Source: a virus | Strand: one strand, 5' to 3' | IMG/VR virus record: IMGVR_UViG_3300033064_002330 | Coordinates: 1-58,251 of that record | Length of the DNA: 58,251 bases | Shown: positions 1-58,251 of the stretch, one piece after another | How positions within the stretch are numbered: the stretch's first letter is position 1 | How the letters are laid out: each line of letters begins with the position of its first letter | Made by a program: the position numbers and the translations under genes | The notes under the pieces: generated by a model | Told to the model about the DNA's origin: nothing | Database searches by the model: none | The model's input: only the letters and a program-made list of their open reading frames with translations

Positions 1-141
1 CGGCGTCGGTCTCGGACCCGCCGACCTGGGGGAGAAGGCCCGCGTCGGGAACGACGACGATCCTAAGCGCGGCGTGACCGGCGCGGCCGGTTTGGTCGCC
101 CTCGTCGCCGACCTCGATTTCGCAGGCGATCACAAGAAACA
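1..141. repeat. Terminal redundancy, left copy
   Basis: These 141 bases are identical, base for base, to 58111-58251. A gene reads through the junction in frame (57920 into position 2), so the molecule is circular, or circularly permuted, in the sample. The length of 141 equals a common maximum k-mer of de Bruijn assemblers, so this is most likely an assembly overlap rather than a biological terminal repeat. Confidence 0.95.
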
Positions 142-1585
142 ATGTCCGCCGGACGAGGCGACCTGCCGCCGGATCCTCGACGAGGTCGGCCTGCCGCCGA
201 CGGCGTTGATCCACTCCGGGCACGGGTTGCAGGTTTGGTGGGCATTCAAGGAACCCCTGACGTTCGACACCGCGAAGGAACGCGCCGTCGCGTATCGCCT
301 TTCCGAGGCGTGGGGCCGAACGATCCAAGGCGTCGCGCATCGGGCGGGCGGTTACCGTCTCGACTCCGTCTACGACCTGGGCAGAATCTTCCGGGTGCCC
401 GGCACGACGAACAACAAGTCGACGCCGGTCCCCGTGACGGTCCTCGAGTTCGACGACTCGCGTCGATACGTCGAGGACGATTTCGAGGCGCACCTGCTGG
501 ACTATGTCCTGCCGCCGGACAAGGCGGCCGACTTTCCGATGATCGCGGCGGCGCGCGGCGATTGGCCGGAGGTCAACCTCCGGGCTGAATTCCCTCTGAT
601 CCCGCACGAGGCCCTTGTCGAGAACGATCAGGTGTATGCCGACCTCTGGAACCACAAACGCAAGGACCTCGACGCCGAGGACCTGTCGGCGTGGGATATG
701 GCCCTTGCCCATTACCTGACGCGGGTTTCGTGGCCGGTTGACGCCGTCGCCGCGATCCTTGTCCGGCACCGTCAGAAATGGGGGGACACGTCCGACAAAG
801 TCTACCGCGTCGACTACTATCAACGCACGATCGCGAAGGCGCGCCTGTCACAGCAAGTCGATATGACACGCGAAAACGCGGCGGAGGTCGTCGCCGACGA
901 GGATGCGTCGCACGAGGACCGGGTCGCGGCGATCGGCGCCCGCCTCGGGTTGGCCCTGACGCGGATCGAGAGGGTGTCCGGGACGCCCTCCGTCTATCGG
1001 TTCCACGTTGACGGCGACGTTTGCTCGATCCCGGCAACGTCGTTCGTGGATCAGCGCAAGGTGCAAGGGGCCCTGTTCGACCTCTGCGCTAAGATGCCCC
1101 GCGCGGTCAAGAAGGACGAACACCCGTCCTGGCTGACGATCACGAACGCGATCGGCGCCGTCGCGATCCCGGTCGACGCGGGCGCCGACGCGACGGACGA
1201 CGGCGAGTTGGTCAGCACCCTCCGCGATTTCCTGAACGGTTGGCCGCCGCGGGCGATCCCGTCCGGGACGCCGATCGAGAATCCGGAGCAGCCTTTCATT
1301 CGGGACGGTTGTATTTGGTGGAAGCTTGAAGCATTCATGGGCTACCTCCGCAACGCCCACGTCCGCGACACGCGCCGGTCGATCGCGCAACGCCTCGGGA
1401 TGCTCGGGGCGGAACGCTGGACGGCCAAAGTCTACGGGCGCGGCCGGGACGAGACGACGAACAGTTTCCACAAGATCGCCGTCGACTCGATCGACGGCCT
1501 CCGGGCGGCGGAGGTCAACGTCAACGAACTGATTGCTGGCGCGTTCGCGACGGACGACGGGTCGATCGACGACTCCGGCGTTTAG
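2..1585 (+). CDS. AEP-type DNA primase/polymerase, main part
   Basis: This is the larger part of a gene that begins at 57920; joined across the circle the product is 591 residues. It resembles archaeo-eukaryotic primases of the RepB/PrimPol type, which make and often extend primers at phage and plasmid origins. In full-length numbering the metal-binding DLD is at 101-103, SGHG at 136-139, and a third acidic residue D189 is followed by RVPGTTNNKS at 195-204, the usual order of AEP motifs. Residues about 270-345 look like a PriCT-type helical domain, and the C-terminal third is unassigned. No separate DNA polymerase gene is visible, so this enzyme may also polymerise (inference). It is followed by a box-rich gap and the SF1 helicase operon. 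Confidence 0.85.
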   Translation, partial: GVGLGPADLGEKARVGNDDDPKRGVTGAAGLVALVADLDFAGDHKKQCPPDEATCRRILDEVGLPPTALIHSGHGLQVWWAFKEPLTFDTAKERAVAYRLSEAWGRTIQGVAHRAGGYRLDSVYDLGRIFRVPGTTNNKSTPVPVTVLEFDDSRRYVEDDFEAHLLDYVLPPDKAADFPMIAAARGDWPEVNLRAEFPLIPHEALVENDQVYADLWNHKRKDLDAEDLSAWDMALAHYLTRVSWPVDAVAAILVRHRQKWGDTSDKVYRVDYYQRTIAKARLSQQVDMTRENAAEVVADEDASHEDRVAAIGARLGLALTRIERVSGTPSVYRFHVDGDVCSIPATSFVDQRKVQGALFDLCAKMPRAVKKDEHPSWLTITNAIGAVAIPVDAGADATDDGELVSTLRDFLNGWPPRAIPSGTPIENPEQPFIRDGCIWWKLEAFMGYLRNAHVRDTRRSIAQRLGMLGAERWTAKVYGRGRDETTNSFHKIAVDSIDGLRAAEVNVNELIAGAFATDDGSIDDSGV

Positions 1586-1742
1586 GCGTTTAGCACGTTA
1601 CGCACGCGTCGGCGCGCGCGCAACGTGCGCGTGAGGAGTTCCCTAAACCGTAAACTGCGGGCGCACACGTTGCTCTGTGAAACTGTAAACCGGGCCCTCG
1701 TCGAAATTCGACGGTTTAACGAACGCCCTTTCGGGCTAAACG
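1580..1742. promoter_or_regulatory. GTTTA-box array 1 between primase and helicase operon
   Basis: The 187 bp gap after the primase holds seven GTTTA/TAAAC boxes: forward at 1580, 1588 and 1714, reverse ending at 1648, 1655, 1690 and 1741. The fullest is GTTTAACG at 1714-1721. They sit among small inverted repeats: CGTCGAAATTCGACG at 1699-1713 (7 bp arms around one base) and GCCC-TTTC-GGGC at 1725-1736. The same boxes occur in array 2 (16727-16986). Such arrays usually bind a regulator or a replication initiator; which one is not shown by the sequence. I see no clear -35/-10 pair here. Confidence 0.6.
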
Positions 1743-1772
1743 CGGGGGCGTTCACAAAACTGGAGGCGCGCA

Positions 1773-2051
1773 ATGCAAGGACTGACAGTCGTGATCCGGC
1801 GTGATCCGCCGAATGGGTATTCATACAAAGTCGCCCTCGCAATACCCGGAATCGCCGTCCCCCTCGATCACCCGGAGGGGAACAAACCGACGGCCCGCGA
1901 GGCGTTGGCGAAGGCGTTCGGCGTTGCCGAGAGGGCGATCGACAAGGTCGAACTGTTCGAGCAGTTGACCGAGGACGACAGCACTCCGGCGCCTGTTATC
2001 ATCGGCGGCGACGGTCAGCCGTTGCACCTCGCGGACGAGGCGTCGGCATGA
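1773..2051 (+). CDS. Small protein of unknown function
   Basis: A 92-residue acidic protein with no family I recognise. The ATG has a good Shine-Dalgarno (TGGAGG, 1762-1767). The stop overlaps the start of the SF1 helicase gene as ATGA at 2048-2051, so the two are translationally coupled. It opens the operon just behind GTTTA-box array 1. The N-terminal half (residues 1-45) looks like a short beta-rich domain and the rest is helical and acidic. A helicase accessory role is only a guess from position. Confidence 0.6.
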   Translation: MQGLTVVIRRDPPNGYSYKVALAIPGIAVPLDHPEGNKPTAREALAKAFGVAERAIDKVELFEQLTEDDSTPAPVIIGGDGQPLHLADEASA

Positions 2052-3670
2052 GGCGACCCCTCGACCTGCAACCGATCAGCGAACACCTCCGGGTAGTAGG
2101 CCCGCCGGGCACCGGGAAGACGAGGTTCCTCACCCGCGAGGTCGAACACGACGCGCGCGAGTATGGATCCGACAACGTCGTCGCGGTCAGTTTCACGAAG
2201 GCCGCGGCGGCGGAGTTGGCCTCGCGTGTCGAGACGGTCGACCCGGACAATATCGGGACGCTTCACGCGTTGGCTTATCGCGCGATCGGGCGACCGGACG
2301 TCGCCGAGGACGGGCCGCACCTGAAGGAGTTTTCCGAGGCCTATCCTGATTACCCTATGGCGGCCGGGTTCGGCGATACGGAAGACCTCGAGTTCGGGAC
2401 GATGGGGACCACCGACGGCGACAAACTCCTCGCCCGTTACGGGCAGGCCCGGAACCTCGAGATCCCGCGCGCCGGTTGGTTCGACGACGTGAAGGGGTTC
2501 GCCCACGCGTGGGAGGAATACAAGGCCGACTCCGAGACGGTCGACTTTACCGATATGATCGAACTCGCCGTCCAGGAAACGACGGCGGCGCCCGGTTACC
2601 CGGCCTGCATCATCGCCGACGAAGCGCAGGACCTCTCGCGCCTACAGTTCCGACTCCTCTGCCATTGGGCGGGCGCGACCGAAAAGGTCGTGATGGCCTG
2701 CGACCCCGATCAGTCGATTTACGGTTTCGCGGGTGCCGACCCGGACGTCTTCCTCGAGGTCAAACCGAAGAAGCAGAAGGTCCTCGACCAATCGTATCGC
2801 GTCCCGCGCGCCGTCCACGCCTACGCCCACCAGTTGATCCGCCGGATCCAGCGCCGGGAGGATTTCGCGTACCTGCCGAAGCCGGAGGACGGCGCCGTTT
2901 ACAGCGGCCGATCGGCCGACACGTTCCGAAACCCCGGCCGACTGATTAAGCGATGGGAGGATCACCTCGCCGCGGGCGACTCCGTCCTCGTCCTGGCACC
3001 GTGCGCGTATATGCTCCGGCCGACCGTCGAACTGCTGAGACAAAACGCGATCCCGTTCGCCAACCCCCTCCGCAAGAAAAGGGGCGATTGGAACCCTCTC
3101 GGGAAGCGCGGCGAGGGGTCGACCGTGCAGGCCCTCCTCGATTGGTTGTCACCGCACCGTTTCGGCGATCGCCTCTGGTCGACGCACGAGGTCAAGCGTT
3201 GGGCGACCGTCGTCGCGAGGGTGTTCCGGCGCGGGTCGGGCGAGACGATTCGCAATATGCCCGAGGAGTGGACGGACGCGCGGGTATATGAATGCGTCCT
3301 CGCCTGCGTGAAGGACGACGCGGACTTTTCGGCGGGCGCGTTCGGTAGTATCGGCGGCGCCGTCGATTGGTTCCAACAGCACTTGAAGGCCGCGCGCAAG
3401 GCTCCGGCGGAGTTCGCCTGCAACGTCGCCCGCCGTCGCGGGATCGACGCCGTCGCCGAACCGCCGCGCCTGTGGGTGGGGACCTGCCATTCTTACAAGG
3501 GCGGCGAGGCCGATCACGTCTACGTTTGGCCGGACCTATCGCAACAAGGTTTCAACGAACTACAGCACGACCCCGACCCGACGATCCGCCTCTTTTACGT
3601 CGCCTGCACGAGGGCGAAGAAGACGCTGACCCTCGGCCATTCCGCCTCGGCGCAGGCATTCAACTGGTGA
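2048..3670 (+). CDS. SF1 (UvrD/PcrA/Rep-like) DNA helicase
   Basis: A 540-residue superfamily 1A helicase that should move 3' to 5' on single-stranded DNA using ATP. Walker A GPPGTGKT is at 18-25, motif Ia SFTKAAAAELASR follows near 48-60, Walker B DEAQD is at 191-195, and CDPDQSIYGFAGA (motif III) is at 218-230. SYRVP (motif IV) follows, then CHSYKGGEADHV (motif V) and FYVACTRAKK (motif VI) near the C-terminus. At 540 residues it is shorter than full UvrD (about 720), so some accessory subdomains are reduced. The start overlaps the preceding gene by four bases. Together with the primase and the RuvC-like gene it forms a replication/recombination cluster. Confidence 0.92.
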   Translation: MRRPLDLQPISEHLRVVGPPGTGKTRFLTREVEHDAREYGSDNVVAVSFTKAAAAELASRVETVDPDNIGTLHALAYRAIGRPDVAEDGPHLKEFSEAYPDYPMAAGFGDTEDLEFGTMGTTDGDKLLARYGQARNLEIPRAGWFDDVKGFAHAWEEYKADSETVDFTDMIELAVQETTAAPGYPACIIADEAQDLSRLQFRLLCHWAGATEKVVMACDPDQSIYGFAGADPDVFLEVKPKKQKVLDQSYRVPRAVHAYAHQLIRRIQRREDFAYLPKPEDGAVYSGRSADTFRNPGRLIKRWEDHLAAGDSVLVLAPCAYMLRPTVELLRQNAIPFANPLRKKRGDWNPLGKRGEGSTVQALLDWLSPHRFGDRLWSTHEVKRWATVVARVFRRGSGETIRNMPEEWTDARVYECVLACVKDDADFSAGAFGSIGGAVDWFQQHLKAARKAPAEFACNVARRRGIDAVAEPPRLWVGTCHSYKGGEADHVYVWPDLSQQGFNELQHDPDPTIRLFYVACTRAKKTLTLGHSASAQAFNW

Positions 3671-3674
3671 ACCT

Positions 3675-4460
3675 ATGGCACCGATAAAGAAGGGTGGCCG
3701 CCGCGGCATGACGGCCGACGACCTGAAGGGCCTTGGTTGGGATATGGCCGACCCGGACAACCCGAAGCCTCCGGCCGTGACCGGCGGCCCGGCGCCCGTG
3801 CCGTCCGACGTCGAACTGCCGGTCGCCCTATACGGGATCGACCCGTCGATCGTCTCAACCGGGATCGCCTACGTTCGTTGCGATCGCCCCTACGTGAAGA
3901 CGTGGCGCGTCCGGCCGGATCGCAACCCGTGGGGGAAGGAGTGGGCGCCGCGGCCGTCGGAGCAACACGATTGGAACACCCTCCGACTCCGGGCCCTGTT
4001 CCGGCGAGTGTCGCGGATCCTGCACGGGGCGGAGGCGCCGTCCGTTGCTCAACAGTCGAAGGTCGCCCGCCCGGCCGATCAGGTGATCGTCGAGGACACC
4101 TACTTCGGGCCAAACTCCGGGCGGGCGGCCGTCGCCCTTCTCGGCAAGGCTCACGCGGCCTGTCTGTCGGCGGCGGAGTGGGCGGCGGACCTGTTCCTCG
4201 ATGACCCTCGAGCCGTCCGGGCGGCCTGGACGTCGGAGGTCCTCGTGCCCGACGACGTGCGACGCCGGATCCGGGAGCAGTTTAAGGGCGACGCCCGGCG
4301 CAAAGAGGTTAAGGCCGCGCGTTGGGCCTACGCCGTCGAGTGGTACGTCGCCCACGTCGGCCCGTGCCCGTACCTGGACGGTCTCACCCAACCGGACGAA
4401 CGCGACGCGTTCGCGTTGGCCGTCGCCGTCGCGGCGGAAATAACCGCCGGGAACGCTTGA
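3675..4460 (+). CDS. RuvC-like Holliday-junction resolvase
   Basis: A 261-residue protein with the RuvC branch of the RNase H fold. The catalytic acids can be placed: D56 in YGIDPSIVSTGIAYV, E140 in VIVEDTYFG, and D241/D244 in DERDAFALAVA. Such enzymes resolve four-way junctions and branched DNA before packaging. The first 45 residues form a low-complexity extension; an alternative ATG at 3708 would shorten it by 11 residues, and neither start has a strong Shine-Dalgarno. It lies four bases after the helicase stop, in the same operon, and is followed by a palindromic promoter. Confidence 0.82.
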   Translation: MAPIKKGGRRGMTADDLKGLGWDMADPDNPKPPAVTGGPAPVPSDVELPVALYGIDPSIVSTGIAYVRCDRPYVKTWRVRPDRNPWGKEWAPRPSEQHDWNTLRLRALFRRVSRILHGAEAPSVAQQSKVARPADQVIVEDTYFGPNSGRAAVALLGKAHAACLSAAEWAADLFLDDPRAVRAAWTSEVLVPDDVRRRIREQFKGDARRKEVKAARWAYAVEWYVAHVGPCPYLDGLTQPDERDAFALAVAVAAEITAGNA

Positions 4461-4486
4461 CGTGTCACCGTGACACGTAGTAGTAT
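4457..4486 (+). promoter_or_regulatory. Promoter with embedded perfect palindrome
   Basis: A -35 box TTGACG (4457-4462) and a -10 box TAGTAT (4481-4486) are 18 bases apart. Between them is a perfect palindrome, ACGTGTCAC-C-GTGACACGT (4460-4478), with 9 bp arms around one base. An operator filling the spacer of a promoter implies repression by a dimeric regulator. The candidate regulator is the HTH protein made from the next gene (autoregulation), which is an inference. Confidence 0.72.
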
Positions 4487-4540
4487 CGGTGCCCGTGTTG
4501 CGGAACGCGGGTAACGTTCGACAGAAGGGAGGAACACCCC

Positions 4541-4927
4541 ATGACAAAGGACACCTACTCCGTTCGAGAAGCGGCCTACGTCCTCGACGTGTCGGTCACC
4601 CAGGTACACCGGATGATCGAGTCGGCGGAGCTGACCGCATTCACGCAAGGCGAAAGCGCATTACAGGTTGAATGCGCGAGTCTGGCTGACGCCTGCGCGA
4701 AGCGCGCGAAGCCGATGCCCGCCCAGTATGCGGTCGTGATAGAACTGTCGGATTTCATCCTCCAAGCGGACGTGTCGGACGAAATGGCCGCATTCATTGC
4801 GCGGACAATTCAGGAGGCGGTCGCCGACGCCGACCTTGCGGACAACAGCATTATTCACGAGTTGAAATTCGGCGTAAAACTCCTCGCCGACGTGGCGATC
4901 CGAGGCCGGTCGATTGCGTTCGATTAG
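4541..4927 (+). CDS. HTH (excisionase/MerR-like) DNA-binding protein
   Basis: A 128-residue protein. Residues 6-36 (YSVREAAYVLDVSVTQVHRM and onward) form the winged-helix start typical of excisionase/MerR-like HTH_17 domains, which recognise DNA with the helix at about 18-27. The C-terminal 70 residues are a helical acidic domain that I cannot assign, possibly for dimerisation. Shine-Dalgarno GGGAGGAACACCCC precedes the ATG. The gene stands directly behind a promoter with a palindromic operator, so it is a good candidate for a self-controlling phage regulator. No integrase is present, so a true excisionase role is unlikely. Confidence 0.7.
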   Translation: MTKDTYSVREAAYVLDVSVTQVHRMIESAELTAFTQGESALQVECASLADACAKRAKPMPAQYAVVIELSDFILQADVSDEMAAFIARTIQEAVADADLADNSIIHELKFGVKLLADVAIRGRSIAFD

Positions 4928-4952
4928 CCAATCCTACGGGAGGAACGACCCG

Positions 4953-5456
4953 ATGAATAAGCGCGATAATATGTACCTGTTTGTGATGGGGATATGCGAG
5001 GGATCGCCGGGCGGCCCGATCGGGACCGGCGCATCGTTGCAGATATTGCACGGCGAAGGCGTCGCCGACGATCGCGACACGGTCCTGCGAAAGGTGTCGG
5101 AGGTCTCGATCCCGCACGAAGACGTCGGGACGCAGTTGGTCGCCGACCTGCGCGCGGCCGTCGACGGGATCGCCTGGGCGGTTGGCGAGGCCGAACGGCA
5201 CAACGGGTTCCCGGCCGTCGTCTACACTGACTCGCGGTTTGTCGAGGTGATCGTGCAGGAAAGCGGCGCGGACGCGCCGGGTAACGTCGTAACGTTGGTC
5301 GGGCAGTTGCTCGGACAGGTTCACGAACACGGCCTCGAGGTCCGTTGGTGCCCGGCGTTCGCGAACCGGGCGAAGGCGCCCGCCAAGACGGCCCTGCACA
5401 CGGTCCTCGGGAAGGCCCTGCCGGGTTGGCTGTTTCGAGGGGCGGCGAACCGATGA
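4953..5456 (+). CDS. RNase H-like fold protein, possibly inactive
   Basis: A 167-residue protein. The N-terminus (GICEGSPGGPIGTGASLQI) matches the first strand and loop of RNase H1, normally DGSxxGNPGxGG. VVYTDSRFVEVI near residues 89-100 matches the TDSxYV strand. The first catalytic aspartate would be E, and the usual conserved ME helix is not clear, so activity is doubtful. Start chosen at ATG 4953 behind CGGGAGGAACGACCCG. The stop overlaps the sulfotransferase-like start (ATGA). The family call is from motif similarity by eye only. Confidence 0.5.
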   Translation: MNKRDNMYLFVMGICEGSPGGPIGTGASLQILHGEGVADDRDTVLRKVSEVSIPHEDVGTQLVADLRAAVDGIAWAVGEAERHNGFPAVVYTDSRFVEVIVQESGADAPGNVVTLVGQLLGQVHEHGLEVRWCPAFANRAKAPAKTALHTVLGKALPGWLFRGAANR

Positions 5457-6388
5457 AGACGATCATCACTGGCCTGATGCGAAGCGGGACGAACTACCTC
5501 GCCGACGCCGTGTCGGCGGCGACCTGGGTCGACGGCGAGTCGCTTCCGGCCCTGCACGAACCTTTCAACCGCGATTGGCAAGGCGGCCCGGAACACCCGG
5601 ATTGGGACGACGACACGCGGGCGTCGATCGAGAATCGGGTGCAATACGTCTGCCGACACTCCGGGCATTACGGCGACCTGAACGGTCCCGAGTTCCAGGA
5701 ACTCGGCGGGTCTGTGGCCGCACGGGTGACCGGCGTCGCGAATGCCGTGAACGACCAATATGGGGCCTGCGACGTTTGGCGGGTCATGCAGTTCCCCTGG
5801 TGGGGGCCGTTGTCCGTCGTCCTCCGCGGGATCCGCGTCCTGTACATCGAACGGTCTCCGTTGGGTTGGTTGTCCTCGGCGGCCCGGACGATCGTCCTCG
5901 AATCGCGCCTGCCGTTGGTCCTGCCGAGGATCGCCGACGTGATCGCCGACGAGGAGCCGTGGCCGGGCCACGCCGGGTGGTGTGACCTCGGGCGTTCCTG
6001 GTGTGCGGAGGCCGGACACGAGGGCGACGAAGCGACGCGCCTCGCGCCCCTGTACGTTGCGGCGGCCTATCACGCGACCGAGACGGATTGGCAATACAAC
6101 GCCCTGAAGGACGAACTCGACAAGGCGCGCGGCGACGACCTGATGTTTGTCCAGTATGACCAGTTGGTCGCGGCGCCGGAGGTGTATTGGCCGCGCGTCT
6201 TCGCGTTTGTGGGTGCCGATCCCGACTCGCCGTTCCCCAACCCGATCGACACGGCGCAGGAGATTTCGTCGCGGACGTTCGCCGGGTCGGTTTGGACGGC
6301 GGCCGACGTCGACACCGTGCTTGCCGACTGCGTCAGGTTTCAGTCGCGATCATGGCGTTTGGCCGCGGAGGAGGGCGACGATGCGTAA
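5453..6388 (+). CDS. Sulfotransferase-like P-loop protein
   Basis: A 311-residue protein. Residues 5-16 (ITGLMRSGTNYL) match the 5'-phosphosulfate-binding loop of PAPS-dependent sulfotransferases. VLYIERSPLGWLSS (129-142) matches their 3'-phosphate-binding segment, with R134 and S141 in the expected places. The middle holds many Trp residues (WGG, PWWG, WPGHAGW), as in carbohydrate-binding pockets, and this part is not assigned. If active it would move sulfate from PAPS to a hydroxyl on a sugar or small molecule. Rare in phages; it sits in a coupled operon with an ASCH protein and a DNA methyltransferase. Substrate unknown. Confidence 0.68.
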   Translation: MKTIITGLMRSGTNYLADAVSAATWVDGESLPALHEPFNRDWQGGPEHPDWDDDTRASIENRVQYVCRHSGHYGDLNGPEFQELGGSVAARVTGVANAVNDQYGACDVWRVMQFPWWGPLSVVLRGIRVLYIERSPLGWLSSAARTIVLESRLPLVLPRIADVIADEEPWPGHAGWCDLGRSWCAEAGHEGDEATRLAPLYVAAAYHATETDWQYNALKDELDKARGDDLMFVQYDQLVAAPEVYWPRVFAFVGADPDSPFPNPIDTAQEISSRTFAGSVWTAADVDTVLADCVRFQSRSWRLAAEEGDDA

Positions 6389-7139
6389 GACCTCCGAGGC
6401 CGTCCGCCTGCGGTATGTGTTTCCGAAGGGCGCCGACGTCGACCGGGACGTGTTCGTCGAGTGGGTAAATCGCCTCGACCGTTGGGCCGTCGACAAGTTG
6501 GCACCGTCGACCCGCGACCTGTGGATGGGTCTCGGCCATTTCGGGTCGCCGGTCCGGGCCCTGTCGATCAAACAACCGTGGGCGCGCCTGTTGACCGAAG
6601 CGCCCGTCGGCGCCGACGTGCCCGCGAAGACGATCGAGTTCCGATCGACGCCGACTCCGCACCGCGACGGCGTCCTGCCGATCGCCCTGCATTCGTCGCT
6701 ACACCCCGTCAAGGGTTGGCAGGACCTCGTCAGCCGTTACCGTCTCGATCGGATCGTCCGCCCCTACGGCACGAAGCCGGGCGGCGGGTTGTGTCCGCCG
6801 GTCGCGAACGCGACCCTCGAGGCCCTCGATCCGATCCCGTCGCCGGATCCGGGCGACCTCGGCCGGATCGTGGGCGTCGCCCTGTTGGGCCCGTCGACGA
6901 AACTCGAGGGGGACGCCGACTCGCCGCGCCTGAAGGATCATCCCGGTTACCCGGCCGGTTACCCGGTCGATTTCTCGGAGCCGCGGTACGGTTGGCCGAT
7001 CCGCGCCGCCGTCCGCCTCGAGAGGTCGATCCCGGTCGTCGGCCGCCTCGGCCTGTGGGATATCAACGGGCAGGACCCGCGCGTTTACTCCGCCCTCTGC
7101 GAATACCTCGCGGCCGGGCAGTTCGAGGTGCCCGCGTGA
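6381..7139 (+). CDS. ASCH/PUA-like domain protein
   Basis: A 252-residue protein. From about residue 58 it shows the ASCH pattern: VRALSIKQPWARLL (58-71), KTIEFRS (83-89), LPIALHSSL (99-107), and near the end YGWPIRAAVRL followed by IPVVGRLGLWDI. ASCH domains have a PUA-like barrel thought to bind RNA or modified bases. The N-terminal 55 residues are an unassigned helical extension. It overlaps the sulfotransferase-like gene by 8 bases and the methyltransferase by 4 (GTGA), so it belongs to that operon. Confidence 0.72.
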   Translation: MRKTSEAVRLRYVFPKGADVDRDVFVEWVNRLDRWAVDKLAPSTRDLWMGLGHFGSPVRALSIKQPWARLLTEAPVGADVPAKTIEFRSTPTPHRDGVLPIALHSSLHPVKGWQDLVSRYRLDRIVRPYGTKPGGGLCPPVANATLEALDPIPSPDPGDLGRIVGVALLGPSTKLEGDADSPRLKDHPGYPAGYPVDFSEPRYGWPIRAAVRLERSIPVVGRLGLWDINGQDPRVYSALCEYLAAGQFEVPA

Positions 7140-8716
7140 TCCATTTCGAGAATGCCCTGACGACGCTGCACCGCGGCGACGCCCTGGACGTCCTGCGCGA
7201 CCTGCCCGACGCGTCGTTTCACTGCGTCGTGACGTCGCCCCCCTATTACGGCCTGCGGTCCTACGGCATTCCGCCGCGCGTTTGGGGCGGCCGGGACGGG
7301 TGTCGGCACAAGTGGGGGGAACCGATGCGACACGGTCTGCGCGGGTTGCGGGGACAGTCGGGGGCGGGCGGTAACAAACAGGCCCGCGTCGCCGACGCCG
7401 GGCGGGCGGGAGGGTCGGGGGGCGGCGGGCAATACTGCGCCCTCTGCGGGGGTTGGTTGGGTTGTCTCGGCAACGAACCGCAACCGTGGCAATACACGCA
7501 GCACCTCGTCGAGTTGTTCCGCGAGGTCCGGCGCGTCCTGCGGCCCGACGGCGTCTGTTGGCTGAACCTGGGGGACTGTCATTCGTCCGAGACCCTCGAC
7601 GCGGAGTCGCCCGGTTACCGGCGCCCGCCCCAATCGCCGATGGCGCCGCCGCAGATCAAACCTCGCGACCTCGTCGGCGTCCCGTGGGCGGCGGCCCTGG
7701 CCCTCCGGGCTGACGGTTGGGCCCTGCGATCGGCGTCGCCGTGGATCAAACCGAACGCGCAACCCGAACCCGTTCGGGATCGGCCGACGACCGGGCATGA
7801 ATACCTGTTCCAACTGACGCCCGGCGTCGACGTCGAGTATTGGACGCACCCCCGGAAGAGGGGCGTCCGCGGCCGGGTGTCGCCGCCGCGCGAGTGGGAG
7901 TGGGTTCACAGGAACACGGGCGCCGTCTCGCAACACCCGCCGGTCGCGAACAAGGACCTCGCGAAGCGCCTGTGGTTCCGTCGGTCCCTTTGGTCGGCGC
8001 GTTACGTTCACTACGACCCCGACGCCGTGCGGAAGGCGGCGGCCGGATCCAAGGACGGGACCGATTACGACGCCCGCAACCGGCGGACGTCCGACGCGAT
8101 GGCCGAGGCCGTCGCCTACTGGGGCGACACGATCGCCGCGATCGAGGCGGGCGACGCCCTGGCCCTCCTGCCCGACGGGTCGCCGGGCGCGTTTACCGTG
8201 AACGTGGGGTCGTGCGCGGCGGCGCATTTCGCCGTGTTCCCTTACGACCTCGTCGTCCCGTGCATACTGTCGTCGACGTCGCATCGGGGCGCCTGCCCGA
8301 CGTGCCTCGCCCCTTACTCGAGGGTCGTCGAAATCGACAGGTCATTCCGCGGCGATTGGATGGCCGGGAAGCGCGACACGCAGGAACAGACCGGGCGGGT
8401 CGCCGTGTCCGGCGTCGGGACGTCGGGTAAGTACAGTCGGACGACGACCGGGCACCTGCCGACCTGCGCCTGCGAGTGGGCGCCGCCGGTCCCCTGTCGC
8501 GTCCTCGATCCGTTCGCCGGGACCGGGACCGTGCCCGCCGTCGCGCAAAACCTCGGGAGGCACGGCGTCGGGATCGAGGTCTCGGAGGACTTCTGCGATA
8601 TCGCAACCGATCGCCTGCGGTCGGGTAACGCCCGGCGCGTCCCGATCCGCAAGAAGAAGCAACCCAAACAGGCCCAACTCGACCTTCAGGTCGATCAACT
8701 CCGGATGTTTGAGTAG
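7136..8716 (+). CDS. DNA methyltransferase, TSPPY type (N4-C or N6-A)
   Basis: A 526-residue site-specific amino-methyltransferase of the beta arrangement. The catalytic motif TSPPYYGLR is at 33-41, REVRRVLRPDGVCWLNLGD follows, and the SAM-binding motif DPFAGTGT is at 458-465 with GIEVSEDFCDIA after it. Between them are several Cys/His pairs (CRHKWGE, CALCGGW, CPTCLAPY, CACEW) that could bind zinc. Product is N4-methylcytosine or N6-methyladenine; the motif alone does not decide. The GTG start overlaps the previous stop. No restriction endonuclease is nearby, so protection of phage DNA against host restriction is the likely role. Confidence 0.9.
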   Translation: MIHFENALTTLHRGDALDVLRDLPDASFHCVVTSPPYYGLRSYGIPPRVWGGRDGCRHKWGEPMRHGLRGLRGQSGAGGNKQARVADAGRAGGSGGGGQYCALCGGWLGCLGNEPQPWQYTQHLVELFREVRRVLRPDGVCWLNLGDCHSSETLDAESPGYRRPPQSPMAPPQIKPRDLVGVPWAAALALRADGWALRSASPWIKPNAQPEPVRDRPTTGHEYLFQLTPGVDVEYWTHPRKRGVRGRVSPPREWEWVHRNTGAVSQHPPVANKDLAKRLWFRRSLWSARYVHYDPDAVRKAAAGSKDGTDYDARNRRTSDAMAEAVAYWGDTIAAIEAGDALALLPDGSPGAFTVNVGSCAAAHFAVFPYDLVVPCILSSTSHRGACPTCLAPYSRVVEIDRSFRGDWMAGKRDTQEQTGRVAVSGVGTSGKYSRTTTGHLPTCACEWAPPVPCRVLDPFAGTGTVPAVAQNLGRHGVGIEVSEDFCDIATDRLRSGNARRVPIRKKKQPKQAQLDLQVDQLRMFE

Positions 8717-8730
8717 CGGGAGGAACACCG

Positions 8731-9147
8731 ATGGACAGCACAAAGAAGCCGGACGCAGCGAAGCCGCCGCACGTAGACGCACCCGCCGAGACGGCGACGA
8801 CACCCGCCGAGACGGCGACGACACCGACGCACGTCGACGCGCCGACGGCCGCCGAGTTGTTGGTTTCGGCCCTGTTGAACGGCCTCGAGTCGGCGAAGGC
8901 TATCATGTTGGTGCAGAATGCGGGGGACGAGGACGATCCGAAGACGCAGGTCGCGTCGGAACTGTTGAAGACGGCCGCCCTCCTGACGGTCGCCGCGACC
9001 CGGTTGTCAGACGCCGATATGTCAGACAATATCGACCGGACCGACGTCGACACGGCCTGCGCCCGCGTCGTCCGCGCCGCGCAGAAGGTCCGCACCACGA
9101 TCGGCGACGTCGGGAAGAAGAAGCCCGCGCCCGCAGAAGACGCATAG
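8731..9147 (+). CDS. Hypothetical protein with Pro/Ala/Thr repeat
   Basis: A 138-residue protein that I cannot assign. Residues 15-40 are low complexity and contain a duplicated PAETATT unit. Residues 42-128 form a predicted helical domain without cysteines. The C-terminus is lysine/alanine rich (KKKPAPAEDA). The ATG at 8731 has the recurrent leader GCGGGAGGAACACCG. It is followed by a 94 bp gap with a GC palindrome and a second copy of the same leader type. Confidence 0.6.
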   Translation: MDSTKKPDAAKPPHVDAPAETATTPAETATTPTHVDAPTAAELLVSALLNGLESAKAIMLVQNAGDEDDPKTQVASELLKTAALLTVAATRLSDADMSDNIDRTDVDTACARVVRAAQKVRTTIGDVGKKKPAPAEDA

Positions 9148-9170
9148 AAGCCGCCTGACGCATTCGCACC

Positions 9171-9184
9171 CCGCCCCGGGGCGG
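9171..9184. other. GC palindrome in gap
   Basis: CCGCCCCGGGGCGG is a perfect 14 bp palindrome 24 bases after a stop codon. It has no loop and no T run, so it is a weak candidate terminator; it could also be a protein site. Confidence 0.35.
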
Positions 9185-9241
9185 TCGGTCGCCGACGACG
9201 CCGATCGGCCGCCTCGGGGCGCAGAAACGGGAGGAACACCC

Positions 9242-9907
9242 ATGCAAGGCAAACTGCGACGCCGGAACCTGTTGGGCGAGGTCCTTGGCGACGCCCTTCT
9301 GATCGTAGTCGTGATCGTCGTCGCCGGGTTGGCCCTGACGGCCGTCCTGTGGATTTCGTCGTTTGTTAGCGCCCAAACGATGCCCCCCGTTGGGGACGCG
9401 TTCACCGTCGCGGCCCGCGCCGCCCTCGTGAACCCGGCCGTGCCGGAGTGGAAGAAGGACCTGTTAACCCAAGGGTTGACACATCGAGGCGAGGGACGCG
9501 AGACGTCGGCCCGCCTCGTCTTCTATCACCCGCGCGAGGCCTGCACCGAGGAAACCCACGCCCGACGGCTGGCCTCCGGCGACGCCTGCAAGTGTCAGAA
9601 ATGGATCGGGACGGCGTCCGGGACCCTCGTCCGGCCGGGCGTCGCGTCCTGCACCGTGTCGGCCCGCAAGGCGGGTAAGTGGTGGGGGTCGTGGGTGTGG
9701 ATCGAGGGCCTTGGCCTGCACAAGGTCGAGGACGTGTTCCCGGAGTCGGGATCGCACGACGTCTTTGATATCGCCGCGCCCTGGCCCGTGTCCTCGAGTT
9801 ACGCGGAGTGGCTCGCCGACCGGCGGGCCGTGCGGTTCGCCGAACACGTCCAGTACCGCGGCCGCGCCGTCGTCACCGTGAAACCTCGAGGGGGTTGGTC
9901 ACAATGA
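9242..9907 (+). CDS. Membrane-anchored 3D-domain (double-psi barrel) protein
   Basis: A 221-residue protein with a basic N-terminus (KLRRRN) and one strong membrane helix at about 18-43, so the rest should face the cell exterior. Residues about 88-200 resemble the 3D/RlpA-MltA double-psi barrel: TASGTLVRPG, then WVWIEGLGLHKVEDV and SHDVFDI, with D164, D173 and D176 as candidate catalytic acids. Related barrels cut or bind peptidoglycan. Located in the early block far from the lysis cassette, it may act on the cell wall or during lysis regulation (inference). Five cysteines in the outer part may form disulfides. Start is set by CGGGAGGAACACCC. Confidence 0.62.
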   Translation: MQGKLRRRNLLGEVLGDALLIVVVIVVAGLALTAVLWISSFVSAQTMPPVGDAFTVAARAALVNPAVPEWKKDLLTQGLTHRGEGRETSARLVFYHPREACTEETHARRLASGDACKCQKWIGTASGTLVRPGVASCTVSARKAGKWWGSWVWIEGLGLHKVEDVFPESGSHDVFDIAAPWPVSSSYAEWLADRRAVRFAEHVQYRGRAVVTVKPRGGWSQ

Positions 9908-10263
9908 AAAAATGCCCGATCGGCCCGATACAGAATTACACTCCGGACCGGGCCGGGTGTTGCGCCCACGTCCGGCAGGTCGAGGTCCTCGCGGGGATCG
10001 CGGCCGTGACCTGCGGACGCGTCCACCTGCCCGAACTCAAAGGGGTCGTCGAATTCGCCTACGGGTGCGACGTGATCGGGGCCGACCCGGTCGCCCTCGC
10101 GGCGACCTACATACTCGCCGGGCAACCCGTCCCGGTCGAACTCGACGTGCAGGAACTCCTGTGCGTTTGGCAGGTTCACGCCTGCCTCGGACACCGCGAG
10201 TCGGTCCCGTACGTGCAGGCCCTTCAGGCGTTACGCCGAGGAGGTCCGTCTGATGCTGACTGA
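9904..10263 (+). CDS. Small cysteine-containing protein, unknown
   Basis: A 119-residue protein with six cysteines (for example RAGCCAHV at 17-24) and no family I recognise. The ATG overlaps the stop of the 3D-domain gene as ATGA, and its own end overlaps the next membrane protein gene by 11 bases. Coupling on both sides suggests a shared cell-envelope function, but nothing in the sequence proves it. No signal peptide or membrane helix. Confidence 0.55.
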   Translation: MKKCPIGPIQNYTPDRAGCCAHVRQVEVLAGIAAVTCGRVHLPELKGVVEFAYGCDVIGADPVALAATYILAGQPVPVELDVQELLCVWQVHACLGHRESVPYVQALQALRRGGPSDAD

Positions 10264-10579
10264 CTACTTCGACGGCGGCGACCTTCTGCTGGTGGCGACC
10301 GGTTTCTTCCTGTGGGGGGCGATCCGACGGCCGGGATCCGCCCGCCGGACGCTGGAACTGATCGCCGTCGGGGCGATCGTCCTCCTGTTGGTGGCGATCC
10401 CTCGCGCCCTGTCCCGCCTGTTCGCCGGACTTGCTGACGTGGTCGGCGCATTCTACGACACGGCACCCGTCCCGTTTGAACCGTTTATCGAACGGGTCCT
10501 GACCGAAACCGGGTTCCGGACCCCTAAGGAGGACGCACCCGATGGCCGAAACAGTACCGCCGACACCCGACCCCGTTGA
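10253..10579 (+). CDS. Small two-helix membrane protein
   Basis: A 108-residue protein with two predicted membrane helices at about 9-24 (GDLLLVATGFFLWGAI) and 34-53 (ELIAVGAIVLLLVAIPRAL), separated by a short basic loop, then an amphipathic tail. Topology resembles small holins or inner-membrane phage proteins, but it is away from the lysis cassette. The last 38 bases overlap the next gene in another frame. Confidence 0.55.
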   Translation: MLTDYFDGGDLLLVATGFFLWGAIRRPGSARRTLELIAVGAIVLLLVAIPRALSRLFAGLADVVGAFYDTAPVPFEPFIERVLTETGFRTPKEDAPDGRNSTADTRPR

Positions 10580-11129
10580 CGACCCGATCGTGATATACGT
10601 CGCCGAGCCCTACACGGCGCGACGTGACAACTGCGTCGGGTGCGCGGGTCCTATAGGCGAGGGGCCGTCCCTCTGCCCCCATGCCGCACGAGAGGCCGTT
10701 GAGTTTGTCGGCGATATGCGGATCGTGCCGGGCGCGACCTGCACAATGCCCGACGTTGACCGGCGCGATCGGAACGTCGCCGAGGCCGACCTCGCCGGGC
10801 GAATCATCGCCCGCCTTGGTCACGTCCCGTTCATCCCGCACACAATGACCCGCGATTGGGAACGCGACCCGGTCCTCCGATACCCGGACTTTATCAGGAT
10901 CGACGACGAATGGCTGAAGCGATCCGAGGCGATCCTATACGGGGCGACGTCGCCGGGCGCCGACAAGGAACTCGAACTCGCCCGGCGCAACGGCCTCGAC
11001 GTCTTCCGGTCGGTCCTCGAAATCCCGGCCGTCGTCGGGCGCGATCGCGACGTCGCGTTCCGGACGGCCGACCGCCCGCCGGGCGAGTCGGTGCAACGGA
11101 TCCCGTACGAAGGGACTTGGTGGAAATGA
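10542..11129 (+). CDS. Nucleoside 2-deoxyribosyltransferase-like (DUF4406-type) protein
   Basis: A 195-residue protein. It starts with the strand VIYVAEPYTA (17-26), then DRNVAEADLAGRIIARLGHVPFIPH (two stretches, 76-100), then PDFIRIDDEWLKRSEAILYG and SPGADKELELARRNGLDVF at 115-155. This is the pattern of nucleoside 2-deoxyribosyltransferase and DUF4406 proteins, where E143 would be near the catalytic position. About 45 residues (28-72) with four cysteines (CVGCAG, LCPH, TC) are inserted after the first strand and may bind zinc. Could act on nucleosides, or on a nucleotide second messenger (speculation). Shine-Dalgarno AAGGAGG fixes the ATG. Confidence 0.68.
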   Translation: MAETVPPTPDPVDDPIVIYVAEPYTARRDNCVGCAGPIGEGPSLCPHAAREAVEFVGDMRIVPGATCTMPDVDRRDRNVAEADLAGRIIARLGHVPFIPHTMTRDWERDPVLRYPDFIRIDDEWLKRSEAILYGATSPGADKELELARRNGLDVFRSVLEIPAVVGRDRDVAFRTADRPPGESVQRIPYEGTWWK

Positions 11130-11281
11130 CTCACGACCCGAAGAAGCGCAAGCGCCGGAAGGACAAGTCGCGCGCCCAACAGGCCCGCAAGTCACGGGCC
11201 GGGAATTCGACGAAGACGAAGGTCGGGCGGAGTCGCCGGGCGCAACACGCGAAACTGTTCGGCGAGTCCGGGTACGAGTGA
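11126..11281 (+). CDS. Very small, highly basic protein
   Basis: A 51-residue protein made largely of Lys and Arg (KKRKRRKDKSR, KSRAGNSTKTKVGRSRR) with a short acidic end. The ATG overlaps the previous stop (ATGA). Composition suggests binding to nucleic acid or to an acidic partner; it has no fold I can name. A 22 bp perfect palindrome follows its stop. Confidence 0.5.
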   Translation: MTHDPKKRKRRKDKSRAQQARKSRAGNSTKTKVGRSRRAQHAKLFGESGYE

Positions 11282-11290
11282 AGAAAGAGA

Positions 11291-11312
11291 CAGGCCGCCG
11301 ATCGGCGGCCTG
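11291..11312 (+). terminator. Perfect 22 bp hairpin after basic protein gene
   Basis: CAGGCCGCCGA and TCGGCGGCCTG are perfect reverse complements and adjacent, giving a stem with a GATC turn, nine bases after the stop at 11281. There is no T run, so termination would be intrinsic only weakly; it may instead protect an RNA end. Confidence 0.45.
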
Positions 11313-11326
11313 AAGGGCGGGTAACA

Positions 11327-11887
11327 ATGCACCCCGTAACTCGAGCCGGGATTGGGTTGTTCCTGATCGTCACGGGCGTCGTCTTCCTACTGGGGGCGAT
11401 CGCCTGCGGGTTCCGGCACCAACCGGCGGCCCTGCCGATCGCGGCCGTCGGGCTTGTCCTTGTGTGCGTCGGGATCCTGATACACGCGCCCGCGTACCGG
11501 GAACTCGACGCGCCTGCCGTGCCGGGTATATGCCCGGACTGTAACGGGTCCGGGTTCGGAGGCGGATCGACGTCGGCGACCTGCCATTGCTCGACGACGA
11601 TCACGACGGAGGCGAGGCAGTCGTGCCAGTTGACGACCGGCCGGGAAACCCGCCGCACGGGAGTTGATCGAATGCCCTGGACACCTCGGCCGACGTCGGC
11701 GGGCCTGTTGGGCGTCAACGCCCTCTGCCGGGAATGCGGTTGGCACTCGCAGGCCCGCAACGCCCAAGGTAACGCGGCCCGGCATTACGACGCGACGAAA
11801 CACACCGTCGACGTTGAGTCGACGATGGCCGTCACGTATGGCAACACCGACGCGTCACACCCGCACGAGAGAGAAGGCGGCGAATGA
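11327..11887 (+). CDS. Membrane protein with two zinc-binding motifs
   Basis: A 186-residue protein with two N-terminal membrane helices (about 8-28 and 34-53) and a cytoplasmic tail. The tail holds CPDCNGSGFGGG with a later CHC, similar to DnaJ-type zinc knuckles, and CRECGWHS (132-139) followed by two His (ARHYDATKH), the C2H2-like pattern seen in small phage zinc fingers. Could tether a nucleic-acid- or protein-binding finger to the membrane. No family name is supported. Its stop overlaps the next gene (ATGA). Confidence 0.55.
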   Translation: MHPVTRAGIGLFLIVTGVVFLLGAIACGFRHQPAALPIAAVGLVLVCVGILIHAPAYRELDAPAVPGICPDCNGSGFGGGSTSATCHCSTTITTEARQSCQLTTGRETRRTGVDRMPWTPRPTSAGLLGVNALCRECGWHSQARNAQGNAARHYDATKHTVDVESTMAVTYGNTDASHPHEREGGE

Positions 11888-12918
11888 TTGACCCCTATTG
11901 GGCGGACACCGACGCCGACCTGACGCTATACCACGGTGACAGCGTCGACGTCCTGCCGGGCCTGCCCGACGACTCCGTGTCGCTGATATGCACCGACCCC
12001 CCGTACGGCGTCGACCTGATGGGCAAGGCGTGGGATAAGGCCCTCCCCGATCCGACGGTTTGGGCCGAATGCCTGCGGGTCCTCAAACCGGGCGGATTCA
12101 TGTTCGCGTTTATGACCCCTCGTTTGGACTGCCTTTGGCGGTTTGGATCACAGGGCGAGGGCGTCGGGTTCGACGTTGGGCACTACCTCTTCGAGTGGGT
12201 ATACGCCGACGGGTTTCCGAAGGGCCGAGACCTGCCGGATGGGCGGAAGGGCGGACGCCAATCCATGAAACCTGCTCACGAGGCGATTGTCGTCGCGCAG
12301 AAACACCGGGCGGAGAAGACGATCGCCGCCAACGTCGAAAAACACGGGACCGGCGGGCTATACGTCGACGGCTGCATGATCCCATTCCCCGGTGACGGCA
12401 CTCCGGAATCGGACGGCGGCGGTTGGGGTTGGGAAGCGTCGGAAGGACCGGGATTTAACGGGGGCTGGAATGCCGATCACCAAACAACCGCCAACCCAAA
12501 AGGCCGACACCCGGCGAACCTCGCCGTGACGGATCAGGCCCTCGGCCGCCGGTCGAAATACTACGACGTCGACCGTTGGGCCCGCGAACACGTTGTCTTT
12601 ACTGAATGTGGGGCGCTTGCCTACTGCCCGAAGGCGGCGACGTCGGAGAAGGACGCCGGGACCGACGGCAACCCTCACCCGTCCGTCAAACCTCTCGCCC
12701 TGGTGTCCTGGTTGCTCACCCTCGGGACGCCGGACGGAGGCCTCGTCCTCGACCCGTTCGCCGGGACCGGGACAACCCTCGTCGCCGCGAAGGCCCTCGG
12801 GATTCGGGCCGTCGGAGTCGAACTGAACGACACGCCCGCCGAACCGTTCTGCACAATCGCCCGCCAACGGATCGAGGCGCAGGACCCGCCCGCGCCCACG
12901 CAGGGGACGCTGCTATGA
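11884..12918 (+). CDS. DNA methyltransferase, DPPY type
   Basis: A 344-residue DNA amino-methyltransferase. TDPPYG is at 37-42, followed by MGKAWD and LRVLKPGGFMFAF; the SAM-binding DPFAGTGTT is at 290-298 with GVELN after it. This order is the beta class. The sequence best fits N6-adenine or N4-cytosine methylation of duplex DNA. The central part contains a Gly/Trp-rich loop (about 170-195) that may carry target recognition. It is the second methyltransferase of this genome and is not a duplicate of the first: motifs and lengths differ. No restriction partner is seen. Coupled to genes on both sides by ATGA overlaps. Confidence 0.9.
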   Translation: MIDPYWADTDADLTLYHGDSVDVLPGLPDDSVSLICTDPPYGVDLMGKAWDKALPDPTVWAECLRVLKPGGFMFAFMTPRLDCLWRFGSQGEGVGFDVGHYLFEWVYADGFPKGRDLPDGRKGGRQSMKPAHEAIVVAQKHRAEKTIAANVEKHGTGGLYVDGCMIPFPGDGTPESDGGGWGWEASEGPGFNGGWNADHQTTANPKGRHPANLAVTDQALGRRSKYYDVDRWAREHVVFTECGALAYCPKAATSEKDAGTDGNPHPSVKPLALVSWLLTLGTPDGGLVLDPFAGTGTTLVAAKALGIRAVGVELNDTPAEPFCTIARQRIEAQDPPAPTQGTLL

Positions 12919-13247
12919 CCCCTCCCCGCACCGCCCGACAAGGCAAGTTCGTTGCCCGCGATCACCTCGTCCGGACCGTTCAGGCGCCGGACCTGCGCCT
13001 GCACCTCGTCCGACGGACGATCAACGAGAAGCGACACGCCTTCACGTATGAAACCCACTGCGGGATCGCCCGCCTAATCACCCACCGGATCGCGGTCGAT
13101 ACTTGGCGACATAAGGCCCGCGACTCGTTCGCGAAGGCCGACGGGCCCTGCCCTGAATGCGCCGCCGCCCTGGCGAACCTGCTCGCCAAAGGGCCCCATT
13201 GCGAGACGACGCCGAAGAAGCCGAAACGGACGTCAGCCGACGACTGA
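12915..13247 (+). CDS. Small zinc-ribbon-like protein
   Basis: A 110-residue basic protein. THCGIARLITHR and CPECAAAL supply two His/Cys pairs that could bind one zinc ion (about residues 47-80). The C-terminus is lysine rich (TTPKKPKRTS). The ATG overlaps the methyltransferase stop. No named family; this composition is common among small phage proteins that bind host enzymes or nucleic acids. Confidence 0.55.
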   Translation: MTPPRTARQGKFVARDHLVRTVQAPDLRLHLVRRTINEKRHAFTYETHCGIARLITHRIAVDTWRHKARDSFAKADGPCPECAAALANLLAKGPHCETTPKKPKRTSADD

Positions 13248-13262
13248 AAGGAGTCGCTCAAC

Positions 13263-13682
13263 GTGCCCCAACAAACCGAGAAGCCGCCAACGTATAGCGA
13301 CCGAGAATGCTCGCCGGAGTTTGCCGACGCAATACGCCAGGGCGGGTCGATCGTCCAACGGTGCGGCCCGTGCGGGCGTACCTACTTTGTTGCCGAAGGG
13401 GATTTCGACCAAGGGGAACTCGAGGGCCTCCGGCTGGACGCGTCGCAGGACCCCGATCGGTACGTCGCAAACGAATTCGTCGATTTCATTTCGTGGGGGT
13501 CATTCTTCGGCAAGGAGATCGTCGAGGGCTGCCCTTGCGGCTACGCCGCTCATGTCGAGTCGTCTCTGTGGACGCACCGTTCTATGATCGTAAAGTACCT
13601 TCGCGACCGTTCGGTCCGCGCCCTCGAGTCGACCCAACAGGACGCCGACGAAATCGCCTCGATCAGCGAACTGAAGACCTGA
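13263..13682 (+). CDS. Small protein with two Cys motifs
   Basis: A 139-residue acidic protein with CGPCGRTYF (34-42) and CPCGYAAH (about 90-97), a likely split zinc ribbon, then a helical C-terminus. GTG start at 13263 behind GAAAGGAG. It is the last gene before the packaging block. Unknown function. Confidence 0.55.
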   Translation: MPQQTEKPPTYSDRECSPEFADAIRQGGSIVQRCGPCGRTYFVAEGDFDQGELEGLRLDASQDPDRYVANEFVDFISWGSFFGKEIVEGCPCGYAAHVESSLWTHRSMIVKYLRDRSVRALESTQQDADEIASISELKT

Positions 13683-13721
13683 CCCGTTGCGCGAAATCGT
13701 TGACCGAGGTAACCTGTCCCC

Positions 13722-14594
13722 ATGTTTCCAGACCCGCAGGATAAGCCGGACACCCCGGACGGGGGGCGCGTCAAAGGCCCGCCCGCCCCTCCCGCGGGCG
13801 CTAAGGCCGATCCCCCGGCCGACGGCCCGGATTCGGGCGCCGAACTCGAGCAGGGCGACGGTGTCGACCTTCTCGCCGTGGGCGAAGACGGTCGCCCGGC
13901 ACTCGAGGGAGGGACGCAGTTCGTCGACCTCACCCTCGAGAAGGTCGACGTCGTCGACGCTGACGGCACCCTCGTCCCCGCCGACCATGATCCGTCGGAC
14001 CTGCAGGTCGCGGTCCTGACGATCGCCGAGGGGACCGACGTCGACGACCTGCCCGAGGCCGTCCTCGTCGATTTCCGGGTCATTGGACGCAGCCGACAGG
14101 CCCGACGCCGTGCCGTGCGGTCCTGCGTGATCCAATCGCCGAGGATCGGGCATCGGGTCCTTGGGCGCCTGTTCGGCGTCAACAAGGACACGATCACAAA
14201 CGACCTCCGGGCGATCAGTTCGGCGACCCTCGAGAGGGTGACCAATCACGACGCCGCGGAGGAAATCGGAGAGGCGTTCAACTTCTATACATTCATGCGA
14301 GACCTCGCCCTCGCCGATATGGCGCAGGTCAAACCAGGAAGCAATATGCGCGCCGCCCATTTCCGCAACGCGATCACCTCACAGGAGAGGATCGACGAGG
14401 TCGCCTTCCGGTTGGGCCTCTGGCGAGAGGCCCCGAAGGAACTTATCATCGGCGGACAGGCGGCCGATCCCCGTAAGGCGATCGCCGCGACCCTCTCGAA
14501 CGAGGAACTCGCCGACGCCTTGACCGGCCGGTCGAGGAGGGAGGCGGCCAATGGCGACAACGGAGAAGACGTCCCCGATCCGACCGGCGACTGA
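13722..14594 (+). CDS. Putative terminase small subunit
   Basis: A 290-residue protein. The first 110 residues are acidic, proline-rich and probably disordered. Residues about 130-170 hold a helix-turn-helix (GHRVLGRLFGVNKDTITNDL), fitting DNA recognition at a packaging site. The rest is helical, as in oligomer-forming small terminases. Identification rests on this HTH and on position: it overlaps the large terminase gene by 44 bases. No Shine-Dalgarno is evident; a weak TTGCGC-N17-TAACCT pair at 13687-13715 lies so close that the mRNA would be nearly leaderless. Confidence 0.65.
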   Translation: MFPDPQDKPDTPDGGRVKGPPAPPAGAKADPPADGPDSGAELEQGDGVDLLAVGEDGRPALEGGTQFVDLTLEKVDVVDADGTLVPADHDPSDLQVAVLTIAEGTDVDDLPEAVLVDFRVIGRSRQARRRAVRSCVIQSPRIGHRVLGRLFGVNKDTITNDLRAISSATLERVTNHDAAEEIGEAFNFYTFMRDLALADMAQVKPGSNMRAAHFRNAITSQERIDEVAFRLGLWREAPKELIIGGQAADPRKAIAATLSNEELADALTGRSRREAANGDNGEDVPDPTGD

Positions 14595-16032
14595 ACCCGA
14601 CGATTGGGCGGCCCTCGAGGAACTGAATCGAGAGGAGTCGATCGACCGGGTATTCGAGGAAGCGACTCGCAGCACGGTCGCGTTCGCCGCCCTCTTCGCG
14701 CCGACGATCGCCCATAAACTGAAGGGCCTGATCCCCTTCCGCCCCCACGGTTACCAATGCGACCTGACCGACGAACTCGACCGCGGCGGGAAGACAATCC
14801 TCCTCAAGGCGAGGCAGATTGGTATTTCGACGACGATCATGATTCAGAAACTCCGACGCGCCATATTCGACGGCGCGACGGTCCTCGTCGTTTCACGCAA
14901 CGAAGATGCGTCGAAGGAACTGGTGAAAATGGCGCAGGACGCGTGGGATAACCTACGCTTCCCGACGGGCGTCGTCCAGACGACCAAGAATACCCTCGAG
15001 GTTGGCTTCTCCAGCGGCGGCCGAATCAAGGCGATCCCCTCGAGCAAGAACGCCGGTCGAGTAATGTCCGCGAGCGACCTCGTGATCGACGAGGCGGCGT
15101 TCCTGCCGTGGCAAGAGGAAATGTGGCGATCGGTCCGGCCGACGGTCACCCACGGATTCTCGATCGTCGTCGTGTCGACGCCGGATATGGAAGGCGACGT
15201 CTTCTCGCGCCTGTGGGATGAAGCGGGCGATCCAGAGTCGGATTGGGTGCGGTTCGAGTGGCCGTGGCGGACCTGCCCGGCCTACGACGACGAGTGGTAT
15301 GCGGCGAACCGGCCTGACTACACGGCGTCGGATTGGGCGCAGGAGTATGAATGCCAATTCGGCAACGCCTCGGACGCCGTGTTCGGGCGGGTGTGGATCG
15401 ACGCGGCGATCGCCCTCGCCGAGGCCGATCCGTACCTGCCTCCGGACGCGCCTGCATTCGACGTCTACGCCCAGGGGATCGACCTGTCGGGCGAGGGGCG
15501 CGACTCCTCGGTGATTACGACACTCGATATCCGAGAGGCGCCCTTCTGGCTTGCCGACGTGCGGGCGTGGGAGGTCCTGCCCGCGCCGTTGCTCGAGGCG
15601 GAGGTCGTGAAGGCGATTGGCGAATTCGAGGTCGAACCGTGGATCGACCGGACCGGCCTGGGTTGGGGGATCACGCAACACCTGAACGTCCCGCACAAGG
15701 CCGTCGCGATCACCGCCGGGTCGCAGGTTGGCGGGACGGCGACGGAGCCAAACATCCCGCGGTCAGTCCTGATAAACAACCTCGTGATGGGCCTCGAGAA
15801 TGGTCAACTCCGGATCCCCGCCAACGAACAGGAAACGATCCGAGGCCTCCGAACGCATCGGTGGACGAAGAAACGCGGGAAGGCCGTCGACTTTGTGGAC
15901 GCCCTGGCCCTGGCGTATTGGGCGGCGACCGAGGCCCGGCGGACGCGCGAGTGGTGGGAGGATCGGTCGCAATGGGATCGGTACAAGGGGATCACGACCG
16001 GACGGGCCGACGTCGAGGCCGCCGGACAATAG
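14551..16032 (+). CDS. terL: Terminase large subunit
   Basis: A 493-residue packaging ATPase-nuclease. The Walker A variant KARQIGIST is at 86-94, Walker B LVIDEAAF at 177-184, and motif C SIVVVSTPD at 204-212. The C-terminal RNase H-like nuclease shows D311 (GIDLSGEGRDSS), D366 (WIDRTG) and D450 (DFVDALALAYW), the three expected metal-binding acids. It docks on the portal and pumps and cuts DNA. Length is normal for the family. Start ATG 14551 lies inside the small subunit gene, behind GGAGGCGGCC. Confidence 0.95.
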   Translation: MATTEKTSPIRPATEPDDWAALEELNREESIDRVFEEATRSTVAFAALFAPTIAHKLKGLIPFRPHGYQCDLTDELDRGGKTILLKARQIGISTTIMIQKLRRAIFDGATVLVVSRNEDASKELVKMAQDAWDNLRFPTGVVQTTKNTLEVGFSSGGRIKAIPSSKNAGRVMSASDLVIDEAAFLPWQEEMWRSVRPTVTHGFSIVVVSTPDMEGDVFSRLWDEAGDPESDWVRFEWPWRTCPAYDDEWYAANRPDYTASDWAQEYECQFGNASDAVFGRVWIDAAIALAEADPYLPPDAPAFDVYAQGIDLSGEGRDSSVITTLDIREAPFWLADVRAWEVLPAPLLEAEVVKAIGEFEVEPWIDRTGLGWGITQHLNVPHKAVAITAGSQVGGTATEPNIPRSVLINNLVMGLENGQLRIPANEQETIRGLRTHRWTKKRGKAVDFVDALALAYWAATEARRTREWWEDRSQWDRYKGITTGRADVEAAGQ

Positions 16033-16033
16033 G

Positions 16034-16732
16034 ATGCGCACCGTGCCGACACAGAAACAACTTGACGACCTCGGGCCGTGGTTCCAGCGCATCGAGTTCC
16101 CCGACGGGAAGACGGTCGGCAAGTGGGATACGCCGGGCCTGACGCGGATCCTGCTGAACGGAGCCGAAATCATTGCACGAGGGGCGCGGGTCCTCGAGGT
16201 GGGGGCTATGTCCGGCGGAATGACCAAGGTCCTCGAGCAGGATTTCGACGCGGAGGTTACCGCGATCGAGACCGACGTCCGGGCGTGTCGGCAGTTCGAG
16301 TTGGTGGCCGAGGCCTGCGACCTGACCGCGGAACTGATCGAGGGGGACATTCTCGACGTCGACGGCCTCGAAGAGGAATGGCCCTTGCACTATCGCGGCC
16401 CCTGGCCCGTCGCGATCCTCGCGGGCGTCTACTACCACTCACTACACCCGATCGCCGTCCTCGATGCGACGTGGAAGCATTGCACCGAACTGATGATCGT
16501 CGAGGGTTGGGTGATCCCGGTCGACGCGCCCAACGGTCGGGACCTCGTCGCGGAGTGGGTTGACAACTCGCCCGGCGCATTCTTCCGGTCGACCGGCGCG
16601 AACTGGTGGCGCCCGTCGGTGGCCTGCCTGTATGCGTGGGCGCACACCCTCCCCGACGTCCGGCACGTCGACCTGTTCTACCCGTCCTATGACGAGGCCG
16701 ACCGGGCGCACCTGCACGTTTGGCGGGTTTAG
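16034..16732 (+). CDS. Class I SAM methyltransferase, CmoB-like
   Basis: A 232-residue methyltransferase. LGPWFQRIEFPDGKTVGKWD (13-32) resembles the leader seen in CmoB/DUF1698-type enzymes, and RVLEVGAMSGGMT (52-64) is the SAM-binding glycine loop with E79 after strand 2. The acceptor is unknown; related phage enzymes are often linked to sugar or tRNA modification, which I cannot separate here. It begins one base after the terminase stop, so it is read with the packaging genes. The 280 bp box-rich region follows, and one box overlaps its last codons. Confidence 0.72.
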   Translation: MRTVPTQKQLDDLGPWFQRIEFPDGKTVGKWDTPGLTRILLNGAEIIARGARVLEVGAMSGGMTKVLEQDFDAEVTAIETDVRACRQFELVAEACDLTAELIEGDILDVDGLEEEWPLHYRGPWPVAILAGVYYHSLHPIAVLDATWKHCTELMIVEGWVIPVDAPNGRDLVAEWVDNSPGAFFRSTGANWWRPSVACLYAWAHTLPDVRHVDLFYPSYDEADRAHLHVWRV

Positions 16733-16986
16733 CAAGTTTAGCAAAACGAAGGGCCGTTTAGGCCCGGAATGCGAATCGACAATGAAAACACCCGTTTTGG
16801 GTTTTGCGAAACGGCCCCTGTTTAACGACTGTATAACGCAAACAGGGGGGTCGTTAAACCGCCGATTTCGCCGATACGGCGTCCGGCGTCTTCACACAGG
16901 GGTATATCGCCTACGCGGTTTAACGTTTAACGAAACTGCCTCGCCCGCTACCCGCGCGCGCGCCGACGCACGGGGGTACGTTAAAC
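16727..16986. promoter_or_regulatory. GTTTAACG-box array 2
   Basis: Eight boxes in 260 bp: GTTTAG at 16727, 16736 and 16756; GTTTAACG at 16820, 16918 and 16925 (the last two in tandem, sharing one base); and reverse CGTTAAAC at 16852-16859 and 16979-16986. The region between the methyltransferase and the next gene is the longest gene-free stretch (280 bp) and is visibly richer in A and T than its surroundings. The same boxes form array 1 at 1580-1742. A replication origin, a partition-like site, or a late-gene control region are the main possibilities. Confidence 0.65.
16751..16859. repeat. Nested inverted repeats within array 2
   Basis: Several perfect inverted repeats interlock: GGGCC-GTTTA-GGCCC (16751-16765, the loop is a box); GGGCCGTTT (16751-16759) with AAACGGCCC (16809-16817); CCCCTGTTT (16815-16823) with AAACAGGGG (16840-16848); and GTTTAACGAC (16820-16829) with GTCGTTAAAC (16850-16859). 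They cannot all form at once, so the segment can switch between alternative hairpins or cruciforms. Confidence 0.7.
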
Positions 16987-17012
16987 CGATACAGGCGCAG
17001 GAGGCCGCACCC

Positions 17013-17351
17013 GTGAACGTCAAACGCTTCTTCCGGATGCCCGCCGACGTCGCCCGCGCCGAGGAACTCGCCCGTACGGGAGGCCCGTTCCCTATGCTCG
17101 AGCAAGGCCCCCTCGATCCCGAGGTCTTGGCGCCGCCGATCCTACGACCGTTGGTCCGGCGGACGGTCGAGACCGTGCCCGTCCGACTGACGCCCGATCG
17201 CCTCTTCGGCGTGTCGTGTCGTCGCGTGAAAGAGGCGTCGCCTGACGGTCCGGAATGCCCGGCCTGCACCTCTGACCCGATCGACCGACGGACGGCCTAC
17301 CTCGTCTATTCCTGCGCCTCCGGCGCGCGCGATCACACCAAACGCCCTTGA
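17013..17351 (+). CDS. Small protein upstream of portal, unknown
   Basis: A 112-residue protein starting at GTG 17013 behind CAGGAGG. It has a CPAC motif (about residues 89-92) and two other cysteines near it that could bind zinc, and a proline-rich centre. It lies between the box array and a long hairpin before the portal gene. Upstream in-frame codons run into the boxes and look non-coding, so I chose the GTG. No family recognised. Confidence 0.55.
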   Translation: MNVKRFFRMPADVARAEELARTGGPFPMLEQGPLDPEVLAPPILRPLVRRTVETVPVRLTPDRLFGVSCRRVKEASPDGPECPACTSDPIDRRTAYLVYSCASGARDHTKRP

Positions 17352-17359
17352 CGGAGGGC

Positions 17360-17400
17360 GCCGGTCGGCGTTACAGTTCCTCCTGTTGACGCCGACCGGC
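17360..17400 (+). terminator. Long 12 bp-stem hairpin before portal gene
   Basis: GCCGGTCGGCGT (17360-17371) pairs perfectly with ACGCCGACCGGC (17389-17400) around a 17-base loop. It starts nine bases after a stop codon and ends 19 bases before the portal start. No T run follows. It may limit read-through into the head genes or stabilise their mRNA. Confidence 0.5.
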
Positions 17401-17419
17401 ACCCTCTCGAGGTGACACT

Positions 17420-19171
17420 TTGGGAATCAAGGCCCGCGCCCGCGCGGCATATCAGGCCCTTCTCGGTCGCCCGTCCGCGCACGATCAAGGCGTCTTCGAC
17501 GCGTCCCCCCGTCGCGCTAACACGAACGACTCGACGACCCGGCCGATCGGGTCCGCCGTCCTGACGGACGCGACCGGAGAGGGGCGCCTGACGGCCCTCT
17601 CCCTCCTCGACTATTTCGCCGAGGTATTCACGCCTGCCACCGTCTGCATTACGAAGAGGCAGGAACAGGTCGCGGCCCTCGAGTATACGTTCCAGCCGCG
17701 TCAAGGCGAGGATCCCGAGGACAAGGCCGTCGAGGATCAGGTCCGGGCGGCCGTCGAATACTTCGGTTACGGCGGCGGGTTGGGCGGGCCGCGGTCCCTC
17801 TGGCGTACGTTCACCGACAAACTGATATGGTCGGCCCTGACGATCGACGCCGTCCCGTTGTGGGTTGACCGATCGACGGGCCCGATCGCCGGTCACCGAC
17901 TCTTGAACGGCCTGACGGTCGCCCCCGTCCTCGATCCGAAGGGTTGGGTGCCCAAACCTCCGGCCGTCGCTTACAAGCAATACTCGAACGGAAAACTCGT
18001 CGGTCAGTTCACGGCCGACGACCTGCACTATTTCGTCCTGCGGCCGCGCCCGAAAACGCCTTACGGGTTCCCGCCGACCGAGGCGATTGTTTCGTCTATC
18101 CTCACTTACCTGTACAGCGAGAATTGGAACCTCGATTTCTTTATCAACGGCGACAAGGATTCGGGCTATTGGGAAATGGCCGAGGGCCTGACGCCTCCGC
18201 AATGGCGACAGTTCGAGGAATTCATTAACGAACTCGACCCGTCGACGCCGGACGCGCGCGGGCACGGGAAGCCGGTCCCCCACGGGACGGTACATCACCC
18301 CTGGAAGGTCCGGTCGGATATGGAGTGGGATAAGCTCCAACTCCGGATAATTACGCTGACGGCGGCGATGTACGGGCTGAACGCGTCGACGATCGGGTTC
18401 GCCGCCGAGACTTACAAGTCGGCCGAGGAGGGTCAGGTCGAAGCGTCCCGCCGATGGGGCCTCGTGCCCCTGATGATATACGTTGGCGAGATTGCGAACG
18501 CCGTCCTCCGCGACCTGGGCCTCGACCTGATCGAGCATACATGGGCGCCCGAGGACGACGACCCCCTCGAACAGGCGACCGTGATACAAACCGCCGGGAC
18601 GTCCGTCCTCACTCGCAACGATGCGCGCCGCCGGTTGGGCGAGGACACGGTCGAGGACTCGCCCCTCGCGAATTGCCTTTACGAGGTCCTGCCGACCGGG
18701 ATCCTGGTGTTCCACGATCCGGACCGTCCGAACGAAAAGTACATGATCGAGGCGCCCAAGGATGAGGCCGCGTCGGACGATCCGGAGGCGGCCCTCGTCG
18801 AGGCGCCCGAGGACGACGAACTCGAGCCGGGCGACGTCCCGGCGGAACTCGAGCCGGGCGGCGACGATGATGCGATCGACGACGAGGCCGATCAGGCCCT
18901 TCGCCAATGGCGCCGCAAGGCGAGGGCCCGGATCCCGGCCGGGCGCCCCTGCCCGTTCGCGACGACGGCGATCCCGCCGCGGGCGCAGGTATACGTCGCC
19001 CAACGCCTCGAGCATTGCGAGACGCGCGCCGACGTGGACGCCGTGTTCGTCGCCGTGCGCGATCCCGCTAACCTGGGCCTGTCGCTGACGGACACGGTCT
19101 CGGAACTGCGCGGGATGGTCGAGTCGGCGATCGGCGAAATGGATCACCGGAGCAACGGAGGCGCGAAGTGA
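17420..19171 (+). CDS. Portal protein
   Basis: A 583-residue protein of the phage portal family: the twelve-fold ring at the capsid vertex through which DNA enters and leaves. Characteristic stretches are ALTIDAVPLWVDR, FTADDLHYFVLRPR, YGFPPTEAIVSSI, and AMYGLNASTIGF with a following acidic helix, in the usual order. The last ~130 residues are acidic (EDDELEPGDVPAEL) with a Cys-containing tail. TTG start at 17420 after GAGGTG; no better start fits the frame. It overlaps the next gene by four bases (GTGA). Confidence 0.88.
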   Translation: MGIKARARAAYQALLGRPSAHDQGVFDASPRRANTNDSTTRPIGSAVLTDATGEGRLTALSLLDYFAEVFTPATVCITKRQEQVAALEYTFQPRQGEDPEDKAVEDQVRAAVEYFGYGGGLGGPRSLWRTFTDKLIWSALTIDAVPLWVDRSTGPIAGHRLLNGLTVAPVLDPKGWVPKPPAVAYKQYSNGKLVGQFTADDLHYFVLRPRPKTPYGFPPTEAIVSSILTYLYSENWNLDFFINGDKDSGYWEMAEGLTPPQWRQFEEFINELDPSTPDARGHGKPVPHGTVHHPWKVRSDMEWDKLQLRIITLTAAMYGLNASTIGFAAETYKSAEEGQVEASRRWGLVPLMIYVGEIANAVLRDLGLDLIEHTWAPEDDDPLEQATVIQTAGTSVLTRNDARRRLGEDTVEDSPLANCLYEVLPTGILVFHDPDRPNEKYMIEAPKDEAASDDPEAALVEAPEDDELEPGDVPAELEPGGDDDAIDDEADQALRQWRRKARARIPAGRPCPFATTAIPPRAQVYVAQRLEHCETRADVDAVFVAVRDPANLGLSLTDTVSELRGMVESAIGEMDHRSNGGAK

Positions 19172-21246
19172 TATTCCCGAACCTGTCGGCCGTCCCGCAG
19201 GCCGTCCGAATGCGCGGCGGTTACGCCCTGTCGCTGGAACAGGCGAACTTCGTCGCGTCGGTCGATCAGGCGTTGGACGCGGCGGGCGCGACGGCCGCGG
19301 AGGCGATCGCCGGATCGTGGGCGACGTTCGACTCGCGGTTCCTGCCCGTGCCCGGCGCGAACGTATACGCCGACACGGAGTTGGGCGGCGCCCTGGCCCT
19401 CGAGTTGGGCCTGACCTCGCATTACCAGGCTGTCGAGGGGGCGGACGGGTATCACCTCCAACTCCTCGCCGGATCGACGTCGGTCGACTCCTATCAAACC
19501 TTCGTCGATCCCTCGATCATACCGGCCTTCCGGGCGCAGGCGTTGCGCGGCGAGACCGAACTGCGCCTGACGCACGACAAGACGCACCCGTTCCCGATCG
19601 GCGTCTCGACGAAGACGATCCCGGCGGACGGTTGGGAACTCTACGATTGGGCGTCGATCAGCACCCACGTCCAGGCCGACCGGCCCGACGACGTCCTCGT
19701 TTACGATTTCGCCCTCGACTCGAGGCACCCGTTCCACGACCTGCTGATCGCCGACGCGGCGGCGGGGAAGCCCCTCGCGGCGAGTCTCGGGATGGAAGGC
19801 GTCTTCCGCCGGAAGGTCGTCGTGAATCAGTCGCGGATCGTTCAGGCCCTCGTCGGCCCGGACCCTCGATGCGATCACGTCGCCCTGATCGCGCCGGGTC
19901 GGGGCGCGAACCCTGACGCGAACCACGGTATCCTCGGGGTTGGCACAGCACTACAATCCCTGTTCGCCGACGCCCCGACGGTCGGGTCAGCCGTCCAAGG
20001 CGCCACGCACCACGTTGCCCACCTCGAGGATGCGACGGAATTCGAGGCGTTCGAGGCGAAGGAAGCGAAGGACGGCGGCCGTCCGATCGTGCGTTTCACC
20101 GGCCGCCGGAAGGGCACCGTCGACCGGGCGATCGTGTCGGTCCGTTATCCGGCGAAATCCTGGACGTTCGACGCGGCGAAGAATGCCGCGCCCGAGGGAG
20201 CAACGATGGAACAGGCAACCGGCGGGCCGAAGGGTGCCCCTCGCGGGCACGGCGTCCGCGGCGAGACGACCGGCGACGCGGCGCAGGCGATCCCGGTTCA
20301 GCCTTTCACCGAAGCAACCCCTCCCGGAGGGCCCGACGCATACGGCCCCCCGAAGACGGGCCGCGACCTGTTCGAGGAAATCCTCGGGGTCGAGGCAGGC
20401 CGGACGCTGTTCGAGACGGCAACCGATGCACTGACGAGTTCCTTGCGGCGGACGTTGTGGCGACACGTTGAATCCGGCGAAGCAGGTCTCGAGGACGACG
20501 TCCTCGGGATACTGGCCGGGTATCACCAGTTCGTGACAACCGAACTCCTCGAGGGGTCGGTCCTACAGTCGACCGAGGCCTTGCAGGCCGCGATCGGCGA
20601 CAAACCAAACGAAGGAGAATCCACCGTGACACTTGACGAACTGAAGGCCCTACTCGCAGGACTGGGCGACGAGGATCGCGCGGCACTCCGCGAGGCCCTC
20701 GGCGTTCACACACAGGACGACGAGGACGAGGCCGACCCGGCCGCCGCCCCCGTCACCCCCGACGACGACGAAGAGGCGCCTGCGGACGCTGACGCGCCCG
20801 CCGAGGCCGCCCCTGCCCCGGCACCGGCCGCCGCGGCGCCCGCACCCGCCCCTGACCCGGCGCCCGCGCCCGATCCGGCACCGGCCGCACCCGCCCCCGC
20901 ACCCGTCGGGATCGGCGAGGAGGCGCAGACCGCGATCGTGGACGGCGTCGTTCAGTCGATCCGCGAGGAGTTCGCACCTGTCCTCGGCGGGATGCAGGCG
21001 CAGATTACCGCGGTTGCCGCGGCGACCGGCGTCAACGTGGCGCATTCAGGGATCGAGACGGGCGAAGACGGCGTCGCCGACCGATCCCTGCCGGGCGCGC
21101 CGATCGCACCCGCCGAGGCGCCGAAGCCGATCGCGGACCTGATGAAAGACGACCCGAAGGCCGCGAGGATCGAGGGCCGAGGGCGCGTCCGCGACGTCGT
21201 GTTGGGCGCGGTCGGGATCCCGCAGGATATGATTCCGAAGACGTAA
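19168..21246 (+). CDS. Head maturation protease with C-terminal scaffold
   Basis: A 692-residue protein. The first ~270 residues look like a prohead protease: VDPSIIPAFRAQALRG, LTHDKTHPFPIGV and LGMEGVFRRKVVV lie where the His and strand elements of such serine proteases are expected, although I cannot fix the catalytic Ser. Residues ~345-690 are acidic and helical with a long Ala/Pro stretch (about 545-590), typical of a scaffold. Together with the nested start at 20626 this matches the lambda C/Nu3 arrangement. Another in-frame ATG at 20206 follows GAGGGAG. Positioned between portal and capsid, as expected. Protease call by position and general pattern. Confidence 0.68.
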   Translation: MIFPNLSAVPQAVRMRGGYALSLEQANFVASVDQALDAAGATAAEAIAGSWATFDSRFLPVPGANVYADTELGGALALELGLTSHYQAVEGADGYHLQLLAGSTSVDSYQTFVDPSIIPAFRAQALRGETELRLTHDKTHPFPIGVSTKTIPADGWELYDWASISTHVQADRPDDVLVYDFALDSRHPFHDLLIADAAAGKPLAASLGMEGVFRRKVVVNQSRIVQALVGPDPRCDHVALIAPGRGANPDANHGILGVGTALQSLFADAPTVGSAVQGATHHVAHLEDATEFEAFEAKEAKDGGRPIVRFTGRRKGTVDRAIVSVRYPAKSWTFDAAKNAAPEGATMEQATGGPKGAPRGHGVRGETTGDAAQAIPVQPFTEATPPGGPDAYGPPKTGRDLFEEILGVEAGRTLFETATDALTSSLRRTLWRHVESGEAGLEDDVLGILAGYHQFVTTELLEGSVLQSTEALQAAIGDKPNEGESTVTLDELKALLAGLGDEDRAALREALGVHTQDDEDEADPAAAPVTPDDDEEAPADADAPAEAAPAPAPAAAAPAPAPDPAPAPDPAPAAPAPAPVGIGEEAQTAIVDGVVQSIREEFAPVLGGMQAQITAVAAATGVNVAHSGIETGEDGVADRSLPGAPIAPAEAPKPIADLMKDDPKAARIEGRGRVRDVVLGAVGIPQDMIPKT
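20626..21246 (+). CDS. Nested scaffold protein (internal start)
   Basis: Inside the protease gene, in the same frame, GTG 20626 is preceded by the strong Shine-Dalgarno GAAGGAGA (20611-20618) with 7-base spacing. It would give a 206-residue acidic protein starting MTLDELKALLAGLGDEDRAA. It contains the Ala/Pro stretch and a C-terminal helical end that could bind the capsid protein. An internal site this good is unlikely by chance. Compare lambda Nu3 within gene C. The alternative internal ATG 20206 would give 346 residues. Confidence 0.68.
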   Translation: MTLDELKALLAGLGDEDRAALREALGVHTQDDEDEADPAAAPVTPDDDEEAPADADAPAEAAPAPAPAAAAPAPAPDPAPAPDPAPAAPAPAPVGIGEEAQTAIVDGVVQSIREEFAPVLGGMQAQITAVAAATGVNVAHSGIETGEDGVADRSLPGAPIAPAEAPKPIADLMKDDPKAARIEGRGRVRDVVLGAVGIPQDMIPKT

Positions 21247-21319
21247 CGCCGGGCGCGAGTCGCACGGGAACGCACGACGGGAAGGCGCGGGCTAATCAAA
21301 CGAAAGGGGTTTCATCCCC

Positions 21320-22348
21320 ATGCCCGCACCGACACTCGCAGACCTTGTTGCCGACCTCGCCGCGCAGCGCGGCGAACACATGCAGGCCGCCACCGTTACC
21401 GGCGACCTGACGAGCCAGCGCGACCTCGTTTGGCGCGACGTCGTCCTGACTTACGGCGATTACGGCACCCACCTCTCCCGCCGTCTCGGCGAAGGCCCTG
21501 CCCGAGGCGTCACGCATTTCTGGCGTGAGAGGGCGATCCGCGCCGCGGCCGCGAACACGAATAACGAGGGCATTGCATTCTCGGACCTCTCGGACGCGTC
21601 GGCCGTCCTGCCGTCCAAGATCACGAACACCTGTCAGATCGTCATGGGCAAGGTGAGCAACACCGGGTCCGTTGACGCCGAGGCGAAGCTCGGCCGGTTC
21701 GGCGACGACCTTGTCGAGTTCCTCGCCGATCAGACCGACGCCGAGATGAAAGGCCTCCTGAAGGACGTCGACGCGGCCGTGATTACGGGCGTCCAGTCGA
21801 CGACCGATCCGCGCGCCATGAAAGGCCTCGCGGGCCTGATCGGGACGTGGAACGGTTTCATCCAGACGAACAACACGGACGCGGGCGCCGACGACCTCGC
21901 CGAGGCCGACGTCGACACCAACGTCCAGGCGATCCACGACGCGACGAACGGATCGTTCGTGCCGAACGCGATGTATATGTCCGGGCAGGCCGCGCGCGAA
22001 ATGAAGGGTTGGACGGACAAGGTGTCCTTCACCAAGGACATTGGCGATCCGGCGGCGATGGCGAAGGTCAACGCGGGCGAATGCGTCGGGTACTACCACA
22101 CCCACCTCGGGGCCGTCCTCGAGGTATTCATTCACCCGGCGATCCCCTACTCCGGCACGGCTGCGAACAACTTCTGTCTGATCCTGACGGAGGAGTTGTT
22201 GAGGCTCGCGTTCCTGCGGAACCTGCACGTCGTCACCCCCGCCAAGATCGGCGATTACGAAGAGGCCGTAATCCTCGGCGAACTGACCCTCGAGTGTAAG
22301 GCCGAGAAGGGTCACGGGATTATCCGGAACTTCACCTGCACCGCGTAG
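21320..22348 (+). CDS. Major capsid protein
   Basis: A 342-residue protein placed after the protease/scaffold and before the decoration and connector genes. Sequence features (SRRLGEGPARGVTHFWRER near the N-terminus, long alpha region, PNAMYMSGQAAREMKGW, a FLRNLHVV strand near the end) resemble HK97-fold capsid proteins of the SU10/DUF5309 type. There is no obvious large delta domain at the N-terminus, which fits a separate scaffold. Upstream GAAAGGGG and an A-rich leader suggest strong translation, and a GC-rich hairpin (22405-22438) follows. Confidence 0.82.
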   Translation: MPAPTLADLVADLAAQRGEHMQAATVTGDLTSQRDLVWRDVVLTYGDYGTHLSRRLGEGPARGVTHFWRERAIRAAAANTNNEGIAFSDLSDASAVLPSKITNTCQIVMGKVSNTGSVDAEAKLGRFGDDLVEFLADQTDAEMKGLLKDVDAAVITGVQSTTDPRAMKGLAGLIGTWNGFIQTNNTDAGADDLAEADVDTNVQAIHDATNGSFVPNAMYMSGQAAREMKGWTDKVSFTKDIGDPAAMAKVNAGECVGYYHTHLGAVLEVFIHPAIPYSGTAANNFCLILTEELLRLAFLRNLHVVTPAKIGDYEEAVILGELTLECKAEKGHGIIRNFTCTA

Positions 22349-22404
22349 GCGAGGCGTCGTGACGGGACCGAACCGTTCGGCCCGTAGACGGTGAAACGGA
22401 GGCG

Positions 22405-22438
22405 GGATCGGGGGGCCTCGAGAGGGGCCTCCCGATCC
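22405..22438 (+). terminator. Hairpin after capsid gene
   Basis: GGATCGGGGGGCC pairs with GGCCTCCCGATCC over 13 bases with one mismatch and an 8-base loop. It lies 56 bases after the capsid stop. A hairpin here, without a T run, could stop part of the transcripts or protect the abundant capsid mRNA. Confidence 0.5.
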
Positions 22439-22460
22439 TGACGAACGGAGAGAAGACGAA

Positions 22461-24314
22461 ATGGCGGACTATCCGATCACAGCGACGCACGTCGCCGACG
22501 CGGCCAAGAGGGGTCCCCTCTGGCGCCGGTCGCAGATCATGGCGGCGGTTAAGGAGTTGCAGGACGGCGCGGCCCTCGCCGAGGGCATTTCGCATTACCA
22601 CGAGGGCGCGATCGGTTCCAATACGGGCGCCGGTTCCGACGGCGTGATCCTCGGGTCGATCACGGCCGAGGATCCGACGAAATTCTTCCTGTCGAGTCAC
22701 GCACGGTCGCCCCTCTGCGTGATCGCCGACTCCGGTCTGTTGACGACGGAGACGACGGATATCGGCGAGGACACGGGCGACGACGTCCAGTTGTTCGCGG
22801 ACGACGCGGCGATCGCCGACGCGGCATACTTCGGCGACGCGACGGTCAAGTTCGGCCGCCTCGACGTGAACATCACCACGAAGCAGGTCGACGAGGTCCT
22901 TACGGGCGCGTGGCAATACTGGGATTCGGTCACCGAGGACTGGGCCGTTTGTCAGGTGATCGCCGACGCAACATCGGGCCTCCTCGTCGACGCGACGGGC
23001 TGGAAATCACTGACGTTCGTCCCCTCGGCCAACTGGGGGAAATGCACGGTCAACGGCATTTACGGGTACTGGATCCGGAACGTCCTGTCGGTCGCAACGT
23101 CGATCACGACGGGGCCGATCGCCGGGCAGGCGTTTGTCGTCGAGGCGATCCCTTACCCGATCCTATGCGTCACCAAGGACGAGGCCGCCCTGACGACCGA
23201 GACCGTCGACGCTTACGATGCGGGCGCCGACGACTTTGTGATATGGCAGGCGGACTGTAAACTCGCCGACGCCGTCTACTTTGGCGGCGCAGTTCCTTGG
23301 TCGGTCCTGTCGATCACGTATGGTCAGGAAACCGACTCCGACGCGACTGTCGTCTATGAATACTGGAACGGCACGGCCTGGACGGCGGTCGACGTGACGG
23401 ACACATCGACGGCGTTCACGGTCGCGGCCGGGACGAAGACGATGACCCTCGACGACGGCGCCCCCTCCGATTGGGCGGCCGTTGCGGTCAACAGCGTTAC
23501 CGGGTATTGGTTGCGCCTTCGGATCACGACGGCGACGGCGTCGATCACCGTCACGCAGTCGGCGACCGGGTCCTACGGTTACCTGACGACGACGGCGTCG
23601 GAGGATATGACCGAGACGTTCAGCGACGACACGACCGACGCGATCAGCGCGGGTGCGGGTGACATTGCCCTCCTGCCGACGTACCCGGTCCTGCACGACG
23701 CTGCGTATTGGATCCACGCGACGAAGAAGTTCTGGTCAATCAAACTGACCACGTCACAGGCCGCGACCGGGACGCATACCCTTGTTTGGGAATACTCGAA
23801 GGCCGACGGCACTTGGGGGACCCTCACGGTCCTACAGGACACGTCGGTCGGGTATACCGCGACGGCGGGCGTTCACTTCGTCAATTGGCTTCCGCCGACG
23901 GATTGGGCGTCGGTCACGATCAACTCGCAGGCCGGTTACGCGATCCGTTGCCGACTGTCCGCAATGACCTCGGTCACGCAGGCGCCGGTCGGAACGCAGA
24001 CGTGGGTGCGGGCGATCGTGCCGACGACGGCCCTCGGGCACAAGGTCTCGGCAGACGCGACGTTGGAACGCGTCCAGTTCCACGCCGTCTCGAACGCCGG
24101 ATCGACGGCCGACACGAAGGTCCTCGTCCTAAACATCACGACAGGGGTCGCGGCCGTCGCGACCTGGACGAAGGGGACCGTCGTCGACGCCGAGACGGGT
24201 ATGAGTCTCGCGTTTGCGGCGGACGACGAGGTCGTCCTGATCGTCGCCGCCGAGGACACGGCGTCGGAGCCGACAGGGGTAAACGTCCGCCTCGGGTTCC
24301 AGCTCGCAGCGTAA
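22461..24314 (+). CDS. Head decoration/fibre-like protein with three repeats
   Basis: A 617-residue beta-rich protein with three internal domains of about 130 residues at about 85-214, 234-366 and 377-505. Each has DAAYFG-like (119, 269, 412), a W/YW core, NWxxVxxxSxxGY and GYWIR-like (202, 348, 492) landmarks at matching distances (about 80 residues). Residues 520-617 form a last beta-sandwich (ALGHKVSADATLERVQFH and on). The N-terminal 70 residues resemble short head-decoration proteins. No enzyme motif. Placed right after the capsid gene, so it probably decorates the capsid or forms a head fibre. Acidic, few cysteines. Confidence 0.65.
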   Translation: MADYPITATHVADAAKRGPLWRRSQIMAAVKELQDGAALAEGISHYHEGAIGSNTGAGSDGVILGSITAEDPTKFFLSSHARSPLCVIADSGLLTTETTDIGEDTGDDVQLFADDAAIADAAYFGDATVKFGRLDVNITTKQVDEVLTGAWQYWDSVTEDWAVCQVIADATSGLLVDATGWKSLTFVPSANWGKCTVNGIYGYWIRNVLSVATSITTGPIAGQAFVVEAIPYPILCVTKDEAALTTETVDAYDAGADDFVIWQADCKLADAVYFGGAVPWSVLSITYGQETDSDATVVYEYWNGTAWTAVDVTDTSTAFTVAAGTKTMTLDDGAPSDWAAVAVNSVTGYWLRLRITTATASITVTQSATGSYGYLTTTASEDMTETFSDDTTDAISAGAGDIALLPTYPVLHDAAYWIHATKKFWSIKLTTSQAATGTHTLVWEYSKADGTWGTLTVLQDTSVGYTATAGVHFVNWLPPTDWASVTINSQAGYAIRCRLSAMTSVTQAPVGTQTWVRAIVPTTALGHKVSADATLERVQFHAVSNAGSTADTKVLVLNITTGVAAVATWTKGTVVDAETGMSLAFAADDEVVLIVAAEDTASEPTGVNVRLGFQLAA

Positions 24315-24320
24315 CGTTTC

Positions 24321-24349
24321 GGGCGCCCCGGCACCGTGTCGGGGCGCCC
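24321..24349 (+). terminator. Perfect 10 bp-stem hairpin
   Basis: GGGCGCCCCG (24321-24330) and CGGGGCGCCC (24340-24349) pair perfectly around a nine-base loop, six bases after the decoration gene stop. The sequence after it (GTCGGGTAAAACAGGAGG) has no T run. Confidence 0.5.
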
Positions 24350-24375
24350 GTCGGGTAAAACAGGAGGCCCAACCC

Positions 24376-24999
24376 GTGACCTATACCGTGGCCGAACTCG
24401 AGGCGTTCCTCCTACGCGAAGGCGTCGAGGGCCTCGACGGTTGGGATGCGACCGAGAAGGCCTGCGCCTGCGCGGCCGCGGGCGAGTGGGTCGATCAACA
24501 GTCCGGCCGCGAGTTTTCGACGGTCACCGAGGAACGCCTCTTCACCGGGAACGACGCCCTCGAGGTCCTTCTCCCGGAGTTCGTCAGCGTGTCCGCCGTC
24601 ACCGTGAACGGGACGGCGACCGACTCCGCCCTGTATCAACCCCTGCCCCTAAACAACTCGCCGAAACTCAAACTCCGTCGGACGTCGGGCGTTTGGTCGA
24701 AGCCTTCGACACAGGCCCTCGGCAACCTCGGAATTACGGCGGCGTGGGGGTATGCCGCGACTCGACCGGCGGAGGTCCTCCGGGCGGCCGGGCACGTCGC
24801 CGCGGCGCAGGCCTTGTCCGGCGGGACAATCCCCGACCCGACGTCGGCCGACCTGAAGACGGTCTCGGCATTCTCGCTTTCATACACCCTCGCGAACACC
24901 GACGGCAACGAGAATCCGGCCGTGTCGATCGTCGCCGTCGCGAAAGGGATCCTCCTCCCCTATGTCGATATCACGGCCCGCCTCGCCCGTCTCGGGTAA
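24376..24999 (+). CDS. Head-tail connector (gp6-like) protein
   Basis: A 207-residue protein. DATEKACACAAAGEWVDQQSGREF (two parts, 25-48) matches the N-terminal helices of HK97 gp6-like connectors, followed by beta strands with LEVLLPEFVSVSAVTVNG (62-79) and an aromatic ITAAWGYA (119-126). It would sit below the portal. GTG start with CAGGAGG. It ends inside the next gene (38-base overlap in another frame). Confidence 0.65.
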   Translation: MTYTVAELEAFLLREGVEGLDGWDATEKACACAAAGEWVDQQSGREFSTVTEERLFTGNDALEVLLPEFVSVSAVTVNGTATDSALYQPLPLNNSPKLKLRRTSGVWSKPSTQALGNLGITAAWGYAATRPAEVLRAAGHVAAAQALSGGTIPDPTSADLKTVSAFSLSYTLANTDGNENPAVSIVAVAKGILLPYVDITARLARLG

Positions 25000-27328
25000 C
25001 GCCGTCGTTCCGGCGCGACTCCTCCGGGCGGAACTGGTTCACGTTGCCAAGGGCCTGCACGAGACGCAGGTCCTTGTTGCGCGTCAGGCGTGGACGCAGG
25101 CGGAGGGCGATCCCCCCTCGGGGGATTTCGTCCTGCAAGGGCACGAGGGCGACGCGGAGGCCGCTAACACGGTCCTGTCAGCGTTCACGCACACCCTCGG
25201 CATTCGCAACGCGACCGAAGACCTCGCCTATCGCTTCCCCGATCACGGCCCGGAAATGGGCCCGCAGGAGTGGACGTTCCTTCAGGATCGCGTCTTCACT
25301 ATCACCGACACGGGATTCGATCACCTGTCGCCCTACGGACACGAACACCTCGACCCGATCCTCGAGGAGGTGCGCGGCACCCTCCGCCAACTGTCGTCGG
25401 GCGCCGTGAATACCGTCGCGGCCGGTCAGCGACTCGCGGGCGATTACGCCGGGCTATACAAGGATTGGGAATACGTCCGCCTCGCCCGAACTGAGATGGC
25501 CCACGCGTGGGAGGTCGGCCGGGAACACGTCTTGACGAACGTCTTCGGCGCCCAACGGGGGCATTACTCGAAGGTCGCCGAGGATTTCGAGTTGAAGTTT
25601 GGCGGGATCCCCGTTCACCCCAACTGCAATTGCGCGTCGGACGTGATCGAGGGGCCCGACGGTAACCTGTATATGATGATCCGGCCGAACCCCTCGGCCT
25701 GTTTCCTGTGCAACGAGGTTGCGGACGAAATCCTCGCGGCGATCGAGGGCGTCGAACGCCTGCCGTTCGTGCCCGACGACGAACAGGTCGCGGCCGGGAT
25801 CGTCTACGCCGGGCCCGATGCGCCGCCGGTCGCGCCGCCGGTCGGCGTGGCGAAGCCCCCAGCTGCACGGCCGTCCGTCACGACCGAGACGATCCCGCCG
25901 GTCAATGACCGCGTGTCGATCAGCGAGCCGCCTCGCGAATCCGAGTACAGGCGAAAGGGCCCGTCGGTCGAGGAATACCAGGCGAAGACGAAGGAGTATT
26001 GGGAGAAGGTCCTGTCCGGCGACGTTACCGCGTCGAGGCAGGTCGTCCGGCGATCGGTCCCTTCGTTGCGCCTGATGGACGACGCTTCCCTCGACCGTAT
26101 GATCGCCGAGACGAGGGGGATCATACAGGGCAAGGGCCTGCGCGGGATCCACGGCGCCCCCCGTGTCGAGGATTTCTACCGGACGGACGAGGCAGTTTCC
26201 GCCCTCTGGAAACGGTACGAAGAGGCATACAACTCAAACGCCGTCGGTTTCAAGGGGAAGAAGGCCGACAAGTTTCACGCGGGGGTCGCGTGGGGCGACG
26301 CCGGTCCGATGGAGAAGGGCGATCGCCTCGTGTCCGATGCGAACTATGAATGGCGCCGGTTCCTGGAACGCAAGAACAAGGGTTTCAAGAAGTTTCTGAA
26401 CGAGGGCGCGGCGGGCGATCGCAAGAAGGCATGGGAGAAGTGGTGGGATGAAACGGCGCCGCGCACCGCGGGAGTGATCGAACACGGCCTCCCCGCGGGC
26501 GACGCCGGGTATACGGCGGCACAGAAGGCGTTCGAGCAACGCCGGAATGGTTTCGCCGAAATCGACAAGGCGTTCGGCGACGGCGACCTTAACCCCCTCC
26601 AGCGGCGCGCCCAACTCGCGAAGAAGAAACTCCTCACAGAGGAAATCGCCGACGCTTACTTTGACGGCGCGGCCGTCCGGTCGCACGAGGACGCACAACG
26701 TCGGGCCCGCGCATCGGTATCTGCGTGGGGCGTCGATCCAAAGTACAAGAAGGGCGCGGAGAAGGCGGCCTATAGAATCTATCGCCTGTCGTGCGACGAG
26801 GTCGCCGACGGCCTGCACGACTCGAACGTCGAGTATAGACAGGCGGAGGACGCACGGGCGCAGGCGATCGCGCCCGTATATGACAAGGCGGGTAAGTTGC
26901 TGCAACGCGCCAAGGTCGACGCCCACTCCGATACGTCCGACGCGACGCACCTGCACGAACTCCTGCACGTCGTCGAGGACCTCTACGCAACCGGGAATGA
27001 TCCGAAGGGGCGAGGGCGAAGGGCGACGGCCATTGGGGCGGCGATCCGCGACCTCTACGCGGACGACCCGGAAGACGTGAAGAATTTCGGGTCCGGGTAT
27101 AAGACGAACGAGAAGTATATCGTGGGCCCCTGGCGCGAACGATATACGGGCAAGGTATACGCCGATTACGGGGCGACGGAGGTACTGTCTATGGCGGGCT
27201 CCCACGCGGCTGGTATCGGGACGCTGCTTTCTAACGGGTCCGAATTCGATTCGTTCACAAAGGACGATCACCTCGCATTCCTCCTCGGCGTCCTACGGGG
27301 CGCCCTGGAACGACCGGAGGCCGACTGA
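24962..27328 (+). CDS. MuF-like head protein fused to a zincin domain
   Basis: A 788-residue protein. N-terminal ~230 residues resemble the Mu gpF minor head protein: YVRLARTEMAHAWEVGREHV (171-190) and HPNCNC (219-224), the Cys/His cluster of the family. A proline-rich linker (~255-315) follows, then a long helical basic domain (~340-640) with no family I know. Near the end HELLH (665-669) and E740 (YGATEVLSMA) form a HExxH...E metalloprotease signature of gluzincin type; catalytic E666 is present. MuF proteins are often injected with DNA and may carry effector domains, so this could be a phage-delivered protease (inference). Confidence 0.72.
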   Translation: MSISRPASPVSGNAVVPARLLRAELVHVAKGLHETQVLVARQAWTQAEGDPPSGDFVLQGHEGDAEAANTVLSAFTHTLGIRNATEDLAYRFPDHGPEMGPQEWTFLQDRVFTITDTGFDHLSPYGHEHLDPILEEVRGTLRQLSSGAVNTVAAGQRLAGDYAGLYKDWEYVRLARTEMAHAWEVGREHVLTNVFGAQRGHYSKVAEDFELKFGGIPVHPNCNCASDVIEGPDGNLYMMIRPNPSACFLCNEVADEILAAIEGVERLPFVPDDEQVAAGIVYAGPDAPPVAPPVGVAKPPAARPSVTTETIPPVNDRVSISEPPRESEYRRKGPSVEEYQAKTKEYWEKVLSGDVTASRQVVRRSVPSLRLMDDASLDRMIAETRGIIQGKGLRGIHGAPRVEDFYRTDEAVSALWKRYEEAYNSNAVGFKGKKADKFHAGVAWGDAGPMEKGDRLVSDANYEWRRFLERKNKGFKKFLNEGAAGDRKKAWEKWWDETAPRTAGVIEHGLPAGDAGYTAAQKAFEQRRNGFAEIDKAFGDGDLNPLQRRAQLAKKKLLTEEIADAYFDGAAVRSHEDAQRRARASVSAWGVDPKYKKGAEKAAYRIYRLSCDEVADGLHDSNVEYRQAEDARAQAIAPVYDKAGKLLQRAKVDAHSDTSDATHLHELLHVVEDLYATGNDPKGRGRRATAIGAAIRDLYADDPEDVKNFGSGYKTNEKYIVGPWRERYTGKVYADYGATEVLSMAGSHAAGIGTLLSNGSEFDSFTKDDHLAFLLGVLRGALERPEAD

Positions 27329-27711
27329 TGCGACGCACGGGCGACGATCGGTTATGGGAGTTTGTACTGGGCGGCACCGACGGCAAACTGATCGCCGTCG
27401 GGCATTTCGTTGTGAACGCGGGCCCGCGCCTGACCCTCCTCGGGGGCGACGGCACCGACGCCGAATACCTGGGCCAACTGTTCGACGCGCGCCTCGAGGA
27501 ACTCGCCCTCGGCGTGATCGTCTCGCCAATCCCCGGCCTGGACGTCCCGTTCGATCGCCTGAACCCTCTTCACGCGGGCGTCGCATTCGATGCTGTCGAC
27601 GGCGTGAAGCTATTGACCGGCGGCCGCGTCCGTTATACGTTCGTCGATGCGCGCCCGTTGACGCCGGACGATCCCGACGACGCGATCGGCCTTCCCACCG
27701 AGGTGTACTAA
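27328..27711 (+). CDS. Neck-region protein, unknown
   Basis: A 127-residue acidic protein, beta-rich, without cysteines. The start overlaps the MuF stop by one base (TGATG) and its stop overlaps the next start (TAATG). It lies where neck or connector proteins are encoded, but nothing recognisable is present. Residues 10-35 (WEFVLGGTDGKLIAVGHFVV) look like paired strands. Confidence 0.55.
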   Translation: MRRTGDDRLWEFVLGGTDGKLIAVGHFVVNAGPRLTLLGGDGTDAEYLGQLFDARLEELALGVIVSPIPGLDVPFDRLNPLHAGVAFDAVDGVKLLTGGRVRYTFVDARPLTPDDPDDAIGLPTEVY

Positions 27712-28283
27712 TGCCGCGGCGCAAACTGCCGGGCGGCACCAACGCGGCGCAGGCCGCGGCCTTGAAGAAGCGTTGGGCGGCCCGCGAGGCGTATATCAAG
27801 CGATCATTCAAGGCGACGACCTTCGTCGCGTCGATGGCACAGGTTTACTCGCAGGACGTGCATTTCCTGATGTCCCTCGTCTACGGATCGGCGAAGAAGT
27901 ATCGGTCGAACACGTTGCGAAAGTCGGAAATCCCGGAGTGGCGTCGAGGCGATTCGGAGTTCCGGATTAAGAACGTCGCCCGGTCGACGGACGGTTTCAA
28001 TTATGCTTTCATCGTCGCCGAGGGTTACCCCGGCCGGAACGCGCCCACGAAGAAGCACGGCAAGAAGTGGTATGCTTGGGTGGACCCGCCGCACCCGCGG
28101 CCGGCGTCGCACGACGGGCCGTCCTGGCGGAGGGGCCTCGCGGAGGGTTGGGCGCATCGGTCGAAGCGGTTCGCCGCCCGGCCCGCGCGGAACTGGCGGA
28201 AGAGGGCGATCGCCGAGGCGAAGAAGACCGTCCCCGCGAAATGGTCGCAGGCGAACCAAGTCGTCCACAACACGGGGGGCTAA
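27711..28283 (+). CDS. Neck protein, HK97 gp10-like
   Basis: A 190-residue very basic protein. Strands around FRIKNVARSTDGFNYAFIVA (90-109) and GRNAPTKKHGKKWYAWVDPP (115-134), then RPARNWRKRAIAEAKK near the end, fit the tail-completion/HK97 gp10 fold, in which a YA...EG turn is typical. Such proteins link head and tail. Position between connector and tail genes agrees. Start ATG 27711 overlaps the previous stop. Confidence 0.5.
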   Translation: MPRRKLPGGTNAAQAAALKKRWAAREAYIKRSFKATTFVASMAQVYSQDVHFLMSLVYGSAKKYRSNTLRKSEIPEWRRGDSEFRIKNVARSTDGFNYAFIVAEGYPGRNAPTKKHGKKWYAWVDPPHPRPASHDGPSWRRGLAEGWAHRSKRFAARPARNWRKRAIAEAKKTVPAKWSQANQVVHNTGG

Positions 28284-28547
28284 ATGCGCGTCCCGACGCT
28301 GTTCCAACCGGCCGACGACGTCGGCCTTTACTGGCGATCGGAGGACCTGCCGAAGGAATACCTCGAGGCAGGCCTCCCGACCTGTCGAACGATCGTGCGG
28401 CCGTTGCTGAACGCCCTACTCCTACAGCACCCGTCGGACGTCGCCGAGGTGATATGTGCCCGGCGACTCGTGAAGGGAGGCGTCTTGAATGCCGATCAAG
28501 AAGGCCGGATCCGCCGACGTGTCGGAAGGCCTGTCGGTCCTGCGTGA
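28284..28547 (+). CDS. Small neck-region protein, unknown
   Basis: An 87-residue protein starting directly after the previous stop (ATG 28284). The start is plausible but has no clear Shine-Dalgarno, and 59 bases at its end overlap the next gene. The first ~65 residues have normal protein composition; the last part is Arg/Gly-rich and is shaped by the overlap. Existence is less sure than its neighbours. Confidence 0.45.
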   Translation: MRVPTLFQPADDVGLYWRSEDLPKEYLEAGLPTCRTIVRPLLNALLLQHPSDVAEVICARRLVKGGVLNADQEGRIRRRVGRPVGPA

Positions 28548-28953
28548 AACGATCTTCGCCGATCACCTCGCGCAGTTCGGGGTCGACGTGCAATGGTACA
28601 AACGCACGGCCGACGTGTCGGACGCGACGACGACGATCGCCGACGCCTACGGCGACCGGGACTATACGGCCGACGAGTCGTCGATCGGCCTCCCGTTCGA
28701 TCCGGCCGTCTACGGCGAGCAACCGCCGATCCGCGTCCTGACCGAACTGCCCCTCGACCTGACGCCTCGCCTGACGGCCGATATTATCGGCGGCGCCGAG
28801 GTCGTCTATACCGTGATCGACTGTGGCGTCCGGGTCGGCGACAAGGTCGCATACCCGGCCGAGGCGGGCGGCGAACGGCGTTGGTTGAATGTCACCCGGC
28901 ACCTGACGCACCTTGGCCTGTATACCGAAATCAGTCTCGAGGGGACGCGATAG
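28489..28953 (+). CDS. Probable head-closure (stopper) protein
   Basis: A 154-residue protein with Shine-Dalgarno GGGAGG (28476-28481). It is rich in strands (VVYTVIDCGVRVGDKVAYPA, VTRHLTHLGLYTEI). Gene order after the connector and near the gp10-like gene, with the tail terminator candidate next, suggests a head-closure role by synteny with siphoviruses. No motif confirms this. Confidence 0.5.
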   Translation: MPIKKAGSADVSEGLSVLRETIFADHLAQFGVDVQWYKRTADVSDATTTIADAYGDRDYTADESSIGLPFDPAVYGEQPPIRVLTELPLDLTPRLTADIIGGAEVVYTVIDCGVRVGDKVAYPAEAGGERRWLNVTRHLTHLGLYTEISLEGTR

Positions 28954-28954
28954 A

Positions 28955-29833
28955 ATGGCACTTTCCCTGACGGCCGTCGATCAGGCGCGGTACATCACCG
29001 ACACGAAGCGGGCGATCGTAGAGTTCCTGCGGTATTACCTGAACGACGACGACTCCGAGACGGGCCTCGCCTATGCGGCGAGGTGGGCGAAACTGACCGG
29101 CGGCGCCGTCCGAGTCGAAACGACTCGATCCGAACGCAAGGCGGAGCCGCAAGGCCTCGATATGCCGACCGTCTTCCTCCGCAAGGACTCCGAGAGGGTC
29201 GTCTATGCTGCGATGGATTCGGGTCAGTACCAGTACAACGGCGAATGGCACGAAATGGACTTTAAGCTTGAGGTCGTGACCGACGGCGACACGGGCCGAG
29301 GGATCGCGGCCGACGATATCAGTTCGGCGATCGGGAAGATTTTCGCGGAGCATCGGAAGGACCTGAACGTCGCGGGGGTCCGGGTCGTCGAGATTGGCGG
29401 CGGGTCGGAGGACGACTCGCCGGGCGACGGTTTCTTCCTGAACATCCATGACCTCGAGGTCGAGGTCGTCCTGTTCGGCGATATCAAAACGTCCCTTCTC
29501 GTCGAGTTGGCCGGTTGCACGGTCACGGCCCGCGACGTCTTGACGTTCGTACCGGGCGACGCCCTTACCCTGGCCCACGACCTGCGGATCGAGTGTCTTA
29601 GCGGGATCGGCCCGGCGTCGACGGCCGTCACGATTTACGCGACGAATCAGGACTCGATCGCCCGGACGCTGACGGGCACTATACCGGGCGCCCGGCCGCA
29701 AGGGACGCAGGTAACCCTTGACGAGGAGGTGACAGGGGATGAATACTTGACCGTGACGTCGGTCGGGATCGTGGGCGGCACGGCGGGCGATCACTGGCGG
29801 ATCACTAACATTCCAATTCAGATTGAGACCTAA
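28955..29833 (+). CDS. Probable tail terminator/completion protein
   Basis: A 292-residue protein. N-terminal 150 residues (helix VEFLRYYLNDDD, strands MPTVFLRKD, WHEMDFKLEVVTDG, then ADDISSAIGKIF) could be a tail-terminator fold that measures 3' tail ends. The C-terminal ~110 residues (TLAHDLRIECLSGIG...) form an Ig-like or beta-sandwich addition. Inference rests on position between neck proteins and the tail tube gene. ATG 28955 chosen; no strong Shine-Dalgarno is visible there. Confidence 0.48.
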   Translation: MALSLTAVDQARYITDTKRAIVEFLRYYLNDDDSETGLAYAARWAKLTGGAVRVETTRSERKAEPQGLDMPTVFLRKDSERVVYAAMDSGQYQYNGEWHEMDFKLEVVTDGDTGRGIAADDISSAIGKIFAEHRKDLNVAGVRVVEIGGGSEDDSPGDGFFLNIHDLEVEVVLFGDIKTSLLVELAGCTVTARDVLTFVPGDALTLAHDLRIECLSGIGPASTAVTIYATNQDSIARTLTGTIPGARPQGTQVTLDEEVTGDEYLTVTSVGIVGGTAGDHWRITNIPIQIET

Positions 29834-29847
29834 AGGAGGCGTCACCC

Positions 29848-30606
29848 GTGGCAACGATAAGCGCGGCGAACTTGACGAAACTCGTTGACAACCTCGCGGC
29901 GGCCTACGCCCTCGCGACGACTTGGCTTGGGGACGGGACCGGATCGACGTCGATCAGCGCGGGCGCCGCGTCAACGTTGGCCGGGATCCTGGCCCTCGAC
30001 GATTTCGACCAGGAAAACGACCTTCTCGCGGCGGCGAAGGCGTGGGCGGAACAAGGCAAGGTCGCGTCGCCCCTCGCGGCCTACGGCAACACAATGGGGA
30101 TCCGGGCGCGGGCACTCGTCGACGCCCTGAAGGTGCATCGGGCGGGCGACCTGGACGCGGCCCTTGCGACGGAGGTCGTCCGGGTTCACGCCGACTTTGA
30201 TCGGCTATACAATGATATCTATTCGGCCCACCTCTCGCGGGCCAACGTCTTCCCCGAGGTCACGATCACCGACACGGTAACGAGGACCGGCGGGTCGCCC
30301 GTCCTCGCGGCCGGGACGGCGATCGACCAATACCAGGGGCCCGGACAGTTGGAAATCGAGGTCACGTCGACGATCGGTATTGCCGATTGGGTGTTGACGC
30401 TGACTTGTGACCTTCTCGACGGGACGACCGAGGATCAGGAGGTCACGGCGACGGCCCTCGATGCGATCGGGACGAAGGTCGACGTCGGGACGTCCGCCGA
30501 CGTTTATATGGGCGTGTCCGCCGTCAGCGCGACCGGCGGGACGGACGCGGACGCCGTGCAGGTGCAGACGAAACTACTACGGGTCCCCGCCCTGTTGTGG
30601 GCGTAG
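29848..30606 (+). CDS. Structural protein, unknown
   Basis: A 252-residue protein starting at GTG 29848 behind AAAGGAGGCGTCACCC. Residues 1-130 are helical; residues 140-252 are a beta-rich part (VLTLTCDLLDGTTEDQEV). Directly before the tail-tube gene and with the same leader, so it is probably made in similar amount to structural proteins. I cannot assign a family. Confidence 0.5.
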   Translation: MATISAANLTKLVDNLAAAYALATTWLGDGTGSTSISAGAASTLAGILALDDFDQENDLLAAAKAWAEQGKVASPLAAYGNTMGIRARALVDALKVHRAGDLDAALATEVVRVHADFDRLYNDIYSAHLSRANVFPEVTITDTVTRTGGSPVLAAGTAIDQYQGPGQLEIEVTSTIGIADWVLTLTCDLLDGTTEDQEVTATALDAIGTKVDVGTSADVYMGVSAVSATGGTDADAVQVQTKLLRVPALLWA

Positions 30607-30632
30607 GCCGCGCCAACTAAGGAGGCGTCACG

Positions 30633-31409
30633 ATGGCACAACCGAATCGCGTAACAGGAGTCGGCGGAGCCTGCACCTTCGGGGGGTCGGCGATCACCGG
30701 CCGGTCGGGTTGGTCGTTTGGGTCGAACAACACCCTCGAGGAGGTCGAAGCCCTCGCCTACGCCTGGAAGCAACGCGTCGCCGTTGACGGCGAGTGGGAT
30801 GCGTCGGTCGACGTCGAACTCGCCCTGAACGTTGAAGACCTTCTGCCGGTCCTCGCGGTCGGATCGCTGACCGGCGCGATCATGCAGGATTACAAACTGT
30901 CGGTCTCGGCGGAAATCGCCGAGGCGACCGGACAACTCGACCCCTGGAAGATCAAATACCCGACCGGGTACGACGCGAGTCTCGACCTCAACAAGTGGAT
31001 TTCGGCGGCGAGTTACGGGGCATTCATGGCGGCCCTGATCGCGCAGATTGACGCCGGGACCCCACAACCGACCGTCGCGGTCGTCACGCCTTACGGGTCA
31101 TTTCTGGGCCTATATGAGACGGCCGGGATCGACCTCGACTCGAAGACGCTGAAGGAGTCGGGAACCGTCCAGTTGGGGACGGCCGCGTTCACCCGCCCGG
31201 TCGCATACTTCGCCGAGGTTTGGGATACGATCGAGGCGGCGAACACCCTCCTGATCGGCGGGACCGGCGCGATCCCTGTCGCGTCTTCCCTCGTCCTGCC
31301 GTGCGGATCGGGCCTCGCCTACGTCGAGTCGATCGAGTTAAGCGTCCCGGAGGGGCACGTCACCGGGTCGATCAACTTCGTCGGGACGGACGCATTCACT
31401 CCGTCGTAA
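30633..31409 (+). CDS. Major tail (tube) protein
   Basis: A 258-residue protein with the alternating beta pattern of tail-tube proteins and a conserved-looking VSAEIAEATGQLDPWKI region. It is the gene before the assembly chaperone and tape measure, which is the standard place. Leader TAAGGAGGCGTCACG is nearly the same as that of the preceding gene. C-terminal end SINFVGTDAFTPS is a strand with a short tail. Identification by synteny and composition. Confidence 0.62.
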   Translation: MAQPNRVTGVGGACTFGGSAITGRSGWSFGSNNTLEEVEALAYAWKQRVAVDGEWDASVDVELALNVEDLLPVLAVGSLTGAIMQDYKLSVSAEIAEATGQLDPWKIKYPTGYDASLDLNKWISAASYGAFMAALIAQIDAGTPQPTVAVVTPYGSFLGLYETAGIDLDSKTLKESGTVQLGTAAFTRPVAYFAEVWDTIEAANTLLIGGTGAIPVASSLVLPCGSGLAYVESIELSVPEGHVTGSINFVGTDAFTPS

Positions 31410-31430
31410 CGGAAGAGGGGACGCAGCACA

Positions 31431-32117
31431 ATGGCCGACGCCGGACAGGAACGGAACGACGTATCGCAGGAGGCCGCCGGACCCACAACCGGGACGGCGG
31501 CCGGGCTGTTTGACCTCGTGACAACCGGGCGCCTGACGACGACGGTCGGCGTCAAGCGCGCCGGGCAGGTGATTCGATATCACCTCGCCGAAATGCCCGC
31601 GAGCCTTATGGCGACGTGCAACCGGATGGCCCACCGCGAGGACCTACAGGACGGCCGGACCGTCTTCGACACGCATCGTTTCAAATGTCTTCAAGTGATC
31701 GCCTGCCTCGACGGGCCGTCGGCGATCCCCGGCGACACGTTCGACGCGAAGGTCGCGCACCTGATCCAAACCGACAAGGGCCCGATCCCCGCTATCGACG
31801 TGATCGCCCAACTGCCCTCGACCGTCTTCGACCCTCTTTACGACGGCGTGTGCAAGGTCAACCTCGACACGACCGAGGCGCAGGCGAACCTCGAGACGGC
31901 CGTCGTGTCGATCGGCGCCCTGTACAGCGTGATGGAATACATGGTCGAGACGAAGAAGACGTTCGCGGACCTCGAGGACGATGAAACGTACCTGTCCGAG
32001 GTCGCCCTCTTCTCGGCATTCTGGCGCCTGCAACGCAAGGCGCAGGCCGCGGAACGGGAGAGGTTGGTCGAGACTCTGCCCTCGATGCCGGAACTGCCGT
32101 TCGGCACGGGACGCTAA
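31431..32117 (+). CDS. Tail assembly chaperone (gpG-like)
   Basis: A 228-residue acidic helical protein placed between the tail tube and the tape measure, where siphoviruses encode the chaperone that coats the tape measure during assembly. Sequences ETKKTFADLEDDETYLSEVA and FSAFWRLQRKAQAAERERL are helical and acidic, as expected. The stop TAA at 32115 is followed by a hairpin and by an open frame shifted by +1 that could be joined by a frameshift to give a GT-type product. No Shine-Dalgarno of note. Confidence 0.55.
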   Translation: MADAGQERNDVSQEAAGPTTGTAAGLFDLVTTGRLTTTVGVKRAGQVIRYHLAEMPASLMATCNRMAHREDLQDGRTVFDTHRFKCLQVIACLDGPSAIPGDTFDAKVAHLIQTDKGPIPAIDVIAQLPSTVFDPLYDGVCKVNLDTTEAQANLETAVVSIGALYSVMEYMVETKKTFADLEDDETYLSEVALFSAFWRLQRKAQAAERERLVETLPSMPELPFGTGR

Positions 32118-32241
32118 CGGGCGCGCGGCGCGCCCGTTCCCTGGGCGCGTGGGTGCGATCGGCGCCCGGAGTGGGTGGGAGGACCGGCCCGCGTGGAAAA
32201 GTCGCTTAGAATGGATCCTGTGGGAGGTGGCCCTTGGGTAA
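32118..32241 (+). other. Possible frameshifted C-terminal extension (gpT-like)
   Basis: After the chaperone stop the +1 frame (relative to the chaperone) stays open to TAA 32239-32241 and ends inside the first codons of the tape measure gene. Its end reads GWEDRPAWKSRLEWILWEV, with normal coding composition, and it has no good start of its own. The same frame is open back to at least 31981. Two sites could allow the shift: CCC-T at about 32077, or CGC-TAA-C at 32112-32118, just before a hairpin. Many siphoviruses make a longer chaperone here by frameshifting. Confidence 0.5.
32119..32135 (+). other. Hairpin after chaperone stop
   Basis: GGGCGCGC-G-GCGCGCCC is a perfect 8 bp inverted repeat around one base, starting one base after the TAA at 32115-32117. 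It is placed to stimulate frameshifting or slow a ribosome; as a terminator it lacks a T run. Confidence 0.45.
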
Positions 32242-33661
32242 GTATGCCGACGATTACGTCCACCGTTGGTCGGTAGAGGGCGAGGGCGCCCTCCTGCGAT
32301 CGACAAACAAGAACGTGCAGGCCGGGAAGCGCCTCGAGAAGCAGCAACGCAACACGCAGAAATCTCAACAGGCCCTCCTCGACACGATCGGGTTCGTCGG
32401 CCCGAAGGCGGAAATGGCGGGCGACTCGATGATCCGCTTTGCGAACAAAGCGGTCACGTTGGCCCAATACTCCGAGGAGGTTGATAAGGAACTCGAGGCG
32501 ATGTTTGACCAGAAGAATCTTGGGGCCGACGCCCTGAAGGCAGTCCGCGACCTGTCGTCGGAGATTCAGGACGTCGGCGGAGTCGCCGACGAGGAGTCGA
32601 AACGCGCGGCAACGCTGATGGCGTCGTTCGCAATGAGCCCGACCGAAATCCTCCGGTTTATGCCCCTGATCGCGTCGCAAGCGAAGGTGACCCGATCGTC
32701 GGTTGAGTCGGTCGCGATGGCCGTCGGCAAGGCGTTCGGGTCCGGTCAATACGGGCAGTTGTCTCGGTACGGCGTCACCCTCGACTCGAACGCGAAGAAG
32801 CAGTTGGAAATGGCGCAGGCCCTCTCCCGGACCGGCGACGCGACGAAGGACGCCGAGGGTCGGGCGATCGCATATAAGGTTGTCCTCGCGGCCCTCGAGG
32901 AAAACGTCCCGGCATTATCCGAGAGGATGAAGACGGCGTCGGGTCGGATCGACAGGTTCGGCGAGACGTGGGGCGACGTGCAGGAACAGATTGGCGGAGG
33001 CGCGTCGGCGGCGCAGGCCGCGATGGCCGACCTCGGTTACGGGTTGCTCCGCCCCCTCGTCGGGGCGAACAAGGAACTACAGTCGTTCGTAGGTTGGACG
33101 ACCTACGGCGTCGGCGGAGTGTTGAAGCTCGGCGGGACGATCGGGTCGCAATACGGCGCGTGGCTCCAATACATATCCGCGATCAAAATGAGTCGCGCCG
33201 TGCAAATGGCGAACTCCGCCGCGACGACCGGCGGGATCGCGCCCGCGACCGGCCTCGCCACGGCGAACAAGGGCCTCGCGACGTCGTTCCTCGGAGTCGC
33301 CGGGAGTATCGCCGTCGTGACGGCGGCCCTGATCGCGGCGTACCTCGTTTGGCGGACGGCAAAAGTCGCGTTCGAGGCCCGCGCCGAGAAGAAATATGGG
33401 AAGGCCGTCGACAAGGACACCGAGGCTATGCGCGAGGAGTGGGTGCGGTCCGGCGGCACGATCGACGCCGAAGGCCGGATGAAACGCGGCGCCCGGTCCG
33501 GGCAACAAGGCCTCGGCGCCGGGTATCAGTCGACGGCGCGGGCACCCAAGTATCGCAGCGGCGACGCGTCTATGAATCGTTGGGGCGACCTGACGGTTCC
33601 AGGCGTCGGAGGCGTGACCCCCGAACGCGTGAACGACTATTCGCAGTTGGGCGGAGGGTAG
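32234..33661 (+). CDS. Tape measure protein (short)
   Basis: A 475-residue protein with a coiled-coil/helical start (about residues 10-120), a globular helical region, and a hydrophobic segment at ~355-375 (SFLGVAGSIAVVTAALIAAYLVW) as in tape measure proteins that enter the host membrane. TTG start 32234 behind GGGAGGTGG overlaps the putative chaperone extension. Using the common relation of about 1.5 Angstrom per residue, the tail would be roughly 70 nm, short for a siphovirus. No lysozyme or peptidase motif is visible. Confidence 0.65.
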   Translation: MGKYADDYVHRWSVEGEGALLRSTNKNVQAGKRLEKQQRNTQKSQQALLDTIGFVGPKAEMAGDSMIRFANKAVTLAQYSEEVDKELEAMFDQKNLGADALKAVRDLSSEIQDVGGVADEESKRAATLMASFAMSPTEILRFMPLIASQAKVTRSSVESVAMAVGKAFGSGQYGQLSRYGVTLDSNAKKQLEMAQALSRTGDATKDAEGRAIAYKVVLAALEENVPALSERMKTASGRIDRFGETWGDVQEQIGGGASAAQAAMADLGYGLLRPLVGANKELQSFVGWTTYGVGGVLKLGGTIGSQYGAWLQYISAIKMSRAVQMANSAATTGGIAPATGLATANKGLATSFLGVAGSIAVVTAALIAAYLVWRTAKVAFEARAEKKYGKAVDKDTEAMREEWVRSGGTIDAEGRMKRGARSGQQGLGAGYQSTARAPKYRSGDASMNRWGDLTVPGVGGVTPERVNDYSQLGGG

Positions 33662-33666
33662 GCCCG

Positions 33667-35154
33667 ATGCGTTGGTCGGAGTGGAAACCCCTGTTGACCG
33701 GGATCCCGGAGGGGCAGGAGGACGAAGCCGGGCTGATACCCGACGACCTCCTGCCGACGACGGCGATTCAACTGCGGTATTACATCCACCTCGAGGAATC
33801 CCTCGCGTTGCAACCGGACGGGATTGGGTTCCTGACCTGGGCGGGTTCGTGGAATTGGCGGATCCTGAACGGCGGCACCCCCCTCTTCGACCAAACCGTC
33901 CGCGTCAGTTTCGACCTCGTCTACCTCAAACCGTTTGGCGTGTCCGGCGTGACATTCTTTACCTGGTGGCACAATGACGCGGCGCATAGGATCGAGACGG
34001 TCACCCCTCAACCGTGTTACTTGACGACCGGCGTCCAAGGCGGGCCCCCCCAGGCGACCCTCGGGACGCTGACGTTCACGGGCCCTGACGCGGCCGGGTG
34101 GTCAGCTGGGGCGGACGCCGTCGCCCCCGTCCCGGTCGTGCTACACCCGACGGCGATCGGCCCTGCCGACGTCACCGTGAACGCGGGCCTCGAGGACGGC
34201 GCCGGGAATACCGCGGCCGTCTCGGGCACGGTCGGCGCGAATACGTCGGCGGACGTGCGGATCGGGGCGGACAATTACGTCGGCGTTCGCGGGACGCCCG
34301 CGGTTGTGGGCGGGCGATCGGGCGACGTGATCGACCTGCGGTCCGACGGTTGGGTATACAATCCGGCCGAGAAGGGGTTCAGCGATCCGGCCGGATATCC
34401 GGGCAGCGCGGCGACCGAGGACCTGCCGTCGGAGTCGGGTTTCACGAACGACGGCGTTTGGATCGACCTCTGGTTTTACGCGCCCGCGTATACCCTGTCG
34501 GTGCCCGAGGAATCTTACGTCGATATACCGTTTCATAACATCGGGAACGCCAATTGGGTAAAGTCGTATCAGTCCGTTTTCGTCCGGACCGGCGAGGCGG
34601 GTGGGATCGACGCCCTTGTCGACCGGCCGGGTTTCCACCGGGCGGCCGTGCCCAACGCGACGAAATGCGATCAACTGATAAGCGGCGACGGGGGGGCGAC
34701 CTACACCCGGCGGCGGATCGTGGGCGCGAACACCCAACCGTCGATCGTCAAGTCGCCCGAGAATCACCTGATCGTCGCGACTTACGCGAAGCAAAAGTAC
34801 CGACTCCTGATATCGACGAACGACGGCCGGACGTGGGCGAACCTGACGCATTACGGAGGGGTCGCAATGGCTGACGGCCTATGGCCGGACACTTATTCTG
34901 ATATGGCGACGGCGATCACGCGGACCGGCGTCCTCGTCTCGACGGCCCGGTCCGGGTCGACCCTATACTGTAAGACGTCGGGCGACGGGTTCCAAACTGC
35001 GAAGCGGGTTGCGAACGTGTCCTCCGACCCCTGGTCCTTGGCATACGACGCCGGGCAGGATAGACTGATCGCGACGGACGGCAAGTCGGCCGTCCACGTC
35101 TCGAAGGACAACGGACGATCGTGGGCGACGTTGGCGGCCGAGGGAATCGCGTAA
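33667..35154 (+). CDS. Tail protein with BNR/Asp-box repeats
   Basis: A 495-residue protein. The first ~200 residues may form a distal tail-like or connector part. From ~335 onward it carries sialidase-type Asp-box repeats, consensus SxDxGxTW: SGDGGATY (~339), STNDGRTW (~381), TSGDGFQT, and SKDNGRSW (~479), so the C-terminal part is likely a beta propeller. Asp boxes mark the fold and do not prove sialidase activity; catalytic Arg/Tyr residues cannot be placed. Could bind host surface sugar. It starts five bases after the tape measure stop. Confidence 0.55.
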   Translation: MRWSEWKPLLTGIPEGQEDEAGLIPDDLLPTTAIQLRYYIHLEESLALQPDGIGFLTWAGSWNWRILNGGTPLFDQTVRVSFDLVYLKPFGVSGVTFFTWWHNDAAHRIETVTPQPCYLTTGVQGGPPQATLGTLTFTGPDAAGWSAGADAVAPVPVVLHPTAIGPADVTVNAGLEDGAGNTAAVSGTVGANTSADVRIGADNYVGVRGTPAVVGGRSGDVIDLRSDGWVYNPAEKGFSDPAGYPGSAATEDLPSESGFTNDGVWIDLWFYAPAYTLSVPEESYVDIPFHNIGNANWVKSYQSVFVRTGEAGGIDALVDRPGFHRAAVPNATKCDQLISGDGGATYTRRRIVGANTQPSIVKSPENHLIVATYAKQKYRLLISTNDGRTWANLTHYGGVAMADGLWPDTYSDMATAITRTGVLVSTARSGSTLYCKTSGDGFQTAKRVANVSSDPWSLAYDAGQDRLIATDGKSAVHVSKDNGRSWATLAAEGIA

Positions 35155-35163
35155 GGAGGGCCC

Positions 35164-37881
35164 ATGCCGAATCCTGGTTACATCGTCGAAATCCGGCGGC
35201 CGTTCGGGCCTCCCGTCGCGAAGGCGGTTTCCCTCCCCCTCCTGACGGTCGACGAGTGGGCGGCCCTGGAACGCGCCGAGAATTTCCTCCTCCTCGATAT
35301 CGGGTCCGGATCCGGGACCGAGAAGACGAACGCCCTGATTCCCTCGTGGGATTTCGGGACCGACGACACGCACCTCCGCGATTGGACGCCGACCCCCCCG
35401 ACCGAAGAGGCCGACGAAATCGCGGCCGTGTCGGGCGCCTACGTCGACGAAATCCTCGGCATTCTCGGCGCCGCGTCGTCAACCGTCCTCAACCCCGAGA
35501 CGGCGATCCTCGGCGCGTCCGTTATGTCCGGAGGCGGCGGGACGAAGGCAAACCTCCTCCCAGCCGTCGCGTCGGCCCTCGGCGTTACCCCTCCGCTAAA
35601 TCCGTCCGACGCTGACCTGACCCGCGTTTGGGAGTTGTGGTTCCTCCTCGAGGACCTGTCGAAACACGCCTTCTTCGAGGAGAAGACGAACCTGTTCGGC
35701 GACGGGTGCGCGGGAATCTATCGGTCCTGTTCGGCGCCCAACGTCGGCGCGCGGATCCGATCGAACGCGCCGATCGACGTCGACCGGCCGTTCACCCTCT
35801 GGCTTCACAGGGCGATGCCCGACTCCGCGCAGGCCGATCCCCGGTTCCGGATCGACTTTGGCGATTGGGCCCTCGAGTTCACCCGCGACCGTGACGTCAG
35901 GTTTTACAAGTACAATCGCGACAACTCACTCGCGACACGCGCCGACCTCCTCGACCAACTCCGCACGGCCGAGGACGCCGGCCGGATCAGCGCCGCGTCG
36001 CAGGAGTCGATCACGTCGAAGAAGGCGGAAATCGCGACGCTGAAGGCGGAGGCGAAGACCTACGCCCGGCGCCCGACGGCCGCGGAGGAGACGTCGATCG
36101 CCCAACTCGAGGCGGACGTCCTCGCGATTAAGGATGCGTCGAAGGCCCTCGAGAAGGCGGCCGAACAGGCGGCGCAGTTGATCCGCGCATCCCTCTTCTC
36201 GGCGGAGGAGTCGGTCACGTTCACCGACTCACTCGAAACATACTACGGTGTCGACCTGCCGATCACGTTCGTCCCCCAGCGGCGCGGGTTCGTCAGCGTC
36301 CACCTCGGGCACCCGGCGTCCCGGAACTATTGGGTATTCGAGGACAAGGTCGCCCTCGAGGAGGGCGATTGGCGGTCCCTCTGGACGACGACCGACGGCG
36401 CGACCGGCGACCGGCGCCCGTCGCCCCTGTCGATCACGACCAACGGCGGCGCATTCTGGTTCCGGTTCAGTTACCCGACTGTGAAGAAGTATTGCCGACT
36501 CCTGTCCTCGAGCCGCCGGGTCGACCGTGATATGAATGCCGTCGACGCGGCCGACCTCCTGTTCGTCCCCTCGTGGGACCCGATCCCCGCGACGTGGGAT
36601 AAGACGGCCCGGACCTGGACGGGCGCGACGGCGACCGTAAGCGCCCGCGTGATACCGTCGGCGAACCCCTCCGAATACGGCCGGTTTCAATGGCAGTTCG
36701 AGTTGACCGGCGACGGCGTGTACATGCCCGTCGTCTACGGCGCACAACTGACGATCCCGGCGACCCCTCGGGATCGGTCGTCGGAGTCGATCCTCTGGAC
36801 GTCCGTCTCGGACCCGTCGGCGATCGAGGACGCATCACCGAGGATCACCGAGAGGGGCGAGGCCGCCGGGTTCCGGATTACCCTGTTCGACAAGTCGGAT
36901 GCGATCCGGAACGCCCTGGGCTGGAACTACAACTGCCAACTCTACGTCTTCTCGACTCGGGCCGGGCGGCGCGTCTTCACCGGCACAATCACGACGGACC
37001 CGACGACCTACGTCGGTCAACGGGGCGCCCGGATCGAACTCGACGCGGTCGATCGGATCGGCCTCCTCGCGCGTTCCCTGCACGAGGCGGAAACGCCCGG
37101 CGACGGCCTGACCGGGAAGGTCTACCTCGAGGCCCTGTTCGCCGAGGGCGGCCTTCACCCCGACGAAATCAGCGTCGCGTCGACGCCCGAGACGTTGCGA
37201 CTCCTGCCGTACCCGGCGCCCGGCGAGGCGGCGGCGATCAAACCGGAGTTCGGGGCGACGCGTTGGGAATTCATAAAGGCGTTTGCCGAGGGGCACCTGT
37301 ACGAGACGGACGCCTATTTCGACGGCGAGGGCGTCGCGACGGTCGCCGCCAAGACGGACACGGCCCGGCCGGATATCGTCTTCCGTCAGTCGCACCAGTT
37401 CCAAGGCGACCGGCGCGTAATGCGCGAGGTGTCCGAGGTCCTCGACTTCTCGGAGTTCCGGAACGATTTCGTCGTCGTCGGCGCCGAGGTTCCCGGCGGC
37501 GGCGGCCGTCGGTTCGCGTCACGGTTCAGCGTCTACGCCTCGGTAAACGACTCGGACGATATCCGATTCGTCGGGACGTGGATCATGGCGCCGCCGATCC
37601 AAGACGACACGTTCCGGTCGCAGAAACAGACCGACGTCGCGGTCCGCCAACAGGTCGCCCTTTACGGGTGGCCGAAATGGCGGGTAGACTTTACGACCTC
37701 CTACCAGGACGACCTCGACCCGACGTCGCGTTTCTATATCGAACTATCGCGCGACGGCGTCCGGGCGTTGTTCCCCTGTAAGGTCGCTGATATACAATCG
37801 GCCGATCCGGGCGAGGACACGATGCGCCTGTCGGTCGAGTTGATCCTGACGGACGGTTTGAGGGAGGCGATCGGCAGGTGA
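35164..37881 (+). CDS. Large tail-tip/hub protein with coiled-coil insert
   Basis: A 905-residue protein. Order: residues 1-150 unassigned; ~180-250 and ~355-450 split beta-sandwich/LamG-like segments (FTLWLHRAMPD, RNYWVFEDKVALEEGDW); ~260-350 a coiled coil rich in Ala, Lys, Glu; ~480-905 a hub-like part with GFRITLFDKSDAIRNAL, VFTGTITTDPTTYVG, IELDAVDRIGLLARSLHEA and a final SVELILTDGL strand. The last half has the look of T4 gp27/siphovirus tail-associated hub proteins, where beta barrels form the tail tip. It starts nine bases after the previous stop, with AAGGAGG. Confidence 0.55.
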   Translation: MPNPGYIVEIRRPFGPPVAKAVSLPLLTVDEWAALERAENFLLLDIGSGSGTEKTNALIPSWDFGTDDTHLRDWTPTPPTEEADEIAAVSGAYVDEILGILGAASSTVLNPETAILGASVMSGGGGTKANLLPAVASALGVTPPLNPSDADLTRVWELWFLLEDLSKHAFFEEKTNLFGDGCAGIYRSCSAPNVGARIRSNAPIDVDRPFTLWLHRAMPDSAQADPRFRIDFGDWALEFTRDRDVRFYKYNRDNSLATRADLLDQLRTAEDAGRISAASQESITSKKAEIATLKAEAKTYARRPTAAEETSIAQLEADVLAIKDASKALEKAAEQAAQLIRASLFSAEESVTFTDSLETYYGVDLPITFVPQRRGFVSVHLGHPASRNYWVFEDKVALEEGDWRSLWTTTDGATGDRRPSPLSITTNGGAFWFRFSYPTVKKYCRLLSSSRRVDRDMNAVDAADLLFVPSWDPIPATWDKTARTWTGATATVSARVIPSANPSEYGRFQWQFELTGDGVYMPVVYGAQLTIPATPRDRSSESILWTSVSDPSAIEDASPRITERGEAAGFRITLFDKSDAIRNALGWNYNCQLYVFSTRAGRRVFTGTITTDPTTYVGQRGARIELDAVDRIGLLARSLHEAETPGDGLTGKVYLEALFAEGGLHPDEISVASTPETLRLLPYPAPGEAAAIKPEFGATRWEFIKAFAEGHLYETDAYFDGEGVATVAAKTDTARPDIVFRQSHQFQGDRRVMREVSEVLDFSEFRNDFVVVGAEVPGGGGRRFASRFSVYASVNDSDDIRFVGTWIMAPPIQDDTFRSQKQTDVAVRQQVALYGWPKWRVDFTTSYQDDLDPTSRFYIELSRDGVRALFPCKVADIQSADPGEDTMRLSVELILTDGLREAIGR

Positions 37882-38120
37882 GGCACAATCGAGGCGCCCC
37901 GAACACGAACAGACTCCTGGCCCGGTTCGCCGCGTCCGTCGTCCGGGTCGCCCTCCCGGCCGTCCGGCCGGTCAAGGGCCCGGCGCCCACGCGCCCGGCC
38001 CGCCCGATCGGCGTCGAGACGGAGGCCTCGGCCCTGGCCCGCCCGAACGGCGATCGCGGCCTAAACGCGTTCCTCGTTGACGTCGACACGGTCGACGATC
38101 CCGAGACGGAGGTCCTCTGA
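37878..38120 (+). CDS. Small basic tail-region protein
   Basis: An 80-residue protein with an Arg/Pro/Ala-rich N-terminal part and an acidic end. GTG 37878 overlaps the previous stop (GTGA). No family recognised. Its place between two tail genes and its tight coupling suggest a chaperone or linker, but this is only position. Confidence 0.45.
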   Translation: MRHNRGAPNTNRLLARFAASVVRVALPAVRPVKGPAPTRPARPIGVETEASALARPNGDRGLNAFLVDVDTVDDPETEVL

Positions 38121-38121
38121 T

Positions 38122-39093
38122 ATGCCCCTGACTGATCCCGCCCACGCATCGCGAACCGCGGCCTATTGGGCGCAAACGTCGTCCGGGTTCAGCGACAAAC
38201 TCGCGGCGGCCGTAGACTACGCCCTCGACTCGATCGACGCGACCGACGCCGAGGCCGCCGCGGCCGTCCTCGCCCTGCACGGGTTCGGGAAGGTGCCGAC
38301 GTCCGGCGGGTTCGACCTCGCGATCGGGACGGGCCTGTCGGTGCAGGTCGCGAACGGCGACGTTTGGATCCTCGGCCGCAAGTACACCATCGCCGACGTC
38401 GACGGGTTCGACACGGTCACCGTCCCGGCCGACGCGACGACGTACCTCTACGTCGACGACGACCTCGTGTTTTACGCGATCGCCGCGAAGTATGACGCGG
38501 CGAGTCAGCCGACCGATTACGTCTACCTCGGTTCGTGCATCACGGGCGCGACGACGGTCCTGTCCGTCAGTATGACCGACGCCGACGAACTCGATTCCAT
38601 GACCGGCGTCGCGACGGATATCGCGGCGATCGACGCCCTGATCGTGACACTCCGGGCGGCCGTCGGCGAGGCCTACATGGGGGGCACCCCTCCGGCGACG
38701 TCCCTCGATGCGCGGGTGACGGTCCTCGAGGGCCTGCCGTCGACGGCGGGCGGGATCGTCTACGCGTCGGCCCTGTCCTGGTCAGCGACCGACCCGCGCC
38801 TGTTGGGCGTCGTGATACAAGACCTGATCGACGCGTCGGTCCTGACGCACGAGGCGGCCTATCACGCGGACGACCAAGGCGACGGCGGGACGATCGACCT
38901 CCTCGCCGATTACTACGATTGGGGGGTCATACAGCACGGCCTGCACGTCCTGTTCGCCTCCGAATACATGGGGGGCGGCGCGGACCTGTTGGGCGCCCTG
39001 GACGGTTGTTTCGGTATCGTTTGGCACGTATACGGCGACGGGTCCGACTCGACGCCGAACAACGTCCACGCGTCTTCAACCTGGACGGCGTAG
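38122..39093 (+). CDS. Tail fibre-like protein
   Basis: A 323-residue acidic protein. It has beta strands near ~65-130 (GGFDLAIGTGLSVQVANGDVWI, two segments) resembling the N-terminal attachment of phage fibres, then helical DELDSMTGVATDIAAIDAL and LDARVTVLEGLPS, possible coiled-coil stalks, and a C-terminal part rich in aromatic residues. No catalytic motif. Lies before two long repeat-rich fibre genes. Confidence 0.5.
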   Translation: MPLTDPAHASRTAAYWAQTSSGFSDKLAAAVDYALDSIDATDAEAAAAVLALHGFGKVPTSGGFDLAIGTGLSVQVANGDVWILGRKYTIADVDGFDTVTVPADATTYLYVDDDLVFYAIAAKYDAASQPTDYVYLGSCITGATTVLSVSMTDADELDSMTGVATDIAAIDALIVTLRAAVGEAYMGGTPPATSLDARVTVLEGLPSTAGGIVYASALSWSATDPRLLGVVIQDLIDASVLTHEAAYHADDQGDGGTIDLLADYYDWGVIQHGLHVLFASEYMGGGADLLGALDGCFGIVWHVYGDGSDSTPNNVHASSTWTA

Positions 39094-39125
39094 ACGGCGG
39101 ACGCAAACTCTAAGGAGGCGGACCG

Positions 39126-41513
39126 ATGTCTCTGCCGCCCGCCGACGTCAAGTCGCGGTTCCCGATCCCGGAGTTCGAGGTGATCGCCCAATCGGATCCG
39201 GGCGACGCCCGATATCCTCTCCCGGCCGACCTGCCCCCGTCCAGCACCGGGCACGGCGCCGACGCGGTCCGACCCCTGAACGACGTCGCGGAGTGGAACG
39301 GTTCCGTCTTCGTCGCCGCGAGTCGGATCGACACCCTCGCCTATTTCCACGGGAACACGATGCCCCGGACGTCGGGGTCGGTCAACAGCAACGCATTCGA
39401 CGGCGACGGCCTGTTCGCCCTGTCCGGCGGCGACGCGTCGCGGACCCGTTCGGCACTCCGCCCGGCCGCGGACGCGCAGGACGCGGCGACCGGCGCGGCC
39501 CTATACGTCGTCGACACGGTTCGGAATGACCTCGTCGAGTGGGATGGCCTGCCGGAAACGGTCCTCGCCGTCCTGACCCTCTGTGTCGGCGCGACGGACC
39601 TGTTCGCCGGGTGCCTCGAGGTCGTCTCGGGCGCCTACGCCGTCACCTTCTGGCGATTCCAACCGGCGACGTCGGCGACCCCGACGCGGATCGGCACCGT
39701 ATCGACGCCCTACGGCCAAGGCCGGACGTTCGCGGAGTTGTTCGGCGGGACGATCGGGACGGCGAAACTCGCCAACGGTTACGACGCGGCAATCGGGTTT
39801 CACCCCCTGTCGTCGATCATCGAACAGGCCGGGACGCTTTACGCGACCCTTCGGTCGGGCGTTTGGCGGATCGACACGACCGGCGCGGCCACCCCCCTCC
39901 GACTGTACCCGGCGACCGGCGGCGACGCGGCCTCGGCGGCCGAGGGGTTCCACGGCCTCGCGCCCTGGCGTGACGGCCTCCTCTTCCAGGAACACGACGA
40001 TTACTGGCGACACCTGAACGCCGACGAGGTTTGGTCGGCGACCGATCCCGGCGCCTACAACTCGAAACACGTCGTCGTCTTCAACGGGTCGGCCTACAGT
40101 TGGGCCCGGACGGGCAACGCCGACGACGGGTTCGAGACGAAGGTCGGACGCCTGCGCCGGATCGTGGGCCTCGACAGTTGGGATCCGGAGTGGGCCTTCT
40201 CGATCAGTTACCTGCAACGGTTCACGACGGCCTTCAAGTTCGGCGGCGCCCTCTTCTTCTGCGGGACCGACGCCCCGTCGTCCCTCGTGACCCCCGCGAC
40301 GTCGGAGTCGTCGGCGACTTACGCCGATCACACCCCGACGCCGTTCCTGACGGCGGCGACGACCTCGCGTTTGATCCACCGGGTCCGGGAACTCCCCTGG
40401 CTGATCCGCACGGCGCGCCCGCAGGAGGACCTGGGGCGCGGGTACGCGATCGCGCACACCCCGTCCGTCTACGTCGACGGCGAGGACACGGTCCCGGATA
40501 ACGGCGGTTACAGTTTCTTCGTCCTACGTTGGCAGACCGACCTCGCCGTCCACGGCGCGCAAGTCGAGTGGGCGACGGACGGCACCCGCAACGCGACGAC
40601 GGTCGAGTCGGTCTCGGTCGAGTGGGCGAAGATGCACTCGCCGGAAATCGCATCGGCGAAACTCGAATGGTCGGCGTCGGCGCCCAACGTCGCGGGCGTG
40701 TCGGCGGTTACGGTCGAGTGGGCCGACGGGATCGCGGGCGGCGTCCCGACGGTTGAGTCGGTCGCGGTTGAGTTCGCCGACGGGATCGCGGGTGGCGTCC
40801 CGACGGTTGAGTCGGCCGCGGTTGAGTTCGGCCGGACGACGCCGAACGTCCCGTGGGTTCAGGACGCGGCCGTCGAGTGGGCCGACGGGATCGCGGGTGG
40901 CGTCCCGACGGTCGAAGACGTGCAGGTCGATTGGAAGGATTCGGCCGCGGCCAACAAACCGACGGTCGAAGACGTCACGGCGCAGTTCGCCGACGGGATC
41001 GCGGGTGGCGTCCCGACGGTCGAAGACGTCGCGGCCGAATGGTCGTTCCGCGCATTCAACGTCCCGACGGCCCAATCCGCCGCGGTGGAGTGGGCGGACG
41101 GTCTCGGGACGAACGAACCTACAGTCGAGTGGGTGAAGGCCTCGTGGGCGTGGGTGCCGGGCCCGTCGGCGGCCGAGGATTTCCTCGCCGTCGTCGATCC
41201 GGAACCGGACGCGGCCGATCCCGGAACCGTCGTCCGGTCCGTCCAGGTCGTGCCGTCCTGCGCGAACTCGAACTGGGGTGCGATGCGCGTCCTCGTGAAA
41301 CTACTCGACGCCGTCCCGACGGCGGGCGAGTGGGCGGCATTGACGGTCGCCGACCTGACGACCGATTTCGACCAAGTGATCCCGGTCGGGACCCACGTCC
41401 CGTTGATCCGCCCGGCCGTTGCGGTTAGACTTGTAATCGTGAAACCGACGACAGTCGCCGACACGACGACCGTATACGTCCGCGCCGAGAGGCGCGACCT
41501 CAAGGAGGAGTAA
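39126..41513 (+). CDS. Tail fibre protein with tandem 18-residue repeats
   Basis: A 795-residue protein. Residues ~1-460 look like a propeller or beta solenoid (repeated W/F-rich strands such as GTLYATLRSGVWRIDT). From about 480 to 675 it consists of about eleven tandem repeats with the core VEWADGIAGGVPTVEDVA, ~18 residues each, varying at a few positions. The last ~115 residues form a beta domain. The repeat may be an extended fibre shaft. The start ATG is behind CTAAGGAGGCGG. Receptor-binding role inferred from position and form. Confidence 0.6.
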   Translation: MSLPPADVKSRFPIPEFEVIAQSDPGDARYPLPADLPPSSTGHGADAVRPLNDVAEWNGSVFVAASRIDTLAYFHGNTMPRTSGSVNSNAFDGDGLFALSGGDASRTRSALRPAADAQDAATGAALYVVDTVRNDLVEWDGLPETVLAVLTLCVGATDLFAGCLEVVSGAYAVTFWRFQPATSATPTRIGTVSTPYGQGRTFAELFGGTIGTAKLANGYDAAIGFHPLSSIIEQAGTLYATLRSGVWRIDTTGAATPLRLYPATGGDAASAAEGFHGLAPWRDGLLFQEHDDYWRHLNADEVWSATDPGAYNSKHVVVFNGSAYSWARTGNADDGFETKVGRLRRIVGLDSWDPEWAFSISYLQRFTTAFKFGGALFFCGTDAPSSLVTPATSESSATYADHTPTPFLTAATTSRLIHRVRELPWLIRTARPQEDLGRGYAIAHTPSVYVDGEDTVPDNGGYSFFVLRWQTDLAVHGAQVEWATDGTRNATTVESVSVEWAKMHSPEIASAKLEWSASAPNVAGVSAVTVEWADGIAGGVPTVESVAVEFADGIAGGVPTVESAAVEFGRTTPNVPWVQDAAVEWADGIAGGVPTVEDVQVDWKDSAAANKPTVEDVTAQFADGIAGGVPTVEDVAAEWSFRAFNVPTAQSAAVEWADGLGTNEPTVEWVKASWAWVPGPSAAEDFLAVVDPEPDAADPGTVVRSVQVVPSCANSNWGAMRVLVKLLDAVPTAGEWAALTVADLTTDFDQVIPVGTHVPLIRPAVAVRLVIVKPTTVADTTTVYVRAERRDLKEE
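40570..41150 (+). repeat. Tandem 54 bp protein-coding repeats
   Basis: Within the tail fibre gene, roughly eleven copies of a unit of about 54 bp encode xVEWADGIAGGVPTVEx-type repeats. Some copies are almost identical at DNA level (GACGGGATCGCGGGTGGCG recurs several times), others have drifted. High DNA identity favours recombination that changes copy number. Confidence 0.8.
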
Positions 41514-41517
41514 CGAT

Positions 41518-41901
41518 ATGCCCGCGAAAACCTGGACGTCCGAAGCCGAATTCGATACCGGGACCTACTCCGACACGATCGGCACGGGCGGCGCCCTGGC
41601 CCTGTCGGGCGCGACTGTCGGTTATTGGGAATCGCCCATTTACGAAGCCGCATCGTGGGATGATTGGCGCCAGTTCCTTCTGTCCGCGACGATCCCCGAG
41701 GGTTGCTCCGTCCTCTTTCAATTCAAGACGGGCGCGACGTCGGGCGCCTGCGACGGCGCGTCCTATGGCGACTATATGCCGCCGCAAGGATCGGACGCGT
41801 CGGGCAATATCCGGTTCGACCTGAACGCGTATTACCTGAACAACCCGTCGCCCGCGCCGGGCGGTTTCATCCAGGCCCGCGTTCACCTGTTCGGCGAGTA
41901 A
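41518..41901 (+). CDS. Small beta-rich tail protein
   Basis: A 127-residue protein, GGAGGAGTAACG leader, start ATG 41518. Composition and predicted strands (SVLFQFKTGAT, GFIQARVHLFGE) suggest a compact beta-sandwich, as in phage fibre tips or carbohydrate-binding modules. No enzyme motif. Unknown function. Confidence 0.5.
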   Translation: MPAKTWTSEAEFDTGTYSDTIGTGGALALSGATVGYWESPIYEAASWDDWRQFLLSATIPEGCSVLFQFKTGATSGACDGASYGDYMPPQGSDASGNIRFDLNAYYLNNPSPAPGGFIQARVHLFGE

Positions 41902-41925
41902 CCGACGCAACCGGGAGGGCGCGAA

Positions 41926-44766
41926 ATGCCGTGGGAAACTCACTCGACCCCGCCTCGATCGACGCGGGGGCAACCGGCGCAAACCAATGACGGGACGTTG
42001 TTCCTCGTGCAGGCCGAGGAGGTCGCCGACGGGTCCGATATCTTCATTTACCGTTGGGACGACGTCGACACATGGGACCTCCGGGCGACGGTTTCCGCGG
42101 CCGTCGTTCCGACCGACCTGCGCGTTTGCGCGATCGGCACGACCGACAAACTCCTGATCGTGACGTCGGTCACCAAGGGGTCGCCGAACGACACCGTAAA
42201 CCTGACCGTCTACGACGACTCCGCGCAGACCGACGACCAATACACGGTCGTCGGCGATTTCTGCGACTCGACGGGCCTCGCGCAACAGATTGCGGTCTGC
42301 CCATTCCCCGGCGACAATCGCGTGATGATCGTGATATGCCGTCTCACCGCGTCGGCGCCGACGGCGTCGGGCGAGTGGACGTGGATCGTTTGGGATTACG
42401 ACACGACGGCGGCCCTCAATACGGGCGAGGAAACGGGCGAAAGCACATTCCAATGGACGGGCACGGGAATCAAGTATTCCCGCGCGTGGATCGGCGTCCT
42501 TACCGATCCGATAAACGGCGCGGTCATACATATTGGCCTGCCGATGCAGGACGCCGACACGCCCTGCTACTGGTTCGACGAGGACTCGATCGGCGCGGAC
42601 GACGGGGCGTGGGTGATCGACTCCGGAATGGACGCTTACGTTCACGTCGAGGACGATCCGGGCGAGTTTTACGACCCCTGTTCGGCCGCGTTCCTAGACC
42701 GGATCATCCTCCCCCAGATTGACGGCGGCACCCCCTGGGCGATCATACCCGACACGGGCGCCCGCGTCCGGGCGCTACACTCCGGCGACGGCCAATCGCG
42801 GGCATGGGTCGGATCGGTCTCGGCGATCGCCGGGCAGGTCGCGCATCGTCTGCGCCGCCCGGTCGGCGGTTGGGATCCCGGTTCACCCGAGGACGCGTTC
42901 CTCGATGTTTGGTCTCGCGCGCCGTGGGTGAGTTGGTGGAACGTCGCCGAGACGTCCCCTGGTGAGGTGACGGTCAGTTGGACGTTCGCCTCGGCCGAGG
43001 GTGGTGTCCAGACGCATTACGAGGTCGAACTACGTCAGGGCGCGGCCGTGATAGAGGACTCCGGAGAGGTTGCGTCGGCCGCTGCGACGCACGTCTTCGA
43101 CCCGGTCGCCGCCGGGTCTTACACGGCATACATTCGGGCCAAGGAAAACGGCGTTTGGTCGGCGTGGGTTTCGTCGGGCGTCGGCGTGGGCGGCGGCGGA
43201 GGCGGCGGGTCCGATCCCCCGACGTGTTCGATCACGGCGCCGTCGGCGTCGGACGTCGTGTCGGGAAGCGTCGCCGTCACGGCGGACGTGACCGACGACG
43301 TCGCCCTCGATTACGCGGAGTTGTGGATTGACGGCGTGGCGATAGCAACCGACTCGACGATCACCGGGACCTCCGACACGGCGTCCTTTACCTGGGCGTC
43401 GGGCGAGTGGTATAACGGCGCCCACTCGATCGAGGTCCGTTGCTATGACACCGACGCCCTGTTCGTCAGCGACTCGATCAGCGTCACGACGAACAACGTC
43501 TTCGCGGACGTCGCCAGAATCCTCTTCTCGACCTGCCAACTCCTACCGTCGGGCGGCGGGCATACCGTCCGGCGCCTGTTCGAGGCGATCAGTTGGGATG
43601 CGGTCACGGGCGACGCATTCCAAGACTACTCCTGCCGCGTCTACGTCCGGCGGACGGCGACCGACTCGCCGTCGACCGACCTCGATGATTTCCATTCCGT
43701 CGACGCGCCGGGCGAACAAACGCACGAACCGCCTCCCGGATCCGGCGAGTATTACCAATGGGCGATCAACGCGATCCCGCGCCTCTGGCAGTTGATCGTT
43801 GAATTGACCGGGTCAAGTTCGGTGATCGCCTTCTGCACGGGCCCGGCGTCCGACGACGTCTACATTCTCGCCGGGACCGCGGCGGGCGCGGCCGACATGA
43901 TCCTGTTCCGCTACGACTCCGACGGCCTGACGACCGTCGCGACCCTGCCGGGCATGACCGCGGCCCTGCGTGGCGTCGCCTACCTCGACGATGGGAATGT
44001 ATACGTCGCGCAAGGCGCCCACCTTACGGCGATCGACCCCGACTCCGGCGAGGTGAACGTCGACCTCGGGATCGACCCGGCCGCCGGGATCACGGCAGTT
44101 CACGACGTCGCCCGCGAGTCGGCGACCGAGGCCCTCGTCGCGACGGTCGACGCGTCGACGGCGCGGGTGTATCGCTACACCCACGGGTCGACGGAGTTGG
44201 TTGGCACGACCGGCACCGTCCCCGTGACCGGCGCGATCCGTCTAACGGCCGCGCCCGCGTCGGCCGTGACCTACGAGGGCGACGTCTACCTTCTGACCGA
44301 CCTCGCGACCCCGTCCTTCTCGTCGGGCCAAGACGAGTCGACCGTCCTGTGTGAGGGGGCGCCCGGCGAAATGATCCTCGGGACGTCCGACGCCCTCGCC
44401 GGGATCGTCTACTCTGATACGCCCTCGTGGGCCGCGTCGCTGACGCTATCGGACCTCGCGATCACGGGCGTTGCTTACACGATGGACGCCCTCTGGGCGT
44501 CGGGCACGACGCCGGAGGTTTGGCGGCGCAACCCGACGACGGGCGTTTGGGCCCTGCGGTTCGACGTGTCTTCGGACCTGGACGATATCGACCGACTCGC
44601 CCCCGTCACCCTCGACGACGGCGAGGCCCTCCTGATCGGCGGAACGAAATCCGGCGTCGCCCGAATGCTCGTCTACCGCGAGGCGCCCGAGGACGCGGGC
44701 GCGATCCTGTCCGGCCCGAACCCGCCGCGGATCGTGGGCGGGATCGCCGACTCGACAAAGGACTGA
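41926..44766 (+). CDS. Large multidomain tail/adhesin protein with FN3 and Ig-like domains
   Basis: A 946-residue protein. Residues ~20-335 form repeated beta blades (LFLVQAEEVADGSDIFIYRW, LLIVTSVTKGSPND). About 345-425 is a fibronectin type III-like domain (GEVTVSWTFASAEGGVQTHY, SYTAYIRAKENGVWSAWV), then a poly-glycine linker and, at ~430-525, an Ig-like domain (VVSGSVAVTADVTDD, WIDGVAI, GAHSIEVRC). The last 420 residues form a second beta-propeller-like block. Such modules bind cell-surface sugars and often swap between phages. Leader CGGGAGG. Confidence 0.6.
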   Translation: MPWETHSTPPRSTRGQPAQTNDGTLFLVQAEEVADGSDIFIYRWDDVDTWDLRATVSAAVVPTDLRVCAIGTTDKLLIVTSVTKGSPNDTVNLTVYDDSAQTDDQYTVVGDFCDSTGLAQQIAVCPFPGDNRVMIVICRLTASAPTASGEWTWIVWDYDTTAALNTGEETGESTFQWTGTGIKYSRAWIGVLTDPINGAVIHIGLPMQDADTPCYWFDEDSIGADDGAWVIDSGMDAYVHVEDDPGEFYDPCSAAFLDRIILPQIDGGTPWAIIPDTGARVRALHSGDGQSRAWVGSVSAIAGQVAHRLRRPVGGWDPGSPEDAFLDVWSRAPWVSWWNVAETSPGEVTVSWTFASAEGGVQTHYEVELRQGAAVIEDSGEVASAAATHVFDPVAAGSYTAYIRAKENGVWSAWVSSGVGVGGGGGGGSDPPTCSITAPSASDVVSGSVAVTADVTDDVALDYAELWIDGVAIATDSTITGTSDTASFTWASGEWYNGAHSIEVRCYDTDALFVSDSISVTTNNVFADVARILFSTCQLLPSGGGHTVRRLFEAISWDAVTGDAFQDYSCRVYVRRTATDSPSTDLDDFHSVDAPGEQTHEPPPGSGEYYQWAINAIPRLWQLIVELTGSSSVIAFCTGPASDDVYILAGTAAGAADMILFRYDSDGLTTVATLPGMTAALRGVAYLDDGNVYVAQGAHLTAIDPDSGEVNVDLGIDPAAGITAVHDVARESATEALVATVDASTARVYRYTHGSTELVGTTGTVPVTGAIRLTAAPASAVTYEGDVYLLTDLATPSFSSGQDESTVLCEGAPGEMILGTSDALAGIVYSDTPSWAASLTLSDLAITGVAYTMDALWASGTTPEVWRRNPTTGVWALRFDVSSDLDDIDRLAPVTLDDGEALLIGGTKSGVARMLVYREAPEDAGAILSGPNPPRIVGGIADSTKD

Positions 44767-44772
44767 TTCCCC

Positions 44773-45117
44773 ATGCCAACTCCTGACGCGTCCGCGCGAT
44801 CGCGCGGTAAGTTCGACCTCGAGCAGTCCGGGACGGTCGTCGTCGCGGGCCTCGACTTTGGGGACAAGACGGAAATCGAACTCGCGTTCACGAACGCGTT
44901 CCGCGATCCGGCCGTGTTGCTCAGTAAGACGGTCGGCGTCCGGGCGGTTGTGACCGGGTTCGATTTCGTCGACTTTGCCGACCCGACGCAAGGGGTCGAC
45001 AAGGCCTACGTCGAGGTGTATCGGTACGTGTCGCCCGAGGGGCCCTACGACTCGACGTCGGCGGACATTACGCTGAATTGGGTTGCCGTCGGAGGTAGCG
45101 GGCGTGACGAGGAATGA
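44773..45117 (+). CDS. Small tail protein, unknown
   Basis: A 114-residue beta-rich protein (TVVVAGLDFGDKTEIELAF, then GVDKAYVEVYRYVSP) starting at ATG 44773. It overlaps the glycosyltransferase gene by four bases (ATGA). Could be a receptor-binding tip or accessory; no family name is justified. Confidence 0.5.
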   Translation: MPTPDASARSRGKFDLEQSGTVVVAGLDFGDKTEIELAFTNAFRDPAVLLSKTVGVRAVVTGFDFVDFADPTQGVDKAYVEVYRYVSPEGPYDSTSADITLNWVAVGGSGRDEE

Positions 45118-47243
45118 AACGACGACGGCCCATAACGGTCAAGCACCTCGACCCGCACGGTCGAGTGATCCGCGAGGTTGAGGGCCTCCGTCTCGACCCT
45201 CGGCCGAAACTTCCCCCCTCTGATCCGATCGAGGGGGTTTCGCCGTTGTGGCCCGCGCCGGGAAGCATCGGCACCAAGTTCGGCCGGGCGGGCCTACAGT
45301 TCCGCGCGTCCACGTCGGCCGGGTCAATCTATCACGCGATTCGCGAACTCGCCCGCGCGTCCTGGCGCAACGGTCTCGACGTGACGGTCTCGCCTTACGA
45401 CCCGGACCCGTCCCCCAGTTGGGCCCGGACCTCGATCCGGCACCTGATCGGGCAGGTCCGTCCGCCGATGGCCGTCGTTCGTTGGGGCCGCCAAGACAGC
45501 GACGTGCCCTCCGATTTCCCGACCGTCGAGTTCGACGTCGCCGACTCCTTCAGCTGGGGCCGCGACGGCGAGGTCGAAAAGATCAACGGGCAGACGGCCC
45601 TCCTGTGCGTCCCGACGGAGTCGAACGTCGCGGAGTTCCGCGACGCCGGAGTAACGGTCCCGATCGAGGTCGTCCCCCTCGGGATCGACCCGCACGTCTT
45701 CCGCCCCTGGCCCAAGGATCGCGCCCTGTTCGACCTCGCCGATTGGGGCGCCGCGGCGCCGCCCGGCCGCGGAGTGTTCGTCTTCCTCGCCGCGGCCTAT
45801 TTCCAGCACCGTAAGAATCTCCCCCTCGTGATCGAGGCGTTCCGGCGCCTGTTCCGGCCGGACGACCCGGTCGCCCTGTTGATTAAGTCGGTCCCCGAGG
45901 AGTGGGGGAAATCGGTACAGCGCGACGTCGAGACGATGCGAGGCGACGCGCGGATCGGCATTCTCGAGGCGGAACTGTCGCCCTACGAAATGGCCCGACT
46001 CTACTCGACGGCCGACGCGTTCGTGAATGCCCACGCCCGCGAGGGGTTCGGGCTGATGCCCCTCGAGGCAATGGCCTGCGGGACCCCCGCGGTCGTGACG
46101 GCCTACGACGGCCCCCTCGCCTACGCCGACGACTCGACGGCCGTCCTGATCGAACCTGACACGATCGGCGCCCCTCCGGCGCACCTCGACGTCCCCCCGA
46201 ACGCGAGTTGGGCGCACCTGTCGACCGACGGGATCGCCGACGCGTTGCTCGAGGCCTACTCCGGAGGGGCGCGCGCGCGGCGGCGCGCGGCCCTGGAACG
46301 CGCGGGCGAGTTCGTTTGGGCCAACTGCGCCCGGAAGCTCGCGGACGCCGTCAGGATGCGCGTATGCCCGATCCGGAAGCGTCCCCCGCGGGGGACGTCC
46401 CGGTCGATCCCCCTCGATCGCGGCCTGACGGTCCTGATCCCTGCCCGCGATCCGGACCCGTCCGAACTCGATCGGTGCCTCCGGTCCCTCCGGAGGACGG
46501 CGTTCGACGTCCGTCTCGACGTGATCCTGTTCGACGACGGGTCGAAGGTCCCGTTCGCCGACGCCGTCGAGCCGTACCGCGTCCGCGTGATACGCAGCGA
46601 GACGCCGATCGGCGAGGGGGCGGCCCGGTCGATCCTCCTCGAGGAGGCCGAGACGCCGTGGGTGTTCTGCACCGACGCCGACACGGAGTTTCCGTTCACC
46701 GATTGGGCCGACGAGGCACTTTCAATCGCCCGAAGCCGCCGGGCACGTCGCGGCGACGACGGCGGACGGACGGTCGTTCACCCGTTGATTCTCCGGCCGG
46801 ACCGGACGGTTTGGTCGGCGGGCGGACAACTGACGCGATATGGCGACGATTACCTGCCCGCCGGGCACCGTCACCCCCTCGAGGCCGAAGACGCCGTGAC
46901 AGAGGCCCGGCGCCTTGTCTACGCGCCCTTCGTGGGTTGGTTCGCCCGGCGCAGTTTACTACTTGACCTGTGGGAATGGCCGGGCGGTTACTTCCCGACT
47001 TTGTTCGCGGACGTCGATGCGGCGTATTGGTTGCGGTCCGAAGGTGTCACGTTCGGCCTTGCGCTCCGGTCGCGAATCGTGCATCATTCCGGGACGTTCA
47101 CGCAAAGGAGGACGGACGGCGCGGAACAGTCGGGTCGTTTCCAGCGCAACGCGCGCGAGTTTCTTTACTGGTGGGGCGACCGTCTCGAACACGATATCGC
47201 CTGCCGGTTATTCCCCTCGGACCTTAAGGAGTCGACACCGTGA
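45114..47243 (+). CDS. Fused two-domain glycosyltransferase (GT-B + GT-A)
   Basis: A 709-residue protein joining two sugar transferases. Residues ~150-400 have GT4-type (GT-B) features: HRKNLPLVIEAFRRL (232-246) and the E-x7-E pair E310/E318 in REGFGLMPLEAM, which holds the nucleotide-sugar. Residues ~437-709 are GT2-like (GT-A): GLTVLIPARDPDP (437-449), FDDGS (473-477) and the metal-binding DAD (521-523). The first 145 residues are unassigned. Each half could add one sugar. It begins inside the last tail gene and ends in the first lysis gene, so it is expressed with tail genes and may glycosylate a tail or fibre protein, or modify the cell surface against superinfection. Confidence 0.85.
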   Translation: MKRRRPITVKHLDPHGRVIREVEGLRLDPRPKLPPSDPIEGVSPLWPAPGSIGTKFGRAGLQFRASTSAGSIYHAIRELARASWRNGLDVTVSPYDPDPSPSWARTSIRHLIGQVRPPMAVVRWGRQDSDVPSDFPTVEFDVADSFSWGRDGEVEKINGQTALLCVPTESNVAEFRDAGVTVPIEVVPLGIDPHVFRPWPKDRALFDLADWGAAAPPGRGVFVFLAAAYFQHRKNLPLVIEAFRRLFRPDDPVALLIKSVPEEWGKSVQRDVETMRGDARIGILEAELSPYEMARLYSTADAFVNAHAREGFGLMPLEAMACGTPAVVTAYDGPLAYADDSTAVLIEPDTIGAPPAHLDVPPNASWAHLSTDGIADALLEAYSGGARARRRAALERAGEFVWANCARKLADAVRMRVCPIRKRPPRGTSRSIPLDRGLTVLIPARDPDPSELDRCLRSLRRTAFDVRLDVILFDDGSKVPFADAVEPYRVRVIRSETPIGEGAARSILLEEAETPWVFCTDADTEFPFTDWADEALSIARSRRARRGDDGGRTVVHPLILRPDRTVWSAGGQLTRYGDDYLPAGHRHPLEAEDAVTEARRLVYAPFVGWFARRSLLLDLWEWPGGYFPTLFADVDAAYWLRSEGVTFGLALRSRIVHHSGTFTQRRTDGAEQSGRFQRNAREFLYWWGDRLEHDIACRLFPSDLKESTP

Positions 47244-47581
47244 CAATAGCCGAAGCCGCCCAACTCCGAACCGAATTCAAGGGCGACCTGCAAGCGACCG
47301 AGGAGAGGATCCTCGCCGCGATCCGCACCGACAAGGCCGCGACGGAAGGCCGGATCGACCGGGAAATCGGCCACGCGACGCGCGACCGTACCGCGATTAC
47401 TGCGACGGTCACGACCTGTCGCACCCATTGCGACGACGTCCGGTCCTCGATATATGTCCGACTCGTCGAGTTGGAGAAGCAGTCGGCGATCGTCAAGATC
47501 CTCGTGCCCGCCGTGATCGGTTGCGGCGCGACGATCGTCACCCTCTTTCTGAAGGAGGTAATCGCCGGGTTGTTTGGGTAG
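47240..47581 (+). CDS. Holin-like (XhlA-type) membrane protein
   Basis: A 113-residue protein: a coiled-coil helix at ~5-45, more helix at ~65-85, then one C-terminal membrane helix at ~90-112 (LVPAVIGCGATIVTLFLKEV). This is the shape of XhlA-type and related holin-associated proteins. It starts inside the last codons of the glycosyltransferase gene (GTGA) and precedes the second holin-like gene and the endolysin candidate. Two Cys in the helical part (CRTHC). Confidence 0.6.
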   Translation: MTIAEAAQLRTEFKGDLQATEERILAAIRTDKAATEGRIDREIGHATRDRTAITATVTTCRTHCDDVRSSIYVRLVELEKQSAIVKILVPAVIGCGATIVTLFLKEVIAGLFG

Positions 47582-47608
47582 CACCAACCGACGCACGGGA
47601 GGAAAGCG

Positions 47609-47950
47609 ATGTTTGACGCAATGTCGGGATATGACCTGTCGGACCTGATCGCCGTCGTCGCGGCGGTCAATATGATTACGGGGGCACTCCTGCCCCTGAT
47701 CCCCCGAGACAAGTCGAAGCCGGGAAGCGGGAAACTACGGAACGCGATCGGCAAGTTCGGCGCGATCGCCGTCGGCGTCGGCGCGGGCCTGTTGCTCGCG
47801 GTCCTGTCGGACGGTGCGGCCGCCGGGCTGAAGGTCGGGATCGTTGGCGCCTGGACGGCGTCGGGTGCCCACAACACCCCGACGACGATCGCCGGGCTGT
47901 TGAATGCGGCGCGCGGAGTTCGCGCGGAGGAGTCGGTCGATGAAGGGTAA
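47609..47950 (+). CDS. Probable holin
   Basis: A 113-residue protein with membrane helices at about 12-30 (LIAVVAAVNMITGALLPLI) and 50-88 (two closely spaced segments, AIAVGVGAGLLLAVLSDG and GIVGAW), charged ends, and a leader CGGGAGGAAAGCG. It is between a coiled-coil membrane protein and a likely endolysin, as expected for a holin that opens the membrane at lysis. Its stop overlaps the next start. Confidence 0.6.
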   Translation: MFDAMSGYDLSDLIAVVAAVNMITGALLPLIPRDKSKPGSGKLRNAIGKFGAIAVGVGAGLLLAVLSDGAAAGLKVGIVGAWTASGAHNTPTTIAGLLNAARGVRAEESVDEG

Positions 47951-48674
47951 GGGATCGGTTCACGAAGCAACCTGGGCCCGGTTGCAGAAGGCCGGGATCG
48001 CGTCCGGGCAGGTCGTCCAAGGGGTCGGCGATTATGCCGCGTCGGCCGGGACGCACCTCGCCCGCGGGACGTCACCCGCCGGGATTCAGTTCGGGCATTG
48101 TATCGACCTGACCGGGCGCCTGCACAAGGACGGGAATGGGAACCCTGCATTCTCGCGCCGGATCCTGAACGCCCTCGTCGCGGAGGGGTTCGCGCCATTC
48201 TGGCGATCGGCGTCTTCGGGGTTCACTCCACACTGGCACGTCGTCGATTGCGCGGCGTTGGTCGACGATACCGGACACGCCCCGGAACGTTGGCCGATCG
48301 TCGAGAGGCAGGTCGCAGACTTTATCGCCGACCCGGCTCGAACCGGACTTTCCGGTCACGCGCCAATGGCCGTCCGGTTCCGGCCGACGGACGATGGGCG
48401 CGAATACCTGCGGTACGTCGTCGCGGGTGGCGTCCGTCTCGGGCATAAGTCTGGGCACCTGCTGATTGGCCTCGACGGCAAGGAGGCCGAGGACGTCCCG
48501 GTCGAGTTGGTCGAAGGGCGGGCCATGATCCCACTCGCGGCCCTGTCGCACGTAACGCGCGTGAACGTCGGCGACCTGCCCGCCGACGTCGACGCGATCC
48601 GCGTCCGGTCGACGTATCGCCAACAGGCCGGGAAACATAAGCATTACCTGACGGTCGAGAAGATCAAGTCGTGA
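47940..48674 (+). CDS. Putative endolysin, M15-type peptidase-like
   Basis: A 244-residue protein. GIQFGHCIDLTG (49-60) and GFTPHWHVVD (94-103) resemble the two zinc sites of M15 peptidoglycan peptidases (SxHxxGxAxD and HxH), with D56 and H98/H100 placed; the usual histidine seven residues before D56 is missing, and H53 or H39 may replace it. Residues ~135-244 look like a small domain of the copper-amine-oxidase-N-type fold. Position directly after the holins supports an endolysin that cuts peptide cross-links. Start ATG 47940 lies in the holin gene. Confidence 0.6.
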   Translation: MKGKGSVHEATWARLQKAGIASGQVVQGVGDYAASAGTHLARGTSPAGIQFGHCIDLTGRLHKDGNGNPAFSRRILNALVAEGFAPFWRSASSGFTPHWHVVDCAALVDDTGHAPERWPIVERQVADFIADPARTGLSGHAPMAVRFRPTDDGREYLRYVVAGGVRLGHKSGHLLIGLDGKEAEDVPVELVEGRAMIPLAALSHVTRVNVGDLPADVDAIRVRSTYRQQAGKHKHYLTVEKIKS

Positions 48675-48708
48675 TACGCTGGAATCCACAACGGAAGGGA
48701 ACGATGAT

Positions 48709-49155
48709 ATGCCGAAGATCGGTTCACTGATCGAGACGGCGATCGGACTCGCGACGGGCGGAGGGCTGACGGCCGGGTCGGCCGTCGAGAAGGTCCTCGG
48801 GTTGCTGAAGGCGTTTGGGAAGGGGCACCTCGTTTCCAAGAAGCGGGTGCGTGGCGTTTGGGGGCACTTCCTGAAGAAGAGGGGCGCGGCGTACCTCGCG
48901 CAGACACTCGAGGCGCCGTCCGGTTACTCACTCGTGATTCCCCTCGGCGACGTCGCGGTCGAACGGGACGTGATCGAGGGCGTCGTCGCGGCGATCCGTT
49001 GTGCGGCCGAACACGGCGACTGTTCGCACAACGTCAACGATCGGGGCGTCGAGATCCCGGTCGACCTCGCGAAGAAATGGGCGACCGACCGGACCCGCAA
49101 GCGCGCGGCCCGGAAGGCGACGAAGAAGGCGCGCAAGAAACGCGCGACGAACTAA
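48709..49155 (+). CDS. Small protein after lysis cassette, unknown
   Basis: A 148-residue protein. N-terminus is glycine-rich and amphipathic (LIETAIGLATGGGLTAGSAV), the C-terminus is strongly basic (KRAARKATKKARKKRATN). It is the last gene before a strong terminator, so probably transcribed late. Possible spanin or membrane accessory by position only; no signal peptide or cysteine lipobox is seen. Confidence 0.5.
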   Translation: MPKIGSLIETAIGLATGGGLTAGSAVEKVLGLLKAFGKGHLVSKKRVRGVWGHFLKKRGAAYLAQTLEAPSGYSLVIPLGDVAVERDVIEGVVAAIRCAAEHGDCSHNVNDRGVEIPVDLAKKWATDRTRKRAARKATKKARKKRATN

Positions 49156-49230
49156 CACTTGGAAAAGTCGAGACGCGCCCGCAAGGAGGTGACGGCCGAT
49201 CCGTTAATCATCCCGCATAGTGTCCCTCCA

Positions 49231-49275
49231 GGCGACGGCCCGCCCCCTTACGACGGCGGGCCGTCGCCGTGTTTT
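49231..49275 (+). terminator. Strong Rho-independent-like terminator of late region
   Basis: GGCGACGGCCCGCC (49231-49244) and GGCGGGCCGTCGCC (49255-49268) pair over 14 bases without mismatch around a ten-base loop, and GTGTTTT follows. It is the best terminator of the genome and separates the late tail/lysis genes from the small early-type genes. Confidence 0.82.
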
Positions 49276-49306
49276 GACAGGTGCAAAAAAACACTCCAAG
49301 AAACGC

Positions 49307-49335
49307 TTGACGGGAAATCTTTACAGGTGTAAAAT
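49307..49335 (+). promoter_or_regulatory. Promoter with TTTACAGGTGTAAA operator (P1)
   Basis: -35 TTGACG (49307-49312) and -10 TAAAAT (49330-49335) are exactly 17 bases apart. The palindrome TTTACA-GG-TGTAAA (49320-49333) covers the -10. The neighbouring sequence TTTTGACAGGTGCAAAA (49272-49288) has the same ACAGGTG core and TTTTG/CAAAA arms and may be a second, weaker site 46 bases upstream. A repeat of this arrangement is found at 50168. Confidence 0.8.
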
Positions 49336-49371
49336 GAGACCGTCGGGTCGGGAAACGGGAGACGCCCAAAC

Positions 49372-49397
49372 CAGGAGGAAGACGAAATGTCAGACAC
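49372..49397 (+). repeat. 26 bp leader repeat, copy 1
   Basis: Leader and first codons CAGGAGGAAGACGAAATGTC, continuing to 49397, are repeated exactly at 49629-49654. It includes the Shine-Dalgarno and ATG of two small genes. This points to duplication of a start region, with the bodies of the genes having diverged. Confidence 0.85.
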
Positions 49398-49590
49398 CCC
49401 TCGCGCGGAAATCACCCACGCAAGCACGACGACGGGACGCAACATCGAGACGAAGACGGACTATCGGATCACGCAGGCCGACGGTTATGTCCGCATAGCG
49501 ATGATCGGTGGGCGCGTGATCGGCACCGATCGCTTCGACGGAGCCGGACGTCGCCTGTCGGTCAAGGGCGTCCGCCTCGTCTTCGCCTGA
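49387..49590 (+). CDS. Small early-type protein, unknown
   Basis: A 67-residue protein with a strong leader (AGGAGGAAGACGAA) and the first gene behind promoter P1. Sequence is beta-rich and polar (GYVRIAMIGGRVIG). No family recognised. Early-expressed small phage proteins often target host enzymes; no evidence for a particular target here. Confidence 0.6.
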   Translation: MSDTPRAEITHASTTTGRNIETKTDYRITQADGYVRIAMIGGRVIGTDRFDGAGRRLSVKGVRLVFA

Positions 49591-49608
49591 CCGGCCGGAC
49601 GCACCACG

Positions 49609-49640
49609 CGACGGAAGACGCATACACTCAGGAGGAAGAC
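49609..49640 (+). repeat. 32 bp direct repeat, copy 1
   Basis: The 32 bases at 49609-49640 recur exactly at 49739-49770, 130 bases downstream. Each copy contains the string CATACACTCAGGAGGAAGAC and stands just before an ATG. The first copy overlaps the 26 bp leader repeat. Confidence 0.9.
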
Positions 49641-49654
49641 GAAATGTCAGACAC
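49629..49654 (+). repeat. 26 bp leader repeat, copy 2
   Basis: Exact copy of 49372-49397, again carrying the Shine-Dalgarno and start codon (ATG 49644). Confidence 0.85.
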
Positions 49655-50159
49655 GAAGCGACGCAAGGCAGCGCAGGCGGAGATTGACCGACTGAAAGCG
49701 ATCCCGGCGGATCACGGTCGGCACAACGAAGGGCGAAACGACGGAAGACGCATACACTCAGGAGGAAGACCGATGCGACGCACACCCCCGACGTGGCAGG
49801 AACGGCGGGCGATCGACGACCGGACCTGCGAACAGTTTGCCGACGGGCGCCTCGACCGAGACCTCGCGGAGTGGATCGGCGACGACCTCGCGGAGTTGGT
49901 CGTCGACGCGTCGACGTTCGACGACGACGGACTGTCCGACGTGGTCAGCGCCTACGGCGAGGCGATCCTCGAGGGCGACGCGGACCTCGGGCCCGAGGGG
50001 TTCGGCCGGTTCCTCGCCGGGACCGACGGCCCGTTGTGGGCGATCGTCTCGGAGGTCATTCACTCGCGGAAGGCCGACGCCCACGTCGACGCGTTCCTCG
50101 ACGACCGGATCGCCCCCGGCAGTTGGGCCTGTTGGGAGCCGGAACACGCCGTCGCGTGA
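49644..50159 (+). CDS. Early-type protein with duplicated start region
   Basis: From ATG 49644 the product is 171 residues. An exact 32 bp copy of the leader lies inside the frame at 49739-49770 and gives a second start at ATG 49772, so the functional protein may be the 128-residue form starting MRRTPPTWQERRAID. In that case residues 1-43 come from a small gene remnant fused by duplication. The main body is acidic and helical (LAEWIGDDLAELVVDASTFD, FGRFLAGTDGPLWAIV). No family recognised. The 29 bp repeat 49709-49737 also lies within the extra part. Confidence 0.55.
   Translation: MSDTKRRKAAQAEIDRLKAIPADHGRHNEGRNDGRRIHSGGRPMRRTPPTWQERRAIDDRTCEQFADGRLDRDLAEWIGDDLAELVVDASTFDDDGLSDVVSAYGEAILEGDADLGPEGFGRFLAGTDGPLWAIVSEVIHSRKADAHVDAFLDDRIAPGSWACWEPEHAVA
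49709..49737 (+). repeat. 29 bp dispersed repeat, copy 1
   Basis: GGATCACGGTCGGCACAACG, continuing to 49737, is found again, identical, at 51226-51254. Here it lies in the short N-terminal reading frame; there it is non-coding. Suggests recombination between small gene cassettes. Confidence 0.85.
49739..49770 (+). repeat. 32 bp direct repeat, copy 2
   Basis: Exact copy of 49609-49640 located inside the frame that starts at 49644, immediately before ATG 49772. It carries a full Shine-Dalgarno, so it probably works as a second ribosome binding site. Confidence 0.9.
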
Positions 50160-50167
50160 AACGACGC

Positions 50168-50196
50168 TTGACACCGAAACTTTACAGGTGTAAGAT
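50168..50196 (+). promoter_or_regulatory. Promoter with TTTACAGGTGTAAG operator (P2)
   Basis: -35 TTGACA (50168-50173) and -10 TAAGAT (50191-50196) are 17 bases apart. The spacer end TTTACAGGTGTAAG (50181-50194) is the same palindromic operator as at P1 (one base different). It should drive the 50252 gene. Same spacing and same operator position relative to the -10 box indicate common control. Confidence 0.8.
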
Positions 50197-50251
50197 CGGG
50201 TCAGTTCGGACGACGTGAGACGCATAAACAGCCGGAAGAAAGGCCCTCCCA

Positions 50252-51184
50252 ATGAGTTTCCTCCGAGGTTACACCCCGAAGCAGATTCAGGAAATCACGA
50301 TCAACCCCTTGTCGGCCAACGGCGAGGCGATCGCCAACCTCTGGACGGCCGTCGAGCATTCCCTCGCCGACGACCCCGACCCGACCGACTCCGACGTCAC
50401 CCTCCGCGAGTATGCGGGCGCCGCGTTCCGCGCGTGGTTCCTGTCGGCCCACGATCACCGGCACTCACACGTTCGGTTCGAGTGGGAGGTCGGCGACGAG
50501 GTCGTGCGGTCCGGGATCCGATGCGCCTTCAAGTGGGCGTGTCACGCGCGCTACACCCCGCGCCCGGACGGCCCGCCGGTCGTCCTCGAGGACGGCGCGG
50601 AGTGGACAGCCGAACACTCCTGGCTCGATTTCGAGTATCACGTCGCCAACGCGTTCGCGCACACCTGCAACCTCTACGGGCAATTGGTTGGCAAGGCAAC
50701 GATGGACGCCGAGGACCTCGCGGCCTGCCGTCGCCACATCGAGGGGTTCCGCAACGCGGCGAGTTCCGACGAAGACGAGAAGGCCGTCCTCGAGTCGCGG
50801 ATCGCGGAACTCGCCGCACAGTTGGCCGACGTGACGCCTACCGCGAAGGTTTGGGATCACCTCGGCGAACCTCTCGTCCTCGACCTGACCGTTCCGCACG
50901 ACGGCGGCGCGACGAGGTTATACGGCGCCCTGTCGTCGACGGTCGAGAAGTATGTCTGCGGGTGTCGCGACGCGGCCGAGACGGCGGCGATCCTCTCGAC
51001 GCACGATCCCCGCGTCCTCGTCTCGGCCCGGTTCCTGGTGTCGGTCGCGAGTATTCTCGATCAGCAACACAGGGCGGCGGAGGCCGTCGAGGTCGAACTC
51101 GATCTCAACGCCAACGGCGGACACGCCCCCCACGTCGACCGGATCCGCCGGGCGAACCGCGGCCTCCCCCAGAAACGACGCTGA
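50252..51184 (+). CDS. Early-type protein, unknown
   Basis: A 310-residue protein behind promoter P2. N-terminal ~170 residues contain conserved-looking AFRAWFLSAHDHRHSHVRFE and ANAFAHTCNLYGQLV; the middle has a short coiled coil (DEKAVLESRIAELAAQLADV); the rest is helical. Cys and His are scattered but do not form a clear zinc motif. It is the largest protein of the small early cluster; a hairpin terminator follows. No family recognised. Confidence 0.6.
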   Translation: MSFLRGYTPKQIQEITINPLSANGEAIANLWTAVEHSLADDPDPTDSDVTLREYAGAAFRAWFLSAHDHRHSHVRFEWEVGDEVVRSGIRCAFKWACHARYTPRPDGPPVVLEDGAEWTAEHSWLDFEYHVANAFAHTCNLYGQLVGKATMDAEDLAACRRHIEGFRNAASSDEDEKAVLESRIAELAAQLADVTPTAKVWDHLGEPLVLDLTVPHDGGATRLYGALSSTVEKYVCGCRDAAETAAILSTHDPRVLVSARFLVSVASILDQQHRAAEAVEVELDLNANGGHAPHVDRIRRANRGLPQKRR

Positions 51185-51189
51185 TCGAC

Positions 51190-51210
51190 GGGGCGCCCTT
51201 CGGGGCGCCC
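51190..51210 (+). terminator. Hairpin terminator
   Basis: GGGCGCCC-TTCG-GGGCGCCC forms a perfect stem with a stable TTCG loop, six bases after a stop, followed by TTCCTTGTG. Good terminator candidate with a short pyrimidine tail. Confidence 0.65.
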
Positions 51211-51225
51211 TTCCTTGTGCCCGCC

Positions 51226-51254
51226 GGATCACGGTCGGCACAACGAAGGGCGAA
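51226..51254 (+). repeat. 29 bp dispersed repeat, copy 2
   Basis: Identical to 49709-49737, here between a terminator and the start of the next gene. Confidence 0.85.
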
Positions 51255-51282
51255 CCACAACACGACGCACGGGAGGAACACA

Positions 51283-52112
51283 ATGCCGGACACGAAGACG
51301 GGAGGCGGATCCTGCGAGTTTTGCCCGGACCTGAAACCGGGCGCGCCTCGTTGTGCCCAATGCGGGCGGAGGGCGATCGAGGAGATTCTCGATTGGGAAT
51401 ACCTGACGTCCGCCGTCGCGGGCGACCCGACGGCGACGATCGGTTTCCAACTGCCCGGCGGACGCAGGTCGTCGACGCGACTCGAAACCGATCAGCGATT
51501 CAGCGGCCTCTTCCGCGAACTGTCCTGTCGCCGGAATTACGAAGACGGCGTTTGGTTCGACGACCGGCCGACGGTCGTCGAGTTTCTGACCTGGGCCGTC
51601 GAGTGGATCGAGTCTCGCGAGGGCACCGACGACGCGGACGAAGGCCTGCACAACACGCGCAAGTTCCTCGAGGTCGCGAAGGATTTCCTCGGCGCGCGGG
51701 AGGCCGGACGGCAGGCCCGGTCGGCGTTGGCCCTCGCCGATGCGAATGCCGGGATCCGGCCGACCGGCGGCGCGTTCGTTTGCCGACGCGGCGGACCTCC
51801 GCCCCCAGCTGACGGCGCGCCGACGTGGACGTATATCCGGCAGGAACCGGACCCGGAACGTCCGGATCAGCCTATCGACACGCCTCTTTCGTCGCGCGAC
51901 GAGGCGATCGCGTTCGGCGAAATCGCGATCCGTAACAAACGCCTCGCCGTGGTGATCGCGCGCCTCCGGACGATAAGGGAAAGGGGACCGGCCGGATCGA
52001 CGTTTGCCGTATCACGACGTATGTGCGCGAAGCCGACGGGCCGCCATTCAAGAACCCGACGGTCGAGACGGTCACGAGGGCGTTCGAGTGGATCGAGGAA
52101 GACGCGGAGTAA
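51283..52112 (+). CDS. Zinc-ribbon early protein with apparent frameshift
   Basis: Starts ATG 51283 after GGGAGGAACACA. CEFCPDLKPGAPRCAQCGRR (11-30) is a CxxC-x11-CxxC zinc ribbon. Codon quality is good to about residue 228 (NKRLAVVIARL), then the frame becomes Arg/Ser-rich noise, while the -1 frame reads DDKGKGTGRIDVCRITTYV then EADGPPFKNP and EWIEEDAE and stops at TAA 52110. So a -1 shift near 51964-51968 seems to join the two parts (about 277 residues). Without it the frame runs on into the next gene. Programmed shift, mutation or assembly error cannot be told apart here. Confidence 0.6.
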
Positions 52113-52149
52113 CGGGACGCACACAATCGACGGACCGGAGGGAACACGA

Positions 52150-52824
52150 ATGGCCGAGGATCAGAAGACCTACAACGCCGTGGTCAAGGTCGACGTCAGG
52201 GTTTACGCTGGGTACGGCGTCACGATCGCGAAGACAGAGGTTCAGGAGTCGGTTCCGATCGCCGGGCCTCTGGAATCACTCGCGGCGGGCGGGCTGAAGG
52301 ACGTCCGGAAGGCGATCCGCCCGGCCGCGGACGGCGTCGCGGCGGAGTTGTGGGCGGCGATCCTCGAGACCCACGGCGAGGCGGTTGCGCCCGTCCGGGC
52401 GGCGCGCGCCGCAATGGATCAGGCGGACCGGAAGAATGCTGAATATGGGAACTACCGGGCGGACATTTCGGTCGACGTCCTGCAAGTCGATTCAGACAGA
52501 TACAGCGACAAGCCGCTGACCCTCGTCAAGCACGACGCGGGCGAGGGCGGGCAGTTGGAAAAGATCGTCTTCCCCGTCCCGGCGTCGGCCGTGTCGGATC
52601 ACGCGGACACGTTGCTTGACCTCGTCGTCGGTTTGGTCGAGTCGACGTTCGGTCGTCGCGTGAATGGCGCGGCGCCGCGCGACGTCGGAGAATGCCCCCG
52701 CGAAAACTGTTGTGGGCGGGTCATGCAGAACGCCGACGACTACCCTCCCACATGCGACGAATGCGGCGGCGCGGCCGTCCTTGCCGCCGTTCGTGCGGAA
52801 GCGTTCGACGAGGAGGACAACTAA
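52150..52824 (+). CDS. Early-type protein with C-terminal zinc motif
   Basis: A 224-residue protein starting at ATG 52150 behind GGAGGGAACACGA. N-terminal part is beta-rich (VVKVDVRVYAGYGVTIAK), the middle helical, and the end carries CPRENCCG and CDECGG (~190-210), a likely zinc ribbon. The frame is open upstream into the 51283 gene, but the good leader sets the start here. Function unknown. Confidence 0.6.
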   Translation: MAEDQKTYNAVVKVDVRVYAGYGVTIAKTEVQESVPIAGPLESLAAGGLKDVRKAIRPAADGVAAELWAAILETHGEAVAPVRAARAAMDQADRKNAEYGNYRADISVDVLQVDSDRYSDKPLTLVKHDAGEGGQLEKIVFPVPASAVSDHADTLLDLVVGLVESTFGRRVNGAAPRDVGECPRENCCGRVMQNADDYPPTCDECGGAAVLAAVRAEAFDEEDN

Positions 52825-53316
52825 ATGCCCCTCACTCACTCACAACAGAAACAGGTCGAGAGGATGTTCGACAAGGGGATCGCCCACTCGCTGGAAACCG
52901 GCGGCGCGGCGACCCGCGTCCCCCGATCGTTGATCGACGGCCTCCGGGCCTACGCCGTCACGCGTTGCCCGACCGGCGATTTCCTGCGGGCCTGCCTGGA
53001 AAACGATTTCCTGCGGGCCTGCGGGAAGGCCGATTCCTATTCGGCGGCGGCCCTGAAGGACCTCGCCGTCGTGATATCCGAATACCTGCCGACGGTCGCA
53101 TACGGCGACCGGGCGACGGTCGACGCGTGGCTCGCCCTCGGTTGGCAAACCGTCCCGGATCCGTTCCGCGTTTGCGGGTGCCCGGACGGCGACTGTAGGG
53201 GCGACGTGTTCGCGCATCACGACGGAGTTGTCGAGTGTCAGCGTTGCGGGTTGGCCGTCCAGTTCGACGCCGTCCGCAAAGCGATTGCCGAATCGAACTT
53301 GAAAGGCGGCGACTGA
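52825..53316 (+). CDS. Early-type protein with internal duplication and zinc ribbon
   Basis: A 163-residue protein starting directly after the preceding stop. Residues ~51-66 contain a duplicated unit: GDFLRACLE and NDFLRACGK; at DNA level GATTTCCTGCGGGCCTGC occurs twice 27 bases apart (52978 and 53005). The region GDFLRA...ADS...LPTVAYGDRATVDAWL resembles a domain common in small phage proteins. Near the C-terminus CGCPDGDC and CQRC form a zinc ribbon. Function unknown. Confidence 0.58.
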   Translation: MPLTHSQQKQVERMFDKGIAHSLETGGAATRVPRSLIDGLRAYAVTRCPTGDFLRACLENDFLRACGKADSYSAAALKDLAVVISEYLPTVAYGDRATVDAWLALGWQTVPDPFRVCGCPDGDCRGDVFAHHDGVVECQRCGLAVQFDAVRKAIAESNLKGGD

Positions 53317-53544
53317 ATGGCGACGTCACGCAAAGAAAAGGCGGCCGAGGCCTACGCCCGGTCGAAGGGCGCCGCGAACCTGACGGATTGGTTCCGGAAG
53401 ACGTCCAACGGATCGCCGGAGTGTCGGCCCATGACCGAGGGCGAGCAGGCCGCGGCCCTCGGGGTTTCGCGGCCGACGGTCCGGACGTGGAAGATATTGC
53501 GAGGACTGACCCGCGAGACAAGGGTCGTCCAGCGGAGGAGGTAA
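53317..53544 (+). CDS. Small HTH protein
   Basis: A 75-residue basic protein; residues ~40-62 (TEGEQAAALGVSRPTVRTWK) form a helix-turn-helix with a recognition helix at PTVRTWK. Starts one base after the previous stop. Could regulate the early operators, but the link is unproven. Confidence 0.6.
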   Translation: MATSRKEKAAEAYARSKGAANLTDWFRKTSNGSPECRPMTEGEQAAALGVSRPTVRTWKILRGLTRETRVVQRRR

Positions 53545-53549
53545 CACCG

Positions 53550-53891
53550 ATGCAACCAGTAACGCAAAACGCAAAGAAGGAGGTCGCGTCCGGGCGCCAC
53601 GATTACCTGATCGGGAAGACGGCGATCGGATACCCGAAGGATGCGCCCGGCGGCCAACTGACGACGACGCAGGTCGGGACGGCGATCCGCGCGGCGGCGA
53701 AACGCCTCGACGAGTTCCAGGATTTCGTTTGGGAGATCGAGCAGGACGTCGCCGCCGGGATCAGCCTCGGCGAATGCGTCTGCTGTTATGCGGGCCGCGA
53801 TCGTCCAGCGACGGTCATGGTCGAGACCGAAGACGGTCTCGCCGTCGTGCCAGGAGGTCCCCGCGTGATCGTCTGCGAGAATCGATTCTAA
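53550..53891 (+). CDS. Small early-type protein, unknown
   Basis: A 113-residue protein behind GCGGAGGAGGTAACACCG. It has a CVCC motif (~77-80) and a mixed fold (VGTAIRAAAKRLDEFQDFV helix). No family recognised. Followed by two hairpins. Confidence 0.55.
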   Translation: MQPVTQNAKKEVASGRHDYLIGKTAIGYPKDAPGGQLTTTQVGTAIRAAAKRLDEFQDFVWEIEQDVAAGISLGECVCCYAGRDRPATVMVETEDGLAVVPGGPRVIVCENRF

Positions 53892-53899
53892 GCACACCC

Positions 53900-53991
53900 G
53901 AGGGGCGATCCGCCCCTCCAACCCACAACGGGGGTCCGGCGTCGCAGGCCGGGCCCGTGGGCCGCCCGGAAACGGGACGCGCGCCGGACCC
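53900..53991 (+). terminator. Two successive hairpins before SNF2 gene
   Basis: GAGGGGCG-ATC-CGCCCCTC (53900-53918) is a perfect stem nine bases after a stop. A wider repeat GGGTCCGGCG (53932-53941) with CGCCGGACCC (53982-53991) encloses further GC pairs (GGGCCCGTGGGCC). Without T runs they may slow transcription or act as RNA ends. Confidence 0.5.
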
Positions 53992-54043
53992 TTGAGGGCC
54001 CGACGCGCGCGCACAACAGTCCGACGCGGAAGGAACAAATCGA

Positions 54044-55798
54044 ATGGTAGACGCACCGGCCGCACCTGTCAAGCCCGAATGGTCGACGCCTTGGCCCCAC
54101 CAACTCGAGGCCGTCGAGTTTCTGGAGCCGCAAGGGTCCGGAATGCTTGCAATGGAAATGGGCGCCGGGAAGACGTTGGCGGCCCTGGAACTCCTGCGCC
54201 GTTGGGAGGTCCGGGTCGGCGTCGTCGCCTGCCCGAAATCGGTCATTGACGTTTGGCCGAAGGACGCCGAGAAGCACTTCCCCGGCCTGTGGGAGGTCCT
54301 TCCCCTTCGGAAGGGCACGGTCGCGAAGCGGGCCGAACTGATGATCGCCCGCCGGGCGGCCTGCCTGAAGAAGGGCAAGCCCCTCCTCGTCGTCTTCAAT
54401 TACGAGGCGGCGATCCGCAAGCCCCTCGACGTCGAACTCCTGCGCCTGCCGTGGGAGGCCCTCGTGATGGACGAGTCGCACCGACTGAAGGCACCCGCCG
54501 GGAAGACGTCGCATTTGTTTGCGGCCCTGTCCCGGAAGGTTCCGCACCGCCTCGCCCTGACGGGAACACCCATGCCGTCCTCGCCCCTCGACGTTTACGC
54601 GCAGTTCCGGGCGATCGACCCGACTCTGTTCGGCAACCTCTGGACGACGTTCCGGGCGAAGTATGCGATCACCAAGGAGGAGACTTTCAAACTCGCGAAC
54701 GGACTGAACCTGTCGGTGCCCGGCGGGTTGGCCCTGACCGTCAGCGACGGCGCGACGAGGAAGACGAAGGTCAACCGCGGGCGCGTCTTTAGCCTGACGT
54801 CGCCGAAGACGGTCGCGTTCCCCTCCGACTCCGACCTGTTCGTCTCGATCGACCTGAAGGGCGACGTGTTCCTGACGCCGTCGCACCCCCACCGGCCGGG
54901 CGCGTTGACCTGCATAGGCCGCGCCCGATCGGACGGGTCGGAGGTCCGCGCGGTCAGCAACGACGACGCGGATTACTGGCAGACCGTCGACTCGATCAAG
55001 GGGTTCCAGCACCTCGACGAACTTCATGCGATCATGTACCGGAAGACGTACCGCGTCCTGACGGGCGACGTCCTCGACCTGCCCGAGAAGACGGAACGGA
55101 TCCTGACGTTCGACCTGCCTCCCAAGGCCCGCACGGCCTACAACTCGATGTATAAGAATATGGTGATCGACCTGCGGGACGAGGAACTTGTCGGCGGCCG
55201 GATCGACGCGTCGAACGCCCTCGTCCGCACCCTCCGCCTTCAACAGGTCACGTCGGGGCGCGTGTTCGAGGAACTGGACGATCACGCCGACCCCCGGAAG
55301 CGGAAGAAACGGATCATCGAACTGCACGACGGGAAGCAGAAACTCCTCGCCGAGACCCTCGAGGACCTGTCGCCGTTCGCGCCGGGCGAGACCCGCGAAC
55401 CGATCGTCGTCTTCTATCGGTTCACGCACGAGGGGGACCTGATCCTCGAGACCGGCCGCGAGGCCGGGCTGACGTCGGTCGAGTTGTCCGGCCGCGTGAA
55501 TGACCTCGACCTGTTCCAAGACGGGAAGGCCGACCTGATCGCCGTGCAGATTCAGGCCGGGTCGATGGGAATTGACCTCACCCGCGCGCGGTACGGGATT
55601 TACTGGTCAATCAACCAATCCCTGGGCGATCACGACCAATCGCAGAAACGGCAACACAGGCCGGGACAAACGCGGCCCGTGATGTACCTGTACCTCTGCG
55701 CGGCGAACACGTCGGACGAGACAATGGTCGAGGCCCTACAGGAGAAGCGCAACCCGATCGAGGCCGTCCTCGATGATATGCGAAAGGCGAAGGCGTAA
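54044..55798 (+). CDS. SNF2-family helicase/ATPase with insertion
   Basis: A 584-residue SF2 ATPase of the SNF2 type, which moves on duplex DNA and can remodel forks or protein complexes. Walker A MGAGKT is at 39-44, DESH at 143-146, TGTP at 173-176, and near the end IQAGSMGIDLTRA and DQSQKRQHRPGQT are motifs V and VI. Residues ~210-318 form an unusual beta-rich insertion between domain 1 and the LDELHAIMYRK region; its strands (LFVSIDLKGDVFL) match no family I know. Typical phage SNF2 proteins are ~450-500 residues and lack it. Likely part of replication/recombination. Confidence 0.85.
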   Translation: MVDAPAAPVKPEWSTPWPHQLEAVEFLEPQGSGMLAMEMGAGKTLAALELLRRWEVRVGVVACPKSVIDVWPKDAEKHFPGLWEVLPLRKGTVAKRAELMIARRAACLKKGKPLLVVFNYEAAIRKPLDVELLRLPWEALVMDESHRLKAPAGKTSHLFAALSRKVPHRLALTGTPMPSSPLDVYAQFRAIDPTLFGNLWTTFRAKYAITKEETFKLANGLNLSVPGGLALTVSDGATRKTKVNRGRVFSLTSPKTVAFPSDSDLFVSIDLKGDVFLTPSHPHRPGALTCIGRARSDGSEVRAVSNDDADYWQTVDSIKGFQHLDELHAIMYRKTYRVLTGDVLDLPEKTERILTFDLPPKARTAYNSMYKNMVIDLRDEELVGGRIDASNALVRTLRLQQVTSGRVFEELDDHADPRKRKKRIIELHDGKQKLLAETLEDLSPFAPGETREPIVVFYRFTHEGDLILETGREAGLTSVELSGRVNDLDLFQDGKADLIAVQIQAGSMGIDLTRARYGIYWSINQSLGDHDQSQKRQHRPGQTRPVMYLYLCAANTSDETMVEALQEKRNPIEAVLDDMRKAKA

Positions 55799-55813
55799 GC
55801 GTTTGTCAAGGGT

Positions 55814-55840
55814 CCGGACGCAAGCCGATTATGCGTCCGG
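55814..55840 (+). terminator. Hairpin between SNF2 and HTH gene
   Basis: CCGGACGCA (55814-55822) pairs with TGCGTCCGG (55832-55840) over nine bases around a nine-base loop, 15 bases after the SNF2 stop. The next promoter begins two bases later. No T run. Confidence 0.5.
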
Positions 55841-55842
55841 CG

Positions 55843-55871
55843 TTGACACCGTATTGTTGCCGTGTTACATT
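55843..55871 (+). promoter_or_regulatory. Promoter of HTH gene (P3)
   Basis: -35 TTGACA (55843-55848) and -10 TACATT (55866-55871) are 17 bases apart. It lies 35 bases before the HTH gene start. It lacks the TTTACAGGTGTAAA operator and so is controlled in another way. Confidence 0.75.
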
Positions 55872-55906
55872 ACCCGCCTGCCGTTCACGGGAAGGAGGTG
55901 TTCCTG

Positions 55907-56140
55907 ATGTTTCCGACTGACCTCGAAACTGCCATTCGACACGCAGGACCGGCCGCCGACCTCGCGAGTAATTGCGGAGTTACTCGCGGTCACCTGTCGC
56001 GAGTTCGCAACGGCGACCGATCCCTGTCGCCCGCCCTCGAGGGACGGATCGTCGCCGCGTTGCGCGCGCAGGCCGAGGCGTTTGCGCGCCGGGCGCAGGC
56101 GATCGCGGAAACGCTGGACGGGCGACAGGCCGACACCTGA
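55907..56140 (+). CDS. Cro/CI-type HTH protein
   Basis: A 77-residue protein starting at ATG 55907 after AAGGAGGTGTTCCTG. Residues ~14-50 (AGPAADLASNCGVTRGHLSR and onward) form a Cro/CI helix-turn-helix with the recognition helix at TRGHLSRVRNG. It could be the regulator of the palindromic operators. A longer form from GTG 55862 is in frame but has no leader. Own promoter P3 in front. Confidence 0.65.
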   Translation: MFPTDLETAIRHAGPAADLASNCGVTRGHLSRVRNGDRSLSPALEGRIVAALRAQAEAFARRAQAIAETLDGRQADT

Positions 56141-56158
56141 ACGGGAGGAACACCCACG

Positions 56159-56953
56159 ATGAAAGACGGAAAGACGGGCCAGGCGTTCGGCGGCCTACAC
56201 GTAGATGTATCGACGCCCCCCGACCCGAATCCTGTGAGGATAGCCGACGCGCAAGGCGCCGCGCCGCCCCCAGCTGACGACGACGTGGCGATCGGCGACG
56301 AGGTCGCGAAGGCCCTGGACGCCGAGGTCGAGGAACTGGACGACGACGCCCGCGAGGCCGCGGAGTTGGCCCAACGGTACGCGTCGCCGCCTGGGCAGTT
56401 GAATATGAATCTAATCGGCGATTTCTGCGACGCCCTGAACCGCAAGGACACGGCGGCGGCGACGGCGTCGGGCGCGGCGACGGAGGCCTCGACCCTCGAG
56501 CCGTTGATGATCGCGGCCCTCGAGGCGGCGGGTTGCTCGCGGATCGCATTCGGCGATCGCGTGATCGCGCCGAAGCACGACGTCGAGGTCACCTACCCGA
56601 GGGGGAAGGACGCGTTGATCCCCGTCCTGAAGGCGGCCGTGCCGGGAACGCCGATCGTCGCCGATGGCGGCGAGACCGTGATGGGCAAGGACGGCGAGCC
56701 GATCCTGGTCGACGGCGAACCGCAAACCTACCAGGAGGGCGAGCAGTTACTCGACGAAAACGGCGACGGGATGTTTTACGAAGGCGACGACCTGTCCGCG
56801 TTGGTGCGGGAGAAGACGGAGGTCGCCCACGCAACGTTGAAGGCCCTCGTGCGGGAATGCCGCGACGCTGACCCTCCGCGCGAACTGCCGGACGCGATCC
56901 GCGACCTCGTCGGAACCTCGATCAAAACGTCCCTGTCAATCACGAAGCTCTAA
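56159..56953 (+). CDS. Acidic early-type protein, unknown
   Basis: A 264-residue protein behind GGGAGGAACACCCACG. First ~75 residues are disordered and acidic; the rest mixes helices and a Gly-rich loop (GKDGEPILVDGEPQTY). It precedes a single-strand-binding-like candidate and the primase, so a replication link is possible. No family recognised. Confidence 0.55.
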   Translation: MKDGKTGQAFGGLHVDVSTPPDPNPVRIADAQGAAPPPADDDVAIGDEVAKALDAEVEELDDDAREAAELAQRYASPPGQLNMNLIGDFCDALNRKDTAAATASGAATEASTLEPLMIAALEAAGCSRIAFGDRVIAPKHDVEVTYPRGKDALIPVLKAAVPGTPIVADGGETVMGKDGEPILVDGEPQTYQEGEQLLDENGDGMFYEGDDLSALVREKTEVAHATLKALVRECRDADPPRELPDAIRDLVGTSIKTSLSITKL

Positions 56954-57016
56954 ACAGTCCGACGCGACGCCTGCCTTTCGGCGGGCGAACCTGACGCACC
57001 CGGAGGAACGGACACA

Positions 57017-57850
57017 ATGGGTAAGAATGGCAAAGCAACAGAAAAGGGCCTCGCGAAGACGGACGCGACCGGGAACAAACTCGCCGTCCCGTTCGGGCCC
57101 CTCCTGATGGAGGAGGCGCAGGCCGAGGCGGTTGCGGCGGCCCTGTCGGTCAACCTCGGAGGAGGGACCCTCGATCCGTTCAGCCTCCCGCACCTGACCA
57201 TCCCGTCGTCGGGCACGACGACTTGGTCGGTTCCGACGTCGGAGGGCGTCGTCGAGGTGAAGGAGTTCGACGCCGTGATCCTGATTCTGTCCGGCACCCG
57301 TCGCCAATTCTTTGCGGCGGCCTACAAGGGCGGCGGAGGTCCGCCCGACTGCGCGTCGGCCGACGGGGTCCTCGGGGTCGGCGACCCTGGCGGCGCCTGC
57401 GCGTCGTGTGAGTTCGCGGAGTGGGGATCGGCGACGGACGCGCAGGGCGAATCGACGCGCGGGCAGGCGTGTGGTGAACGTCGCCACCTCTTCCTTCTCG
57501 CCGACTGCACAGACGGGCCCCTCTTCTTCAATATGCCCGCGACGTCCGCGAAACTGTTGACGGAGTACCTCGGGCAGATCGGTTGGAAGGGGCAGATGTA
57601 TAACCAAGTCGCAACGCGGATCGCCCTCGAGGTTCACAAGACGGCGAGTTCGCCGGACTTTTCGCGGGCGACGTTTGCGTTTGCAGGCGTCCTCGATCCG
57701 AAGGCCGCAGCGGTCGCCGCCGGTTTCAAGGCGGCCCTCGAGGGTGCGATATCCACCGCGTCGCCGGACCCGCGCGATCAGGCCGCGGTTCCGCGCGTCA
57801 AAGAAACGCCCGCCGAGGAGGTCGACCCCGACCTCGACCCGGATGTGTAG
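57017..57850 (+). CDS. Replication-linked protein with zinc motif
   Basis: A 277-residue protein. Residues ~100-175 hold CASADGVLGVGDPGGACASC and CGERRHLFLL, a conserved-looking Cys cluster followed by a strand-rich part (PLFFNMPATSAKLLTEYL). I know this pattern from unnamed phage proteins near replication genes, but not its function; single-stranded DNA binding is a guess. The tail is acidic (EEVDPDLDPDV), as in many ssDNA-binding proteins. It stands next to the primase. Leader CGGAGGAACGG. Confidence 0.58.
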   Translation: MGKNGKATEKGLAKTDATGNKLAVPFGPLLMEEAQAEAVAAALSVNLGGGTLDPFSLPHLTIPSSGTTTWSVPTSEGVVEVKEFDAVILILSGTRRQFFAAAYKGGGGPPDCASADGVLGVGDPGGACASCEFAEWGSATDAQGESTRGQACGERRHLFLLADCTDGPLFFNMPATSAKLLTEYLGQIGWKGQMYNQVATRIALEVHKTASSPDFSRATFAFAGVLDPKAAAVAAGFKAALEGAISTASPDPRDQAAVPRVKETPAEEVDPDLDPDV

Positions 57851-57865
57851 ACAGGCGAGCCGCAA

Positions 57866-57890
57866 GGGGGCGCCGACCGACGGCGCCCCC
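57866..57890 (+). terminator. Perfect hairpin before primase
   Basis: GGGGGCGCCG (57866-57875) pairs with CGGCGCCCCC (57881-57890) around ACCGA, 16 bases after the previous stop and 30 bases before the primase start. No T run. Confidence 0.5.
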
Positions 57891-57919
57891 GCCTCACTAC
57901 ACGCCGGGAGGGGCGAGCA

Positions 57920-58251
57920 TTGCAACCGATCAACACGCACGAATTCATTCACGCCCTCTATGCCGAAGGCGGCGACGCAACGGAAGGCCTCTTCCTGCAC
58001 GTCTGGACGCTGCCCAACGCCCTGACCAAGTGGTTCCCTGCCAACCCCCCCGGAGTCGTGTCGGCGGCCGCCTACGTCGACGCATTGGACGACGACCGGG
58101 ATGTTTACGTCGGCGTCGGTCTCGGACCCGCCGACCTGGGGGAGAAGGCCCGCGTCGGGAACGACGACGATCCTAAGCGCGGCGTGACCGGCGCGGCCGG
58201 TTTGGTCGCCCTCGTCGCCGACCTCGATTTCGCAGGCGATCACAAGAAACA
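57920..58251 (+). CDS. AEP-type DNA primase/polymerase, N-terminal part
   Basis: Starts at TTG 57920 behind GGGAGGGGCG and runs off the window end; because the last 141 bases equal the first 141, it continues at position 2 (see that entry). The first ~90 residues (MQPINTHEFIHALYAEGGDA and onward) form the N-terminal lobe before the catalytic DLD. This start gives 591 residues, a usual size. No ATG exists in the correct place. Confidence 0.85.
   Translation, partial: MQPINTHEFIHALYAEGGDATEGLFLHVWTLPNALTKWFPANPPGVVSAAAYVDALDDDRDVYVGVGLGPADLGEKARVGNDDDPKRGVTGAAGLVALVADLDFAGDHKK
58111..58251. repeat. Terminal redundancy, right copy
   Basis: Exact repeat of positions 1-141; marks circularity of the assembled molecule. 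Confidence 0.95.

Follow-up and report, generated by a model that had tools for sequence, protein, structure and literature searches.

Two arrays of a common GTTTA-core box in the genome of an uncultured phage: candidate iterons of a two-site replication system

What is the role of a cluster of short repeats that begins in the stop codon of a phage primase gene, and why does the same box recur far away between packaging and head genes? To our knowledge, replication origins are unknown for most uncultured phages. One such phage is the source of the window analysed here, a stretch of 58,251 nucleotides from an IMG/VR virus record. A 141-nt direct terminal repeat at its ends identifies the window as a complete circular genome of 58,110 bp. 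All genes lie on the + strand according to a simple coding-potential call, and the primase gene (591 aa) spans the joint of the circular map. The window proteins have only distant matches and no close relative is known: positions 1400-9300 gave no blastn match among phage records, and searches with the major capsid and portal proteins returned no credible relatives apart from the portal of contig G010 and two weak matches. GC skew indicated no clear origin in this genome. The principal features are collected in Table 1. Elsewhere, a late gene (45246-47243) encodes two fused glycosyltransferase domains.

Table 1. Arrays, box groups and neighbouring genes in the window
Feature	Position	Strand	Remark
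Array A1, seven GTTTA cores, both orientations	1580-1741		between primase and helicase operon
Tandem doublet GTTTAGGCGTTTA, spacing 8 bp	1580-1592	+	first box contains primase stop TAG (1583-1585)
Inverted tandem doublet CCTAAACCGTAAAC, spacing 7 bp	1642-1655	-	
Inverted pair GTTTAACG / GCTAAAC, spacing 23 bp, enclosing GCCCTTTCGGGC	1714-1741		
Array A2, eight GTTTA cores	16727-16986		between methyltransferase-like gene after terL and portal operon
Primase	2-1585 (whole gene 57920 -> 58110/1 -> 1585)	+	primase/polymerase family match
Primase C-terminal part, predicted winged helix	1178-1582	+	candidate box-binding domain
Small gene, 92 aa, directly after A1	1773-2051	+	
UvrD-like helicase	2048-3670	+	phrog_1967
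RuvC-like Holliday junction resolvase	3675-4460	+	weak match, phrog_159
Terminase large subunit (terL)	14551-16032	+	phrog_2
Methyltransferase-like gene between terL and A2	16034-16732	+	weak match
Portal protein, first of head genes after A2	17420-19171	+	phrog_2662
Helicase, start of conserved replication module	54044-55798	+	
phrog_23155-like gene, replication module	57017-57850	+	

A first-pass annotation of this DNA had described seven boxes of one type between the primase gene and the helicase operon, and a second array of the same element about 15 kb away. Both arrays were recovered. The cores of A1 begin at 1580(+), 1588(+), 1644(-), 1651(-), 1686(-), 1714(+) and 1737(-), three forward and four reverse, and comprise one GTTTAACG, four GTTTAG and two GTTTAC. 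Given this mixture, boxes of the ‘same type’ are boxes with a common GTTTA core and a variable 3′ side. A2, at a distance of 15 kb, has cores at 16727+, 16736+, 16756+, 16820+, 16855-, 16918+, 16925+ and 16982-, of which five of eight read GTTTAACG; A1 is the weaker of the two arrays. Both are built from doublets 7-9 bp apart together with inverted copies, and each starts with a box that overlaps the TAG stop codon of the preceding gene. The 200-bp stretch with the highest A+T content in the genome falls within A2, which is followed by a small ORF ahead of the portal gene; the A+T content of A1 is somewhat raised (0.41 vs 0.34), with a G+C-rich centre. The spacings of A1 and of reverse-complemented A2 have the steps 56/57, 7/7 and 63/63 bp in common, a match that is suggestive only (P 0.006-0.09, depending on the test). 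Within the 3′ end of the primase gene (1510-1530) lies AGGTCAACGTCAACGAACTG, which resembles the A2 doublet CGGTTTAACGTTTAACGAAACTG in a shorter form and may be a degenerate in-gene box pair.

The arrays are real and are not a product of chance. The GTTTA core has 41 matches genome-wide, and 15 of these fall in the two array gaps, which make up 481 bp or 0.8% of the genome (binomial P ~3e-21 for both gaps and 9e-11 for A1 alone). Exact GTTTAACG occurs six times, once in A1 and five times in A2, and exact GTTTAG has 7 of its 11 copies within the arrays. The largest number of GTTTA cores in 165 bp was four across 100 first-order simulations, mononucleotide shuffles of A1 contained a mean of 0.18 (maximum three), and a further 15 non-coding gaps examined in the window each have no more than one. 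A weight matrix built from A2 alone has its top two matches elsewhere in the genome in A1, and a matrix built from A1 has its top match elsewhere in A2. The first-pass annotation had expected hits with one mismatch to cluster in these two gaps only, as opposed to many boxes scattered elsewhere at background rate. Clusters are indeed confined to the two gaps for exact GTTTAACG and for the GTTTA core, the other 26 cores being scattered, mostly in genes, at background rate (a first-order model predicts a mean of 28.7 for the whole genome); the one-mismatch hexamer is uninformative, with 245 matches, so the clustering test is valid only for the stricter forms. A blind scan for clustered 7-mers ranked A2 second and A1 fifth in the genome. 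The strongest 7-mer repeat cluster of the genome, at 40751-41051, lies inside a large ORF (39126-41513) and is unrelated to the boxes.

Arrays of this kind recur next to the primase in relatives, with other boxes. A helicase profile gathered 80 viral loci. The order helicase (54044), phrog_23155-like gene (57017), primase, helicase (2048) is kept in contigs L005, G010 and G008, and in the window, L005 and G010 an array stands between primase and second helicase. Across relatives, short direct and inverted repeats form arrays either in the gap that separates primase from helicase or within the 3′ tail of a gene of the primase region, and the box differs by lineage. For example, Thermus-type contigs (L002, L003, L006 and L007) carry TTGCCAC, and the nine copies within 217 bp are all the copies in the 10.6-kb locus L002. 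Thermus phage Riverbug has TAGTCAG/TAGTCGG, with 10 of its 16 copies concentrated in 0.2 kb; Meiothermus phage MMP7 has TGTGACA; and L005 has TTATCCA, with 7 of 12 copies in the array. The box is GGCTTACAG in L141, L142, L143 and L150, TGTCAAAC in L146-type arrays, and AATTACA in L144, the locus of contig G010. Thermoanaerobacterium phage THSA-485A has the phrog_23155-like gene in common with the window, and its portal is related to that of the window. Directly 3′ of its primase/helicase, ten GTAACCG boxes form two groups on either side of an A+T-rich stretch; of the 11 copies of CGGTTAC in that genome, 10 fall in this array, which is its top cluster.

Measured against dinucleotide shuffles, the array z scores are 60 for Riverbug, 45 for L006, 12 for L005, 9 for MMP7, 9 for L143 and 5 for the L144 gap; by this statistic L140, L145, L154 and L155 have no clear array. 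The relative nearest by helicase (L139, in G008) likewise has no clear array at primase/helicase. In L006 and Riverbug, the array is located inside the primase coding tail. Between the Thermus-type contigs and Riverbug the boxes change but the spacing stays at 8-21-46-8-(39 to 53)-8-46-21; all six MMP7 sites fit the Riverbug layout. A formal comparison of A1 and A2 with the Thermus-type/Riverbug spacing was not significant, and this spacing grammar is thus not claimed for the window. A search of viral contigs for the exact box-array pattern gave four matches (L012-L015), none of which is seen as a relative; that in L012 looks like an in-gene repeat. Two of these unrelated, lower-GC contigs have three GTTTAACGTTAAAC palindromes in a row over ~75 bp (L014:12046-12119 and L015:3039-3112). 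The L005 helicase match (G001 9682-10508) is split at query residue 222 by an in-frame insert of ~0.8 kb, which is probably an intein.

The second array has a counterpart in one relative. In G010 (34,128 bp), one AATTACA cluster lies between primase and helicase (2313-2473) and another between terL and portal (~28.8-29.1 kb). The portal of G010 belongs to the same family as that of the window (phrog_2662, E 7.9e-105), and its terL matches phrog_979 (E 1.5e-41) and gave no tblastn match with the window terL. Thus, the same two locations carry arrays in two phages whose boxes are unrelated and whose terL proteins do not match each other by tblastn. A second array was found in the window and G010 only; the search of the other relatives examined turned up arrays at the primase alone. 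No array was found at terL/portal in the TerL relatives L008 and L009 or in L228, where the two genes nearly abut. In L005, a second site at 27.7 kb amounts to an inverted pair of its box, not an array, and in G009 (L142) the box occurs elsewhere as single copies only. A repeat directly after terL in G008 was rejected as a second array, as it is a plain 16-bp tandem repeat of another sequence (GCAGTCAAGCACACAA, L221:16451-16513, with five of the six genome copies of CAGTCAA). MMP7 has three same-strand TGTCAC in a late-region gap (L130:15256-15331), with the core of its primase array; this trio is a possible small second site.

Several well-studied replication systems are organized in a comparable way. 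In phage-inducible chromosomal islands (PICIs), the origin consists of iterons immediately 3′ of the initiator gene, and the C-terminal domain of SaPI Rep recognises them (PMC6092414, PMC7581432). The window resembles these elements in having short repeats that immediately follow the primase gene, in the predicted C-terminal winged helix of the primase, and in an iteron sequence that varies between elements. SaPI/PICI iteron sets flank an A+T-rich melting region, and this classic form is seen in THSA-485A. Unlike SaPI Rep, which is an initiator helicase, the window protein is a primase with separate helicases; moreover, the window adds a second distant array, and the genomes compared here are phages rather than satellites. 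Satellite phage P4 offers the two-site arrangement: in its annotation (NC_001609), crr immediately follows the alpha primase gene on its 3′ side, ori separates the early genes from the late operon, and both carry the same octamer as doublets 9-10 bp apart and as inverted copies. The blind cluster scan applied to P4 ranked crr first and ori second. The window thus shares with P4 one iteron at two distant cis sites, one of them directly 3′ of the primase gene, and the use of doublets and inverted copies. The systems differ in the box, in binding domains that have no detectable sequence homology, in the fusion of primase and helicase in alpha, and in the place of the second array, which in the window lies between terminase and portal genes. 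GGTGAAC, the core of the P4 iteron, is also found ten times in a second strong cluster within Riverbug gene gp39 (L131:22901-23201).

A third precedent is Bacillus phage SPP1, in which gp38 binds two sites 12-13 kb apart, oriL and oriR. The latter breaks up the block of virion-assembly genes, and it has been proposed that gp38 on oriR halts forks and sets off the change to concatemer synthesis (PMC6316719, PMC3485210). The window likewise has two arrays, the second within the virion-assembly block, and a Holliday junction resolvase. In contrast, SPP1 uses gp38, gp39 and the DnaB-type gp40, with oriL inside the initiator gene; no gp38-, gp39- or DnaB-like match was found among the window proteins scanned, which were part of the proteome. 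In plasmid pRN1, the origin is 3′ of orf904 (PMC4234260). Both systems have an archaeo-eukaryotic-type primase with a winged helix and an origin, or candidate origin, of poorly conserved sequence just downstream, but pRN1 requires a 100-nt stem-loop rather than an iteron array. The window boxes, with their GTTTA core, are also not the TTATCCACA boxes of an origin for host DnaA; a DnaA-box-like array was found in L005 only. By analogy, the window appears to combine a primase-adjacent site of the PICI/P4 kind with an SPP1-like second site in the packaging/head block, and would work like all three systems; its assignment to any one of these families would be premature.

The best candidate for the box binder is the primase, through its C-terminal winged helix, or else a different initiator encoded in the replication module. 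A structural model was made of the 135 C-terminal residues of the window primase together with 11 relatives. The model (mean pLDDT 76, core ~90) has the order strand-helix-helix-strand-strand, that of a winged helix. Among the solved folds closest to it are winged helices of ORC proteins and the C-terminal domains of SCCmec Cch and SaPIBov1 Rep (Z 6.0-6.5). These fold matches are weak, with a best Foldseek E of 0.089 and Z values below 7 that can arise by chance. The structure of the P4 origin-binding domain is absent among the fold matches listed, and hhalign of the 12-sequence profile against P4 alpha (one sequence) found no credible homology. Primases of L142 and L146, which have different boxes, agree at 83-93% in most N-terminal blocks and at 50-70% in the last four; those of L142 and L143, which have the same box, agree at 93-100% in the last four. 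Against this covariation, the recognition helices of L006 (PREMAYLLRR) and Riverbug (PREMALLLRR) are nearly identical and the boxes differ, so that specificity may come from the wing or from a different protein. Together, the modest fold matches and the covariation of C-terminus and box, set against the L006/Riverbug helix, make the primase the leading candidate, short of proof.

On this evidence, A1 and A2 are probably iterons bound by the initiator of a two-site replication system, most likely the primase. The C-terminal winged helix of the primase would bind both arrays and act with the helicases of the module. A1 would be the initiator site or origin, as at the SaPI/PICI origin and P4 crr, and A2 a second cis site. 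As for what A2 does there, it might be a second origin, like P4 ori; alternatively, it might be a late origin or a fork block like SPP1 oriR, helping circle replication to give way to concatemers for the terminase, or it might take part in late-gene control. The common box, its restriction to two gaps, the G010 arrays and the P4 and SPP1 precedents all favour the earlier proposal that a single protein acts at two distant sites bracketing the replication and packaging genes; that proposal named neither the protein nor its function.

Control of transcription is a competing, though unlikely, explanation. Here the arrays would be operators of a phage regulator, and a small helix-turn-helix (HTH) protein would time the middle (helicase) and late (portal) operons. 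Each array does stand at the beginning of an operon, the window has three small HTH-like genes as candidate regulators (53317-53544, 55907-56140 and 4541-4927), and neither array contains a good sigma-70 promoter, compared with three in other gaps, so another control is possible. The arrays of L006 and Riverbug, however, sit within the primase coding tail, where no operon starts; early promoters have no array; and the position equals that of known origins. Among the HTH-like genes, that at 55907 directly follows a good promoter (55843-55871). A palindrome, TTTACAGGTGTAA(A/G), recurs in nearly identical form at the sigma-70-like promoters 49307-49335 and 50168-50196, overlapping each of them, as though one repressor acted on both early promoters.

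It is quite improbable that A2 is a pac/cos packaging signal and A1 a second recognition site for the terminase. The place of A2, between the terL region and the portal gene in both the window and G010, would suit such a signal, but the primase array, the more widespread of the two, is then left unexplained, a terL/portal array is missing from the TerL relatives L008 and L009, and in THSA-485A, with a single array at the primase, terL and portal abut. RNA elements such as hairpins or terminators in the transcripts of both gaps are a very remote prospect: inverted pairs such as 16820/16855 and 1714/1737 could pair as RNA, yet there are also single boxes, and boxes of either orientation, the sense strand folds no better than its shuffles (z 0.04 to -1.2), no Rfam match was found, and the arrays contain no terminator-like site on the + strand. 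Centromeres also carry arrays of short inverted and direct boxes, which would fit a parS-like partition site or another plasmid-style site for a segregation protein. We consider this scarcely credible, given that no ParA/ParB-type match was found among the proteins searched and that a place 3′ of the primase is typical of origins.

A broader proposal is put forward tentatively, as a possibility on the doubtful side. The window and its relatives may represent a family of tailed phages with arrays at the primase and at the terminase/portal boundary, in which the initiator itself marks the site at which replicating DNA becomes packaging substrate, and in which boxes turn over with the primase C-terminal domain and positions stay fixed. 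A rule of searching both 3′ of the primase and in the terL-portal gap for a lineage-specific iteron array would make origins predictable from sequence. Fixed positions with changing boxes would also provide a natural series on how an initiator shifts its DNA target. Finally, the terL/portal array would offer a test case for the coupling of replication and packaging in phages.

What the first reader, a model, noticed from the sequence alone, without database searches (positions are those of the whole stretch)
16727..17012. GTTTAACG box array with interlocked inverted repeats in the longest gene-free region
Eight GTTTA(G/ACG) boxes in both orientations and at least four mutually exclusive inverted repeats sit in 280 bp between the packaging and head genes, in DNA visibly richer in A and T than its surroundings. 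This looks like an origin, centromere-like site or complex control region that I cannot match to a described phage element.
Basis: partly seen in the sequence, partly recalled or inferred. Interest (0 to 1): 0.8.

Follow-up and report, generated by a model that had tools for sequence, protein, structure and literature searches.

The report
Paired replication-origin arrays beside phage primase
The odd cluster of GTTTAACG boxes is one of two mirror-image copies of the same DNA element in this phage, the other lying directly behind its DNA primase gene exactly where related phages carry similar box clusters, so it is most likely part of a two-site DNA replication origin, something unmapped in most phages of this kind.

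Summary
The 280-bp gap at 16733-17012 carries eight GTTTA boxes (five exact GTTTAACG) and six strong inverted repeats; 0 of 500 shuffles match it. A and the finding (B) are homologous in inverted orientation (65.7% over 178 columns, E 4.6e-12), with box steps 56-7-63-23 versus 57-7-63-24 bp. The similarity survives masking of the boxes. Fourteen other intergenic stretches (1,710 bp) contain no box.

Array A starts in the stop codon of an archaeo-eukaryotic-type primase-polymerase gene. In twelve Mycobacterium, Gordonia and Tsukamurella phages with a related primase, the DNA just 3' of that gene also holds phage-specific boxes in both orientations. P4 has the same layout: crr just 3' of the alpha primase, plus a distant ori with the same boxes. 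SaPI and pRN1 origins also lie just 3' of the initiator gene.

Best reading: A and B are paired binding arrays for the replication initiator, probably the primase itself, forming an ori/crr-like or oriL/oriR-like origin. Binding and initiation are inferred, not tested. Novelty: a new variant of a known kind.

The parts
16727..17003 (.). Array B (the finding): eight GTTTA boxes in both orientations, at 16727+, 16736+, 16756+, 16820+, 16855-, 16918+, 16925+, 16982-, plus a one-mismatch box GTATAACG at 16831+
16801..17003 (-). Part of array B that is homologous to array A in inverted orientation
16733..16800 (.). Extra AT-richer flank of array B without a counterpart in array A; candidate unwinding region
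   Evidence: local stability minimum at 16737-16836; absent from the A/B alignment
1580..1741 (.). Array A: seven GTTTA boxes at 1580+, 1588+, 1644-, 1651-, 1686-, 1714+, 1737-
1574..1760 (+). Element A, full extent of the homology to B
1606..1621 (+). GCGTCGGCGCGCGCGC, 16-mer shared exactly with B at the matching place
16954..16969 (-). Same 16-mer in B, reverse complement
1..1585 (+). 3' part of the primase-polymerase gene (591 aa in all, from 57920 across the circular junction); its stop codon lies in the first box of A; proposed initiator
57920..58110 (+). 5' part of the primase-polymerase gene
2048..3670 (+). UvrD/Dda-type helicase, next module after array A
3675..4460 (+). RuvC-like resolvase (weak match)

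Best explanation
Array A (1580-1741) and array B (16727-17003) are two copies, in inverted orientation and about 15.2 kb apart, of one initiator-binding element; together they make up the phage's replication-initiation cis sites. Proposed working: the phage initiator, most likely the primase-polymerase encoded immediately upstream of A and acting through its C-terminal domain, binds the GTTTAACG-type boxes cooperatively. The bound sites are held in register by the conserved spacing (63 bp, about six helical turns, between the tandem pair and the next box). The complex melts adjacent AT-richer DNA and primes synthesis. The second array acts as a partner site brought in by looping (like P4 crr with ori), as a second origin, or as a fork barrier that converts theta into concatemer-forming replication (like SPP1 oriR). 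Shown here: two homologous noncoding arrays, their spacing, the position of A directly 3' of prim-pol, and the same placement of other box arrays in related prim-pol phages. Inferred: binding by the primase, melting, initiation and looping.
For: A and B are homologous in inverted orientation (65.7% over 178 columns; score 106 against a maximum of 87 in random genome pairs) and remain so with boxes, and with boxes plus the shared 16-mer, masked. Box steps are 56-7-63-23 in A and 57-7-63-24 in B read backwards. Of 41 GTTTA in the genome 15 lie in A and B; none in 1,710 bp of other gaps. A starts in the stop codon of the prim-pol gene. In twelve actinophages with a homologous prim-pol the stretch 3' of the gene carries phage-specific boxes in both orientations. 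P4 is annotated with crr directly 3' of the alpha gene and a distant ori with the same boxes, partly inverted to each other. SaPI origins lie directly downstream of rep and are read by the Rep C-terminus (PMC7581432); pRN1 needs 166 bp just downstream of its prim-pol gene (PMC4234260); SPP1 has two similar origins 12-13 kb apart, one in an intergenic gap of the late region (PMC6316719, PMC3485210). A low-confidence model of the prim-pol C-terminus has SCCmec Cch and SaPI Rep as its first four fold matches (E 0.03-0.34).
Against: No binding or initiation data. GC skew shows no switch at A or B. Array A is not strongly AT-rich (weakest 100 bp only in the lowest 1.1%). Four relatives searched over nearly the whole genome have a single array, so the pair is not general. 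The window's prim-pol lacks the helicase domains fused to the primase in the relatives checked and matches them only over about residues 38-231. The C-terminal model is poor (pLDDT 47). No close relative carrying the pair was found.
Confidence: 0.68

Rival explanations
1. The arrays are operators for a phage transcription regulator: A controls the operon 1773-16732 (helicase to terminase) and B the structural operon from 17013, coordinating middle and late expression.
For: Both arrays lie at the head of a long rightward gene block. Sigma-70-like promoters are seen at other gaps (49307, 55843) but not in A or B, so these blocks may need a phage factor. Small HTH proteins are encoded at 4541, 53317 and 55907.
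Against: The element is inverted relative to transcription in B compared with A, although both downstream operons run the same way. Box arrays recur 3' of prim-pol in phages with different gene content downstream. No promoter elements were found in the arrays.
Confidence: 0.18
2. Centromere-like or packaging site: the arrays bind a partition protein, or the terminase small subunit (pac), for segregation or packaging.
For: The box differs by one base from the parS half-site GTTTCACG (recalled from general knowledge); B lies next to the terminase gene.
Against: No ParA or ParB family match among the proteins scanned; no array box is GTTTCACG and no inverted GTTTCACG pair occurs in the window. 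Two inverted copies do not suit a single pac site, and A lies far from the terminase genes.
Confidence: 0.06
3. RNA-level control: hairpins formed by the inverted boxes in transcripts act as terminators or attenuators.
For: The inverted boxes can pair, and mutually exclusive hairpins can be drawn.
Against: RNA folding of B is no better than shuffled sequence (z -0.75). Because A and B are inverted, their transcripts are complementary types rather than the same RNA. No Rfam match.
Confidence: 0.04

Closest known systems
Phage P4 ori and crr (bound by the alpha primase-helicase)
   Same: Same short boxes, in both orientations and in tandem pairs, at two separate sites; one site (crr) directly 3' of the primase gene, the other kilobases away, with partial similarity in inverted orientation.
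   Different: Box is TGTTCACC, not GTTTAACG; P4 alpha is a Toprim primase fused to a D5-type helicase, the window's protein has neither domain; 15.2 kb separation instead of about 4.8 kb; crr is itself a 120-bp direct repeat.
Box arrays 3' of prim-pol in Mycobacterium, Gordonia and Tsukamurella phages (CrimD, BetterKatz, TPA4 and others)
   Same: Homologous prim-pol N-terminal domain; array immediately 3' of the gene; boxes in both orientations; tandem pairs.
   Different: Different box sequences; a single array in the four genomes searched; often a more AT-rich core; no origin function demonstrated there either.
SaPI Rep / SCCmec Cch2 origins
   Same: Iterons directly downstream of the initiator gene, read by its C-terminal domain (PMC7581432).
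   Different: Initiator is a helicase or primase-helicase; a single origin site is described.
SPP1 oriL and oriR
   Same: Two similar origins 12-13 kb apart, one at the initiator gene, one in an intergenic gap of the late region (PMC6316719, PMC3485210).
   Different: SPP1 uses the gp38 replisome organizer, a DnaB-type helicase and a loader, none found here; direct repeats and stronger AT-rich unwinding elements.
pRN1 ORF904 origin
   Same: Essential cis element just 3' of a prim-pol gene (PMC4234260).
   Different: pRN1 has a 100-nt stem-loop and no iterons.

Membership tests
Prim-pol-linked (SaPI/P4-type) iteron origin | Repeat array immediately 3' of the initiator/primase gene | tested here: met
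   Array A begins in the prim-pol stop codon
Prim-pol-linked (SaPI/P4-type) iteron origin | Short boxes repeated in both orientations, with tandem pairs | tested here: met
   Seven boxes in A, eight in B; tandem pairs at 7, 8 and 9 bp
Prim-pol-linked (SaPI/P4-type) iteron origin | AT-rich core or flank for unwinding | tested here: inconclusive
   B among the weakest 0.1% of 100-bp stretches, A only in the weakest 1.1%
Prim-pol-linked (SaPI/P4-type) iteron origin | C-terminal DNA-binding domain of the initiator | tested here: inconclusive
   Low-confidence model; first fold matches are SCCmec Cch and SaPI Rep, E 0.03-0.34
Prim-pol-linked (SaPI/P4-type) iteron origin | Initiator binds the boxes and replication starts there | not testable with these tools
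   Needs biochemistry or replication mapping
Phage P4 ori/crr | Two separate cis sites carrying the same boxes | tested here: met
   A and B; P4 annotation
Phage P4 ori/crr | Alpha-type Toprim primase with D5 helicase | tested here: not met
   No such Pfam domain in the 591-aa protein; present in P4 alpha
SPP1 oriL/oriR | Two similar origins about 12-13 kb apart, one in a late-region gap | tested here: met
   15.2 kb apart; B in the longest gap, beside terminase; SPP1
SPP1 oriL/oriR | gp38 organizer with DnaB-type helicase and loader | tested here: not met
   Not among Pfam/PHROG matches of the proteins scanned
parS centromere | Palindromic GTTTCACGTGAAAC and a ParB gene | tested here: not met
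   No inverted GTTTCACG pair in the window; no ParB match
Cluster K start-associated sequences | 13-bp asymmetric repeat just before many start codons, mostly in one orientation | tested here: not met
   Boxes lie in only two gaps, in both orientations (definition from PMC3203893)

The most novel reading that the evidence does not exclude
Phages with archaeo-eukaryotic-type primase-polymerases share a class of replication origin, a fast-evolving box array fixed to the 3' end of the prim-pol gene. This phage has a long-range, inverted two-site version in which a second copy beside the terminase gene is bridged by the primase and couples replication to the switch into concatemer formation and packaging.
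Probability: 0.3. Interest if true: 0.78.

Novelty: new variant of a known kind. Interest (0 to 1): 0.62.

Why it matters
To my knowledge replication origins are unmapped in most actinobacteriophages. A simple rule, to look immediately 3' of the prim-pol gene for a phage-specific box array, gives a testable origin in cultivable phages such as CrimD, BetterKatz and TPA4. It also offers a natural set of initiator/box pairs for studying how an initiator and its sites change specificity together. The inverted second copy beside the terminase gene would be a new instance of two-site initiation, outside the P4 satellite and SPP1.

Tried and rejected
Relatives by nucleotide: none in the phage collection. 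TerL, portal and prim-pol scans of IMG/VR, and a TerL scan of genome contigs, gave only distant TerL relatives, without boxes near TerL. Exact tandem box in IMG/VR: two hits; the one inspected (L011) is a lone pair in 45% G+C DNA with no array, the other (L012) was searched only with the A/B profile, without a hit. Gapped architecture pattern: 22 hits, all in DNA of 32-45% G+C with no array, about the number expected by chance. GC and third-position skew: no switch at either array. RNA structure and Rfam: nothing. Sigma-70 promoters inside the arrays: none. Coding potential of the arrays: negative in all frames, although frame 16560-17351 is open. The HTH candidate 4541-4927 gave an unusable model. 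Literature search for the GTTTAAC string: only unrelated papers.

Full report
What was checked. The window is a 58,251-bp viral record with a 141-bp repeat at its ends, so it is read here as a circularly permuted, apparently complete genome of 58,110 unique bases. The region 16733-17012 lies between the terminase large subunit gene (14551-16032) and the portal gene (17420-19171), with a 232-aa and a 112-aa ORF next to it. It contains five exact GTTTAACG boxes against about one expected in the whole window, and eight GTTTA cores in the array at 16727, 16736, 16756, 16820, 16855(-), 16918, 16925 and 16982(-). In 500 dinucleotide shuffles of the region none reached the observed box count, repeated 8-mer or number of inverted repeats. 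Most of the inverted repeats are simply one box facing another. The region is noncoding by codon usage in all six frames, although one frame stays open.

A second array. Scanning all gaps showed that the only other GTTTAACG in the genome (1714) sits in the gap 1586-1772, together with six more GTTTA cores in and just before it (1580, 1588, 1644-, 1651-, 1686-, 1737-). Fifteen of the 41 GTTTA in the genome fall in these two places, and none in 1,710 bp of fourteen other intergenic stretches. The boxes are therefore not a by-product of AT-richer noncoding DNA.

The two arrays are one element in two copies. Array A aligns with the reverse complement of array B at 65.7% identity over 178 columns (blastn E 4.6e-12). 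The local score is 106, against a mean of 47.7 and a maximum of 87 for about 1000 random pairs from the genome; the forward comparison scores only 39.5. The similarity stays above all of 1000 shuffles when all boxes, and then also the shared 16-mer GCGTCGGCGCGCGCGC, are masked. A profile of the two finds no third copy. Start-to-start steps of the cores are 56-7-63-23 in A and 57-7-63-24 in B read backwards (the last B box is the one-mismatch GTATAACG at 16831), so box spacing is kept to within a base. Since both flanking operons run rightward but the element is inverted, its function should not depend on the direction of transcription (inference).

Where array A lies. It begins inside the stop codon of a gene that runs from 57920 across the circular junction to 1585 and encodes a 591-aa protein matching phage DNA polymerase/primase families. 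Downstream come a UvrD/Dda-type helicase and a RuvC-like resolvase.

The same place in other phages. The N-terminal domain of this protein is homologous to the primase-polymerase of Mycobacterium, Gordonia and Tsukamurella phages. I examined the DNA 3' of that gene in twelve of them. In nine it is an unannotated gap of 238-670 bp among otherwise tightly packed genes; in three (Unicorn, Nergal, ZoeJ) a hypothetical ORF has been annotated over it. In all twelve the stretch contains short boxes in both orientations: CCAGCAAACC in BetterKatz and DelRio, CCCTCGGAAC in TPA4, GGTGACAG in MalagasyRose, GGCACAGAT in CrimD, AGCACAGAT in Nergal and Marshawn, AGAACAGAT in Unicorn, AGGGACGG in Marcoliusprime, GGGTGCC in GMA4, GTCGGTGCA in Boilgate and GGACAGAT in ZoeJ. 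Among those mapped, boxes often come as tandem pairs about 8-13 bp apart on both sides of an AT-richer core. In eight of ten tested, the repeat content exceeds that of every other window of the locus; Boilgate (3% of windows as high) and MalagasyRose (10%) are weaker. The BetterKatz boxes were found only in this stretch (50.0 of 50.6 kb searched), and those of CrimD have two stray copies elsewhere. These phages are partly related to each other, so the twelve are not independent, but the box sequences differ among most of them while place and layout stay.

Link to known origins. The P4 record is annotated with crr, a cis region required for replication, made of 8-bp type 1 boxes in both orientations; it lies about 46 bp beyond the 3' end of the alpha primase gene, and the separate ori carries the same boxes. 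Part of crr matches ori in inverted orientation. SaPI origins lie directly downstream of rep, consist of iterons and are read by the C-terminal domain of Rep; the SCCmec Cch2 helicase binds repeats downstream of its own gene through its C-terminal domain (PMC7581432). The prim-pol plasmid pRN1 needs 166 bp just downstream of orf904, though as a stem-loop (PMC4234260). SPP1 has two similar origins 12-13 kb apart, one in the initiator gene and one in an intergenic gap of the late region, the latter thought to stall the fork and trigger concatemer formation (PMC6316719, PMC3485210). A low-confidence model of the last 128 residues of the window's prim-pol has SCCmec Cch and SaPI Rep as its first four fold matches, at E 0.03-0.34; this is suggestive only.

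Interpretation. The simplest account is that A and B are binding arrays for the replication initiator, probably the prim-pol, and form a two-site origin. Which array is melted is open: A has the canonical place, B the more AT-rich flank. The distant copy could be a looping partner, a second origin or a fork barrier. The main rival is a transcription regulator acting at the heads of two operons; it is weakened by the inverted orientation, the lack of promoter-like sites in the arrays and the recurrence of such arrays 3' of prim-pol elsewhere. Binding and initiation have not been tested, skew gives no support, and no close relative carrying the pair was found.

Novelty. The cluster K genome paper describes start-associated repeats but does not contain the phrase 'origin of'; searches of the open-access library for origins in such phages found no description of these arrays, though subscription papers were not searchable. 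The arrays are a known kind of thing (initiator boxes downstream of a primase gene) in a setting for which I found no description; the inverted second copy 15 kb away is the new variation.

Noticed in passing
window 1-141 and 58111-58251: Exact 141-bp repeat of the two ends: the record is a circularly closed assembly, and the prim-pol gene runs across the junction.
   Followed up: yes
window 49274-49335: Strong sigma-70-like promoter TTGACG-17-TAAAAT (49307), with ACAGGTG(C/T)AAAA occurring twice (49274 region and over the -10), possibly an operator pair.
   Followed up: no
window 55843-55871: Second sigma-70-like promoter, TTGACA-17-TACATT, just before the 77-aa HTH gene 55907-56140.
   Followed up: no
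window 17360-17400: Twelve-base inverted repeat GCCGGTCGGCGT/ACGCCGACCGGC between the 112-aa ORF and the portal gene, overlapping a promoter-like site.
   Followed up: no
window 49609-49770, 49709-49737, 51226-51254: Repeated gene-start segments: CGACGGAAGACGCATACACTCAGGAGGAAGAC at 49609 and 49739; GGATCACGGTCGGCACAACGAAGGGCGAA at 49709 and 51226.
   Followed up: no
L125:6777-7127, L126:6714-7058, L133:6738-7202: Hypothetical ORFs annotated directly 3' of prim-pol in Mycobacterium phages Unicorn, Nergal and ZoeJ lie over the box arrays and may be spurious.
   Followed up: partly
L115, L122, L125, L126, L131: The boxes of several Mycobacterium prim-pol phages (GGTGACAG, GGCACAGAT, AGAACAGAT, AGCACAGAT) resemble the P4 decamer GGTGAACAG; MalagasyRose and CrimD primases share the D5_N helicase domain with P4 alpha although P4 has a Toprim primase.
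   Followed up: partly
window 7136-8716 and 11884-12918: Two DNA methylase genes of the same family; the first matches in two stretches with a large insert between them.
   Followed up: no
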